Below are positions 1-45,252 of a stretch of 45,252 nt of DNA, one piece after another; positions within the stretch are counted from its first letter, which is position 1; each line of letters opens with the position of its first letter. Origin of the DNA: Pseudomonadota bacterium (GTDB lineage: Bacteria; Pseudomonadota; Gammaproteobacteria; Steroidobacterales; Steroidobacteraceae); assembly GCA_021815925.1 (NCBI GenBank), contig JAKAZL010000012.1:1-45252 (forward strand), written 5' to 3'. Both the position numbers and the translations under genes were made by a program. Below the pieces are notes generated by a model. That model was not told where the DNA came from. It saw only the letters and a list, made by a program, of their open reading frames with translations, and made no database searches.

Positions 1-27
1 GCCGGAGTTGGCGAAAACCGTCTTCAT
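1..27 (-). CDS. rplM: 5' end of a gene, possibly rplM (50S ribosomal protein L13)
   Basis: Only nine codons fall in the window; read on the minus strand from ATG at 27 they give MKTVFANSG. An AGAGG Shine-Dalgarno lies five bases before the ATG, and a good sigma-70 promoter lies further upstream at 84-112, so a real gene starts here. L13 proteins of gammaproteobacteria commonly begin MKTF-, and I recall rplM-rpsI lying near coq7 and the crp homologue in Xanthomonas relatives. Both points are suggestive only, because nine residues cannot prove the family. Confidence 0.45.
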
Positions 28-83
28 AAGAGCCTCTGCAGGGGCTTCGATCCCAAAAAAGGACCCGATCCAAAGGGCCGGCA

Positions 84-112
84 AGTCTACTGAAGGCCGG
101 CCCGTATTGCAA
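84..112 (-). promoter_or_regulatory. sigma-70 promoter for the leftward gene (possible rplM)
   Basis: Read on the minus strand, TTGCAA (107-112) is followed after exactly 17 bases by TAGACT (84-89). Predicted transcription start is near 77, giving a leader of about 50 bases that ends in AGAGG before the ATG at 27. Confidence 0.5.
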
Positions 113-178
113 AAGGCAGCGCAGCCGTCGGCCGTGCCGGGGGGGTGCGGGGGGCGGCCACCCGGTGGTGCAGCCTTA

Positions 179-184
179 TATAAT
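179..184 (+). promoter_or_regulatory. -10 box of coq7, leaderless geometry
   Basis: A consensus TATAAT ends six bases before the coq7 ATG at 191, so transcription would be expected to begin at or next to the A of the start codon. The bases between (GGGAGC) lie too close to the ATG to be a normal Shine-Dalgarno. No convincing -35 box is seen 16-18 bases upstream. Confidence 0.45.
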
Positions 185-190
185 GGGAGC

Positions 191-829
191 ATGCCATCCT
201 GCCCCCCCCTCGATGCCTGGATCGCCGCTGCGGACCGGGCGCTGCGCGCCCTCGGCGCGCCGGCCCAGGCCGCCCGCCCGGTTCCCGGGACACCTGCCAC
301 GGCCCAGTCAACGCTGTCGGCGGACGACCGCCGGCGGAGCGCCGGCCTGATGCGCGTCAATCATGCCGGGGAAATCGCCGCCCAGGCGCTCTACCACGGA
401 CAGGCGTTCGCCGCGCACAGTGCATCAACCCGCGAAATGCTCCTGCATGCGGCGCGCGAGGAGACCGACCATCTGGCCTGGTGCGCCGAGCGCCTCGGCG
501 AGCTCGAGTCCCGGCCGAGCCGGCTCGACCCGCTGTGGTATGCCGGTTCGTTCGCCATCGGCGCGCTGGCGGGCGTGCTCGGCGATCGGATCAGCCTCGG
601 CTTCGTGGTCGAGACCGAGCGCCAGGTCGAGGGACACCTCGATGCCCACCTGGAGACGCTGCCCGGGGAGGACACCCGCAGCCGCGCCATCGTCGAGGCG
701 ATGCGTACCGATGAGATCGCGCACGGCGCGAATGCCCGGGCGGCCGGTGGCGTCGAGCTGCCGCTGCCGATACGGGCGCTGATGCGCGCCACGGCCCGCG
801 TCATGACCACCACGGCGTACTGGATCTGA
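191..829 (+). CDS. coq7: Coq7-type demethoxyubiquinone hydroxylase
   Basis: A 212-residue di-iron hydroxylase of the Coq7 family, which hydroxylates C6 of the ubiquinone ring in the penultimate aerobic step at the inner membrane face. The ferritin-like iron ligands are visible: Glu61 in NHAGE, Glu91 and His94 in EETDH, Glu143 in ETERQ, and Glu175 and His178 in DEIAH. The frame is open upstream to position 8, but that part reads like GC-rich non-coding sequence; the ATG at 191 gives the usual family length. In E. coli this step is done by the flavoenzyme UbiF, so Coq7 here fits with ubiH and ubiI at 9960-12451 supplying the other two hydroxylations. The crp-family gene follows in the same direction after 130 bases. 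Confidence 0.93.
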
Positions 830-959
830 GCGCCTCCGGCACCCCGGGGTGCACATCGCGCTGGTTTTCCCGGCACCCCGTGAGGTACGCTTTCGTCCTG
901 GGGAACAAATTAAGTAATCTTCTCTCCTCAGGACCACATTTCTACGCGGGGAGCCGGTG

Positions 960-1688
960 ATGGAAGAAAACGTCGTCAAGCCGCTGAGTGATATTCCGGC
1001 GATCAATCGCTTCCTCAGTTACTGCCGTATCCGCACCGTTCCTTCGAAGACGGTGGTGATCCACGCGGGCGATCTGCCGGATGTTCTCTACTACATCATC
1101 AGCGGATCGGTCGAGGTGATGATCGAGGACGAAGAGGGCAACGAGATGGTGCTCGCGTACCTCAACCGCGGGCAGTTCTTCGGTGAGATGGGCTTGTTCT
1201 TCCAGGACCAGGCCACCCGCAGCGCGTGGGTCCGCACGCGCAACGCCTGCGAGTTGGCGGAGATGACCTACCCGCGCTTCCGGCAGATCGCCGCGGAGAG
1301 CCCGGGGTTGGTGTTCGAGCTGGCGACCCAGCTGGCAACGCGCCTCGACCGCACCAATCGCAAGCTCGGCGACCTGGCATTCGTCGATGTGACCGGCCGG
1401 GTGGCGCATGCCATCAACAACCTGTGCGACGAGCCGGACGCGATGACCCACCCGGAGGGCATGCAGATCAAGGTCAGTCGCCAGGAGCTCTCGCGCCTCG
1501 TCGGCTGTTCGCGCGAGATGGCCGGCCGCGTGCTGAAGGTGCTCGAGGATCAGGGGCTGCTGCGGGCCACCGGCAAGACCATCGTCGTGTTCAACGCGCG
1601 TCCCAAGATGCGCACCCGCCCGGTCGTCGTGCCCGTCAAGCCGACCGGCAAGGGTGGGCGTCCGGCCGGCTCCGGCCCGGAAGACTGA
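960..1688 (+). CDS. crp: CRP-family transcription regulator (Vfr/Clp-like)
   Basis: A 242-residue CRP/FNR-family regulator. Residues 1-145 form the cyclic-nucleotide fold and long dimer helix; residues about 170-212 carry the helix-turn-helix with SRQELSRLVGCSREMAGRVL. The phosphate-binding pieces known from E. coli CRP are present (Gly75-Glu76 in FFGEMGLF, Arg87-Ser88 in TRSAWVR), as is Thr132, equivalent to CRP Thr127. The next residue is Asn133 where E. coli has Ser128. These favour cAMP as ligand over the c-di-GMP reported for Xanthomonas Clp, which lacks the Arg-Ser pair, but that is inference. About 29 residues rich in Pro, Lys, Arg and Gly follow the normal C-terminus. The start is ATG at 960, preceded by GGGGAG; a GTG directly before it (957) is less likely. 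Confidence 0.93.
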   Translation: MEENVVKPLSDIPAINRFLSYCRIRTVPSKTVVIHAGDLPDVLYYIISGSVEVMIEDEEGNEMVLAYLNRGQFFGEMGLFFQDQATRSAWVRTRNACELAEMTYPRFRQIAAESPGLVFELATQLATRLDRTNRKLGDLAFVDVTGRVAHAINNLCDEPDAMTHPEGMQIKVSRQELSRLVGCSREMAGRVLKVLEDQGLLRATGKTIVVFNARPKMRTRPVVVPVKPTGKGGRPAGSGPED

Positions 1689-1709
1689 GCGCGTCGCGCC
1701 CGGCGCTCA
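1686..1709. terminator. Hairpin between convergent crp and rpe
   Basis: TGAGCGC (1686-1692) pairs with GCGCTCA (1703-1709), a 7-bp stem with a 10-base loop that includes the stop codons of both convergent genes. No T-run follows on either strand, so it is at best a weak or Rho-assisted end. Confidence 0.3.
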
Positions 1710-2375
1710 CGCGCCGGTGATCTCGGCCCGCATGGCCCGAATCGTCTCGGCATAGTTCGCACTGCCGAAGATCGCCGATCCGGCAACGAAGGTGTCCGCG
1801 CCGGCGCGCGCGCAGGCGCCGATGTTCTGCACCTTCACCCCACCGTCGACCTCGAGCCGCACGGCGCGGCCGAGCGCATCGATCCGCCGGCGCACCGCGG
1901 CGATCTTCTCCAGGGCCGAGGGGATGAACTGCTGGCCGCCGAAGCCGGGATTCACCGACATGATCAGCACCAGGTCGAGTTTCTCGAGCGTGTAATCCAG
2001 CCACTCAAGCGGGGTGGCCGGGTTGAGCACCAGGCCGGGCCGGCAGCCGTGCTCGCGGATCAGCCCGATGGTCCGATCGACGTGATCGCTCGCCTCGGGA
2101 TGGAAGCTGATGAACCCGGCGCCGGCGCGCGCGAAGTCCGGCACGATCCGGTCGACCGGGCGGACCATCAGGTGCACGTCGATCGGAACCTTCACGCCGC
2201 GTTTGTGCAGCGCCTCGCAGACCGGCGGGCCGATGGTCAGGTTCGGGACGTAGTGGTTGTCCATCACATCGAAATGGATCAGATCGGCGCCGGCGGCCGT
2301 GACCGCGTCGACCTCCTCGCCGAGCCGCGCGAAGTCCGCGGACAGGATCGAGGGCGCGATCCAGTGCCCGCTCAC
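1707..2375 (-). CDS. rpe: Ribulose-phosphate 3-epimerase
   Basis: A 222-residue TIM-barrel enzyme interconverting ribulose 5-phosphate and xylulose 5-phosphate in the pentose phosphate pathway. Family signatures: APSILSADF near the N-terminus, [16 protein letters not shown] with a metal-ligand Asp, [16 protein letters not shown], and EVDGGV with the second catalytic Asp. Length is standard. The start is GTG at 2375, whose last two bases overlap the TGA of purC (GTGA), so the two genes are translationally coupled. rpiA, the partner isomerase, is at 5524. Confidence 0.95.
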
Positions 2376-3268
2376 CGGGCCGGTCCGGTGAGCCGGCGCA
2401 ACGCCTCGTGATACTTCTCGCTGGTGCGCGCGATGAGCTCGGGCGGCAGCTTCGGGCCCGGCGCGCGCTTGTTCCAGTCGAGCGTCTCGAGGTAATCACG
2501 CACGAACTGCTTATCGAAGCTCGGCGGGCTCACGCCGGGGCGATAGCCGTCCGCCGGCCAGAAGCGCGAGGAGTCGGGCGTCAGCGCCTCGTCGATCAGC
2601 GTGAGCGTGCCGTGCTCGTCGAGACCGAACTCGAACTTCGTGTCGGCGATGAGGATGCCGCGCGCGCGCGCGTGGGCGGAGGCGAACTCGTAGAGCGCGA
2701 TGGCGCTCGTGCGCACCTGGGCGGCGAGTTCGCTGCCGATCAGCTGTTCGGTCGCGGCGAAGGAAATGTTCTCGTCGTGTTCGCCGGCGGCCGCCTTGGT
2801 GGCCGGCGTGAAGATCGGTTCCGGCAGGCGCGCAGCCAGGGTGAGCCCCGCCGGCAGCGCGACGCCGCACACGCTGCCGGTTCGCTGGTAGTCCTTCCAT
2901 CCCGAGCCGGCGAGATAGCCGCGCACGACCGCCTCGATCGGCAGGGCCTTCAGGCGTTTGACGATCACGGCGCGTCCCTCGAGCAGCGCCAGGTCGGCCG
3001 GATCGCGCACCACCGAGTCGAGTGGCCGCCCGGTGAGGTGGTTCGGGATGATGTGCCGGGTACGCTCGAACCAGAACTCGGAAATGCGGTTCAGCACGCG
3101 CCCCTTGCCGGGGATCGGATCGGGCAGCACGACATCGAATGCGGACAGCCGGTCGGTGGTCACGATCAGCAGCGCATCGGGACCGGCCGCGTAGATGTCG
3201 CGGACCTTGCCCTCGTGGATTTTCTCGAGGCCGCGCAGCGAGGTGCGGAAGACGGTGGGCGCATCCAT
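2372..3268 (-). CDS. purC: SAICAR synthetase (phosphoribosylaminoimidazole-succinocarboxamide synthase)
   Basis: A 298-residue enzyme joining aspartate to CAIR in purine synthesis. [10 protein letters not shown] and [19 protein letters not shown] near the N-terminus and DTKFEFG in the C-terminal half are family signatures. It is the longer form of about 300 residues rather than the E. coli form of about 237. The frame is open upstream to 3340, but the ATG at 3268 begins the conserved sequence ([11 protein letters not shown]). It lacks a Shine-Dalgarno, and a TATAGT -10 box ends seven bases before it. It is transcribed divergently from djlA and coupled to rpe downstream. Confidence 0.94.
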
Positions 3269-3274
3269 GCTTGC

Positions 3275-3281
3275 TACTATA
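3275..3281. promoter_or_regulatory. Overlapping divergent -10 boxes, purC and djlA
   Basis: On the minus strand TATAGT (3276-3281) lies seven bases before the purC ATG, so purC mRNA would be leaderless. On the plus strand the same bases read TACTAT (3275-3280), which fits TAnnnT and would start djlA mRNA near 3287. The core CTATAG is self-complementary, as in described bidirectional bacterial promoters. No strong -35 element is seen for either direction. Confidence 0.4.
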
Positions 3282-3317
3282 GCAGCGCATGCACGGCTCG
3301 CACTCACCCGCACCCAC

Positions 3318-4115
3318 ATGAAATACACCGGCAAGCTCACCGGCGGGCTGCTCGGCTTCGTGCTGGGCTTCGGACCGGTCGGGGCCGTGCTCGGGGCGCT
3401 GCTCGGCCACCAGTTCGACCTCTACAGCGAGCAGCGCACCGCCGGCGGGCACTCCGCGCAGGCCGCGGCGGTTGGGGAGCGCTTCTTTCGTGCCACCTTC
3501 CGGGTCATGGGATTTCTGGCCAAGGCCGATGGACGGGTTTCCGAGCAGGAGATCGCCGCGGCGCGCGCGGTGATGGGGCAGTTGGGGCTCGCTGCAGCGC
3601 AGGTGCACCTCGCGATCGAGCACTTTACGGCCGGCAAGCGGCCGGGCTTCGACCTGCCCGGGGAGCTCGGCGATCTGGCCCGGGCCTGTGTCGGCCGTCC
3701 GCGTCTGAAGCGGGTGTTCATCGAGCTGCAGGTGCGCGCCGCGCTCGCCGGCAACGATCTCGAGGGGCCGGTTCGGCCGCTGCTCTTGCAGATCGCCGCG
3801 CGGCTCGGGATCTCGGCCCTGGAATTCGCCCAGATCGAGGCGGCGCTGCGCGTCCACGCGCGCGGTCCGGGCGCGCAGGCCCGGTCGGATGGAACACAGG
3901 ATCTGGAGCGGGCCTACCAGGTGCTCGGCGTCGGCGCCGCGGACAGCGACCGGGACGTCGTGCGCGCCTACCGCCGCCAGCTGAGCCGCAATCACCCCGA
4001 CAAGCTCAAGGCCAACGGTTTGCCCGAATCGATGGTCGAGCATGCCAAGCAGCGGACCCAGCAGATCATCGAGGCCTACGAGCTGATCCGGGCGCGCCGT
4101 GGCATGCGCGCCTGA
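3318..4115 (+). CDS. djlA: DjlA-type membrane-anchored DnaJ co-chaperone
   Basis: A 265-residue type III J-domain protein. The Gly-rich hydrophobic segment at residues 6-33 is the single membrane anchor of DjlA. Residues about 50-185 form the TerB-like domain ([20 protein letters not shown]). The C-terminal J domain (about 198-265) has the HPD tripeptide in NHPDKL that stimulates DnaK ATPase. Order and length match E. coli DjlA (271 residues). The ATG at 3318 is chosen because [10 protein letters not shown] aligns with the DjlA N-terminus; it has no clear Shine-Dalgarno. Known role: assists DnaK at the inner membrane and affects envelope stress signalling. Confidence 0.92.
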
Positions 4116-4126
4116 GTGCGGCGCGG

Positions 4127-4155
4127 GTGACAGGCGTGTGCGCGGCGCTTAATCT
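4127..4155 (+). promoter_or_regulatory. Promoter of the yihY-like gene
   Basis: GTGACA (4127-4132) is followed after 17 bases by TAATCT (4150-4155), which keeps only the TAnnnT core of a -10 box. Predicted start near 4162 leaves a three-base leader before the ATG at 4165, which has no Shine-Dalgarno. Confidence 0.35.
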
Positions 4156-4164
4156 CTACCGGGC

Positions 4165-5511
4165 ATGTGGGCGAGAATCTGGGCATTTCTGGATGACTGG
4201 TTCTTCGGTTCCGCCGAGGGTGGGAGCCCGACGCGCTCCCGGCTGATCCGCGGCCTGAGCTATCCGTATGCCGTGCTGCGCGATCTGACCGGCGGGCAGA
4301 TCAACCTGCGCGCGATGGGGTTGGTCTATACGACGCTGCTGACCCTGATCCCCCTGGCAGCCTTCAGCATCGCGATCCTGAAGCTGTTCGGCGCGGGTGG
4401 TGACCTGCAGCCGGTTGTCTACCAGTTCTTCAGCGCCCTCGGGCCCGCGGATGCCGCCAAGGTGACCTCGCGTGTGATGCAGTTCGCCAATCGAGTCGGC
4501 GGCGGGGTGCTCGGCTCGGTGGGCTTCGCGCTGCTCGCCTGGACGCTGATCGGCACGATCAAGAAGGTCGAGGACAGCTTCAATTTCCTCTGGCGCGTGC
4601 AGAAGCCGCGCAGCTTCGCGCGCCGCATCACCGAGTACCTCACGCTCGTGGTGGGGGGGCCGGCGATCCTCATGATGTTCATCGGCCTGTCGCACCGTGC
4701 GATCGACAGTGCGCCGTTCCGTGATCTGACGCGCCTGCCCTGGGTCGATCTGCTCACCACCACGGGCATCAAGATCGCGCCCGATGCGATGCTGATCGTC
4801 GCCTTCACGGGGCTGTACCTGCTGGTGCCCAATACGCGCGTGCGCGCCCGTCCGGCGCTGATCGGTGCGGTAGTGGCCGGGGTGCTCTGGGGCGCGGTCG
4901 GGCGGATGTTCACGGCCTTCGTGGTGCATTCCACGCGCCTCGCCATCGTCTACGCCGGCTTCGCGTTCATCGTCGCCGGTCTGCTGTGGACGTACCTCGG
5001 CTGGCTGATTCTGCTCGCCGGAGCGCAGCTGTCGTTCTACATCCAGAACCCAACCTATCTGCGCCTCGGGCTGCAGGAGCTGAAGCTCTCGGGAGCGGAG
5101 GTCGAGCAGCTCGCCCTGCGGGTGATGTACCTGGTGGGGCGGGCGTATCTCACCGGCGAGCGGCGCTGGAGTCTCAACGCGCTGGCCACCGATCTGGGCC
5201 TGCCCGAGATCGCGCTCGCGCAGATGGTGCTCGCGCTCGAGCACGGCGGACTGCTGGTGGTTACCGAAGACGATGCGCTGCTACCGGCGCGCGATCTGGG
5301 CCGGATCCGTCTCGCGGACATCCTGGAGGTGGCGCGCAGCCGCCGTCCGGGTGATTTCAATCCCCGTCAGGTGCCGATTCCCGCCGTCGACCGGCTGCTC
5401 GGCGCGATCGACGAGGCGCGCCGCCACCGGTGCGGGGAGCTCACGCTGCGCGATCTGGTGCAGGAGCCGCCGCGCCCGGCCCTTGTGGTGGCCGCGGGCA
5501 GCGATGGCTGA
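4165..5511 (+). CDS. yihY: YihY/BrkB-family inner membrane protein
   Basis: A 448-residue protein of the YihY/BrkB family (once, wrongly, called RNase BN). About six membrane segments lie between residues 50 and 300, with the family signature around residues 48-66 (LRAMGLVYTTLLTLIPLAAF) and a conserved LLWTYLGWLILLAGAQ segment near 275-290. Residues about 305-448 are soluble and look like a winged-helix tail, as in longer family members. The biochemical function of the family is not settled; transport or envelope roles have been proposed. It ends 12 bases from the convergent rpiA stop. Confidence 0.85.
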   Translation: MWARIWAFLDDWFFGSAEGGSPTRSRLIRGLSYPYAVLRDLTGGQINLRAMGLVYTTLLTLIPLAAFSIAILKLFGAGGDLQPVVYQFFSALGPADAAKVTSRVMQFANRVGGGVLGSVGFALLAWTLIGTIKKVEDSFNFLWRVQKPRSFARRITEYLTLVVGGPAILMMFIGLSHRAIDSAPFRDLTRLPWVDLLTTTGIKIAPDAMLIVAFTGLYLLVPNTRVRARPALIGAVVAGVLWGAVGRMFTAFVVHSTRLAIVYAGFAFIVAGLLWTYLGWLILLAGAQLSFYIQNPTYLRLGLQELKLSGAEVEQLALRVMYLVGRAYLTGERRWSLNALATDLGLPEIALAQMVLALEHGGLLVVTEDDALLPARDLGRIRLADILEVARSRRPGDFNPRQVPIPAVDRLLGAIDEARRHRCGELTLRDLVQEPPRPALVVAAGSDG

Positions 5512-5523
5512 GTGTCCGGGCCG

Positions 5524-6204
5524 CTAGATCCGCTCGACGCCCGTTGCGGTGCCGACCAGCAGCACGTCCGCCGGGCGCGCCGCGAACAATCCGACAGTGA
5601 CAACGCCCGTGATGGCACCCAGCTCGCGCTCGAGCGCGCAGGGGTCGACGATCGACAGTCCGTGCACGTCGAGGATGTGGTTGCCATTGTCCGTGACGAG
5701 TCCGCGGCGCCACACGGGGCGGCCACCCCGCGCCTCGATGGCTCGAGCCACCAGTGCGCGGGCCATCGGTATGACCTCGACGGGCAGGGGGAAGGCACCG
5801 AGGGTGCCGACCAGCTTGTTCTCATCGAGGATGCAGACGAACCGTTCCGCCGCCGCAGCCACGATCTTCTCGCGGGTGAGCGCCCCGCCGCCGCCTTTGA
5901 TCAGGTGGCGCGCCCGGGTCGCCTCGTCGGCGCCGTCGACGTACAGCTCGAGGCCGGTGAGTTCGTTGAGATCGAGGACCTCGATGCCGGCGGCGCGCAG
6001 CAGGCCGGTGGTGGCCTCTGAGCTCGATACGGCCGCGCGGATCAGTCCGGGCCGCGTGGCGAGCGCCTCGATGAAGTGCCCGACGGTGGAGCCGGTGCCG
6101 ACGCCGAGCACGCTGCCGGGCTCGATGTAATCGAGCGCCGCTACGGCGCTGCGTCGCTTCTTGGCATCGGAATCGTTCGAACCTGAGCGGGGAGTCTGTG
6201 TCAC
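5524..6204 (-). CDS. rpiA: Ribose-5-phosphate isomerase A
   Basis: A 226-residue enzyme interconverting ribose 5-phosphate and ribulose 5-phosphate. Signatures: [37 protein letters not shown] with the catalytic Asp, [12 protein letters not shown] with the catalytic Glu/Lys, and [15 protein letters not shown] at 6204 is chosen because VTQTPRSGS then aligns with the E. coli start MTQDEL and gives about the normal 219-residue length. An ATG at 6258 in frame would add 18 unconserved residues and run through a hairpin. The Lys/Ala peptide gene at 6309-6362 lies upstream on the same strand, with two hairpins in between. Confidence 0.94.
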
Positions 6205-6230
6205 GGCGATTCCCGGGGGCTGAAACGAAT

Positions 6231-6250
6231 GTGCCCGCTGACGCGGGCAC
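6231..6250. repeat. Hairpin upstream of rpiA
   Basis: GTGCCCGC (6231-6238) and GCGGGCAC (6243-6250) form a perfect 8-bp stem with the loop TGAC (GTCA as read on the minus strand). It lies between the Lys/Ala peptide gene and rpiA. No T-run follows in either direction. Confidence 0.55.
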
Positions 6251-6271
6251 GAGGGCATCGAACTTTGTTCA

Positions 6272-6299
6272 CTCGGCGGCCGCTCTCGCGGCCGCCGAG
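6272..6299. terminator. Perfect 12-bp hairpin downstream of the Lys/Ala peptide gene
   Basis: CTCGGCGGCCGC (6272-6283) and GCGGCCGCCGAG (6288-6299) form a perfect stem with a four-base loop, starting 10 bases after the stop codon of the 17-residue peptide. It is very stable, but the downstream minus-strand bases (TGAACAAAG) hold no U-tract. It could be a partial terminator, an RNA 3'-end stabiliser or an attenuator ahead of rpiA. Confidence 0.45.
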
Positions 6300-6308
6300 C
6301 GAAAGGCC

Positions 6309-6362
6309 TCACTTCTTCTTCGCAGCTTTCTTCTTCGCGGCCTTCTTCTTTGCCTTCGCCAT
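6309..6362 (-). CDS. 17-residue Lys/Ala microprotein (histone H1 tail-like)
   Basis: A short open frame reads [17 protein letters not shown] then TGA: ten lysines and six alanines, with AKKKA recurring in a 15-base register but with varied Lys and Ala codons (AAG and AAA; GCG, GCA, GCC and GCT). Evidence that it is real: GGAG lies seven bases before the ATG, a promoter-like TTGTAT-N16-TATACT lies about 30 bases further up (6399-6426), and a strong hairpin follows the stop. The composition resembles the Lys/Ala tails of bacterial H1-like proteins such as AlgP and chlamydial Hc1/Hc2, so nucleic-acid binding is a reasonable guess. Alternatively it is a leader peptide controlling rpiA. No function is established. 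Confidence 0.6.
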
Positions 6363-6398
6363 GTTGGCTCTCCAGTTGACGGGTTAGTCCGAGGGCCG

Positions 6399-6426
6399 AG
6401 TATATACATGCGAAACAAAAATACAA
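6399..6426 (-). promoter_or_regulatory. Promoter of the Lys/Ala microprotein (and possibly rpiA)
   Basis: On the minus strand TTGTAT (6421-6426) and TATACT (6399-6404) are 16 bases apart in an island that is clearly more A+T-rich than its surroundings (about 6399-6436). Predicted start near 6392 gives a leader of about 30 bases. Confidence 0.5.
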
Positions 6427-6505
6427 GCAAGTCCTAAGAGGATGTGCTAACCGCCGATGGACTGCGCCGTGCGATTCGATGAGCGCGGCGTACTGTTCCC
6501 GTTGC

Positions 6506-7129
6506 TCAGGGTGAGGTGCGTCGGCTGGTGCAGCGGATGATGCGCCGCTCGGTGATCACCATGTCGAGCGGCACGTCGTGCGCGGCGCGCTCGATGCGCA
6601 CGAGCTCCTGCGCCGCATAGGCGAGTCCAACGAGCAAAGGGGAGTGCGTCGTAGCGCGCACCCGCGTGAACGCCAGGGCGCGATCGTAATATCCGCCGCC
6701 CATGCCGAGACGGGTGCCGCGGCGATCGAAGCCGACCAGCGGGACGAACACGATGTCGAGCGCGCGTGCGCTCGGCAGCGTGGGGCCGAGCGGTTCTGGA
6801 ATGCCGAATCGATTGTGCAGCGCCCGGGCGCTCTCCTGCACGAACTGCATCGCGCGCGCAGTGGGGCTGGGGTCGATGCGCGGCAGGTAGATGCGACAGC
6901 CGCGGCGGCGGGCGAGCGCGAGCAGCGCAGCGGTGTCGAGCTCTTCGGCGAGGGCGGTGTACAGGCCGATGCGCCATTGCGGGGACAGCAGTCCTTCCTG
7001 CTCGGCGAGCAGCGCAACGCGGCGAGCGCTGCGTGCCCGCTCGACAGGGGGGATGCTCCGACGGGCCTGCCGGAGCGAGGCCCGCAAGCGCGCGCGGGCC
7101 GCCGCGAGGCTGGAATCAGGGAGCGTCAC
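6506..7129 (-). CDS. ygfA: 5-formyltetrahydrofolate cyclo-ligase (YgfA)
   Basis: Converts 5-formyl-THF to 5,10-methenyl-THF with ATP, returning to use the inhibitory folate made as a side reaction of serine hydroxymethyltransferase. The family signature is the C-terminal [13 protein letters not shown], preceded by [14 protein letters not shown]; basic residues near the N-terminus ([10 protein letters not shown]) match the E. coli MIRQRRRALTP region. The start is uncertain: GTG at 7129 gives 207 residues but lies inside the 3' end of the predicted 6S RNA, and an ATG at 7174 lies deeper inside it. Close linkage to ssrS and zapA is the classical arrangement and supports both calls. Confidence 0.88.
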
Positions 7130-7315
7130 CCGCCTGTGCCGGTGCGAACCGTTGCTCTCGAACCGGAGCAACAAGTGGGACGGGCTGCGGCAGGTAAGGC
7201 TTTCCGCTCAGGGCGGACTTGCACAATTCTGCCGGCAAGCCCCAATGTCCCATGGGTGTTTCAATTAGGGTCCGAGGTAACCCGGCCCGCGTGTCGAACA
7301 CCGCAGGCGACGCTC
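7121..7315 (-). ncRNA. ssrS: 6S RNA
   Basis: 6S RNA binds the sigma-70 RNA polymerase holoenzyme by mimicking an open promoter. Evidence: (1) position between zapA and ygfA, the standard gammaproteobacterial locus; (2) about 195 nt, the normal size; (3) the ends pair: GAGCGTC (7309-7315) with GACGCTC (7121-7127), continued by GCCTG with CAGGC and GGTG with CACC; (4) inside, GTCCG-N6-GAGCGGAAAGCCTTA resembles the conserved GUCCG...GAGAAGCCUUA of E. coli 6S; (5) a stable apical stem, GGGCTTGC with GCAAGTCC. A TACAGT -10 box at 7321-7326 places the start at about 7314. The 3' end overlaps the ygfA start region. Confidence 0.85.
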
Positions 7316-7320
7316 GGCCC

Positions 7321-7326
7321 ACTGTA
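7321..7326 (-). promoter_or_regulatory. -10 box of 6S RNA
   Basis: TACAGT on the minus strand, seven bases before the predicted 5' end of 6S RNA. No convincing -35 element 16-18 bases upstream. Confidence 0.45.
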
Positions 7327-7375
7327 CACCAAAGCCTCGCCGTGCGCAGGCGGTGTGCCTGCGGCGCATCCGGGT

Positions 7376-7690
7376 TCACAGTTCGAGCGGCTGGGTCTGT
7401 CCGAGCGCCGCTTCGACCCGCTCGCGCAGGGCGCGGACCTTGTCACCGGCCTCGACGCACACCCGAGTGCCCCGCTCGCGGACCTGCAGCAGCTCGTTCG
7501 CCATGTTCAGCGCCACCATGACCGCAATACGGTCGAGGCCGACGACCTTGCCGCTGTCGCGCACTTCGCGCATGCGGGCGTTGAGGTACTCGGCCGCATC
7601 GAGCAGCGCCGGACGCTCCTCGTGCGGACAGGCGATCATGTAATCCCGATCCAGTATGCGCACGCTGACGCGCGCGGGGTCCTGGCTCAC
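7376..7690 (-). CDS. zapA: Cell division protein ZapA
   Basis: A 104-residue ZapA: an FtsZ-associated protein that cross-links FtsZ protofilaments at the division ring. N-terminal beta-rich region VSVRILDRDYMIACP, then VVGLDRIAVMVALNMANELL, the conserved helix region, and a C-terminal coiled coil. Start is GTG at 7690, overlapping the TGA of the upstream gene (GTGA), so it is coupled to the zapB-like gene. Position beside 6S RNA and ygfA is the standard order. Confidence 0.93.
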   Translation of the reverse strand: MSQDPARVSVRILDRDYMIACPHEERPALLDAAEYLNARMREVRDSGKVVGLDRIAVMVALNMANELLQVRERGTRVCVEAGDKVRALRERVEAALGQTQPLEL

Positions 7691-7917
7691 GCGCCGTGCT
7701 CCAGCGTCTTCAGCCGTCCGATCATGGCCTCGACCCGTGTGCGTACCTGTTCGTTCTTCTGCAACAGCGTTGCGCGCTCGTTGTTGAGCGACTCGTGCCG
7801 CTGGCGCAGCGCCCGGTTCTCCTCGCGCAGCTGCTCCAGCGCGGCGAGCAGCTCATCGACCCGGTTCGACAGCCGGGTGATCTCGGACTCCAGGGGTGCG
7901 GATGCGGTGGCGCTCAT
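7687..7917 (-). CDS. Small coiled-coil protein, ZapB-like (TIGR02449 type)
   Basis: A 76-residue protein that is almost wholly a heptad-repeat coiled coil (about residues 10-70, e.g. LESEITRLSNRVDELLAALE), with many Glu, Leu and Arg. Such proteins next to zapA in gammaproteobacteria form the TIGR02449 family and resemble ZapB, the coiled-coil partner of ZapA. A division role is inferred from position and form, not shown. The ATG at 7917 is chosen because a strong promoter (TTGACC-N18-TATAGT) ends nine bases before it; the longer frame to 8016 would begin upstream of that promoter. Confidence 0.8.
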   Translation of the reverse strand: MSATASAPLESEITRLSNRVDELLAALEQLREENRALRQRHESLNNERATLLQKNEQVRTRVEAMIGRLKTLEHGA

Positions 7918-7926
7918 GCTGACGTG

Positions 7927-7956
7927 ACTATAGTGCCGGGCTCTCCACGCGGTCAA
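7927..7956 (-). promoter_or_regulatory. Promoter of the zapB-like/zapA operon
   Basis: On the minus strand TTGACC (7951-7956), 18-base spacer, TATAGT (7927-7932). Predicted start at about 7920 leaves a leader of only about three bases before the ATG at 7917. Confidence 0.6.
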
Positions 7957-8013
7957 TGCGGGTGCTGCATCGCCTCCCGGGCGGGTCGGGGAACCGCCGC
8001 TGCCGACATGCGG

Positions 8014-8019
8014 CATAAT
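8014..8019 (+). promoter_or_regulatory. -10 box of the ygfB-pepP-ubiH-ubiI operon
   Basis: CATAAT ends eight bases before the ATG at 8028; predicted start near 8026 would give a nearly leaderless mRNA. No clear -35 element and no Shine-Dalgarno. Confidence 0.4.
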
Positions 8020-8027
8020 GTCCGGCG

Positions 8028-8585
8028 ATGATGCAATCGAGCTATGCCGAGATCCAAGGCGTCCTCACGGGCGAGCATGCCCTTGCCGAGGCGGCCGAAG
8101 CCCACGGCACGCTGACCGGTTCGTTGTGCTCGGCGCCGGGGTATCGCTTCGAGGACTGGCTGCTCGACATCCTGCCCGAGGGCGAGGCCCGAGCAAGCGG
8201 CGCCGAGGTGCTGCGGGCGCTGTATCGGCACACCGCCGGGGCGCTGAACGGGGCGCAGATGCAGTTCGGGCTGCTGCTGCCCGATGACGAGCAGCCGATT
8301 CTCGAGCGGGCCGGCGCACTGGCCCTGTGGTGTCAGGGGTTCCTCTACGGTCTGGGTCTTGGCGTGCTGCGCGATGCGGCGAGCATGCCCGGGGAGGTCG
8401 GGGAGATCGTCAACGACATCACGGCCATCGGCAGCGCCTCGGTCGACACGAGCCAGAGCGAGGAATCCAACGAGGAAGCCTACGCCGAACTGGTCGAATT
8501 CATGCGCGTCAGCGTCCAAGTGGTCTTCGAGGAACTCGCCCCGCTGCGCGATGCGCCCACCTCACCCGGAGCGCCCTACCATTGA
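8028..8585 (+). CDS. ygfB: YgfB (UPF0149) family protein
   Basis: A 185-residue all-helical UPF0149 protein. Conserved parts include the GEIQGVLTG-like start (here YAEIQGVLTGEHA), LTGSLCSAPGYRFEDWL and WCQGFLYGLGLG. Its place upstream of pepP-ubiH-ubiI matches E. coli. In Pseudomonas aeruginosa YgfB has been linked to control of the AmpDh3 amidase through AlpA; whether that holds here is unknown. Two in-frame ATGs (8028, 8031) are possible starts. The stop overlaps the pepP start (TTGA). Confidence 0.88.
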   Translation: MMQSSYAEIQGVLTGEHALAEAAEAHGTLTGSLCSAPGYRFEDWLLDILPEGEARASGAEVLRALYRHTAGALNGAQMQFGLLLPDDEQPILERAGALALWCQGFLYGLGLGVLRDAASMPGEVGEIVNDITAIGSASVDTSQSEESNEEAYAELVEFMRVSVQVVFEELAPLRDAPTSPGAPYH

Positions 8586-9973
8586 TCAAGCCCGTCAGTC
8601 CCGCCGAAGAGTTCGCCCGCCGCCGCAGCGCGCTGATGCGCCTGATGGGGCGGGATGCCATCGCCATCGTTCCCGCCGCGCCGGTGCGCCGGCGCAACAA
8701 TGATGTCGACTACGCCTACCGCCAGGACAGCGATTTCCATTACCTCACCGGCTTCGGCGAGCCGGAGTCGGTCGCGGTGCTGGTACCGGGCCGCGAGCAG
8801 GCCGAGTACATCCTGTTCGTGCGCGAGCGCGACCCGGTGCGCGAGACCTGGGACGGGCGGCGCGCCGGGCCGGCCGGGGCCCGCCGCGCCTACGGCGCGC
8901 ACGATGCCTTCCCCATCACGGACATCGACGAGATCCTGCCGGGGTTGATGGAGAACCGCGCCAAGGTCTTCTACACCATGGGCATCTACCCGGAGTTCGA
9001 TCAGCGGGTGGTCGGCTGGGTGAACGGCCTGCGCACCCAGGCGCGCAACGGCCGGCATCCGCCGCAGGAGTTCGTCGCCCTCGACCAGGTCCTGCACGAG
9101 CTGCGGCTGTTCAAGTCGCGCACCGAGCTCGAGCTGATGCGCGAGGCGGCGAGGATCGGCGCGCAGGCGCACGTGCGCGCGATGCGCTTCTGCCGCCCGG
9201 GCCGCATGGAATACGAGCTGATGGCCGAGATCGTGCACGAGTTCCGCCGTCATGGGGCCGATACGTCCTACTACCCCATCGTGGGCTCGGGACCGAACAG
9301 CTGCATCCTGCACTACAACGAAAATGATCAGCCGCTGCGCGACGGCGAGGTGGTGCTGATCGACGCGGGCTGCGAGTACGAGTGCTATGCCTCGGATATC
9401 ACCCGCACCTTCCCGGTGAATGGGCGGTTCAGTCCCGAGCAGCGCGCCGTTTACGACGTGGTGCACGAGGCCAATCTCGCCGCCATCGCCAAGGTGCGGC
9501 CGGGCAATCACTGGAACGAGCCGCACGAGGCGGCGGTGCGCGTGATCACCCAGGGGCTGGTGCGGCTCGGATTGCTCAAGGGCCGGCCGGCGACACTCGA
9601 GCGCGATGGCGCATACCGGCGCTTCTTCATGCATCGCACCGGGCACTGGCTGGGCATGGACGTGCATGACGTCGGTGATTACAAGGTCGGGGACGCCTGG
9701 CGGGTGCTCGAGCCGGGCATGGTCCTGACCATCGAGCCCGGCATCTACATCCCGCGTGGCGCGCGCGGCGTGCCGAAGCGGTTCCAGGGGATCGGTGTGC
9801 GCATCGAGGACGACGTTCTCGTGACGCGCGGCGGTGCCGAGGTGCTCACCGACGCAGTACCCAAGGATGCTGATCAGATCGAGGCGCTGATGGCCGAGCC
9901 GCTGGCGGATGCCGGGTGGGCGGTGGCGCAGGTGCGGCGGCGCGCCGGGCGGGGGCAGCGTGCCCGAGCCTGA
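8582..9973 (+). CDS. pepP: Xaa-Pro aminopeptidase
   Basis: A 463-residue pita-bread-fold metallopeptidase that removes an N-terminal residue preceding proline. The dinuclear metal site is seen in LIDAGCEYECYASDITRTFP (two Asp), FMHRTGHWLGMDVHD (His), LTIEPGIY (Glu) and GVRIEDDVLV (Glu). The N-terminal half has YRQDSDFHYLTGFGEPE, typical of PepP. The start is taken as TTG at 8582, overlapping the ygfB stop: EEFARRRSALMRLM then aligns with the E. coli N-terminus, and the next in-frame ATG falls after that conserved sequence. The 3' end overlaps ubiH by 14 bases. Confidence 0.93.
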   Translation: MIKPVSPAEEFARRRSALMRLMGRDAIAIVPAAPVRRRNNDVDYAYRQDSDFHYLTGFGEPESVAVLVPGREQAEYILFVRERDPVRETWDGRRAGPAGARRAYGAHDAFPITDIDEILPGLMENRAKVFYTMGIYPEFDQRVVGWVNGLRTQARNGRHPPQEFVALDQVLHELRLFKSRTELELMREAARIGAQAHVRAMRFCRPGRMEYELMAEIVHEFRRHGADTSYYPIVGSGPNSCILHYNENDQPLRDGEVVLIDAGCEYECYASDITRTFPVNGRFSPEQRAVYDVVHEANLAAIAKVRPGNHWNEPHEAAVRVITQGLVRLGLLKGRPATLERDGAYRRFFMHRTGHWLGMDVHDVGDYKVGDAWRVLEPGMVLTIEPGIYIPRGARGVPKRFQGIGVRIEDDVLVTRGGAEVLTDAVPKDADQIEALMAEPLADAGWAVAQVRRRAGRGQRARA

Positions 9974-11201
9974 GGCGCACGGCGCGGCGCGGCAGGTCGA
10001 TGTCGCGATCGTCGGCGGCGGGCTGGTCGGGGCGAGCCTCGCGCTCGCGCTCGCTGGCACCGCCCGCAGCGTGCTGCTCATCGAGGGCGTGGCACCGGAC
10101 TCGAGCGCGCAGCCGAGCTTCGATGAGCGCACCACGGCGCTCGGCAATGCCAGCCGGCGCATCTTCCAGAGACTGGGCGTGTGGGACGAGCTGGCGCGCG
10201 AGGCCGCGCCGATCCGCACCATCCACATTTCCGAGGCGGGCCGCTTCGGCAGCGCGCGCCTGCGCGCCGTGGAGCAGGGTGTGGAAGCATTCGGTCACGT
10301 CATTCCCAACCGCGTGATCGGCGCGGCGCTGTGGCGCGCGCTTCAGCGCGCCGGCGGCGTCACGCTGCGCGTGCCGGCACGGGTCACGGCGGTCAAGACC
10401 GACAACGACGGGGCGAGTCTCACCGTCCTCGATGCCACGGGCGCGCAGGAGGTCATCGAGGCGCGACTGTTGGTCGCAGCCGACGGCGCCGAGTCGCTGG
10501 TGCGCACCGCCGCCGGCATTGCGGCCGAGGTCGAGGATTACGCCCAGGTTGCGATCACCGCGGCGGTCAGCACCGATCGGCCGCACGACGGCACCGCATA
10601 CGAGCGCTTCACTCCCGCCGGCCCGGTGGCGGTGCTGCCGTTGCACGGTGGCGGCTACGGAACCGTCTGGGCCTGCGCGCCGCAGCGCGCGAGCGAGCTG
10701 CTGGCGCTCGATGAGGCGGACTACCTGGCCGCGCTGCAGGAGCGTTTCGGCTGGCGGGTGGGACGGTTCGTGAAGGTCGGTCGGCGAGCGTCCTACCCGC
10801 TGCGGTTGTCGCGTGCCGCCGAAACGGTCGGGCCGCGCACCGTGCTGGTGGGCAACGCGGCGCAGGGGCTGCACCCGATCGCCGGACAGGGATTCAACCT
10901 CGGCCTGCGCGATGCGGCGCTGCTGGCGGAGAGCATCGCCGGCGCCCAGGGCGATCCCGGCGCGGGGCAGCTGCTGCGCGCCTACGCCGAGGCGCGAGCC
11001 GCGGACCGCACCGGCGTGGTGCGCTTCACCGACTCGCTGGTCAAGCTGTTCGCCAGTTCGCTCCCGGGGGCGAGCCTGGTGCGCAATCTCGGCCTGGTGC
11101 TGTTCGATCTGTCGCCGCCGGCCAAGCGCGCGCTCGCTCGGGTGAGCCTCGGCTTCGGGGGGCCCGCGCCGCGCCTGGCGCGCGACCTGCCGCTCACATG
11201 A
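9960..11201 (+). CDS. ubiH: Ubiquinone biosynthesis FAD hydroxylase UbiH
   Basis: A 413-residue class A flavin monooxygenase. FAD-binding motifs in order: VAIVGGGLVGASLALAL (GxGxxG), VAADGAESLVR (DG motif), and GNAAQGLHPIAGQGFNLGLRD. In E. coli UbiH hydroxylates C1 of the ring. Placement directly after pepP and before a paralogue is the pepP-ubiH-ubiI order of E. coli, which is why this copy is called UbiH. The start is GTG at 9960, with a G-rich stretch upstream, inside the 3' end of pepP; the open frame before it is not conserved. The stop overlaps the next ATG (ATGA). Confidence 0.9.
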   Translation: MPEPEAHGAARQVDVAIVGGGLVGASLALALAGTARSVLLIEGVAPDSSAQPSFDERTTALGNASRRIFQRLGVWDELAREAAPIRTIHISEAGRFGSARLRAVEQGVEAFGHVIPNRVIGAALWRALQRAGGVTLRVPARVTAVKTDNDGASLTVLDATGAQEVIEARLLVAADGAESLVRTAAGIAAEVEDYAQVAITAAVSTDRPHDGTAYERFTPAGPVAVLPLHGGGYGTVWACAPQRASELLALDEADYLAALQERFGWRVGRFVKVGRRASYPLRLSRAAETVGPRTVLVGNAAQGLHPIAGQGFNLGLRDAALLAESIAGAQGDPGAGQLLRAYAEARAADRTGVVRFTDSLVKLFASSLPGASLVRNLGLVLFDLSPPAKRALARVSLGFGGPAPRLARDLPLT

Positions 11202-12451
11202 GTCTCGAGGCCTCGCGCTGGGACGTGCTGATCGTCGGCGGTGGACCCGTCGGCGCCTGTGCCGCAGCGTTGCTGCAGCGCGCCGGCGGCACGGCGCGCC
11301 GGCCCCTGCGTATCGCGCTGCTTGAGCCAGTGCGCGCAGCGCCGCCGGCGTTGCACGCTGCGCTCGATGTGCGGGTGTCCGCGTGGTCGCGCGCGAGTGA
11401 GCGGATTTTGCGGGCGGCGGGGGCCTGGGAGCGGATCCCGGCACAGCGGACCCAACCCTACGAGCGCATGTGCGTGTGGCCGGCGCATCTGCCGGCGCGC
11501 AGTCCCGATGCACTGCTGTTCGATGCGGCGCATGCGGGCGAGCCGAATCTCGGCACCATCGCCGAGAACCGTCTGGTGCAGTGCGCGCTGCTCGAGGCTT
11601 TCACCGATGCCGGCGGCACCGTCATCCCGGCGCAGTTCTCGCACCTTGCGATCGGCGAGCACGACGTGCAGGTGCAGCTCGGGGCCGATGTCCTGCACTG
11701 CGGACTGCTCGTCGGCGCCGACGGGGCGCGCTCGCGGGTGCGCGAGGCGGTCGGGCTGACGGCTGAGGTCGAGAGCTACGGACAGAGCGCAATCGTCGCG
11801 AACGTCGCCACCGAGCGTCCGCACGAGCGCACCGCGTGGCAGCGGTTCCTCGGCGCCGGCACGCTCGCCTTCCTGCCGCTCGCCGACGGCGCGAGCTCGA
11901 TCGTCTGGTCCGTCGATGAGGCGCAGGCACGCGAGCGGATGGCCCTCGCGCCGCAGCAGTTCGAGGCCGCGCTGCTCGAGGCATCCGACGGGGTGCTCGG
12001 GGCGGTGCGGCTCACCACCGAGCGGCTGGCGCTGCCGCTGCGCAGGCTGCGCACCGAGCGGCTCGCTGCCGTACGCAGTGCCCTGATCGGGGATGCCGCG
12101 CACGTGGTGCATCCGCTGGCTGGCCAGGGCGTCAACCTGGGGCTGCTCGATGCCGCAGCGCTCGCCGAGTGCGTGCTCGATGCGCAGCGTCGCGGCGAGG
12201 ATCCCGGTGCCGCCGGCGTGTTGCGCCGCTACGAGCGCTGGCGCAAGAGCGAGTTGGCGCCGATGACGCTCGCCATCGACACGTTCAACCGGTTTCTGGC
12301 CCACGAGGGCGGCCCGCTCGCGCACTTGGCCCGGCATGGACTCGCCTGGGTGAACCGCAGCGAGTCGCTGAAGCGGCTGTTCATCGCGCAGGCGCTCGGT
12401 CTCACCGGGGAGCTGCCGCGGGCGGCCCGCGGCGGGGAGGCGCTCAGCTGA
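11198..12451 (+). CDS. ubiI: UbiI-like FAD hydroxylase of ubiquinone biosynthesis
   Basis: A 417-residue paralogue of UbiH. Motifs: VLIVGGGPVGACAAALL, VGADGARSRVREAVG and GDAAHVVHPLAGQGVNLGLLD. In E. coli the gene here is ubiI (visC), which hydroxylates C5. The call rests on family and synteny; regioselectivity cannot be read from the sequence. With Coq7 for C6, the three aerobic hydroxylations are covered within the window. ATGA overlap with ubiH shows coupling. Its last 8 bases overlap the convergent phhB. Confidence 0.87.
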   Translation: MSLEASRWDVLIVGGGPVGACAAALLQRAGGTARRPLRIALLEPVRAAPPALHAALDVRVSAWSRASERILRAAGAWERIPAQRTQPYERMCVWPAHLPARSPDALLFDAAHAGEPNLGTIAENRLVQCALLEAFTDAGGTVIPAQFSHLAIGEHDVQVQLGADVLHCGLLVGADGARSRVREAVGLTAEVESYGQSAIVANVATERPHERTAWQRFLGAGTLAFLPLADGASSIVWSVDEAQARERMALAPQQFEAALLEASDGVLGAVRLTTERLALPLRRLRTERLAAVRSALIGDAAHVVHPLAGQGVNLGLLDAAALAECVLDAQRRGEDPGAAGVLRRYERWRKSELAPMTLAIDTFNRFLAHEGGPLAHLARHGLAWVNRSESLKRLFIAQALGLTGELPRAARGGEALS

Positions 12452-12785
12452 GAGCGATCTGGTCGATCTTCGCGGCGCAGATGAAATCGTTCTCTGACAG
12501 GCCGCGGATGGCGTGCGTGGTGTACTGCACCCGGCAGTAGCCGTAGCCGACCTCGAGATCCGGATGATGATCTTCGAGGTTGGCGACGTGTGCGACCGCG
12601 TTGACGAAGCTCATGGTGCGAAAGAAGTCCGCGAAGCGGAACTCACGTCTCAGGTAGGGGCCGTCCTCGGACAGCACCCAGCCGCGCGCCAGCCGCCCGA
12701 GCAGCGCCTCGGCCTCGGCCCGCGTCAGCGGTGGCACGCCGCCCTCGCAGGGCCTGCATTTCTTCTCGGTCAATGCCTCGCTCAT
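12444..12785 (-). CDS. phhB: Pterin-4a-carbinolamine dehydratase
   Basis: A 113-residue PCD/DCoH protein that dehydrates the 4a-carbinolamine of tetrahydropterin formed by phenylalanine hydroxylase. The active-site motif is NLEDHHPDLEVGYGYCRVQ, followed by TTHAIRGLSENDF. The N-terminal CRPCEGGVPPLT is typical of the bacterial family. No phenylalanine hydroxylase gene is in the window. It follows ispG after 25 bases on the same strand, so is probably cotranscribed with it. Confidence 0.92.
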   Translation of the reverse strand: MSEALTEKKCRPCEGGVPPLTRAEAEALLGRLARGWVLSEDGPYLRREFRFADFFRTMSFVNAVAHVANLEDHHPDLEVGYGYCRVQYTTHAIRGLSENDFICAAKIDQIALS

Positions 12786-12810
12786 GTCGCGCCCCCGTGC
12801 CGTGCCGCCC

Positions 12811-14055
12811 TCAGGCGGCGGCCGTGTCCTGCGCGGCTCGCCGGGTGAAGCGGCGCGCCACGTACTGTTCGAGTAGTTCCTGAAACTCCTCCGCGATGTG
12901 CTCGCCCTTGAGCGTCACGGTTTTCTCGCCGTCCTCGTAGACCGGTGCGACCGGCCGCTCGCCGGTGCCGGGCAGACTGATGCCGATATTGGCGTGCTTG
13001 CTCTCGCCCGGGCCATTGACCACGCAGCCCATCACCGCGACGGTCATGTCCTCGACGCCCTGGTAGGCGCGGCGCCACTCCGGCATGCGGTGCCGGATGT
13101 GCGTCTGGATGCGCTGGGCGAGCTCCTGGAACACGGTGCTGGTCGTCCGGCCGCAGCCCGGGCAGGCGGTCACCAGCGGCAGGAACGCGCGCAGCCCCAT
13201 GGTCTGTAGGATCTCCTGCGCGACGATGACTTCCTGCGTGCGGTCCCCGCCCGGCTCCGGCGTGAGCGACACGCGGATGGTGTCGCCGATACCGCGCTGC
13301 AGCAGCACCGCCATGCCCGCGGTCGAGGCCACGATCCCCTTCGAACCCATGCCGGCTTCCGTCAGGCCCAGGTGCAGCGGGTAGTCGCAGCGCGCAGCGA
13401 GCTCACCGTAGATGGCGATCAGGTCCTGCACACCGCTGACTTTGGCCGAGAGGATGATCCGATCGTGCGCCATGCCGAGGTCCTCGGCGCGCGCGGCGCT
13501 CTCCAGCGCCGAGAGCACGACCGCGTTGCGCATGATCTGCTGCGCGCTCAGCGGCTCAGCCCGTGTCGCGTTCTCATCCATGATGCGCGCCAGCAGATCC
13601 TGATCGAGGCTGCCCCAGTTCACGCCGATGCGCACCGGCTTGCCGTAGCGGCAGGCGGTCTCGATCATCTCGGCGAACTGCGGGTCGCGCTTGCTGCCGC
13701 GCCCGACGTTGCCCGGGTTGATGCGGTACTTGGCCAGCGCCTCGGCGCAGGCCGGGTGCTCGCGCAGCAGCTTGTGTCCGTTGAAATGGAAGTCCCCGAT
13801 GAGCGGTACCGAGACGCCCATCTGATCGAGACGCTCGCGCACGTGCGGCACCGCCGCGGCCGCCTCCGCGGAGTTGACCGTGATGCGCACCAGCTCGGAG
13901 CCGGCCCGCGCCAGGGATTTCACCTGCTGCGCGGTGCCCTCCGCGTCGGCCGTGTCCGTGTTGGTCATTGATTGCACGACGATGGGCGCTGCGCCACCGA
14001 CGCGCACGGTACCGATGGTGACCTGGACGGAGGAGCGACGCGCGATGGACGACAT
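12811..14055 (-). CDS. ispG: IspG (GcpE), 4-hydroxy-3-methylbut-2-enyl diphosphate synthase
   Basis: A 414-residue [4Fe-4S] enzyme of the MEP isoprenoid pathway, converting MEcPP to HMBPP. N-terminal TIM barrel with [33 protein letters not shown] and [11 protein letters not shown]-terminal cluster domain with ligands in ACPGCGR (two Cys) and [10 protein letters not shown] (third Cys). [16 protein letters not shown] marks the form longer than the E. coli enzyme (372 residues). The frame is open to 14364, but ATG at 14055 begins the conserved part ([15 protein letters not shown]). A TAAAAT at 14099-14104 may be its -10 box. It makes the isoprenoid precursors used for the ubiquinone tail. Confidence 0.94.
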
Positions 14056-14098
14056 GGGGAACCTGCCAGTGACTTCGATGACTTGGGGCGAAGCGGAG

Positions 14099-14104
14099 AT
14101 TTTA
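14099..14104 (-). promoter_or_regulatory. Possible -10 box of ispG-phhB
   Basis: TAAAAT on the minus strand, 43 bases before the ispG ATG; predicted start near 14092. No good -35 at 16-18 bases. Confidence 0.35.
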
Positions 14105-14181
14105 CCGGGCCGGGCGGTCTGCCGCGACCACGGCGCGAGCGCAAGCGGTGCATGGCGGGCGCTGCCCCGGGGCTGAAAGGC

Positions 14182-14190
14182 TGCTATGAT
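14182..14190 (+). promoter_or_regulatory. Extended -10 promoter of the gcv operon
   Basis: TGCTATGAT is an extended -10 element (TG-n-TATGAT). Predicted start near 14197, 12 bases before the first riboswitch helix. There is no recognisable -35 box, which fits an extended -10 promoter. Confidence 0.55.
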
Positions 14191-14208
14191 CCCCCCCGCC
14201 CCGAAAAC

Positions 14209-14413
14209 CAGTCTGCACGGAGAGAGTCCGGCCCAGCGGCCGGAACGCCGAAGGCGCAATTCCCGCCCGGAAACGCTCAGGCCCACGAACGGCAGACTGC
14301 GCAGACCCTCAGGCTCTGCGCGGGGTCTCTGGAGAGCGGCAGGCGTATGCGGCGTCCTGCCCACCGAAGGGGAGGGGCATACGTTGCCCGATCTCTCAGG
14401 TCACCGGACAGAG
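14209..14413 (+). ncRNA. Tandem glycine riboswitch
   Basis: Two glycine aptamers lie in tandem upstream of gcvT. Aptamer 1 (about 14209-14299) is closed by P1 pairing CAGTCTGC (14209-14216) with GCAGACTG (14292-14299) and contains GGAGAGAG and CGCCGAAGGCGCAA. Aptamer 2 (about 14327-14413) is closed by CTCTG with CAGAG and contains GGAGAG, CACCGAAGGGG and ATCTCTCAGG. These core sequences and the double arrangement match the gcvT RNA element. An intrinsic terminator follows two bases after aptamer 2. Known family behaviour: glycine binding turns on glycine cleavage genes, which matches the genes behind it. Confidence 0.93.
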
Positions 14414-14415
14414 GG

Positions 14416-14442
14416 GCGGCAGGCTGACGTCTGCCGCTTTTT
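14416..14442 (+). terminator. Intrinsic terminator of the glycine riboswitch
   Basis: GCGGCAG (14416-14422) pairs with CTGCCGC (14431-14437) around an 8-base loop, followed directly by TTTTT. It lies between aptamer 2 and the gcvT Shine-Dalgarno (GGAGG at 14451-14455), so the switch probably acts by premature termination when glycine is low. The competing antiterminator pairing is not obvious to me. Confidence 0.85.
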
Positions 14443-14459
14443 GTCTTCCGGGAGGCTCC

Positions 14460-15545
14460 ATGGCACGACGAACCCCATTATTCGCCCTTCACCAGGCGGC
14501 CGGCGCGCGCATGGTGGATTTCGGCGGCTGGGACATGCCCCTGCAATTCGACTCGCTGCTCGCCGAGCATCATGCGGTGCGGCGCGCCGCCGGCGTGTTC
14601 GACGTGTCGCACATGTGCGTCATCGACCTCGAGGGCGTTGGGGTGCGTGCGCTGCTCGAGCAGCTCCTCGCCAACGACGTCGGCCGGCTCACTGTCCCGG
14701 GCAAGGCGCTCTACAGCTGTCTGCTCAACGAGCGCGGCGGCGTCATCGACGATCTGATCGTGTTCTACCTCGCCGAGCAGTCGTTCCGCGCGGTGGTCAA
14801 TGCCGGCACCCGCGATAAGGATCTCGACTGGATCGGTCGGCACGCCGCCTCGTTCGGCGTCAAGGTGCGCGAGCGGACCGATCTGGCCATGCTCGCGGTG
14901 CAGGGACCGCAGGGGCGCTCGAGCGTCGCCGCGCAGCTCACACCGCAGGCAGCCGCCCGTGCGCTCGCGCTCGGCGCGTTCGTCGGGGCTGAGATCGACG
15001 GCTGGTTCATCGCGCGCACCGGATATACCGGCGAGGACGGCTTCGAGATCATGTTGCCGGCGGCCGAGGCCGGGCCGCTGTGGCGCGCGCTGACCGCTGC
15101 CGGCGTCGTGGCGTGCGGGCTCGGTGCACGCGACACGCTGCGCCTGGAGGCCGGGATGAACCTCTACGGCAGCGACATGGACGAGGACACCACCCCTCTG
15201 GAGTCCGGACTCGAGTGGACGGTCGCGCTGCGGCCGGGCCGCGCGTTCATCGGTCGCGAGGCGCTCGAGGCGCAGCGTGCCCGCGGCATTGAGCGCAAGC
15301 TCGTCGGTCTGGTGCTCGAGGAGCGCGGTGTGCTGCGCGCGCATCAGCGGGTGATCGACGCGGACGGGGGCACAGGGGAGATCACCAGCGGCACTTTCTC
15401 CCCGACGCTCGAGCGTTCCATTGCGCTGGCCCGCATCCGCGCCGCCGCCCACGGCACGGTGCAGGTCGAGGTGCGCGGCAAGCGGCTCGCCGCGCGCCTC
15501 GTGCGGCCGCCGTTCGTCCGGGCCGGCAAATCCCTGATCGGCTGA
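14460..15545 (+). CDS. gcvT: Glycine cleavage system T protein (aminomethyltransferase)
   Basis: A 361-residue T protein that releases ammonia from the aminomethyl-lipoyl H protein and forms 5,10-methylene-THF. Conserved parts: MVDFGGWDMPLQF, GVFDVSHM, LLANDVGRLTVPGKALYS, ARTGYTGEDGFEI and GLGARDTLRLEAGMNLYG. ATG at 14460 has GGAGG five bases before it. First gene of gcvT-gcvH-gcvPA-gcvPB, under the glycine riboswitch. Confidence 0.96.
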   Translation: MARRTPLFALHQAAGARMVDFGGWDMPLQFDSLLAEHHAVRRAAGVFDVSHMCVIDLEGVGVRALLEQLLANDVGRLTVPGKALYSCLLNERGGVIDDLIVFYLAEQSFRAVVNAGTRDKDLDWIGRHAASFGVKVRERTDLAMLAVQGPQGRSSVAAQLTPQAAARALALGAFVGAEIDGWFIARTGYTGEDGFEIMLPAAEAGPLWRALTAAGVVACGLGARDTLRLEAGMNLYGSDMDEDTTPLESGLEWTVALRPGRAFIGREALEAQRARGIERKLVGLVLEERGVLRAHQRVIDADGGTGEITSGTFSPTLERSIALARIRAAAHGTVQVEVRGKRLAARLVRPPFVRAGKSLIG

Positions 15546-15620
15546 GCGGCCGGCTACCGCAAGCTGAGTTCCGATCCCTCATTCCTCCAGTCCCATCGGT
15601 CCGACCCAACGGAGCGTCGC

Positions 15621-16010
15621 ATGAGCAAGGTTCCTCCCGATCTCAAATACACCCGAACCCACGAGTGGCTGCGGACGCGGCCCGATGGCACGGTGGAAGT
15701 GGGCATCACCGATCACGCCCAGCATGCCCTCGGCGACCTGGTGTTCGTCGAGGTCCCGCAGGCCGGCCGCACGGTCGCCGCGGGCGAACCGTTCGCCGTC
15801 ATCGAATCGGTGAAGGCGGCCTCCGACGTGTACGCGCCGCTTGCCGCAGAGGTTATTGAGGGCAATCCGGCGCTCGAGCATGCGCCGGAGACCCTCAACA
15901 CCGATCCCTACGGCGAGGGCTGGCTTGCGCGGATCCGTCCCACGGGCGCGCCCGGGGCGCTGCTGAGTGCGGCGGAGTACGAGAAGCTGACCGCGGAGGA
16001 GAGTGACTGA
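15621..16010 (+). CDS. gcvH: Glycine cleavage system H protein
   Basis: A 129-residue lipoyl carrier protein that shuttles the aminomethyl group between P, T and L proteins. The lipoylated residue is Lys65 in [24 protein letters not shown] near the N-terminus and [11 protein letters not shown] are family signatures. The TGA overlaps the first base of the gcvPA ATG (TGATG). Confidence 0.96.
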
Positions 16011-17383
16011 TGGCCTTCGTTCCGCACACGCCCGAGGACGTCGCGGCCATGCTCGCGGCCATCGGCGTCGAGGACATCGAGCGGCTGTTCGAGGAGATCC
16101 CGGCGGCGCTGCGTGTCGGCTCGCTCGCCGGGGTGCCCGAGGCGCTCAACGAGATGCAGCTGGCACGGCTGATGAGCGAGCGCGCACGCCGTGACGGGCG
16201 GCCGCTATGCTTCATCGGCGCCGGCGCCTACGAGCATCACATCCCGGCGGCCGTCTGGGCGGTCGCGACACGCGGGGAGTTCTACAGCGCCTACACGCCC
16301 TACCAGGCCGAGGCCAGCCAGGGCACGCTGCAGCTGCTGTACGAGTACCAGACGATGATGGCCAGCCTGACGGGCATGGACGTCTCGAACGCTTCGCTCT
16401 ATGACGGCGCCAGCGCGCTCGCCGAGGCGAGCCTGATGGCCGTGCGCGCCAATCGGCGTTCGCATGCCCAGCGCATTCTGGTGCCGCGCACGGTGCATCC
16501 GCACTACCGTCGGGTCGCACGCACCATCGCCGGGAACCAGGGCATCACCTTCGAGGAGCTGCCGCTGTCGCTGGCAAGCGGCTGCACGGCGCTCGAGTCG
16601 CTCGAGCCCTACGCGACCGAGGACTGCACCGCGCTCGTCATCCAGCAGCCCAACGTCTTCGGTCGCCTCGAGGCGATCGATGCGCTGACCGACTGGGCCC
16701 ATGCGCACAACATCCTGGTGATCGCGGTGGTCAATCCGATCTCGCTCGCGCTGCTGAAGCCGCCGGGCGAGTGGGGCGCGCAGGGCGCGGACATCGTGGT
16801 CGGCGAGGGCCAGCCGCTCGGCATCCCGCTGTCCTCCGGCGGGCCGTATTTCGGCTTCATGACCACGCGGATGGCGCACGTGCGCCAGATGCCCGGGCGC
16901 ATCGTCGGGCGCACCGTCGATGCCGACGGCCGGCCGGGCTATACCCTGACGCTGCAGGCGCGCGAGCAGCACATCCGGCGGGCCAAGGCCACCTCGAACA
17001 TCTGCACCAACCAGGGCCTGATGGTCACGGCCGCCGCGATCCACCTGTCGTTGATGGGCGCCGAGGGGCTCAGGCGCACCGCGCTCGCCTCGCACGCGCG
17101 CACCCGGGAGCTGATCGCGGCGCTCGGCGCTGTGCCTGGCGTTCGGCCGCTGTTTCCTGAGCCGGTGTTTCACGAGGCCGCCCTCGGCCTGGAGCGGCCG
17201 GTCGCGCCGCTGCTCGAGCGTCTGGCGGCGCGCGGCATCCTCGGGGGCTGGGACCTCGGTGCGGACTATCCCGAGCTCGGCCCGGCGCTGCTGGTGTGCG
17301 CCACCGAGACCAAGACGGCTGAGGACATCGAGCGCTACCGCGGCGCCCTCGATGAGTGCCTGCGCGATGCGCGCGCCGCGTGA
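16010..17383 (+). CDS. gcvPA: Glycine decarboxylase P protein, N-terminal subunit
   Basis: A 457-residue subunit 1 of the two-subunit glycine decarboxylase (alpha2beta2 form), which decarboxylates glycine with PLP and passes the aminomethyl group to GcvH. Conserved: [61 protein letters not shown] and [13 protein letters not shown]. The PLP lysine lies in the other subunit. E. coli has a single fused GcvP; the split form is usual in Gram-positives, archaea and some proteobacteria. Confidence 0.95.
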
Positions 17384-17397
17384 GGAGAGTTGAACCG

Positions 17398-18885
17398 ATG
17401 AGCGCTGCACGAGACACACGCCTGGAAAAGCTGATTTTCGAGTACTCGGTGAGCGGCCGCGGGGCCAACGATCAGTGGCCGGCGCTGCCCGGCGCCGAGG
17501 CGAGCGCCGATCTGCCGGCGGCGCTGCGGCGCGCTGCGCCGCCGCTGCTGCCCGAGGTGAGCGAGCTCGAGGCGGTGCGGCACTTCACACGGCTGTCGCA
17601 GTTGAACTTCTCCATCGACACGCATTTCTACCCGCTCGGTTCGTGCACGATGAAATACAACCCCAAGGCGTGCAATCAGTACGCGATGCTGCCGGAGTTC
17701 CTGGCGCGCCATCCGCTCGCGCCCGAGTCACTCGGTCAGGGCGTGCTCGAGTGTCTGTTCGAGCTGCAGCAGATGCTCTGCGAGGTCACCGGCATGCAGG
17801 CGGTAGCCCTCAGTCCGATGGCCGGCGCGCAGGGCGAGTATGCCGGGGTGGCGATGATGCGCGCCTACCACCGCTCGCGCGGCGACCTCGCGCGCACCGA
17901 GATCATCGTGCCCGAGGCGGCGCACGGCACCAACCCGGCGACCGCGACCCTGTGCGGCTGCACCGTGCGCGAAGTGCCCGTCGATGCCGCGGGCGACGTC
18001 GACATCGAGGCGCTCAAGGCCGTGGTCGGACCGAAGACCGCCGGCATCATGCTCACGAATCCCTCGACGCTGGGAGTCTTCGAGCGGCGCATCGAGGAGG
18101 TCGCGCGCATCGTGCATGCGGCCGGCGGTCTGCTCTACTACGACGGAGCCAACCTCAACGCCATCCTCGGCAAGGTGCGCCCCGGCGACATGGGCTTCGA
18201 TGTCATCCACGTCAACCTGCACAAGACCTTCTCGACGCCCCACGGCGGCGGCGGCCCGGGCGCAGGCCCGGTGGGCGTCGCGGCGCGCCTGGCGCCATTC
18301 CTGCCGGTGCCCGTCGTGGCCCGCCGGGACGGGCGTTACGTGTGGCTCGCCGAGCGCGACCTGCCGCACTCGATCGGCCGGCTGTCGGCCTTCGCGGGCA
18401 ATGTCGGGGTCTTGCTGCGTGCGTATGTGTACATGCGCATGCTGGGCCGCGCGGGCATGGCCCAGGTGGGTGAGTACGCCACTCTCAATGCCAACTATCT
18501 GCTGGCGCGGCTCACCCGGGCGGGATTCGAGGCCGCCTATCCGCACCGCCGGGCCAGCCACGAGTTCATCCTCACGCTGCGCCGCCAGGCGCGCGAGCTC
18601 GGGGTGACGGCCATGGACTTTGCCAAGCGGCTCCTCGATCATGGCCTGCATGCGCCGACCACCTATTTCCCGCTGCTGGTGCCGGAATGTCTGCTGATCG
18701 AGCCGACGGAGACCGAGAGCAAGGCGACCCTGGACGCCTTCGCGCAGGCCATGGCGGACATATTGCTCGAGGCTGCGCAAGAACCCGAGCAGGTCACGAG
18801 CGCTCCGCATACCATGCCGGTACGGCGGCTCGATGACGTGCGGGCGGCCAAGCAGCTGGACCTTGCGTGGAAACCGAGCCCATAG
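17398..18885 (+). CDS. gcvPB: Glycine decarboxylase P protein, C-terminal PLP subunit
   Basis: A 495-residue subunit 2 carrying the PLP site: Lys276 in [16 protein letters not shown]. Other signatures are [33 protein letters not shown] and [12 protein letters not shown] at 17398 is preceded by GAGGAG; the frame is open 14 codons further up inside gcvPA, but that sequence is not conserved. dgkA begins 19 bases before its stop. Confidence 0.95.
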
Positions 18886-19256
18886 CCATCGAGCGTGGCA
18901 TCAAGCCCAGAGGCGTCGTTCGCGTCCTGCGTGCCTTCGGAGCGAGCTGGCGGGGACTCGCCGGCGCCTTCAGGGGCGAGGCGGCCTTCCGCCAGGAGCT
19001 GACGTTCGCGGCGCTGGCCGGCCCGCTCGCGCTGTGGCTCGGGCGCGACGGCACGCAGCGCGCCGTGCTGCTCGCGCCGGTCCTGCTGATCCTCGTGGTC
19101 GAGCTGCTCAACAGTGCCATTGAGGCGACCGTCGATCGCATCGGGCTCGAACGCCACGCGCTCGCCGGACTGGCCAAGGACTTCGGCTCGGCTGCCGTGT
19201 TCATGTCGTTCGTACTGCTCTTTGCCGTGTGGGCGCTGGTGCTGCTCGGCCGCTAG
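18867..19256 (+). CDS. dgkA: Diacylglycerol kinase DgkA
   Basis: A 129-residue trimeric inner-membrane kinase that phosphorylates diacylglycerol, recycling the by-product of envelope glycan modification. Catalytic residues Glu79, Asn82 and Glu86 in [11 protein letters not shown] correspond to E. coli Glu69, Asn72 and Glu76; EAAFRQEL (38-45) is the N-terminal active-site segment. Three membrane helices are seen. The start is GTG at 18867 within gcvPB, giving about 10 more residues than E. coli DgkA. Confidence 0.92.
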
Positions 19257-19278
19257 GCCGCTGTGATTCGGGGGGACG

Positions 19279-22164
19279 ATGCGATTGCTGCGACTGCCGT
19301 ACCTGGGTCTGCTGATTGTCCCGCTCGCTCTGGCCGCGGGTGCCGCGCGCGCCGCTCCGCCGCCGCGGGCGCTGCCGGGCGGCACGGCCGTGGCGGCTCA
19401 CCTGGCGCGCCAGGCCGCGGCGCTGGAGTCCAACCCCACCTGGGCCGCCACGCTCGCGCGCATTGCCAGCAGCGTCGTCGCGATCAACTTCAACCAGGAC
19501 CGGGCGTTCGACACGGACGTCAATGAGACCGCGGAGGCGACCGGATTCGTCGTCGACGCCAAGCGCGGCATCATCCTCACCAACCGCCACGTCGTCACGC
19601 CGGGGCCGGTGACGGCGACCGCCACGTTCCTCGATCGCGAGCAGATTCCGATCTACCCGATCTACCGCGACCCGGTGCACGACTTCGGCTTCTACCGGTT
19701 CGACCCGAAGAAGCTGCACTACATCCACCCCAAGGCGCTCGAGCTCGATCCGGCCGGGGCCCAGGTCGGGCGGGAAATCCGCGTGATCGGCAACAACGCC
19801 GGGGAGCAGCTGTCGATCCTCGCCGGCACGCTCGCGCGGTTGCACCGCCGGGCACCGAACTACGGGTTCGGCAACTACAACGACTTCAACACGTTCTACC
19901 TGCAGGCGGCCTCCGGCACCTCCGGCGGCTCCTCCGGCTCGCCGGTCATCGATATCCGCGGGCACGTGGTGGCCCTGAACGCCGGCGGCGCCAACAACGC
20001 GGCCTCGAGCTTCTACCTGCCGCTCGCGGCGGTGCAGCGGGCGCTGCGTCTGATTCAGCGGGGCCGGCCCGTCAGCCGCGGCACGCTCTACACCATCTTC
20101 CATTACACCCCGTTCGACGAGCTGGGGCGGCTCGGCCTGACCCCGCCGCTCGAGGCGGCCGTTCGCAAGGCGTTTCCGCAGCGCACCGGGATGCTGGTGG
20201 TGAGCACCGTGCTGCCCGGCTCGCCGAGTGCGCGCGTGCTGCAGCCCGGGGACATCCTGGTGCGCATCGACGGGCATTACGTGACGACCTTCGGGCCGCT
20301 CGAGCGTCTCCTGGATGATTCGGTCGGCCGTCAGATCCAGCTCCAGCTCGAGCGCGGGGGGCAGACGATCTCCGTGACGCTGCCGGTCGGAGACCTCAAC
20401 GCCATCACGCCGGACGCCTACGTGCAGTTCGGCGATGCGGTCGTCAACACGCTGTCCTACCAGATGGCGCTGCAGCTGAACGTGCCGCCCCGGGGAGTCT
20501 GGGTCGCCAACCCCGGCTACGTGCTGGGCGGCGCGGGCGTGCCGCGCGGGGCGGTCATTCATGCCATCGACGCCTGGCCGATCGACACGCTGGGCCAGTT
20601 CCGCCGGGCGATCGCCCGGATTCCCGACGGCGCTTACGCGACGGTGCGCTTCACGCTCGCCAGCGATCCGAACAGCACCGAGCTCGCCTACTTCCGCATG
20701 GAGCGGCGCTGGTTTCCGGCCGAGTACTGCGTGCGCGACGATCAGATCGGGCTGTGGCCCTGCCGCGCGCTGCCGGCCGGCCCGCCGCGGCCACCGCATC
20801 CGGTGATGTCGACCGGCTTTCCGGTCTACCGCAATCCGGTGCTGAACCGCCTGGCCCACTCGCTGGTGGCAGTGACCTTCAGCATGCCGTACTCGGTCTC
20901 CGGTGTGACGGAGCACTTCTACCACGGCACCGGCCTGGTGGTGGACGCCCGGCGCGGCTGGGTGGTGGTGGACCGCAACACCGTTCCGGTCTCGCTGGGG
21001 GACGTCACGATCACCTTCGCCGGCACCGTGCAGGTGCCGGGCCGGGTGGTGTATGTCAGCCCGATCCATAACCTGGCCGTCGTCGCCTACGACCCGCGAC
21101 TGATCGGCTCGACGCCGGTGCGCTCCGCGCACCTGGTGATGCACCCGCTGGTCTCGGGTGAGCCGATCGACGTCGTCGGCATCGGCAACGACAACGATCT
21201 GCACTTCCGCAGCACCCAGGTCTCGAGCATCGAGCCGCTCGGGCTGCCGCTGTCGCGCACCATGCGCTTCCGCGACACCAATATCGAGAGCATCCAGCTG
21301 GTCAACCCACCGAACAACTTCGATGGGGTGCTCACCGACGGCCGTGGCGAGGTCATCGGGTTGTGGTCGAGTTTCGCCTTCGACACCGCCAACGGGGTGG
21401 GTCAGGATCTGCAGGGCGTGCCCATCGGGCCGGTGCACGACATGATCGAGCGCATGCGCAGCGGCCAGCCGCTGCACTCCCTCGACGTGGAGCTCGGGCT
21501 CACGCCGCTTGCCAGCGCACGGCTGATCGGGCTCACCCCCCTCTGGGCTGAGCGGCTCGCCGCGCACAGCACGACGCGCCGCGTCGTGCTGACGGTGATC
21601 CGCACCACCGGCGGTTCACCGGCCGCGCGGCTGCTCGAGCCCGGGGACCTGCTGCTCGCGATCGACGGTCACGTGGTCACGCGCTTCGAGCAGGTCGAGC
21701 GCGCCACTGCCGATCGCAGTCAAGTGAGCCTGACGGTGTGGCGGGGACGCCAGGCGCTGACGCTGAACGTGCCGACGGTCGTGCTCTCCGGCACGCGTCT
21801 GCACCGGGTGGTGCAGTGGGCCGGCGCGACGCTGCAGCGGCCGTTCCACTCGATGCTGGCGCAGCGCGGCGTGCCGCCGGTCGGGGTCTACGTGGACAAC
21901 TTCGACTACGGTTCGCCGGCGGCCCGATATGGCCTGTACTCGGGGCTGCGCATCGTCGCGGTCGACGGCCATCCCACTGTGGACCTTGATGCGTTCCTGC
22001 GCGCCGTGGCCCACCGGCCCGATCACGCCTCGGTGCGGATCACTACGCTCGGCTGGAACAACGCCCCGCACGTCATCACCCTGACGCTCGACAATCACTA
22101 CTGGCCGGCCTACGAGCTGGTGCGCACCGACGGTAGTGGCTGGGTGCGGCGCGCGCTGCCCTAG
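19279..22164 (+). CDS. Exported double HtrA-like serine protease, Nma111/Ynm3-like
   Basis: A 961-residue protein with a Sec signal peptide (hydrophobic 8-20, likely cleavage after ARA at 23-25). The first trypsin-like domain (about 52-265) has a complete triad: His104 in TNRHVV, Asp135 in RDPVHDFGF and Ser219 in GTSGGSSGSP. A PDZ-like domain (about 290-370, LQPGDILVRIDGHYV) and a second PDZ-like region (about 385-480) follow. The second protease-like domain (about 515-730) is degenerate: Asn567 replaces the His, Asn598 the Asp, and FDGVLTD stands at the Ser. PDZ-like regions 3 and 4 (about 745-835 and 845-945) end the protein. This order is that of fungal Nma111p/Ynm3 and plant Deg7, and motifs such as EATGFVVDA and VHDFGF match the yeast protein as I recall it. 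Probably periplasmic. Preceded by GGGGGG before ATG. Confidence 0.85.
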   Translation: MRLLRLPYLGLLIVPLALAAGAARAAPPPRALPGGTAVAAHLARQAAALESNPTWAATLARIASSVVAINFNQDRAFDTDVNETAEATGFVVDAKRGIILTNRHVVTPGPVTATATFLDREQIPIYPIYRDPVHDFGFYRFDPKKLHYIHPKALELDPAGAQVGREIRVIGNNAGEQLSILAGTLARLHRRAPNYGFGNYNDFNTFYLQAASGTSGGSSGSPVIDIRGHVVALNAGGANNAASSFYLPLAAVQRALRLIQRGRPVSRGTLYTIFHYTPFDELGRLGLTPPLEAAVRKAFPQRTGMLVVSTVLPGSPSARVLQPGDILVRIDGHYVTTFGPLERLLDDSVGRQIQLQLERGGQTISVTLPVGDLNAITPDAYVQFGDAVVNTLSYQMALQLNVPPRGVWVANPGYVLGGAGVPRGAVIHAIDAWPIDTLGQFRRAIARIPDGAYATVRFTLASDPNSTELAYFRMERRWFPAEYCVRDDQIGLWPCRALPAGPPRPPHPVMSTGFPVYRNPVLNRLAHSLVAVTFSMPYSVSGVTEHFYHGTGLVVDARRGWVVVDRNTVPVSLGDVTITFAGTVQVPGRVVYVSPIHNLAVVAYDPRLIGSTPVRSAHLVMHPLVSGEPIDVVGIGNDNDLHFRSTQVSSIEPLGLPLSRTMRFRDTNIESIQLVNPPNNFDGVLTDGRGEVIGLWSSFAFDTANGVGQDLQGVPIGPVHDMIERMRSGQPLHSLDVELGLTPLASARLIGLTPLWAERLAAHSTTRRVVLTVIRTTGGSPAARLLEPGDLLLAIDGHVVTRFEQVERATADRSQVSLTVWRGRQALTLNVPTVVLSGTRLHRVVQWAGATLQRPFHSMLAQRGVPPVGVYVDNFDYGSPAARYGLYSGLRIVAVDGHPTVDLDAFLRAVAHRPDHASVRITTLGWNNAPHVITLTLDNHYWPAYELVRTDGSGWVRRALP

Positions 22165-22185
22165 CCGGCGCGACGGAGCGGGCGG

Positions 22186-23169
22186 ATGGGTCGAGTGACA
22201 CCTGCGCAGATCGCGGCTGCCGCGCGTGCGCTGCGCGCCGGCGAGCTGGTGGCCTTCCCGACGGAGACGGTCTACGGACTCGGTGCCGATGCGCGCAACC
22301 CGGCCGCGGTGCGGCGCATCTTCGCGGTCAAGGGCCGCCCGGCGCGCCATCCGCTGATCGTGCACCTGGCCGACATCGGTCAGCTTCCGGCGTGGGCGCG
22401 CGAGGTGCCCGAGGCGGCGCGGCGGCTCGCCGAGCGGTTCTGGCCCGGACCCCTCACGCTGGTGCTGCCGCGCGCCGCGGGTGTCGAGGACAGCGTGACC
22501 GGCGGACAGGACACCGTGGCACTGCGGGTGCCTGCCAACCCAGTGGCGCAGCAGCTGCTCGCCGCCTTCGGAGGAGGCATCGCGGCGCCCTCGGCCAACC
22601 GCTATGGGCGGGTCTCGCCCACCTGTGCCGAGCACGTGCGCGAGGAGTTTGGCGAGACAGTGCCCATCGTGCTCGACGGTGGGGAGTGCGCCATCGGCCT
22701 GGAGTCGACCATCGTGGCATTCCAGGACGGGGTGGCTCGCCTCCTGCGGCCGGGGCGCATCACGGCCGGGGAAATCACCGCGCTGATCGGCCCGCTCGCA
22801 ATCGGCGCCGATGCAGGCTCCCCGCGCGTCCCGGGCAGCACGCCCGCGCACTACGCCCCGAGCACGCCCCTGAGCATCGTGCCGTCCGAGCAGATCGAGG
22901 CGCGTAGCGCCGCGCTCGCCCACGGCGGTCGGCCAGTGGCCGTGCTGGCCTGGCGCCCGAGCGCGGCACCGCATCCGGGTGTCCTCTGGATCGACGCCGG
23001 TGCGCGTGCCCCGCAATACGCGCACGACCTGTATGCGCATTTGCGCACCCTCGACAAAAGCGGCGCCGAGCGCATCCTGGTGCAGGACGTGCCCGACGGC
23101 GAAGCCTGGGCGGCGATCCGCGACCGGCTGCGTCGCGCGGCCGCCGGCGCGAAGCAGGAGACTCCATGA
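22186..23169 (+). CDS. tsaC: Threonylcarbamoyl-AMP synthase, Sua5 type
   Basis: A 327-residue enzyme making threonylcarbamoyl-AMP from threonine, bicarbonate and ATP for the t6A37 tRNA modification. YrdC domain at about 8-190: FPTETVYGLGADARN, VKGRPARHPLIVHL, FWPGPLTLVL and APSANRYGRVSPT. The extra C-terminal Sua5 domain (about 225-325), joined by a linker with PGSTPAHYAP, makes it the Sua5 rather than the short TsaC form. The stop overlaps the next ATG (ATGA). Confidence 0.93.
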   Translation: MGRVTPAQIAAAARALRAGELVAFPTETVYGLGADARNPAAVRRIFAVKGRPARHPLIVHLADIGQLPAWAREVPEAARRLAERFWPGPLTLVLPRAAGVEDSVTGGQDTVALRVPANPVAQQLLAAFGGGIAAPSANRYGRVSPTCAEHVREEFGETVPIVLDGGECAIGLESTIVAFQDGVARLLRPGRITAGEITALIGPLAIGADAGSPRVPGSTPAHYAPSTPLSIVPSEQIEARSAALAHGGRPVAVLAWRPSAAPHPGVLWIDAGARAPQYAHDLYAHLRTLDKSGAERILVQDVPDGEAWAAIRDRLRRAAAGAKQETP

Positions 23170-24347
23170 GCGTCAGACGCACTCGATTCGTCGATCCTTT
23201 CCAGCCGGCGGAGATCCGTCGCCTCGTGCGCCAGTTCGGCTCCCCGCTGCTCATCCTCGACTGCGAGCGTGTGCGCGTGCAGTACCGCAAGCTGCGCGCG
23301 GCGCTCGGGCGCGTCGATCTGCACTACGCGCTGAAGCCCATGCCGCATGCGGCCGTGGTGCAGACCGTGCTCGGCGAGGGAGGCTTTCTCGACCTTGCGA
23401 CCAGCGGCGAGGTGCAGCTCGTGCGCCGGCTCGGCGTCGATCCGGCGCGCTGCATCCACACCCATCCGATCAAGCGCCCGCAGGACATCCGCAACGCGCT
23501 CGATTTCGGCGTGCGCACCTTCGTGGCCGACAACCCCGATGAGGTGCGCAAGTTCGAGCGTTTCGCCGATCGTGCCGAGCTGCTGCTGCGCGTCTCGTTC
23601 CGCAGCCCCGGCGCGGTGTGCGACCTGTCGCGCAAGTTCGGTTGTGACCCCGAGGATGCGCTCGCGCTCGCACGGCTCGCTTCCGAGCTCGGCATCACGG
23701 TGCGCGGCCTGTCCTTCCACGTCGGCTCCCAGGCGGGCGATTCGGCCAAGCACGTCGAGGCGCTGCACGCCTGTGCGAGCCTGATGGCCGCAGGTCGCCG
23801 CCGCCGGCTCGGGGTGCTCGACACGCTCGACATCGGGGGTGGCTTCCCCATCGATTACACGCAGCCGGTGCAGGACATCGAGCGCTTCTGTGAGCCGCTG
23901 CGCACCGCGCTCGAGGCGTTGCCGAAGCGAGTGCGGGTGATCGCCGAGCCCGGGCGGTTCATCGTCGGCCCGGCCGCGATCGGCGTCGCTTCGGTGATGG
24001 GTCGTGCGCGCCGGGAAGGACACTGGTGGTACTACCTCGATGACGGCCTGTACGGCTCCTACAGCGGCCAGCTCTACGATCACGCGCGCTACCCGGTCGA
24101 GCCGCTGAAGGACTCCGAGGAGCGCCTGCCCTCGGTGCTCGCCGGCCCGACCTGCGACAGCATTGACGTCATCGCCGAGAATCTGCTGCTGCCGAAGCTC
24201 GAGGCGGGCGACCTGATCATCGGACGGGCGATGGGCGCCTATACCTGGGCGAGTGCCTCGGAGTTCAATTTCTTTCCCAAGGCGACCGTCGTGGCGGTGA
24301 ATCTGACGCCGGGCGATGCCGGGATGGTGATGCCGTTCCCGCTGTAG
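23166..24347 (+). CDS. PLP-dependent ornithine/lysine-type decarboxylase (fold III)
   Basis: A 393-residue fold-type III (alanine racemase-like) decarboxylase of the ornithine/diaminopimelate decarboxylase family. PLP Lys57 in HYALKPMPH, Gly-loop DIGGGFPID (222-230), EPGRFIV (261-267) and active-site Cys330 in GPTCDSIDVI. The GPTCDSxD form is typical of ornithine and lysine/ornithine decarboxylases, so a polyamine role is more likely than lysine synthesis, but the substrate cannot be fixed from sequence. The ATGA overlap with tsaC suggests one operon. SpeC-like is the best description. Confidence 0.82.
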   Translation: MSVRRTRFVDPFQPAEIRRLVRQFGSPLLILDCERVRVQYRKLRAALGRVDLHYALKPMPHAAVVQTVLGEGGFLDLATSGEVQLVRRLGVDPARCIHTHPIKRPQDIRNALDFGVRTFVADNPDEVRKFERFADRAELLLRVSFRSPGAVCDLSRKFGCDPEDALALARLASELGITVRGLSFHVGSQAGDSAKHVEALHACASLMAAGRRRRLGVLDTLDIGGGFPIDYTQPVQDIERFCEPLRTALEALPKRVRVIAEPGRFIVGPAAIGVASVMGRARREGHWWYYLDDGLYGSYSGQLYDHARYPVEPLKDSEERLPSVLAGPTCDSIDVIAENLLLPKLEAGDLIIGRAMGAYTWASASEFNFFPKATVVAVNLTPGDAGMVMPFPL

Positions 24348-24381
24348 TGGCCGCGCGAGAATCCAAGGAGCAGATCGTCTG

Positions 24382-24975
24382 ATGCGCAACGTGGTGTTTG
24401 ATATCGGCTGGGTGTTCGTGCACCTGGACAGCGAGCGGTTTCTGCAGTTTCTGCGCGCGCACGGGGCGGACGCCCGGGACTTGAACTCGGTGCTCACCCG
24501 CGTGGCGCTGCACGAGCACGAGTGCGGCCGGCTGTGCGGTCGGGAGCTGCTCGAGCGGTTCGCGCAGATCGCCCCGCAGCCGATGGACCTCACCGCAGCG
24601 CAGGAGCGCTGGCTCGATATGTTCGAGCTGCAGCCGGCGATGGTGGCACTGGCCAACCGGCTCAGCGAGCGTTACCGGGTCTACCTGTTGTCGAACATCG
24701 GCGATCTGCACTGGGCCCACCTGTCGCGCGAATTCGGCCTGCATCGCATCGGTCACGGCGCGCTGCCGTCGTTTCTCGCCGGGGTCATGAAGCCCGAGGC
24801 GGGCATCTACGCCGAGGCCGAGCGGCGCTTCGCCCTGGAGCCGGCCGAGACGGTGTTCATCGACGATCGGGCCGAGAACGTTCAGGCGGCGCGCGGGCGC
24901 GGCTGGCAGGCGATCGAACACACCGGGTACGCCACCACGGTCGGCGCATTGCGCGTGCTGGGCGTTGAATGCTGA
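24382..24975 (+). CDS. HAD-family hydrolase (YihX-like)
   Basis: A 197-residue HAD subfamily IA protein. Motif 1 is VVFDIGWVFVHLD: nucleophile Asp7 is kept, while the usual second Asp is Gly9, as in YihX-type phosphatases (FDLGNV). Trp10 stands where those have Asn. Motif 2 is LLSNIGD, motif 3 the Lys of GVMKPEAGIY, motif 4 FIDDRAEN. A sugar-phosphate phosphatase role is likely by family. AAGGAG lies 11 bases before the ATG, a long spacing. It overlaps the HIT gene by 7 bases. Confidence 0.82.
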   Translation: MRNVVFDIGWVFVHLDSERFLQFLRAHGADARDLNSVLTRVALHEHECGRLCGRELLERFAQIAPQPMDLTAAQERWLDMFELQPAMVALANRLSERYRVYLLSNIGDLHWAHLSREFGLHRIGHGALPSFLAGVMKPEAGIYAEAERRFALEPAETVFIDDRAENVQAARGRGWQAIEHTGYATTVGALRVLGVEC

Positions 24976-25421
24976 GCAGCGCTGACACCGCGATTCACCG
25001 CCAGGTCGAGGCGGCGCGCGCCGCCGCCGAGCCGCGGGTCATCGGCCGGCTGGAGTCGGGCTGGGCCGTTCTCGGGGAGCGGCAGTTTCTGCCCGGGTAT
25101 GCGCTGCTGCTGCCGGATCCTGTGGTGCCGAGTCTGAATGCGCTCGATGCGCCCGGACGGGCGCGTTTCCTGCTCGATCTGGCGCGGCTCGGCGATGCGG
25201 TGCTCGCAGTCACCGGGGCGCTGCGCATCAACTACGCCATGCTCGGCAACCTCGAGCCGGCGCTGCACGCGCACGTCATTCCCCGCTATGCCGAGGAGCC
25301 CGAGGCCCTGCGTACGGCGCACCCCTGGGCGTACGACTGGCAGGCGGGTGCGCCGTTCGATCCGCTCGTGCACGGAGAACTCCTGGCGCAGCTGCGCCAG
25401 GCGCTCACCCGGGCCGGCTGA
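24969..25421 (+). CDS. HIT-family protein
   Basis: A 150-residue HIT-like protein. The active-site region NYAMLGNLEPALHAHVIPRY contains HxHxxP, a HIT motif in which the third His is Pro, as in some diadenosine/histidine triad relatives. Likely a nucleotide hydrolase or transferase, substrate unknown. It starts inside the HAD gene (7-base overlap), so the two are coupled. It ends 8 bases from the convergent DUF3014 gene. Confidence 0.8.
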   Translation: MLSSADTAIHRQVEAARAAAEPRVIGRLESGWAVLGERQFLPGYALLLPDPVVPSLNALDAPGRARFLLDLARLGDAVLAVTGALRINYAMLGNLEPALHAHVIPRYAEEPEALRTAHPWAYDWQAGAPFDPLVHGELLAQLRQALTRAG

Positions 25422-25429
25422 GCCGCGCC

Positions 25430-26275
25430 CTAGCGGGGCGGCTTGGCGATGAGTGCGCGGAACGCGCGCAGTTTCGCCTCGATGATGGCCGCGTTCTGCG
25501 GTCCCATGCGGATCAACAGTTTCTGTCCCGCGGGCAGTGCCTCGAGCTTCGGATCCGAGTACTGCCAGAACACATTCGGGCGCACCAGGGTCACCGGAGC
25601 GCTCACCGTCGGGGTGGCGAGCAGGCTGTCGATCGCCGCCACCAGGCGATCATTGAAGTACTTGCCCGGGTAGCCGAGGCTCTCGTAGGCCTGCTGGAAC
25701 AGCGGATACAGCCGGAAGTACAGCTGCGCGAGCGAGTTGACGTCGAGTTTGCTGACCACGTCCACGAACGGTGTGTAGCGCGCGTAGTTGCGCGCGCTGA
25801 GCAGCGTGATGCCGCCCTGCCGATCGACGAGGGTCGAGCCGGCGGTCGGCTGGATCGGACGCAGGTCGGCGGCGATCTTCGCGCGCGGCAGGTTGTCCAC
25901 CGTGACCACGACGCGCCGGATGATGTTCTTCGGCACCAGGAAGCGCGTCACCGCCGGATGACCAATCAGTCCGTCGAGCGCCGCGAGCACCACCGAATCA
26001 CTGTCATTGAGCGGCGGCAGGGGCTTGGCACTCGCGGCAGCGGCGGCGGGCGGAACCGGGTTCTGAACGGCCGGTGCCTGCTGCGCGCCCGGCAGTGGAG
26101 TCGGCGCGCTGGTCGCAGGCGGGGGTATCGCTGCCGACGCGGCGACCGGAGCCGGGTGCGGCTTGTGGAAGCGGTAGTAGACGCCGACTCCGACCAGCGC
26201 GGCGGCGACCACGGCGGCCGCCACCCAGATGACCGTGTTGCGGAAGGACTCTTCGGGGTCAGTCTTGTTCCACAT
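25430..26275 (-). CDS. DUF3014 family membrane-anchored protein
   Basis: A 281-residue protein with one N-terminal membrane helix (about 14-33), a Pro/Ala-rich linker (about 38-85) and a conserved C-terminal domain (about 90-280) with GHPAVTRFLVPKNIIRRVVV and RYTPFVDVVSKLDVNSLAQLY. These match the DUF3014 family of proteobacteria as I recall it. Its function is not known. The ATG at 26275 has GGGAGTGAGG upstream. Topology predicts a periplasmic domain. It is divergent from def, with overlapping -10 boxes between them. Confidence 0.8.
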   Translation of the reverse strand: MWNKTDPEESFRNTVIWVAAAVVAAALVGVGVYYRFHKPHPAPVAASAAIPPPATSAPTPLPGAQQAPAVQNPVPPAAAAASAKPLPPLNDSDSVVLAALDGLIGHPAVTRFLVPKNIIRRVVVTVDNLPRAKIAADLRPIQPTAGSTLVDRQGGITLLSARNYARYTPFVDVVSKLDVNSLAQLYFRLYPLFQQAYESLGYPGKYFNDRLVAAIDSLLATPTVSAPVTLVRPNVFWQYSDPKLEALPAGQKLLIRMGPQNAAIIEAKLRAFRALIAKPPR

Positions 26276-26302
26276 CTGGCCTCACTCCCGTGGACGAGAA
26301 AT

Positions 26303-26312
26303 ATTGTACTGT
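26303..26312. promoter_or_regulatory. Overlapping divergent -10 boxes, DUF3014 gene and def
   Basis: TACTGT (26307-26312, plus) ends six bases before the def ATG, giving a leaderless def mRNA. TACAAT (26303-26308, minus) serves the DUF3014 gene with a leader of about 20 bases that holds its Shine-Dalgarno. The surrounding TGTAC-T-GTACA (26305-26315) is a perfect palindrome around one base and could also be an operator. Confidence 0.4.
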
Positions 26313-26318
26313 ACACCC

Positions 26319-26849
26319 ATGACCGTACGACGGGTGTTGAAGATGGGCGAGCCCCTGCTCGGGCAGGTGGCTGCGCCCGTGATGCGTTTCGATGCCGAGC
26401 TCGAAGCGCTGGTGCGCGACATGGATGACACCATGCGCTCGCTGAACGGCGCCGGAATCGCCGCGCCGCAGATCGGCGTCAGTCTGCGCGTGGTGATTTT
26501 CGAGGTGGCCGACAATCCACGCTATCCACACGTCTCGCCGGTTCCCTACACCGTGCTGGTCAACCCGCAGCTGACACCGCTCGGTGAGGAGCAGGCCGAA
26601 GGTTGGGAAGGGTGTCTGTCGGTGCCGGGTCTGCGCGGGCTGGTGCCGCGGCATACGCGATTGCGCTATCGGGGATTCGATCTGCACGGCGCGCCCATCG
26701 ATCGCACCGTGGAGGGCTTCCATGCGCGGGTGGTGCAGCACGAAGTCGATCACCTCGATGGAATCCTTTACCCGCAGCGCGTCCGCGATATGCGCAACTT
26801 CGGTTTCGAGGATGCCCTCGGCACGCGCATGACGCCCATGCCGGATTAG
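26319..26849 (+). CDS. def: Peptide deformylase
   Basis: A 176-residue metal hydrolase that removes the formyl group from nascent proteins. The three motifs are present: GAGIAAPQIG (44-53), EGCLSVP with metal ligand Cys99, and QHEVDHLDG with His141, catalytic Glu142 and His145. The ATG at 26319 begins the conserved MTVRRVLKMGEP; the open frame before it lies across the promoter. There is no Shine-Dalgarno. It is not followed by fmt here, and a second deformylase elsewhere would not be surprising. Confidence 0.93.
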   Translation: MTVRRVLKMGEPLLGQVAAPVMRFDAELEALVRDMDDTMRSLNGAGIAAPQIGVSLRVVIFEVADNPRYPHVSPVPYTVLVNPQLTPLGEEQAEGWEGCLSVPGLRGLVPRHTRLRYRGFDLHGAPIDRTVEGFHARVVQHEVDHLDGILYPQRVRDMRNFGFEDALGTRMTPMPD

Positions 26850-26871
26850 ACCGCCGGGGAGCCCCGCCGGT

Positions 26872-27594
26872 TCACGCCAGGGTGTGGAACACCCGCTGCA
26901 CGTCATCGTCCTGCTCGAGCTTGTCGATCAGCGCGAGCACTTCCTGTGCCTGCGCCTCGGGCAGCTCGGTCGGTACCGTGCAGACGTACTCGCGCTCGGC
27001 CGACAGCGGCGTCAGCGCACGCGCCTCGAGCGCTTCCTGCATCCGGCCGAAGTCCTCGAACGCGCAGCGGATCACCAGCTGCGGCTCGCCGCCCTCGCCG
27101 GTGCTCTCGCCCATCTCCTCGAGCCCGTGATCGATCAGGTACAGCTCAAGGTCATCCGAGTCGATGCCGGTCGGATCGAGGCGGAACACGCCCATGTGCT
27201 TGAACAGGAACGAGACGCTTCCCGAGGTGGCGAGGTTGCCCCCGCCCTTGGTGACGATGTTGCGGACTGCGGCCACCGTGCGGGTGGGATTGTCCGTGGC
27301 CGCCTCGATGAGCATCGCCACGCCGTGGGGCGCGTACGCCTCGTAGTGCACTTCCTGGTAGTGGGCGGCGTCACGCCCACTCGCCCGCTTGATGGCCGCC
27401 TCGACCTTGTCCTTCGGCATGTTGACCGCACGGGCGTTCTGGATCACGCGCCGCAGGGCCGGGTTGCTGGTCGGATCGGGCCCGCCCGCCTTCACCGCCA
27501 TGGTGATGTCCTTGGCGATGCGCGCGAACTGCTTGGCCATGCGGTTCCAGCGCGCAAACATGGTGTGCTTGCGGACTTCGAAAATGCGTCCCAT
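26872..27594 (-). CDS. yebC: YebC/PmpR family protein
   Basis: A 240-residue YebC-family protein, a group first described as DNA-binding regulators (PmpR) and more recently linked to translation through difficult (polyproline) sequences. Signatures: [62 protein letters not shown] and [14 protein letters not shown]. The N-terminus [19 protein letters not shown] differs from the MAGHSKW start of E. coli YebC and marks a second subgroup. It lies 33 bases after the desaturase gene. Confidence 0.9.
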
Positions 27595-27627
27595 GCGAGA
27601 GTGTCGGCTCGAGTACGGGGTGCAGGA

Positions 27628-28794
27628 TCAGGCGAGCTGCGCTTGCAGCACGCGCAGGCGGCGGCGCTGCAGTCGCAGACGCTCCTCGAGCTCCTTGAAG
27701 CGCAGCTGGAAGCTGGTGTGCTCCCAGTGCTCGACGACGGCGCGCTTCTTCTCGTTGAGCCACTGCTCCTTCACCTTGGCCCAGTCGGCGATCGCCGCGT
27801 GGAAGCTGTCGTATTCACGCGCGATATGCTGGTGCAGCTCGCTGATGCGGGACGGTGCCGCGGTCGGCGCGACGCGCTCGAGCGAACTCTGCGCCCGCGC
27901 GAACTGCATGGCGAGCAGCGCGCGCTGGATCTGGAACACCGGCGTGCGCTTGAGCTTGCGGGTGAGGCCCACCCACTGCAGGCCGGCAATCAGCCACTTG
28001 GTCGGGTCCCACTGCCACCAGCGCACCCCGTTGCGGTAATCGTGCGCGAAGATATGGTGGAAGTTGTGATAGCCCTCGCCGAAGGTCAGCACCGCGAGCA
28101 CCGGGTTGTCCCGGGCGGTGTTCTCCTCGGTGTACGGGCGCGTGCCCCACATGTGCGCGAGCGAGTTGATGAAGAACGTGAAGTGGTGGCTCAGCACCAA
28201 TCGGAGCACGCCGGCGAGCAGGAATACCCCCCACAGATCCCCGGTCAGCCAGCCGGCGAGGAGCGGCAGTCCAATGTTGGTCAGCAGCACGAGCGGCAGG
28301 TAGTAGCGGTGCTGGAATGCCAGCATGCGGTCGCGGCGCAGATCGGGGATGTTGCTGAAGTCCGACTTGCCGCTCGGGTACTCGCGGACCATCCAGCCGA
28401 TGTGCGAGAACCAGAAGCCCCGCCGCGCCGAGTACGGGTCAAGCTGCTCGTCGTCGACGTTCAGGTGATGGCGGCGGTGGCCGCTGCACCAGTTCCAGGC
28501 ACTGTTCTGCAGGGCCATGGTGGCAAAGACCAGATAGACCGCCCGCAGGCTCCAGTGGGCCTCGTAGGCGCGGTGCGCCCAGAGGCGGTGGTAGCCCGCC
28601 GTGATCGACAGCTCGTTCGCGGTCAGGAAGACCCCGAGGAGCACCCAGGCCGAGATGCTGTAGCCGTGCACGATGCCGTACCAGGGTACGAGCACGGCGG
28701 CGGCCAGAAATGTCAAAGAAAACAATATGATATTGGTCCAGATCGGCGGGGCCGTCTCGACGGTCTGCGGAACCTGGGCGGATGACTTGGGCAT
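27628..28794 (-). CDS. Membrane fatty acid desaturase (delta-9 type) with coiled-coil tail
   Basis: A 388-residue acyl desaturase of the membrane di-iron class. The three His boxes are in order: HRLWAHR, HRRHH and HNFHH, with four membrane helices between. It would place a double bond in acyl-CoA or acyl-lipid, adjusting membrane fluidity. The last 100 or so residues (about 285-388) are charged and helical with a Leu/Arg coiled coil (ELEERLRLQRRRLRVLQAQL), longer than in a minimal desaturase. An alternative ATG at 28839 with GGAA upstream would add 15 residues; neither start has strong support. Confidence 0.88.
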   Translation of the reverse strand: MPKSSAQVPQTVETAPPIWTNIILFSLTFLAAAVLVPWYGIVHGYSISAWVLLGVFLTANELSITAGYHRLWAHRAYEAHWSLRAVYLVFATMALQNSAWNWCSGHRRHHLNVDDEQLDPYSARRGFWFSHIGWMVREYPSGKSDFSNIPDLRRDRMLAFQHRYYLPLVLLTNIGLPLLAGWLTGDLWGVFLLAGVLRLVLSHHFTFFINSLAHMWGTRPYTEENTARDNPVLAVLTFGEGYHNFHHIFAHDYRNGVRWWQWDPTKWLIAGLQWVGLTRKLKRTPVFQIQRALLAMQFARAQSSLERVAPTAAPSRISELHQHIAREYDSFHAAIADWAKVKEQWLNEKKRAVVEHWEHTSFQLRFKELEERLRLQRRRLRVLQAQLA

Positions 28795-28919
28795 GGCAAA
28801 GGGCCGCTCTGCGGCGATGAATTGCGACCCATTAACCATAGCACGTTCCGTTCGGCGCGGGCATGCGCGAAATCACCCCGGCGAGGCGTGCCGGACGTCC
28901 CTGCGGCGAGCGGGGCGGG

Positions 28920-30032
28920 CTAGAAGCTGTAGACCCCTTGCACGGCCAGTTCGCTCTGGTGCTCGCTGTAGCGGACGAGCGGGCGTCCCGTGGAGGCCGC
29001 GACGTGCAAATCCTGGAACGTCGGACGGTTCGAGTGGTCGTAGCGGCCCTCAAGGCGTAGCTCGAACTGAGCCGTCGGGTCATAGCCGACGGTGACGGTC
29101 CCTTCGGCGAGCCGCTGCGCCGTCCCGGTGACGAACCCGTTGCGATCGTGGAGCGACTCTGCGCGCAGGGAGAGGCGCCACCGGCGGCTCAGCCGCTGAT
29201 TGACGTACGCCGCGATCCCGCTCCAGCGCCCGCCGGGGGTCACGGCGCTCCCGTCCTGCTGGCCCCAGTCGTAGCTGAGCACGAACTGCAGCGCTGCGGT
29301 GGCGTTGTAGGTGGCCACGGTGTCGATCAGCGTGCGCCGGGCAAGATCGACCGGGTCGTTGCCGATGTAACTCTGCGCGGTCAGCGCGAGGCGCGAGGAG
29401 GGGTTCAGCGCAAGGCCCAGCTCCACGGTCTTGGAGCCGGAGCTGACGCGGGTGTAGTTCCAGCCGTTGTTGAGTCCGACGATGAGGCTCACGGCGCTGT
29501 TCACGGTGTACGTGGCGCGCACGCCGGTATGGGTCATCGGCTCGGCGTAGAACAGCAAAGAGCGCGAGAAATTGGTGTTACCCGTTGGCGCGATGACCTC
29601 GGCGCCGGCGAGCGTGGTGAACTTTCCGGCCTGCAGATCGAGTCCCCCGTGGACGTACTGCACGTAGCCCTGCAGCAGATCGAACGCATTGTTGCTCGTG
29701 GCCGCGGCGCTCTCGGCCGCGTTGACGATCTTGGCGTCCTCCCCGGCGATCACATCGAGCAGCGCGCCGAAGCCCTGCTTGGGCTGATAGCCGAGGGTGA
29801 GACCGGCCTGATCGAGCTGGAAGGCGTCGTGCGCCGTGTCGAACTGGTGGTACGTGTTCTCAGCGGTGGAGTCGTAATAGGACGCCGCCAGATAGCCCGA
29901 GGCGCTGATGCCCGTGTCGGCCAGGAGCTGCGCCAGCCTCTCCGGCGACACTTCGGCGGCGTGGACGCCTGCGGTTGCGAGGGCGGCCAGGACAACCCCG
30001 GTGCGGGACAGTGTCGGGACGAGCTTGTGCAT
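28920..30032 (-). CDS. Outer-membrane porin, OmpL-like (BBP2 type)
   Basis: A 370-residue beta-barrel protein with a signal peptide (MHKLVPTLS then a hydrophobic run, cleavage after HAA). Alternating aromatic/polar strands and a C-terminal Phe (GVYSF) are outer-membrane marks. FDTAHDAFQLDQAGLTLGY, GKFTTLAGAEV and SRSLLFYAEPMTHTGVRA resemble the putative beta-barrel porin-2 family. Substrate unknown. ATG at 30032 is preceded by AGAGG; the upstream open frame is not credible as coding. A sigma-54-like promoter lies at 30078-30092. Confidence 0.82.
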   Translation of the reverse strand: MHKLVPTLSRTGVVLAALATAGVHAAEVSPERLAQLLADTGISASGYLAASYYDSTAENTYHQFDTAHDAFQLDQAGLTLGYQPKQGFGALLDVIAGEDAKIVNAAESAAATSNNAFDLLQGYVQYVHGGLDLQAGKFTTLAGAEVIAPTGNTNFSRSLLFYAEPMTHTGVRATYTVNSAVSLIVGLNNGWNYTRVSSGSKTVELGLALNPSSRLALTAQSYIGNDPVDLARRTLIDTVATYNATAALQFVLSYDWGQQDGSAVTPGGRWSGIAAYVNQRLSRRWRLSLRAESLHDRNGFVTGTAQRLAEGTVTVGYDPTAQFELRLEGRYDHSNRPTFQDLHVAASTGRPLVRYSEHQSELAVQGVYSF

Positions 30033-30077
30033 GGCGGCCTCTGATGAGCGCGTGTCGGCACGGGCAGGGGGAGCCAA

Positions 30078-30092
30078 GCACGCGCCGTGCCA
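30078..30092 (-). promoter_or_regulatory. Sigma-54 promoter candidate for the porin gene
   Basis: On the minus strand TGGCACG-N4-GTGC followed by T matches the -24/-12 consensus TGGCACG-N4-TTGC with one mismatch, and the invariant GG and GC are correctly spaced. Predicted start about 30066 gives a leader of about 33 bases. No rpoN or enhancer-binding protein gene is in the window. Confidence 0.35.
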
Positions 30093-30259
30093 GGAGCGGG
30101 GCGCGATGCAGGCCCTTGAAATCCCAAGGCTGTGGCGATTGCACGGCATGCGCCTGCACCGAATCGGTGCGCATGCGGCCGCGCGCGGGCGCACGGCCGG
30201 ATGCGCACCGCAAGGCTATGCGCCGGGTGGTGAGCGCGGGGTGAGGAAAGGCGCGGCGC

Positions 30260-31303
30260 TCAACGCCGCGGCGGCGTGCCCGGGGAGCTCTTCGCCGGGA
30301 CCGGGAGTGTTGCCGCGGCCGGGGCTGTGGCCGCAGCGGCGGCCGGTGTCGCAGCGGGCGCGGTGTTCGATGAGCCGGTATCGGCGCGCAGGGCGGCTTC
30401 GGCCTCGCGCCGGGTCATGACGATGATGCTGATGCGCCGATTGATCGGATCGTACGGGTTGGTCTTGTCGAACAGCACCGTCGAGGCGAGGCCCACCACC
30501 CGGGCGACCTTCTGGTGCGCCAGACCGCCTTGCACCAGGGCCCGGCGCGCCGCGTTGGCCCGGTCCGCCGACAGCTCCCAGTTGGTGTAGTGGTTGTGCC
30601 CAGGATAGGGATGCGCATCGGTGTGCCCGATGATGGCAATCTGGTTCGGCACGGAGTTCAGGTACGGCGCCAGCGTCGTGAGGATACGGCGCGTGTAGCC
30701 GCGCAGTCGCGCGCTGCCGAGGTCGAACATCGGCCGGTTCTTGGCGTCGACGATCTGGATGCGCACGCCGCGCGGGGTGATGTCGAGCAGCAGCTGGTTC
30801 TTGAATGGCTTGAGTGCCTGGCTCTTGTTGACTGCCTGGCGCAGCTCGGCCATCAGGGACTCCAGGCGCTTGTGGTCCGCCTTCTCCAGGCGCTTGCGCG
30901 CCTCCTCGGCGCTGATGCTCTGGCGCGACTGCAGCGTGTCGATGCTGCCGGAGCCTTTGTTCGGCGCATTGATCGCGGGGATCGGATGGGGACTGGAGTT
31001 CATGCCGTTCAACCCGCCGCCGAGATTGATCGGGCTGGTGCTGGCGCCGCCGGGACCCTGGGGCCCGGGAGCCGCGCGCGGGCTGTGCCCGGTCTGCATG
31101 CTCGGGTTCTTGAAGTAGTTGAAGATCGCGGCGCGCTCGGCCTTGTTCACCGCGGTGACGATCCACATCACCAGGAAGAAGGCCATCATGGCGGTGACGA
31201 AGTCGGCGTAGGCGACCTTCCAGGCCCCGCCGTGGTGTCCGCCCTCTGCGCGCCGCGCCCGCTTGACGACGATGAGGGGCCGTTCGTCTTTCTGCGCGGC
31301 CAT
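30260..31303 (-). CDS. motB: Flagellar motor stator protein MotB
   Basis: A 347-residue stator subunit. The basic N-terminus is followed by HHGGAWKVAYADFVTAMMAFF with the proton-binding Asp34, in a single membrane helix (about 31-50). A Gly/Pro-rich periplasmic linker (about 70-125) and plug region lead to the OmpA-like peptidoglycan-binding domain (about 165-305; GHTDAHPYPGHNHYTNWELS, DRANAARRALV). The C-terminal 35 residues are Ala/Pro-rich. TGATG overlap with motA. Confidence 0.94.
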   Translation of the reverse strand: MAAQKDERPLIVVKRARRAEGGHHGGAWKVAYADFVTAMMAFFLVMWIVTAVNKAERAAIFNYFKNPSMQTGHSPRAAPGPQGPGGASTSPINLGGGLNGMNSSPHPIPAINAPNKGSGSIDTLQSRQSISAEEARKRLEKADHKRLESLMAELRQAVNKSQALKPFKNQLLLDITPRGVRIQIVDAKNRPMFDLGSARLRGYTRRILTTLAPYLNSVPNQIAIIGHTDAHPYPGHNHYTNWELSADRANAARRALVQGGLAHQKVARVVGLASTVLFDKTNPYDPINRRISIIVMTRREAEAALRADTGSSNTAPAATPAAAAATAPAAATLPVPAKSSPGTPPRR

Positions 31304-32181
31304 CAGGCTTTCGCAGCGGCTTTCGCAGGCTTGTCCTTCAACTTCGCCTCGAGGTCGGCGAAGCTCGGCCGGACATCGCTGAACAGCAGCTTACGTGCGA
31401 ACTCGATCGCGACGGCAGGCACGTAGCCGCGCACGCTCGCCACCAAGGCCATCTTCACCAGCTCGAATGCCTTGACCTCGTCGTTCGCGGCATGGGCCAT
31501 CGCGGCAGCGAGCGGTCCGACGAAACCGTACGAGACGAGAATCCCGAGGAACGTGCCGACCAGTGCCGAGGCCACGCGCGCACCGATGCTCGCGGTGTCG
31601 GCGCCGGCGATCGACGCCATGGTGTTCACGATGCCGAGCACGGCGGCCACGATGCCGAATCCGGGCAACGCATCGGCCATGCGCTGCACGGCATGCGCCG
31701 GCTCGTGGATTTCCTGGCGGAAGGTCTCGAGCTCCTCATCGAGCAGGCTCTCGAACTCGTGTGGATCGAGGTTGCCGCCGACCATCAGGCGCAGGCTGTC
31801 GGTGACGAAATGCCGCAGGTGATGATCGGCCGCGATCTGCGGATATTTCTTGAAGAGCTGGCCACCGTTCGGCGCATCGACGTCGGCCTCGATCGCCATC
31901 AGTCCTTCCTTGCGGATGCGCAGCAGCACCTCGTAGAGGAGCTTCAGGATCGAGACGTAGTCCTCGTGCTCGTAGCGCTCCTGCTTCAACAGTCCGACGA
32001 TGCCGGCGAGGGAGGCCTTGACGACCTTGATCGGGTTGCTGGTGAGGAATGCGCCGAAGGCCGCCCCGATGATGATCAGGAACTCGGCAGGATGCCAGAG
32101 GGCGAGGAGCTTTCCTCCCTCGATCATGAAGCCCACGGCCACGCAGGCGAGGACGACGACGCTACCGATGATCTGGATCAC
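31303..32181 (-). CDS. motA: Flagellar motor stator protein MotA
   Basis: A 292-residue proton channel subunit of the stator with four membrane helices (about 1-20, 28-48, 170-190, 203-223) and a large cytoplasmic loop (HEDYVSILKLLYEVLLRIR, DEELETFRQEIHEPAHAVQR). ADALPGFGIVAAVLGIV and VGTFLGILVSYGFVGPLA are family signatures. The start is GTG at 32181, since MIQIIGSVVVLACVA aligns with the E. coli start. Transcribed from a FliA-type promoter at 32273-32299. The rest of the flagellar genes lie outside the window. Confidence 0.94.
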   Translation of the reverse strand: MIQIIGSVVVLACVAVGFMIEGGKLLALWHPAEFLIIIGAAFGAFLTSNPIKVVKASLAGIVGLLKQERYEHEDYVSILKLLYEVLLRIRKEGLMAIEADVDAPNGGQLFKKYPQIAADHHLRHFVTDSLRLMVGGNLDPHEFESLLDEELETFRQEIHEPAHAVQRMADALPGFGIVAAVLGIVNTMASIAGADTASIGARVASALVGTFLGILVSYGFVGPLAAAMAHAANDEVKAFELVKMALVASVRGYVPAVAIEFARKLLFSDVRPSFADLEAKLKDKPAKAAAKA

Positions 32182-32272
32182 GAGCTGCGCAAGCCTGTTC
32201 TAAATGATGCCGCCCGGGGGCCTTGCGCCGCTCAAGGGCGAGTCGGTCCACTGTGCAGCGGTACTGATGCGA

Positions 32273-32299
32273 GTATCGGCGTGGACGGGTCGATCTTGA
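32273..32299 (-). promoter_or_regulatory. FliA (sigma-28) promoter of motAB
   Basis: On the minus strand TCAAGATC (32292-32299), 11-base spacer, GCCGATAC (32273-32280), against the FliA consensus TAAAGTTT-N11-GCCGATAA. The -10 octamer matches seven of eight and the spacing is exact. Predicted start near 32266, about 85 bases before the motA GTG. Late flagellar control of motAB by FliA is the known pattern. Confidence 0.75.
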
Positions 32300-32379
32300 A
32301 CCGTGGGAGACCGGAACTGTGACGCTGACCGTGTAAACTGGCGCCACCGCCGTCCGAAGGTTGCGGCGAGGAGACCCCC

Positions 32380-33576
32380 GTGCTTGAGCATCTCGACCGG
32401 CTGGCGCCGGACCCCATCCTCGGCCTGATGGCCGCCTTCCGGGCCGATCCCGATCCCCGCAAGGTCGATCTCGGCGTCGGTGTCTACCGCGATGAGCGGG
32501 GCGAGACACCCGTCATGCAGGCCGTGCGCGAGGCCGAGCGGGCCGTTCTCGAGCGACAGACGAGCAAGACCTACGTGGCGCCGGCGGGCAACCCGAGCTT
32601 CAACGAGGCGATGCGCGCGCTGGTGCTCGGTGCGGACTCCCCGCTTGCCCGCTCCGAGCGGCTCTGCGCAGTTCAGGCGCCCGGTGGCTGCGGCGCGCTG
32701 CGCCTCGGGGCGGAGCTGATCCGGATCGCACGCCCCGAGGCGGTCGTGCACGTGAGCGCGCCGACCTGGGCCAACCACGTGCCGTTGCTCTCGAATTGCG
32801 GCCTGAAGCTCGAGCGCTATCCGTACTTCGATGCGGCCACGGGCGGGGTCGCATTCGATGCGATGCTGAGCGCGCTTGATGCGTTGCCGCCGCGCTCGGT
32901 GGTGCTGCTGCACGCCTCCTGCCACAACCCGACGGGTGCGGATCTGGAGGACGCCCAGTGGCGCGAGGTTGCCGCACTGCTGCGCCGCCGTGAGCTGCTG
33001 CCGTTCATCGACATGGCCTACCAGGGGCTCGGTCGCGGGCTCGAGGAGGATGCCTACGGGCTGCGTCTGCTCGCCGCGGAGCTGCCCGAGGCGCTCATCG
33101 CGACGTCCTGCTCGAAGAATTTCGGCCTGTATCGCGAACGGGTCGGCGGACTGATGGTGCTCGCGCAGAGCGGCGCTGCGGCCGATGCGGCGCTCACCCA
33201 GCTGGTGCGCATCGCGCGCGGCCTGTACTCGATGCCGCCGGATCATGGCGCGGCGATCGTGGCGCACATCCTCACCACCGCGCCGCTGCGCGCGGCATGG
33301 CAGGATGAGCTCGCCACGATGCGCACGCGCATCCAGCAACTGCGCGCAGCGGCGGCCGAGGCCCTCGCCGCGGCCTGCCCGAGCAAGGACTTCAGCCACA
33401 TCCTCCGCCAGCGCGGCATGTTCTCTTACCTGGGCGTCTCGGCGCAGACCGTGCAGCGCCTGCGCGCGGCGCACCACGTCTACATGACTGAGGACAGCCG
33501 GATCAACGTCGCGGGACTGCGCGTGGAGACCATCGAGTATTTCGCCCAGGCGGTGGCCCAGGCGCTCGCTCAGTAA
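32380..33576 (+). CDS. tyrB: Aromatic/aspartate aminotransferase (class I)
   Basis: A 398-residue PLP aminotransferase of the AspC/TyrB subgroup. LDLAPPDPI-like start (here LDRLAPDPILGLM), KVDLGVGVYRDERG, HASCHNPTGADL, DMAYQGLG and the PLP lysine in TSCSKNFGLYRERVG. It transfers amino groups between aspartate or aromatic amino acids and 2-oxoglutarate; AspC and TyrB cannot be told apart reliably here. Start GTG at 32380 with GAGGAGA five bases before it. Its last seven bases overlap the convergent folA. Confidence 0.9.
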   Translation: MLEHLDRLAPDPILGLMAAFRADPDPRKVDLGVGVYRDERGETPVMQAVREAERAVLERQTSKTYVAPAGNPSFNEAMRALVLGADSPLARSERLCAVQAPGGCGALRLGAELIRIARPEAVVHVSAPTWANHVPLLSNCGLKLERYPYFDAATGGVAFDAMLSALDALPPRSVVLLHASCHNPTGADLEDAQWREVAALLRRRELLPFIDMAYQGLGRGLEEDAYGLRLLAAELPEALIATSCSKNFGLYRERVGGLMVLAQSGAAADAALTQLVRIARGLYSMPPDHGAAIVAHILTTAPLRAAWQDELATMRTRIQQLRAAAAEALAAACPSKDFSHILRQRGMFSYLGVSAQTVQRLRAAHHVYMTEDSRINVAGLRVETIEYFAQAVAQALAQ

Positions 33577-34097
33577 GCGCCCGGTGGCTGCGGGGCGCTC
33601 TTGCGCTCGAGTGTCATGAAGGTGAACGCATAGGGGTTGTGCTCGCCCGCCGCGTGGCGTTGACACTCAACGTCCGCCCATTGCGTCGGGTCGATGGCCG
33701 GGAAGAACGTGTCGCCGGCGACCTCGGCGTGCACCAGCGTGAGATAGATGCGCCGGGCGAAGGGCATCAGCAGCCGGTAGACCTCGGCTCCGCCGATGCC
33801 GATCAGCTGATCGGCATCGCGCAGGTAGCCGAGGGCATCGCCGAGGGAGTGTACGGCGAGCACGCCGGGGCGTTGCCATTGGCGATTGCGGGTCAGAACC
33901 AGATTGCGCCGCTCGGGCAGCGCCCGGCCGATCGACTCGTAGGTCCGCCGTCCCATCAGGATCGGCTTGCCGAGGGTCAGCGCCTTGAAGCGGCGCAGAT
34001 CCTCCGGCAGGCGCCACGGCAGCCCGTTGTCGCGGCCGATGCAGCCGTTCTCGGCCATGGCCACGATCAGCGAGACGTGCGGCTGCGGGAGGCTCAT
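33570..34097 (-). CDS. folA: Dihydrofolate reductase
   Basis: A 175-residue NADPH-dependent enzyme regenerating tetrahydrofolate. Signatures: LIVAMAENGCIGRDNGLPW, with DLRRFKALTLGKPILMGRRT, IGRALPERRNLVLTRN, LIGIGGAEVYRLLMP and YLTLVHAEVAGDTFFP. ATG at 34097. Last gene of the rlmI-lgt-thyA-SET-kup-folA series; thyA, which makes the dihydrofolate that FolA recycles, is in the same series. Confidence 0.95.
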   Translation of the reverse strand: MSLPQPHVSLIVAMAENGCIGRDNGLPWRLPEDLRRFKALTLGKPILMGRRTYESIGRALPERRNLVLTRNRQWQRPGVLAVHSLGDALGYLRDADQLIGIGGAEVYRLLMPFARRIYLTLVHAEVAGDTFFPAIDPTQWADVECQRHAAGEHNPYAFTFMTLERKSAPQPPGAY

Positions 34098-34138
34098 GGT
34101 CGGTGCCGCATCATCGGTGTCCGGCCGCGTGCGCGGTC

Positions 34139-36013
34139 TCAGATCTCCACCACGGTGTTGAGCGAGACGACGCCGCGCGAGGGCATGCGGAAAAATTCCG
34201 CCGCCTGGGTGCTGTGGCGCTGCATGCGCGCAAACAGCAGCCGCTGCAGGCCGCGCCAGCCGGGCAGCTCGCGTGCGCGCACCACGTGCTGGCCGACGAA
34301 GAACGAGCTGTCTTCCATGAACACCTTCAGGCCCCGCGCGCGGCAGCCGCGCAGCGCCTCGGCGACATCGGGGGTCTCCATGAACCCGAAGCGCGCCGTG
34401 ACCAGGTAGACCGCCGGCAGCGCCTCGTCGATCTCCACGCGGTTGGCGGGGTCCTGCCGGGGAGTGCGCACGATCTCGAGGGTCATGATGATCAGCCGCT
34501 CGTGCACCACGCGGTTGTGCTCGAGGTTGCGGATCAGCGCCGAGGGCACCAGGTCCGGGGTGCTGGCGAGAAACACCGCGGTGCCGGGTACGCGGTGCAC
34601 TCCGGCGAGAAGATTCGGCAGCTCGCTGCGCGGAATGGCCTGGCGCGCGAGCGCCGCGCGCAGCTCGAGCCGACCGCTGCGCCAGGTGATGAAGAGTGTG
34701 AACAGCACCGCGGCGAGCGCAAGCGGAATCCACCCGCCGTTCGGCACCTTGGTCATGTTGCCGACGAAGAACACGAAATCGACGATGAACAGCAGTCCGA
34801 ACAGCAGCGCCACCACGCCCTTCGGCCAGTTCCACTGCTGCAGCGCGACGAATGCACCGAGGATGGTCGTGATCAGCATGGTGCCGACCACTGCCGAGCC
34901 GTAGGCTGCCGAGAGCGCATCGGAGGATCCGAACCCGACGACGAACGCGATGACCGCGGCGCAGACCAGCCAGTTGACCACGGGCACGTAGATCTGGCCG
35001 AGGGCGGTCGCCGAGGTCTGCAGCACCCGGATGCGCGGCAGCAGGTCGAGCTGCACGGCCTGGCGGGCCATGGAGAACGCCCCGGAGATGACGGCCTGGG
35101 AGGCGATGACGGTGGCGGCGGTGGCCAGGATCACCATCCACGGCAGCGCCGAGGGCGAGACCATCAGATAGAGCGTCTGCGGAATGAAATGTCCCTGCGA
35201 GAGCTGCAGCGCGCCCTGGCCGAAGTAATTGAGGATCAGCGCCGGCCAGATGAGCGTGAACCAGGCGATGCGCACGGGGCGCTTGCCGAAGTGGCCCATG
35301 TCGGCATAGAGCGCCTCGCCGCCCGTGAGGCACAGGAACACCGCGCCGATCACGGCGAAGGATACGCCCGGGCGGTGCACCAGCAGCTCGATGCCGTAGA
35401 GGGGATTGAGCGCGTAGAGCACGACCGGGTTGGCGCGAATGGCGTTGATGCCGGTGGCCGCGAGCACCAGGAACCACACGATCATGATCGGCCCGAACAG
35501 CGCGCCCACCTTGGCCGTGCCGCGCCGCTGGTAGATGAACAGCGCCACGATCACCGCCACGGTCACCGGCACGACCAGGTGCGCGAAATCCGGACTCAGC
35601 ACTTCCAGGCCCTCGGCGGCACTCAGCACGCTGATCGCCGGGGTGATCAGCGAGTCGCAGAAGAAGAACGCCGTGCCGGCGAGCGCCAGTCCGACCACCG
35701 TTCGCGCCCAGAGGCTGCCGGCGACGCTGTTGCGCTGCGCGAGCGCGAACATCGCCAGGATCCCGCCCTCGCCCTCGTTGTCGGCGCGCATGATGATGCT
35801 GATGTACTTGATCGTGACCGAGATGGTCAGCGCCCAGACGATCAGCGACAGCGAGCCGAGCACGGAGAGCCGATCGAAGTGTCCCGCTTCGGTGAGCGTC
35901 GACTCCAGGGCATAGAGCGGACTGGTGCCGATGTCGCCGTAGACGACGCCGATGGCGCCGATAACGGCCGCGAGCGACCAGCCGCGCGTCTGTCCGGAGT
36001 CGACGCGCATCAT
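34139..36013 (-). CDS. kup: KUP-family potassium uptake protein
   Basis: A 624-residue K+ transporter (Kup/HAK/KT). About 12 membrane segments lie in residues 12-440, with a soluble C-terminal region (about 445-624). Signatures: GVVYGDIGTSPLYAL, the NEGEGGILAMFAL loop, GDSLITP-like CDSLITPAISVLSA and LTGGEALYADMGHFGKRP. In E. coli Kup serves K+ uptake at low pH. ATG at 36013 or 36010. Only one base separates it from the stop of the SET-domain gene upstream, so the two are likely coupled. Confidence 0.94.
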   Translation of the reverse strand: MMRVDSGQTRGWSLAAVIGAIGVVYGDIGTSPLYALESTLTEAGHFDRLSVLGSLSLIVWALTISVTIKYISIIMRADNEGEGGILAMFALAQRNSVAGSLWARTVVGLALAGTAFFFCDSLITPAISVLSAAEGLEVLSPDFAHLVVPVTVAVIVALFIYQRRGTAKVGALFGPIMIVWFLVLAATGINAIRANPVVLYALNPLYGIELLVHRPGVSFAVIGAVFLCLTGGEALYADMGHFGKRPVRIAWFTLIWPALILNYFGQGALQLSQGHFIPQTLYLMVSPSALPWMVILATAATVIASQAVISGAFSMARQAVQLDLLPRIRVLQTSATALGQIYVPVVNWLVCAAVIAFVVGFGSSDALSAAYGSAVVGTMLITTILGAFVALQQWNWPKGVVALLFGLLFIVDFVFFVGNMTKVPNGGWIPLALAAVLFTLFITWRSGRLELRAALARQAIPRSELPNLLAGVHRVPGTAVFLASTPDLVPSALIRNLEHNRVVHERLIIMTLEIVRTPRQDPANRVEIDEALPAVYLVTARFGFMETPDVAEALRGCRARGLKVFMEDSSFFVGQHVVRARELPGWRGLQRLLFARMQRHSTQAAEFFRMPSRGVVSLNTVVEI

Positions 36014-36014
36014 C

Positions 36015-36599
36015 TCACCGGACCGGCCGGGAGGCGCGCTTGCGCTTGGCCGCAGGCGTCGCGCCGGCCGGCTCGCTCGTCGAGCGCCTGCCGCGCTGCG
36101 CGCCGGCTGTTGTGCGCCCCTTGGCCTTTTTCTTCGGTGGCCAGAGCATGGTGCCGCGGCAGTTCGCCTGGCCGCAGCGGCAGGCGTAGATCTCGTCGAC
36201 GTCGGGCGGATCGTCCCGCGAGCGTCCGAGCTGATAGTCGTAGTGCAGTTCCTCGCCCGGCTGGATGGTGCGCAACGCCTCGATGAACACGCGGCGCGCC
36301 TCGATCACCGTCTCGCAGTTCGGATTGCAGGAGTGATTGATGAAGCGGGCATCGTTGCCGCCGACGCCCGCGTCGATCACGGTGCGCGCATCGACGATGA
36401 ACAGGAACGTGTGGTTGTCGCGCTCGTCGCGGTCCGCGTAGCGCTGGTCCGCCTCGCGGTGCGAGACTCGGTCGCCGAGGTACTCCACGATGCGGGTGCC
36501 CTTGCGGATGCGGCGCGCGGCGAACACGCCCCGGCCGTGCACGCGCGAGCGGCGTACTTTGAACAGCGGCGTGCCGCGAGCGGTGGTCTTACCGGCCAC
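36015..36599 (-). CDS. SET-domain protein (lysine methyltransferase-like) with basic tail
   Basis: A 194-residue protein with a compact SET domain, the SAM-dependent lysine methyltransferase fold first known from eukaryotic histone enzymes. Motifs: VHGRGVFA (20-27), ARFINHSCNPNCE (84-96), which holds the SAM-binding NHS and Asn, GEELHYDY (115-122) with the catalytic Tyr, and a post-SET zinc motif CRCGQANCRG (140-149). Residues 155-194 are a Lys/Arg-rich tail (PPKKKAKGRTTAG, AAKRKRASRPVR) suggesting nucleic-acid or acidic-partner binding. Bacterial relatives exist (Chlamydia, Legionella, Xanthomonas). The substrate here is unknown. It lies tightly between thyA (8 bases) and kup (1 base). Confidence 0.88.
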   Translation of the reverse strand: MAGKTTARGTPLFKVRRSRVHGRGVFAARRIRKGTRIVEYLGDRVSHREADQRYADRDERDNHTFLFIVDARTVIDAGVGGNDARFINHSCNPNCETVIEARRVFIEALRTIQPGEELHYDYQLGRSRDDPPDVDEIYACRCGQANCRGTMLWPPKKKAKGRTTAGAQRGRRSTSEPAGATPAAKRKRASRPVR

Positions 36600-36607
36600 G
36601 GGCGCCT

Positions 36608-37402
36608 CTAGACGGCCACCGGCGCTGCGATGGCCGGGTGATGCTGGTAGTTCATGATCTCGAAGTCCTCGAAGCGATAGTCGAACAGGGTGGGCGGACG
36701 GCGGCGGATGCGCAACTGCGGCAGCGGGAAGGGCTCGCGCTCGAGCTGCGTGCGCGCCTGCTCGAGGTGGTTGGCATACAGGTGGCAGTCACCGCCCGTC
36801 CAGATGAACTCTCCGGGCTCGAGATCGCACTGCTGGGCCATCATGTGCGTCAGCAGCGCGTAGCTGGCGATGTTGAAGGGCACGCCGAGGAACACATCGG
36901 CGCTGCGCTGATAGAGCTGACAGGACAAGCGGCCCGCGGCGACGTGGAACTGGAATAGCGCATGGCAGGGCATCAGGCGCATCTGCTCGAGCTGCCCGAC
37001 ATTCCAGGCGCTCACCACGATGCGCCGGGAGTCCGGGTCGCGGCGGATCAGCTCGATCGCTGCGCTGATCTGGTCGATGCTGCGCCCGTCGGCCGCCGCC
37101 CAGGCGCGCCACTGGCGGCCGTACACCGGACCGAGCTCACCGTTCGCATCGGCCCACTCGTCCCAGATGCTCACTCCCTGCTCGTGCAGCCAGCGCACGT
37201 TGGTGTCCCCGCGCAGGAACCACAGCAGCTCGACGATCACCGAGCGCAGGTGCACGCGCTTGGTGGTCACCAGCGGGAAGCCGGCCGCGAGATCGAAACG
37301 CAGCTGCTCCCCGAAGCGCGAGCGCGTGCCGGTGCCGGTGCGGTCCCCCTTGGCCGTACCGCTCTCGAGGATGCGGCGCATCAGATCGAGATACGGTCGC
37401 AT
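36608..37402 (-). CDS. thyA: Thymidylate synthase
   Basis: A 264-residue ThyA, exactly the E. coli length. It methylates dUMP with methylene-THF. Catalytic Cys146 in [12 protein letters not shown], the phosphate-binding Arg in [23 protein letters not shown], and [12 protein letters not shown]. Six bases from the end of lgt upstream. Confidence 0.97.
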
Positions 37403-37408
37403 CGCGGC

Positions 37409-38218
37409 TCAGCGCGCAGCGGCGGGGAGGTAGTTACCCGAGGGCCTGCGGGCCTGATACGCGTAGATCAGCAGTCCGGCGCCGATCACGATCATGGGGA
37501 AGGAGAGCACCTGCCCCATGGTCACCCAGCCCCAGGCGAGGTAGCCGAGCTGCGGATCGGGCAGACGCACGAACTCCACCAGGAAGCGGAACGAGCCGTA
37601 CATCAGCAGGAACAGCCCCGAGGCCGCCAGGCGCGGCTTCGGCCGCGCGGTGAACAGCCAGATCGTCCAGAACAGCACCACGCCCTCGAAGAACGCCTCG
37701 TACAGCTGCGAGGGCTGGCGCACGACCCCGTGGTAGAGAAAGCCCCACGGCAGCGTCGTCGGCTTGCCCCACAGCTCGCCGTTGATGAAATTGCCGATGC
37801 GCCCGAAGAACAGACCGAGCGCCGGCAGCGGCACAGTGAAATCAAACACGTCGGCGACATTGCGCTTGCGCAGCAGGCCGAAGATGCTCATGGCCAGCAT
37901 GACCCCGAGCAGCCCGCCGTGGAAGGACATGCCCCCGTCCCACACCTCGATCGGGTACCACGGGTTGCTGCGGGTCCAGAAGCTCATGCCGTAGAACAGC
38001 ACGTAGCCGATCCGCCCGCCGAGGATGACCCCGAGCATGCAGTAGAAGATCAGGTCATCGACGTCGACCGCCTTCCAGGTCGATTCGCGGCGCGCGGCGC
38101 GGTAGCGGGCGAGCGCCCAGGCGCCGATGAAGCCGAGCAGATACATGATCCCGTACCAGTGCACCTTCAGCGGGCCGATACGGAAGGCGATCGGATTGAT
38201 GTCGGGGTACTTGATCAT
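37409..38218 (-). CDS. lgt: Prolipoprotein diacylglyceryl transferase
   Basis: A 269-residue inner-membrane enzyme with seven membrane helices that attaches diacylglycerol to the lipobox Cys of prolipoproteins. HWYGIMYLLGF near the N-terminus, DGGMSFHGGLLGV, and the Lgt signature GRIGNFINGELWGKPT with the essential Arg and Asn, then QLYEA. lgt-thyA is a very common gene pair. ATG at 38218 gives the family length; upstream sequence in frame belongs to the shadow of rlmI. Confidence 0.96.
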   Translation of the reverse strand: MIKYPDINPIAFRIGPLKVHWYGIMYLLGFIGAWALARYRAARRESTWKAVDVDDLIFYCMLGVILGGRIGYVLFYGMSFWTRSNPWYPIEVWDGGMSFHGGLLGVMLAMSIFGLLRKRNVADVFDFTVPLPALGLFFGRIGNFINGELWGKPTTLPWGFLYHGVVRQPSQLYEAFFEGVVLFWTIWLFTARPKPRLAASGLFLLMYGSFRFLVEFVRLPDPQLGYLAWGWVTMGQVLSFPMIVIGAGLLIYAYQARRPSGNYLPAAAR

Positions 38219-38229
38219 GGCGGTGCAGT

Positions 38230-39459
38230 TTATCCGACCTGGCTCGATATGCGGCAGAAGAACGCCTTGAGATAGCGCGTCTCGGGAACCGCCGGGTGGA
38301 CGGGGTGGTCCGGGGACTGGCCGCCCGCCTCGAGGATCTGTACGCCCCGGCCGCCGTGCCGCGCCGCCGTCTGCAGCACCTCCCCGAGTGCCTCGGCGGA
38401 GAGGTGATACGAGCAGGAGCACGACACCAGCAGGCCTTCCTCGCCCATCAGCCCCATCGCGAGCTGATTGAGCTTGCGGTAGGCCGCCTGGCCGCGCGGG
38501 ATGTCCTTCTTGCGCTTGATGAAGGCCGGCGGGTCGAGCACCACGACGTCGAAGCGCTCGCCGCGCTCGCGCAGTGCCGCAAGCGCCTCGAAGGCATCGC
38601 CCCGCAGGGTCTGCAGGGCCAGCCCGTTCGCCTGCGCGTTGCGCTCGGCGTAGTCGAGCGCGGCCTGCGAGCCGTCGACACACAGGGCGGAGCCCGCGCC
38701 GGCGGTGAGCGCCGTGAGGCTCCACGCTCCGACGTAGCCGCACACATCGAGCACGCGCGCCCCGCGCGTGAGGTAGCGGGTCAGCCGCTCCCGGTTGGCG
38801 CGCTGATCGTAGAACCAGCCGGTCTTCTGCCCGGTGGCGAGCGGAGCGGCGAAGGCGAGTCCCGCCTCGCGCACCGTGAGCTCGGCCGGGATCTGCCCGA
38901 ACGCCGTCTCGGCGAGCGCCGGCAGGCTCTCGAGCGTTCGCGCACCCGAATCGTTCTTCCAGAATAGCCCCGCCGGGGCGAGTCGCTCGCGCACGGCGGC
39001 CTCGATCGTCGGACGCAGTGCCTCCATGCCGGCGGTGGCGATCTGACCGACCAGCACGTCCCCGTAGCGATCGAGCACCAGGCCGGGCAGACCATCGGAC
39101 TCGCCGAACACCAGCCGGTAGTACGGCTCGCGGTACAGCCACTCGCGCAGCCGCAGCGCCGCTTCGAGCCGCTGTTCGATAAGCGCCCCGTCGATGGGCC
39201 GCTCGGCCGTGCGGCTGACGATCCGCGCGCAGATCAGCGCGTGCGGATTGACGTAGGCGTGGCCCAGGAACTGCCCACGGTGCGATTCGATGCGGGCGTG
39301 CTCGCCGGGGCTGAACGCGCGCAGCGGGGTGTCATCGTCGACTTCGTTGCTGAATACCCAGGGGTGGCCGGCGAGGATGCGGTGCTCCTCGCCGCGCTTC
39401 AGGCGCAGCGTGCGTCCGGTGTTCGGAACGGCATCGGCGGGGGACGTCGGGACACTCAA
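38230..39459 (-). CDS. rlmI: 23S rRNA (cytosine-C5)-methyltransferase RlmI-like
   Basis: A SAM-dependent methyltransferase with an N-terminal PUA-like domain ([21 protein letters not shown]), a central domain ([19 protein letters not shown]) and a Rossmann fold ([37 protein letters not shown]). E. coli RlmI makes m5C1962 in 23S rRNA. The start is uncertain: TTG at 39459 gives 409 residues and follows a TATACT -10 box (39492-39497) by about 33 bases, but lacks a Shine-Dalgarno. In-frame sequence further up is unconserved and crosses the divergent gene. Confidence 0.88.
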
Positions 39460-39491
39460 GGGGGCAGCCGGCGGTCGATTACGGGGGCGGC

Positions 39492-39497
39492 AGTATA
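39492..39497 (-). promoter_or_regulatory. -10 box of the rlmI-lgt-thyA-SET-kup-folA series
   Basis: TATACT on the minus strand; predicted start near 39485. No clear -35 element. The six genes downstream are separated by 41 bases or less, so this may be the main promoter. Confidence 0.4.
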
Positions 39498-39568
39498 CAG
39501 GCGCCGGCGCCGCCCCGCGCGGTATGCTGGCCGCCCGGTCCCGCTCCCGGAGCCTGCACGGAAGTTCC

Positions 39569-41656
39569 ATGGAAAGCCGACATCTCAACGCCGATGGCAC
39601 ACCGAAATACACCAACCGCCTGATCGGCGAGACCAGCCCGTACCTGCGCCAGCACGCCCACAACCCGGTGGACTGGCATCCCTGGGGCGAGGAGGCTTTC
39701 CAGCTCGCGCGCCAACTCGGCCGCCCGGTGCATCTGAGCATCGGCTATGCGGCCTGCCACTGGTGCCACGTGCTCGCTGCCGAGAGCTTCGAGGACGAGC
39801 GGACCGCCGAGCTGCTCAACAGTCGGTTCGTGAACATCAAGGTCGACCGCGAGGAGCGGCCGGACGTCGACCGGATCTACCAGATCGCCCAGCAGATGCT
39901 GACGCACGGCCCGGGTGGCTGGCCGCTGACCATGTTTCTCACTGACGAGCGCCGGCCGTTCTTCGGCGGGACGTACTTCCCGCCCGAGCCGCGCCACGGG
40001 TTGCCGGGCTTTCGGGACCTGCTCGAGCGCGTCGCGCGCTACTACGCGGAGCATCGCGAGGCGCTCGCCGCGCAGGGCGAGGCGCTCGTCGCGGCATTCC
40101 AGAGCATCGATCCGCCGCCCCCGGAGGCGGGCCGGGTGCTCGATGACGGACCGCTCGAGCGGGCCCGTGCGGACCTGGAGCGTGTGTTCGATGCGCGCGA
40201 GGGGGGCTTCGGCGGCGCGCCGAAGTTTCCGCACCCGAGCTCGATCGAGCGGCTGTTGCGTCACTGGCGCACGACCGTCCGGCACGATCCCCCGGATCTG
40301 CGCGCGTTGTACATGGCGGGCCTGACGCTCAGGCGCATGGCCGACGGCGGCATCCACGATGCGCTCGGCGGCGGCTTCTACCGCTACTCGGTCGATGAGC
40401 GATGGCGGATTCCGCACTTCGAGAAGATGCTCTACGACAACGCCTGGCTGCTCGCGGTGTACGCCGATGCGTACGTGGCGAGCGCCGATGCGCGTTATGC
40501 CGAGGTCGCGCGCGACACGGCTGAGTGGATGTGCCGCGAGATGCAGTCCGAGGAGGGCGGTTTCTACTCGAGCCTGGATGCGGATGCCGCCGGGCACGAG
40601 GGAAGTTTCTACGTCTGGGACCGCGAGGAGGTCCGCGCACTGCTGAGCGCGGAGGAATACGCCGCGTTCGCGCCGCTTTACGGCCTGGATCAAGCGCCGA
40701 ACTTCGAAGGACGCTGGCACCTGTACGTGGCGCGCGAGCCGGACTCGCTTCCCGGGCTGCTCAACGAACCGGCGGAGCGACTCGCCGGGCGGCTCGCAAG
40801 CGCCCGCGAGAAGCTGCTGGCGGCGCGTGCGCGCCGTGAGCGTCCCGCGCGCGACGAGAAGATCCTGACGGCGTGGAACGGTCTGGCGATCGCCGGCCTT
40901 GCCCGGGCCGCCCGCGCGCTGCCGTGCGCCGGGCTCGGCGAGTCGGCGAGCCGCGCGCTCGAGTTCGTGCGCGGCGCGCTGTGGCGCGAGGGACGGCTGC
41001 TGGCCACCTCAGGTGGTGGCCGAGCGCGGCTCAACGCCTATCTTGACGATTACGTCTTCCTCGCCGATGCGGTCCTGGAGCTGCAGCAGTTGCGGCTGCG
41101 GCCCGAGGAGCTCGCCTTCGCCGTCGAGCTGATGGAGGTGGTGTTGGAGCACTTCAGCGCCGCGGAGGGCGGGTTCTACTTCACGGCCGACGATCACGAG
41201 CCGCTGTTGCACCGCCTGCGGACCTTCGCCGACGAGGCGCTGCCGGCCGGCAACGCCATCGCCGCGCGCGTGCTGCTGCGCCTGGGCTATCTGCTCGGCG
41301 AGGGGCGCTACCTGCAGGCGGCCGAGCGCGTCGTGCGCGCCGGCTGGGCGCCGCTCGAGCACCATCCCCAGGCGCATGCGACGCTGCTCAACGTGCTGGA
41401 GGAGCTGCTCGAGCCACCTGAGATCGTGATCCTGCGCGGCGAGCCGGCGGCCATCGAGTCCTGGCAGCGCGAGCTCGCGCGGCTGTATGCGCCGCAGCGC
41501 ATGGTGCTCGCGGCGGCCGCGGACGCCCCGGGCCTGCCGCCGGCGCTCGCGGCCAAGCCGGCGCGCGGCGCGGCGACCGCTTACCTCTGCCGCGGCAGCG
41601 TCTGCAGCGAGCCGATCGACAGCTTCGCCGCGCTCGCCGAGGCGCTGCGCGCCTAG
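39569..41656 (+). CDS. YyaL/SSP411-family thioredoxin-domain protein
   Basis: A 695-residue protein of the YyaL/spermatogenesis-associated protein 20 family. Residues about 8-170 form the thioredoxin-like DUF255 domain ([21 protein letters not shown], with CHWC in [12 protein letters not shown], then [10 protein letters not shown] and [10 protein letters not shown]). The remainder is an (alpha/alpha)6 barrel like N-acylglucosamine epimerases and cellulases ([48 protein letters not shown]). The function is not known; a redox-linked role is suggested by the CxxC. ATG at 39569 has GGAAG five bases before it. It is divergent from rlmI and ends one base from the convergent putA stop. Confidence 0.88.
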
Positions 41657-41657
41657 C

Positions 41658-44600
41658 TCAAGTCAGCAGCTCCACCGCGCCGCCGATCGCCGCGGTGTTG
41701 ATCGTGAGCGTACGCTCGGTCGCGAAGCGCAGCAGGTAGTGCGGACCGCCGGCCTTCGGGCCCGTTCCGGACAGGCCCTGGCCGCCGAATGGCTGCACGC
41801 CAACCACTGCGCCGATCATGTTGCGGTTGACGTAGGTGTTGCCCGCCGGCAGTGACTGGAAGACGTGCTCGGCCATGGTCTCGAGCCGGCTGTGCACGCC
41901 GAGCGTCAGCCCGAAGCCGCTCGCGCGGATGGCCGCGAGCACCTGCGGCAGCTCCTCGGCGCGGTAGCGCGCCACGTGCAGGATGGGGCCGAACTCCTCG
42001 CTCTTGAGCTGATCGAACGCGCCGAGCTCGAACAGATGCGGGGCGAAGAACTGCCCGCCAGCGGCACAGCCGTCGGTCGGGCAGGCATGCAGGAGCTTCG
42101 CCTCGCGGCGCATGCGCTCGGCGTGCCGCTCGAGGCGCTGGCGCGCCTGGGCGTTGATCACCGGTCCGACATCGGTGGCCGGATCGGCCGGGTCGCCGAG
42201 TCTCAGGCAGCGCATCGCGCCCACCAGCATCTCGATGACCCGCTCGGCGATCTCCTCCTGCACGTAGAGCACCCGCAGCGCCGAGCAGCGCTGTCCGGCG
42301 CTGTTGAATGCCGAGAGGATCACATCGTCGACGACCTGCTCGGGTAGCGCCGTGGCGTCCACGATCATCGCGTTGACGCCGCCGGTCTCGGCGATGAACG
42401 GAACGATCGGGCCGTCACGGCCGGCGAGCGTGCGGTTGATCGTGGCCGCCGTCGTGGTCGAGCCGGTGAACGCCACGCCGGCGAGCGCCGGGTGCGTCAG
42501 CGCCGCGCGGCTGAAGGGCGGGCCGTCCGCGGGCGTCAGCTGCAGCACCGCGCGCGGGACGCCCGCTTCCTGCAGCAGGCTCACCATGGCGTGGGCCACG
42601 AGCGGGGTGCTCGGTGCCGGCTTGGCCAGCACCGCATTGCCGGCCATCAGGGCCGCGGCGATCTGGCCGGTGAAGATGGCGAGCGGGAAGTTCCACGGAC
42701 TGATGCAGGCGAACACCCCGCGGCCCTGCAGCCACAGCTCGTTGCGCTCACCGACCGGTCCCGGCAGCACCTCACCGGAACCAAACAGCCTGCGGCCCTG
42801 CTCGGCGTAGTAGCGGCAGAAATCGCTGGCCTCGCGCACCTCGGCGAGCGCATCGGGCAGCGTCCGACCGGCCTCGCGTACCAGCAGGCCGAGAAACGCC
42901 TCGCGGCGCTGCTCGAGCAGCGCCGCGGCGCGCTCGAGGCACTCGGCGCGCTCGGCCGCCGGACGTCGGTCCCAGGCCGGCTGCGCCGCCGCGGCGGCGT
43001 CCATGGCGGCGCTGATCTCCGTCTCGCTCGCATCGCGGCTCACACCGACGAGCTCACCGTCGGCCGGGCAGTGCACCGGGGTCTCAGGCGGCGCACCGGC
43101 GCCGGCGGCGAGGATCGGGCCGCCCGTGTACGGCCGGCCGCGCGCTGCCGCGAGACCCTCGAGCAGCGCCGCGAGCTCCTTAGGGTTGCCGAGATCCGCG
43201 CCGCGCGAGTTCAGGCGCGAGCCGTACAGGTGCGGCGGCTCGCGTACGCCGGAGGGGCGCTGGGGGTTTTCGGGAAGGATCTGTCCCACGACGTGCTCCA
43301 CGGGAATGCGTTTGTTGAGAAAGTGGTGGACGAAGGAAGTGTTGGCGCCGTTCTCGAGCAGCCGGCGTACCAAGTACGGCAGAAGGTCCTGATGGGTGCC
43401 GACCGGCGCGTACACGCGCACCGGCGGCAGCTGCGGCTGCTCGGCGCGCACCACCCCATAGAGCGCCTGTCCCATGCCATGCAGCCGCTGGAACTCGTAG
43501 CGCGCGCTGCTCGGGGCGAGCGCGGCGACCGCCGCGACGGTGAGCGCGTTGTGCGTGGCGAACTGCGGATAGATCACATCGGCGGCCGCGAACAGCCGCC
43601 GCACGCAGACCAGATAGCTCGCGTCCGTGACCGCCTTGGTCGTGTACACCGGGAAACTCGCAAGTCCCCGCTCCTGGGCGCGCTTGATCTCGGCGTCCCA
43701 GTAGGCGCCCTTCACCAGGCGCATGCTCATGCGCCGGCCGGTTGCGCGCGCGAGCGCGGCGACCCACTCGATCACGAGCGGTGCGCGGCGGCCATAGGCC
43801 TGCACCGCCAGTCCCAGTCCCTCCCAGTCACGGGTCTGCCGGTCGCGCGCCATGGCCTCGATGACATCGAGCGAGAGGTCGAGCCGGTCGGCCTCCTCGG
43901 CATCGACCGTCAGCCCGATGCCCGCGCGACAGGCCGCCCGGGCGAGCTCGACGGCGCGCGGCACCAAGCGCTCGAGGACGCGGGGACGTTGCGTCAGCAG
44001 GTAGCGCGGCTCGAGCGCGGAGAGCTTCACGGAGATCCCGGAGCGCGCGTATACGGCCCCGGCGGGTTGGCGGCCGAGCGCCTCGATCGCGTTCCGGTAC
44101 GCCTGGAAATAGCGCTCCGCGTCGGCATCGGTGCGTGCCCCTTCGCCCAGCATGTCGAACGAGCACAGCGCCAGGTCGCTCTGGCGGGTGCCACGCGCGA
44201 GCGCCGCTTCGATCGATTCCCCGACGATGAACGCGTGGCCCATCAGGCGCATCGCCCGCCGCATGATGCGGCGGGTCGTCGGCGCCAGGAGATTGCGCGG
44301 CGCCGGTGAGCGCGTGAGCAGGGCGTGCGCATCGGGGAGCATCCGTCCAGCGGTGCGCAGCAGCGCGAGGCCCAGGCGCACCTGCAGGTTCGCCTCCCCG
44401 TTGCCCCCGCGCAGCGCCGCCAGCCGCTCGGCGATCAGGCGGTCGGCGCTGAGCGCATCCGGCGTGCGCAGCAGTGCCTCGGCGAGGCTCATCAGCGCCT
44501 TGCCCTCGGCGCTGTCGAGGGGGAACTGCCCGAGCAACGACTCCACCAGCGAGCCGGCGCGCGCGTGCGCGCGGGCGGCGCTCACCCAGTGCAGGGCCTG

Positions 44601-44765
44601 GGCACGGGCCGCCTGCAGCGGCTGCTCCACGGTGAGCAGCTCAGCGCGCAGCGCCTCGACGGCCGGCGCCTCGGGGTACAGCGTCGATGCGCGCATGCGC
44701 TCGCGCAGACTGTCGAGGTCGTTCGAATCCTGGGAGAGCACCCGGTGGGCGGGCATGGCGTTCAT
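41658..44765 (-). CDS. putA: Bifunctional proline dehydrogenase / P5C dehydrogenase PutA
   Basis: A 1035-residue enzyme oxidising proline to glutamate at the inner membrane face. The FAD proline dehydrogenase barrel (about 170-460) has LVKGAYWDAEIKRAQERG, YPQFATHNALTVA and YEFQRLHGMGQALYG. The aldehyde dehydrogenase domain (about 545-1030) has FTGSTTTAATI, ETGGVNAMIVDATALP and catalytic Cys827 in NSAGQRCSALR. There is no N-terminal ribbon-helix-helix DNA-binding domain, so this PutA is not a self-repressor like the E. coli protein. A divergent Lrp gene 96 bases away is the likely regulator. ATG at 44765 or 44756. Confidence 0.95.
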   Translation of the reverse strand: MNAMPAHRVLSQDSNDLDSLRERMRASTLYPEAPAVEALRAELLTVEQPLQAARAQALHWVSAARAHARAGSLVESLLGQFPLDSAEGKALMSLAEALLRTPDALSADRLIAERLAALRGGNGEANLQVRLGLALLRTAGRMLPDAHALLTRSPAPRNLLAPTTRRIMRRAMRLMGHAFIVGESIEAALARGTRQSDLALCSFDMLGEGARTDADAERYFQAYRNAIEALGRQPAGAVYARSGISVKLSALEPRYLLTQRPRVLERLVPRAVELARAACRAGIGLTVDAEEADRLDLSLDVIEAMARDRQTRDWEGLGLAVQAYGRRAPLVIEWVAALARATGRRMSMRLVKGAYWDAEIKRAQERGLASFPVYTTKAVTDASYLVCVRRLFAAADVIYPQFATHNALTVAAVAALAPSSARYEFQRLHGMGQALYGVVRAEQPQLPPVRVYAPVGTHQDLLPYLVRRLLENGANTSFVHHFLNKRIPVEHVVGQILPENPQRPSGVREPPHLYGSRLNSRGADLGNPKELAALLEGLAAARGRPYTGGPILAAGAGAPPETPVHCPADGELVGVSRDASETEISAAMDAAAAAQPAWDRRPAAERAECLERAAALLEQRREAFLGLLVREAGRTLPDALAEVREASDFCRYYAEQGRRLFGSGEVLPGPVGERNELWLQGRGVFACISPWNFPLAIFTGQIAAALMAGNAVLAKPAPSTPLVAHAMVSLLQEAGVPRAVLQLTPADGPPFSRAALTHPALAGVAFTGSTTTAATINRTLAGRDGPIVPFIAETGGVNAMIVDATALPEQVVDDVILSAFNSAGQRCSALRVLYVQEEIAERVIEMLVGAMRCLRLGDPADPATDVGPVINAQARQRLERHAERMRREAKLLHACPTDGCAAGGQFFAPHLFELGAFDQLKSEEFGPILHVARYRAEELPQVLAAIRASGFGLTLGVHSRLETMAEHVFQSLPAGNTYVNRNMIGAVVGVQPFGGQGLSGTGPKAGGPHYLLRFATERTLTINTAAIGGAVELLT

Positions 44766-44786
44766 GGGTCACGCGGTGGACAGGAG

Positions 44787-44822
44787 AATATCCTTATGAT
44801 AATTGCGTAGGCAGAGGATATT
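44787..44822. repeat. Inverted repeat in the putA-lrp intergenic region
   Basis: AATATCCT (44787-44794) and AGGATATT (44815-44822) are perfect 8-bp inverted arms 20 bases apart in the A+T-rich region upstream of putA. The centre-to-centre distance is 28 bases, near three helical turns, as for paired dimer sites on one DNA face. They may be operator half-sites for putA control. Confidence 0.5.
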
Positions 44823-44843
44823 TTTACGTTTTGTCGTTATTAA

Positions 44844-44858
44844 CAGTAAAATTTACTG
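44844..44858. promoter_or_regulatory. Perfect Lrp operator overlapping the lrp -10 box
   Basis: The minus strand reads CAGTAAATTTTACTG, which fits every position of the E. coli Lrp consensus YAGHAWATTWTDCTR; arms CAGTAAA and TTTACTG are perfect inverted repeats. It covers TAAAAT (44847-44852), the probable -10 box of lrp, whose predicted start is three bases before the ATG. This layout predicts autorepression. Confidence 0.75.
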
Positions 44859-44861
44859 CCA

Positions 44862-45252
44862 ATGAGACAGAAAACCACCGCCAGCGGTGTCCCGGCACTC
44901 GACCGGATCGACCGCAAGCTGCTGGGACGACTGCAGGAGGACGGGCGCGTGCCGGTCTCTCAGCTCGCCCGCGAGGTCAATCTCACCGTCACCCCGACGC
45001 TCGAGCGCATCCGTCGCCTCGAGGCTGCGGGTTTCATCAGCGGATATTTCGCGCGGCTCAATGCGCGGCGCCTGGGCCTCGGTCTGCTGGTCTACGTCGA
45101 GGTGACACTCGATCGGACCACGCCCGAGGCGTTCGAGCGCTTCAAGGAAATGGTCGCCGCGCACGACGAGATCATGGAGTGCCACATGGTCGCCGGCGGC
45201 TTCGACTACCTGCTCAAGGTGCGCGTGAAGGACATGGAGCGCTACCGCACGC
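44862..45252 (+). CDS. lrp: Leucine-responsive regulator Lrp, 3' end outside window
   Basis: The first 130 residues of an Lrp/AsnC-family regulator. Helix-turn-helix at about 14-65 (ALDRIDRKLLGRLQEDGRV, TPTLERIRRLEAAGFI), then the start of the effector-binding RAM domain (LLVYVEVTLDR, ECHMVAGGFDYLLKVRVKDM). These are close to E. coli Lrp itself (DLDRIDRNIL, TPCLERVRRLE, GDFDYLLKTRV), hence the name. About 30 residues are missing. Lrp-type genes divergent from putA are known proline-responsive activators (PutR) in other proteobacteria. There is no Shine-Dalgarno. Confidence 0.92.
   Translation, partial: MRQKTTASGVPALDRIDRKLLGRLQEDGRVPVSQLAREVNLTVTPTLERIRRLEAAGFISGYFARLNARRLGLGLLVYVEVTLDRTTPEAFERFKEMVAAHDEIMECHMVAGGFDYLLKVRVKDMERYRT

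Follow-up and report, generated by a model that had tools for sequence, protein, structure and literature searches.

The 45,252-nucleotide stretch of DNA analysed here (the window) encodes a protein that we consider likely to be an exported protein-quality-control protease/chaperone of double-HtrA layout, in which the first half cuts and the second half is a non-catalytic scaffold, the two having arisen by a single old duplication. A layout of two HtrA units is found in yeast Nma111p/Ynm3 and in fungi, and the window protein and its relatives probably form, as judged by domain layout, PDZ_1, and triad spacing, a bacterial branch of the Nma111/Deg7 class. The layout was known from plants and fungi, and bacterial relatives of yeast Nma111 had been mentioned in 2018; the apparent export, a cysteine pair at the joint between the halves, and the standing of the gene as a core gene of one order are new.

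Gene and domain layout

The gene, its two neighbours, and the parts of its product were located as follows (domain limits in residues are approximate).

18867..19256, + strand: upstream neighbour, diacylglycerol kinase (dgkA-like)
19270..19276, + strand: G-rich, ribosome-binding-like stretch GGGGGGA ahead of the ATG (direct reading)
19279..22164, + strand: double-HtrA gene, 961 aa (961 codons plus stop, read from the sequence)
19279..19353, + strand: signal-peptide-like N-terminus, residues 1-25 (sequence by eye and N-termini of relatives)
19450..20043, + strand: first protease domain, catalytically intact, residues 58-255 (Trypsin_2; triad in 50/50)
19588..19590, + strand: catalytic His104 (alignment of 50 non-redundant proteins)
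19681..19683, + strand: catalytic Asp135 (same alignment)
19933..19935, + strand: catalytic Ser219, within GGSSGSP (same alignment)
20164..20394, + strand: first PDZ domain, residues 296-372 (PDZ_6/PDZ_2)
20401..20703, + strand: second PDZ domain, PDZ_1 type, residues 375-475 (PF12812, 54.4 bits)
20728..20763, + strand: cysteine pair C484...C495 in the tail of half 1, W-F-P-x3-C-x8-W-x-C (50/50)
20848..21462, + strand: second protease domain, non-catalytic, residues 524-728 (Pfam, profile-profile comparison, fold model)
20977..20979, + strand: Asn567 in the place of His, motif DRNTVP (alignments)
21070..21072, + strand: Asn598 in the place of Asp (alignments)
21319..21327, + strand: F681-D682-G683 at the Ser loop (alignments)
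21556..21774, + strand: third PDZ domain, residues 760-832 (Pfam, profile-profile comparison)
21790..22113, + strand: fourth PDZ domain, PDZ_1-like, residues 838-945 (second PF12812 match at 21802-22026; profile-profile comparison)
22186..23169, + strand: downstream neighbour, Sua5/TsaC-type threonylcarbamoyl-AMP synthase

A preliminary description of this DNA had proposed the 961-residue frame at 19279..22164, a Sec signal peptide, and the domain order protease-PDZ-PDZ-protease-PDZ-PDZ. The frame was confirmed, with the ribosome-site-like stretch upstream, and the order, found in the window protein by Pfam, by profiles, and in a model of half 2, was borne out. What stands of the proposed Sec signal peptide is a signal-like N-terminus judged by eye (residues 1-25 with a basic start, a hydrophobic core, and A-R-A preceding residue 26), and the protein is apparently exported, to the periplasm or the envelope. 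The plain signal peptide is replaced by a lipobox-like L-T-[SA]-C in some distant members (L094 and L041/L042, family f18, which is the family of genome G046); these relatives may be lipoproteins.

Pfam matched Trypsin_2 to two stretches of the window protein (both also passing E 0.001), PDZ_1 (PF12812) twice, and other PDZ models up to three times. PDZ_1 was present in 18/18 double proteins. In eight further double proteins, PDZ_1 was found in all at E 0.001 (seven above the cut-off), and Trypsin_2 matched one stretch in four and two stretches in the other four, the second domain being fainter to Pfam. One relative (G808:C1:1378133-1380955) gave a double-HtrA match split in two; it probably carries inserted sequence close to its third PDZ domain, since the two pieces, ~85 bases apart, sit within one 1,042-aa frame.

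The alignment started from 67 long matches. P0001 stood in for three copies of the window protein, and the protein of genome G379 (L121) was a further entry, which brought the set to 66 rows. Excluded were L052, which occupies the place of L121, and L115 and L116, which are contig-broken pieces. These 66 double proteins are part of all survey matches, and 50 were left at <95% identity (the non-redundant proteins), with 28-87% identity to the window protein.

The cysteine pair in the tail joining the halves is a new feature, absent from the preliminary description. Both C484 and C495 were present in 50/50 non-redundant proteins, and in 45/50 no other cysteine occurs from residue 55 onward, even with insertions counted. 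The two have no counterpart in the second half of the window protein, where the same tail motif occurs without cysteines. Because the protein is taken to be exported, we read the pair as probably forming a disulfide at the joint. The regulatory disulfide reported for Escherichia coli DegP lies elsewhere, in loop LA of the protease domain, where it affects activity (PMC4339722); the pair described here lies between two units.

The second half

That residues 520-735 form a second protease domain was supported by profile-profile comparison, in which they matched residues 55-262 at 99.4% (E 2.5e-21, 199 columns) and ordinary HtrA proteases at 98.1% (1e-13); the control against PDZ domains gave 0.4%. 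The entire first half matched the entire second half at 100% (E 6.5e-48); the 431 aligned columns take in the tail motif, so the whole protease-PDZ-PDZ-tail unit was doubled; identity between the halves in the profile alignment was only 29%.

The triad H104/D135/S219 of the first domain was complete in 50/50 non-redundant proteins and the second in 0/50. Asn567, Asn598, and FDGVL at the Ser loop, named earlier as the residues in place of the triad, were read correctly in the preliminary description. Position 567 was never His (N in 42, D in 3, S in 3, T in 1, Y in 1), position 598 was N in 48/50 and D in 2/50, and positions 681 and 682, the Ser registers of two alignments, were never Ser (0/50); position 680, directly before them, was Ser in 14/50. 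Strongly conserved in this domain were the motifs DRNTVP and HPxHN, with His597 of the HN motif found in 46/50 and its first-half counterpart His134 in 50/50.

The dead second protease domain is under purifying selection; its conservation across kingdoms, put forward in the preliminary description, is an inference. Seven close pairs gave dN of 0.018-0.075 and dS of 0.20-1.23 (dN/dS ~0.04-0.22). As dN lies well below dS, the domain has been kept, less strictly than the first: mean pairwise identity was 0.66 in the first protease domain and 0.45 in the second, which is close to the PDZ domains in this respect.

A structure prediction, proposed in the preliminary description as a check on the second fold, gave a full-length model that was poor overall (18 sequences; mean pLDDT, 65.5; pTM, 0.41), which did show, at 520-728, the strands that a second barrel pair should have. 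Half 2 modelled alone reached a pTM of 0.75 (pLDDT, 76.4 for the best of five models and 59.2-71.3 for the others), and here a second HtrA fold was found, the absence of which the preliminary description had named as refuting its reading. The best PDB matches of this model, DegP and DegQ, covered the protease domain as well as the two PDZ domains (E 3.2e-21 at probability 1.00, over 435 alignment columns). Against DegP, half 2 scored only ~0.5 in whole-chain TM-score, since the domains are arranged differently relative to one another or their arrangement is uncertain. Half 2 is thus modelled as an HtrA fold whose domains are right and whose mutual domain placing is not to be trusted.

Duplication, distribution, and surroundings

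Two trees were built with ordinary HtrA proteins, E. coli DegP and DegQ among them (DegS in tree 1 only). Tree 1, with 32 first halves and 32 second halves (32 of the 50 double proteins), 22 of 48 ordinary HtrA proteins, and a single HtrA protein (L122), fell into three groups with SH-aLRT values of 100, 98, and 100. Tree 2 did without 11 of the 87 rows, which were long branches or near copies and included E. coli DegS; with the remaining 28, 28, and 20 rows it supported the first halves at 100/100, the second halves at 100/98, and the ordinary HtrA proteins at 100/100, each group being intact in 100% of 200 bootstrap trees. The three groups leave the position of the root undefined, and long branches meet in tree 2, including the branch to the second halves. 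Neither half lay inside DegP/DegQ, the placement that the preliminary description had named as the mark of a recent local duplication. Three separate groups establish one old duplication and rule out a recent one inside DegP/DegQ; as read from these comparisons, a single early event doubled the protease-PDZ-PDZ-tail unit, and the two copies have been passed on as a pair ever since.

The single protein L122 (G376:C3:5690-6949) is a 498-aa HtrA from a 1.3-Mb genome of the same phylum that was not assigned to the window's class. It gave 134 bits to the window protein versus 65 to DegP by BLAST, and 187 bits with the double-HtrA profile. As a pre-duplication ancestor it is unsupported, having no PDZ_1, a weak PDZ_3, and a long branch without a firm place.

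A search of bacterial genomes for the same layout, also proposed earlier, found the double form widespread in the order (genome counts include the window's own genome). The gene occurred in 137/148 genomes of the order (136/147 of the well-completed ones), in 35/40 genomes of relatives, in 25/369 genomes of the class (14 families), and in 14/118 genomes of one other family, that of G046. The phylum sample gave matches in 6/398 genomes at E 1e-40, namely five double proteins, all of the window's class, and one single 498-aa protein. Among named bacterial contigs, scanning turned up 17 loci, all in metagenome-assembled genomes titled Proteobacteria (13), Gammaproteobacteria (3), and Woeseia (1). 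The double HtrA is therefore a core gene within one order, with a patchy occurrence across the rest of the class. Two apparent half-only proteins (G842 and G021) were rejected, both being cut by a contig end. Eukaryotic Nma111 or Deg7 was not found among the best 60 of 92 solved-structure matches, in plasmids, or in viral contigs.

Ordinary HtrA proteins were present in 40/40 genomes, the window's own included (best E ~6e-99 or better to the DegP model; 36/40 above the cut-off). The double HtrA is therefore not the sole envelope protease, and the idea that it replaces DegP was rejected.

The protease gene stands in a same-strand run of housekeeping genes (window positions 14460-25421, + strand) whose order is kept in near relatives: gcvT, a probable gcvH (labelled by position only), two subunits of gcvP, dgkA, tsaC, and PLP decarboxylase, HAD, and HIT genes. 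The glycine-cleavage gene gcvPB lay upstream in 15/17 loci of the named-contig scan and was found in 7/19 more distant regions (~6 kb each side, some cut by contig ends); it was absent near the double HtrA in the most distant families. Other recurrent neighbours, each at 5-7 of 22 loci, were pfkB, lgt, thymidylate synthase, and an FAD enzyme. Genomic context was rejected as a guide to function, the neighbours being ordinary housekeeping genes that give no functional lead. Farther along the window lie a 633-aa frame without a Pfam match (26884-28785, + strand), with similar frames, split into two or three pieces, at the same place in near genomes; a 788-aa protein with a DsbH-type thioredoxin domain, DUF255 (39290-41656, + strand); and a 1,035-aa PutA-type protein with proline dehydrogenase, aldehyde dehydrogenase, and DNA-binding domains (41658-44765, - strand).

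Kinship, rival readings, and proposed role

Like Nma111p/Ynm3, the window protein has an HtrA-type active protease, a PDZ_1-type domain, and a close triad spacing. His-Asp/Asp-Ser distances were 31/84 in 45/50 double proteins and 31/82-86 in 50/50, versus 30/72-77 in 45/48 ordinary HtrA proteins (the other three had 37/72, 35/75, and 34/85). The Neurospora Nma111 orthologue is reported with His120, Asp151, and Ser234, which gives 31/83 (PMC3434108), and fungal HtrA/OMI proteins are described as bearing the PDZ1 Pfam domain (PMC5982838). PDZ_1 scores in the phylum sample reached at most 41.4 bits in ordinary HtrA proteins and 47-67 bits in four of five double proteins; the fifth, at 30.8 bits, means that the PDZ_1 score alone does not separate all double from ordinary HtrA proteins. 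Kinship with the Nma111/Deg7 class is supported by PDZ_1 and by the triad spacing, two signatures of the fungal type; the bacterial and eukaryotic proteins may descend from one double-HtrA ancestor. Unlike fungal Nma111, which one report places exclusively in the nucleus (PMC11596484), the window protein has a signal-like N-terminus (by eye) and the conserved cysteine pair; being the product of a bacterial gene with such an N-terminus, it is not the nuclear protein that a strict Nma111p orthologue would be.

Plant Deg7 is described as having one active and one degenerate protease domain and four PDZ domains, in the order PD-PDZ-PDZ-inactive PD-PDZ-PDZ, with a length of ~1,000-1,100 aa (PMC3473262, PMC4754418), the same order as in the window protein, a likeness drawn from these published descriptions. 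It differs in location, on the stromal side of thylakoids (PMC4754418). DegP/DegQ (Do family) share with the window protein the protease-PDZ-PDZ unit, the fold of each half, and the envelope location predicted for it; they differ in having a single unit and a tree group of their own, and the window protein scored 111.9 bits against the DegP/DegQ model TIGR02037, far below its cut-off of 416.2 bits. According to a 2018 paper, certain bacterial proteins resemble the yeast HtrA more closely than the human one; it mentions them without their layout (PMC5982838). The literature searched gave, among the matches listed, no account of a bacterial double-HtrA family, and a term search of a 2024 review on HtrA proteins in Gram-negative bacteria (PMC11642142) found no occurrence of Nma111, Deg7, "two protease domains", or "degenerat".

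Where the layout arose can be read in several ways. Possibly, and we offer this tentatively, duplication and death of the second half took place in bacteria before eukaryotic uptake, and nuclear Nma111 and chloroplast Deg7 descend from an ancestor that worked in the envelope and later gave up both the signal for export and the inter-unit disulfide. The exported gammaproteobacterial family would then be the living bacterial side. Restriction of the double form to the window's class, in both the class sample and the sample of its phylum, would fit convergence, that is, a bacterial duplication and decay independent of Nma111/Deg7; we regard this as rather unlikely given a PDZ_1-type domain at the same place, a Deg7 layout with the same half decayed, and a triad spacing of 31/83-84, not 30/72-77. 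The same narrow range (the five double proteins among 398 genomes belong to a single class) could reflect gene transfer from a eukaryote to Gammaproteobacteria rather than the reverse, a reading made very improbable by the deep divergence among the bacterial proteins (as low as 28% and up to 87% identity to the window protein), the core status across the order, the signal-like N-terminus, and the cysteine pair. The protease-PDZ-PDZ unit is as in DegP, and yet the idea that an ordinary DegP/DegQ gene was recently duplicated in place can be practically dismissed, being refuted by both trees; the low identity of the halves, 29%, also speaks against it.

A different question is what the second protease domain does. 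It might have been repurposed for a ligand-binding or catalytic task of its own and not be mainly a scaffold: its DRNTVP and HPxHN motifs are strongly conserved, Ser adjoins the lost serine slot at 680 in 14/50, and a repurposed HtrA-type protein, MamO, is reported to bind metal (PMC4794232). We hold this to be quite improbable, as His597 (46/50) is matched by His134 (50/50) in the active half and is therefore inherited rather than a new metal site, no other cysteine is conserved, and His occurs at 567 in 0/50.

On the preferred reading, an exported protease/chaperone with a scaffold half, the first half would cut misfolded envelope proteins held by its PDZ domains, and the second half would serve as a non-catalytic scaffold on which the oligomer is built and/or substrate is bound. 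The scaffold role is suggested because the degenerate domain of Deg7 is reported to mediate homotrimers (PMC4754418). A C484-C495 disulfide would stiffen the joint between the halves. By analogy, the window protein may work like Nma111 and Deg7; we infer its protease activity, location, disulfide, and oligomer alike.

A bacterial family with the same decay, carried as a core gene of an order, makes it possible to ask whether the decay predates eukaryotes. As a bacterial protein that is likely easy to express, it also offers a route to why a dead HtrA domain is kept. Next to DegP/DegQ and DegS, the double HtrA would stand as one more class of HtrA in the envelope.
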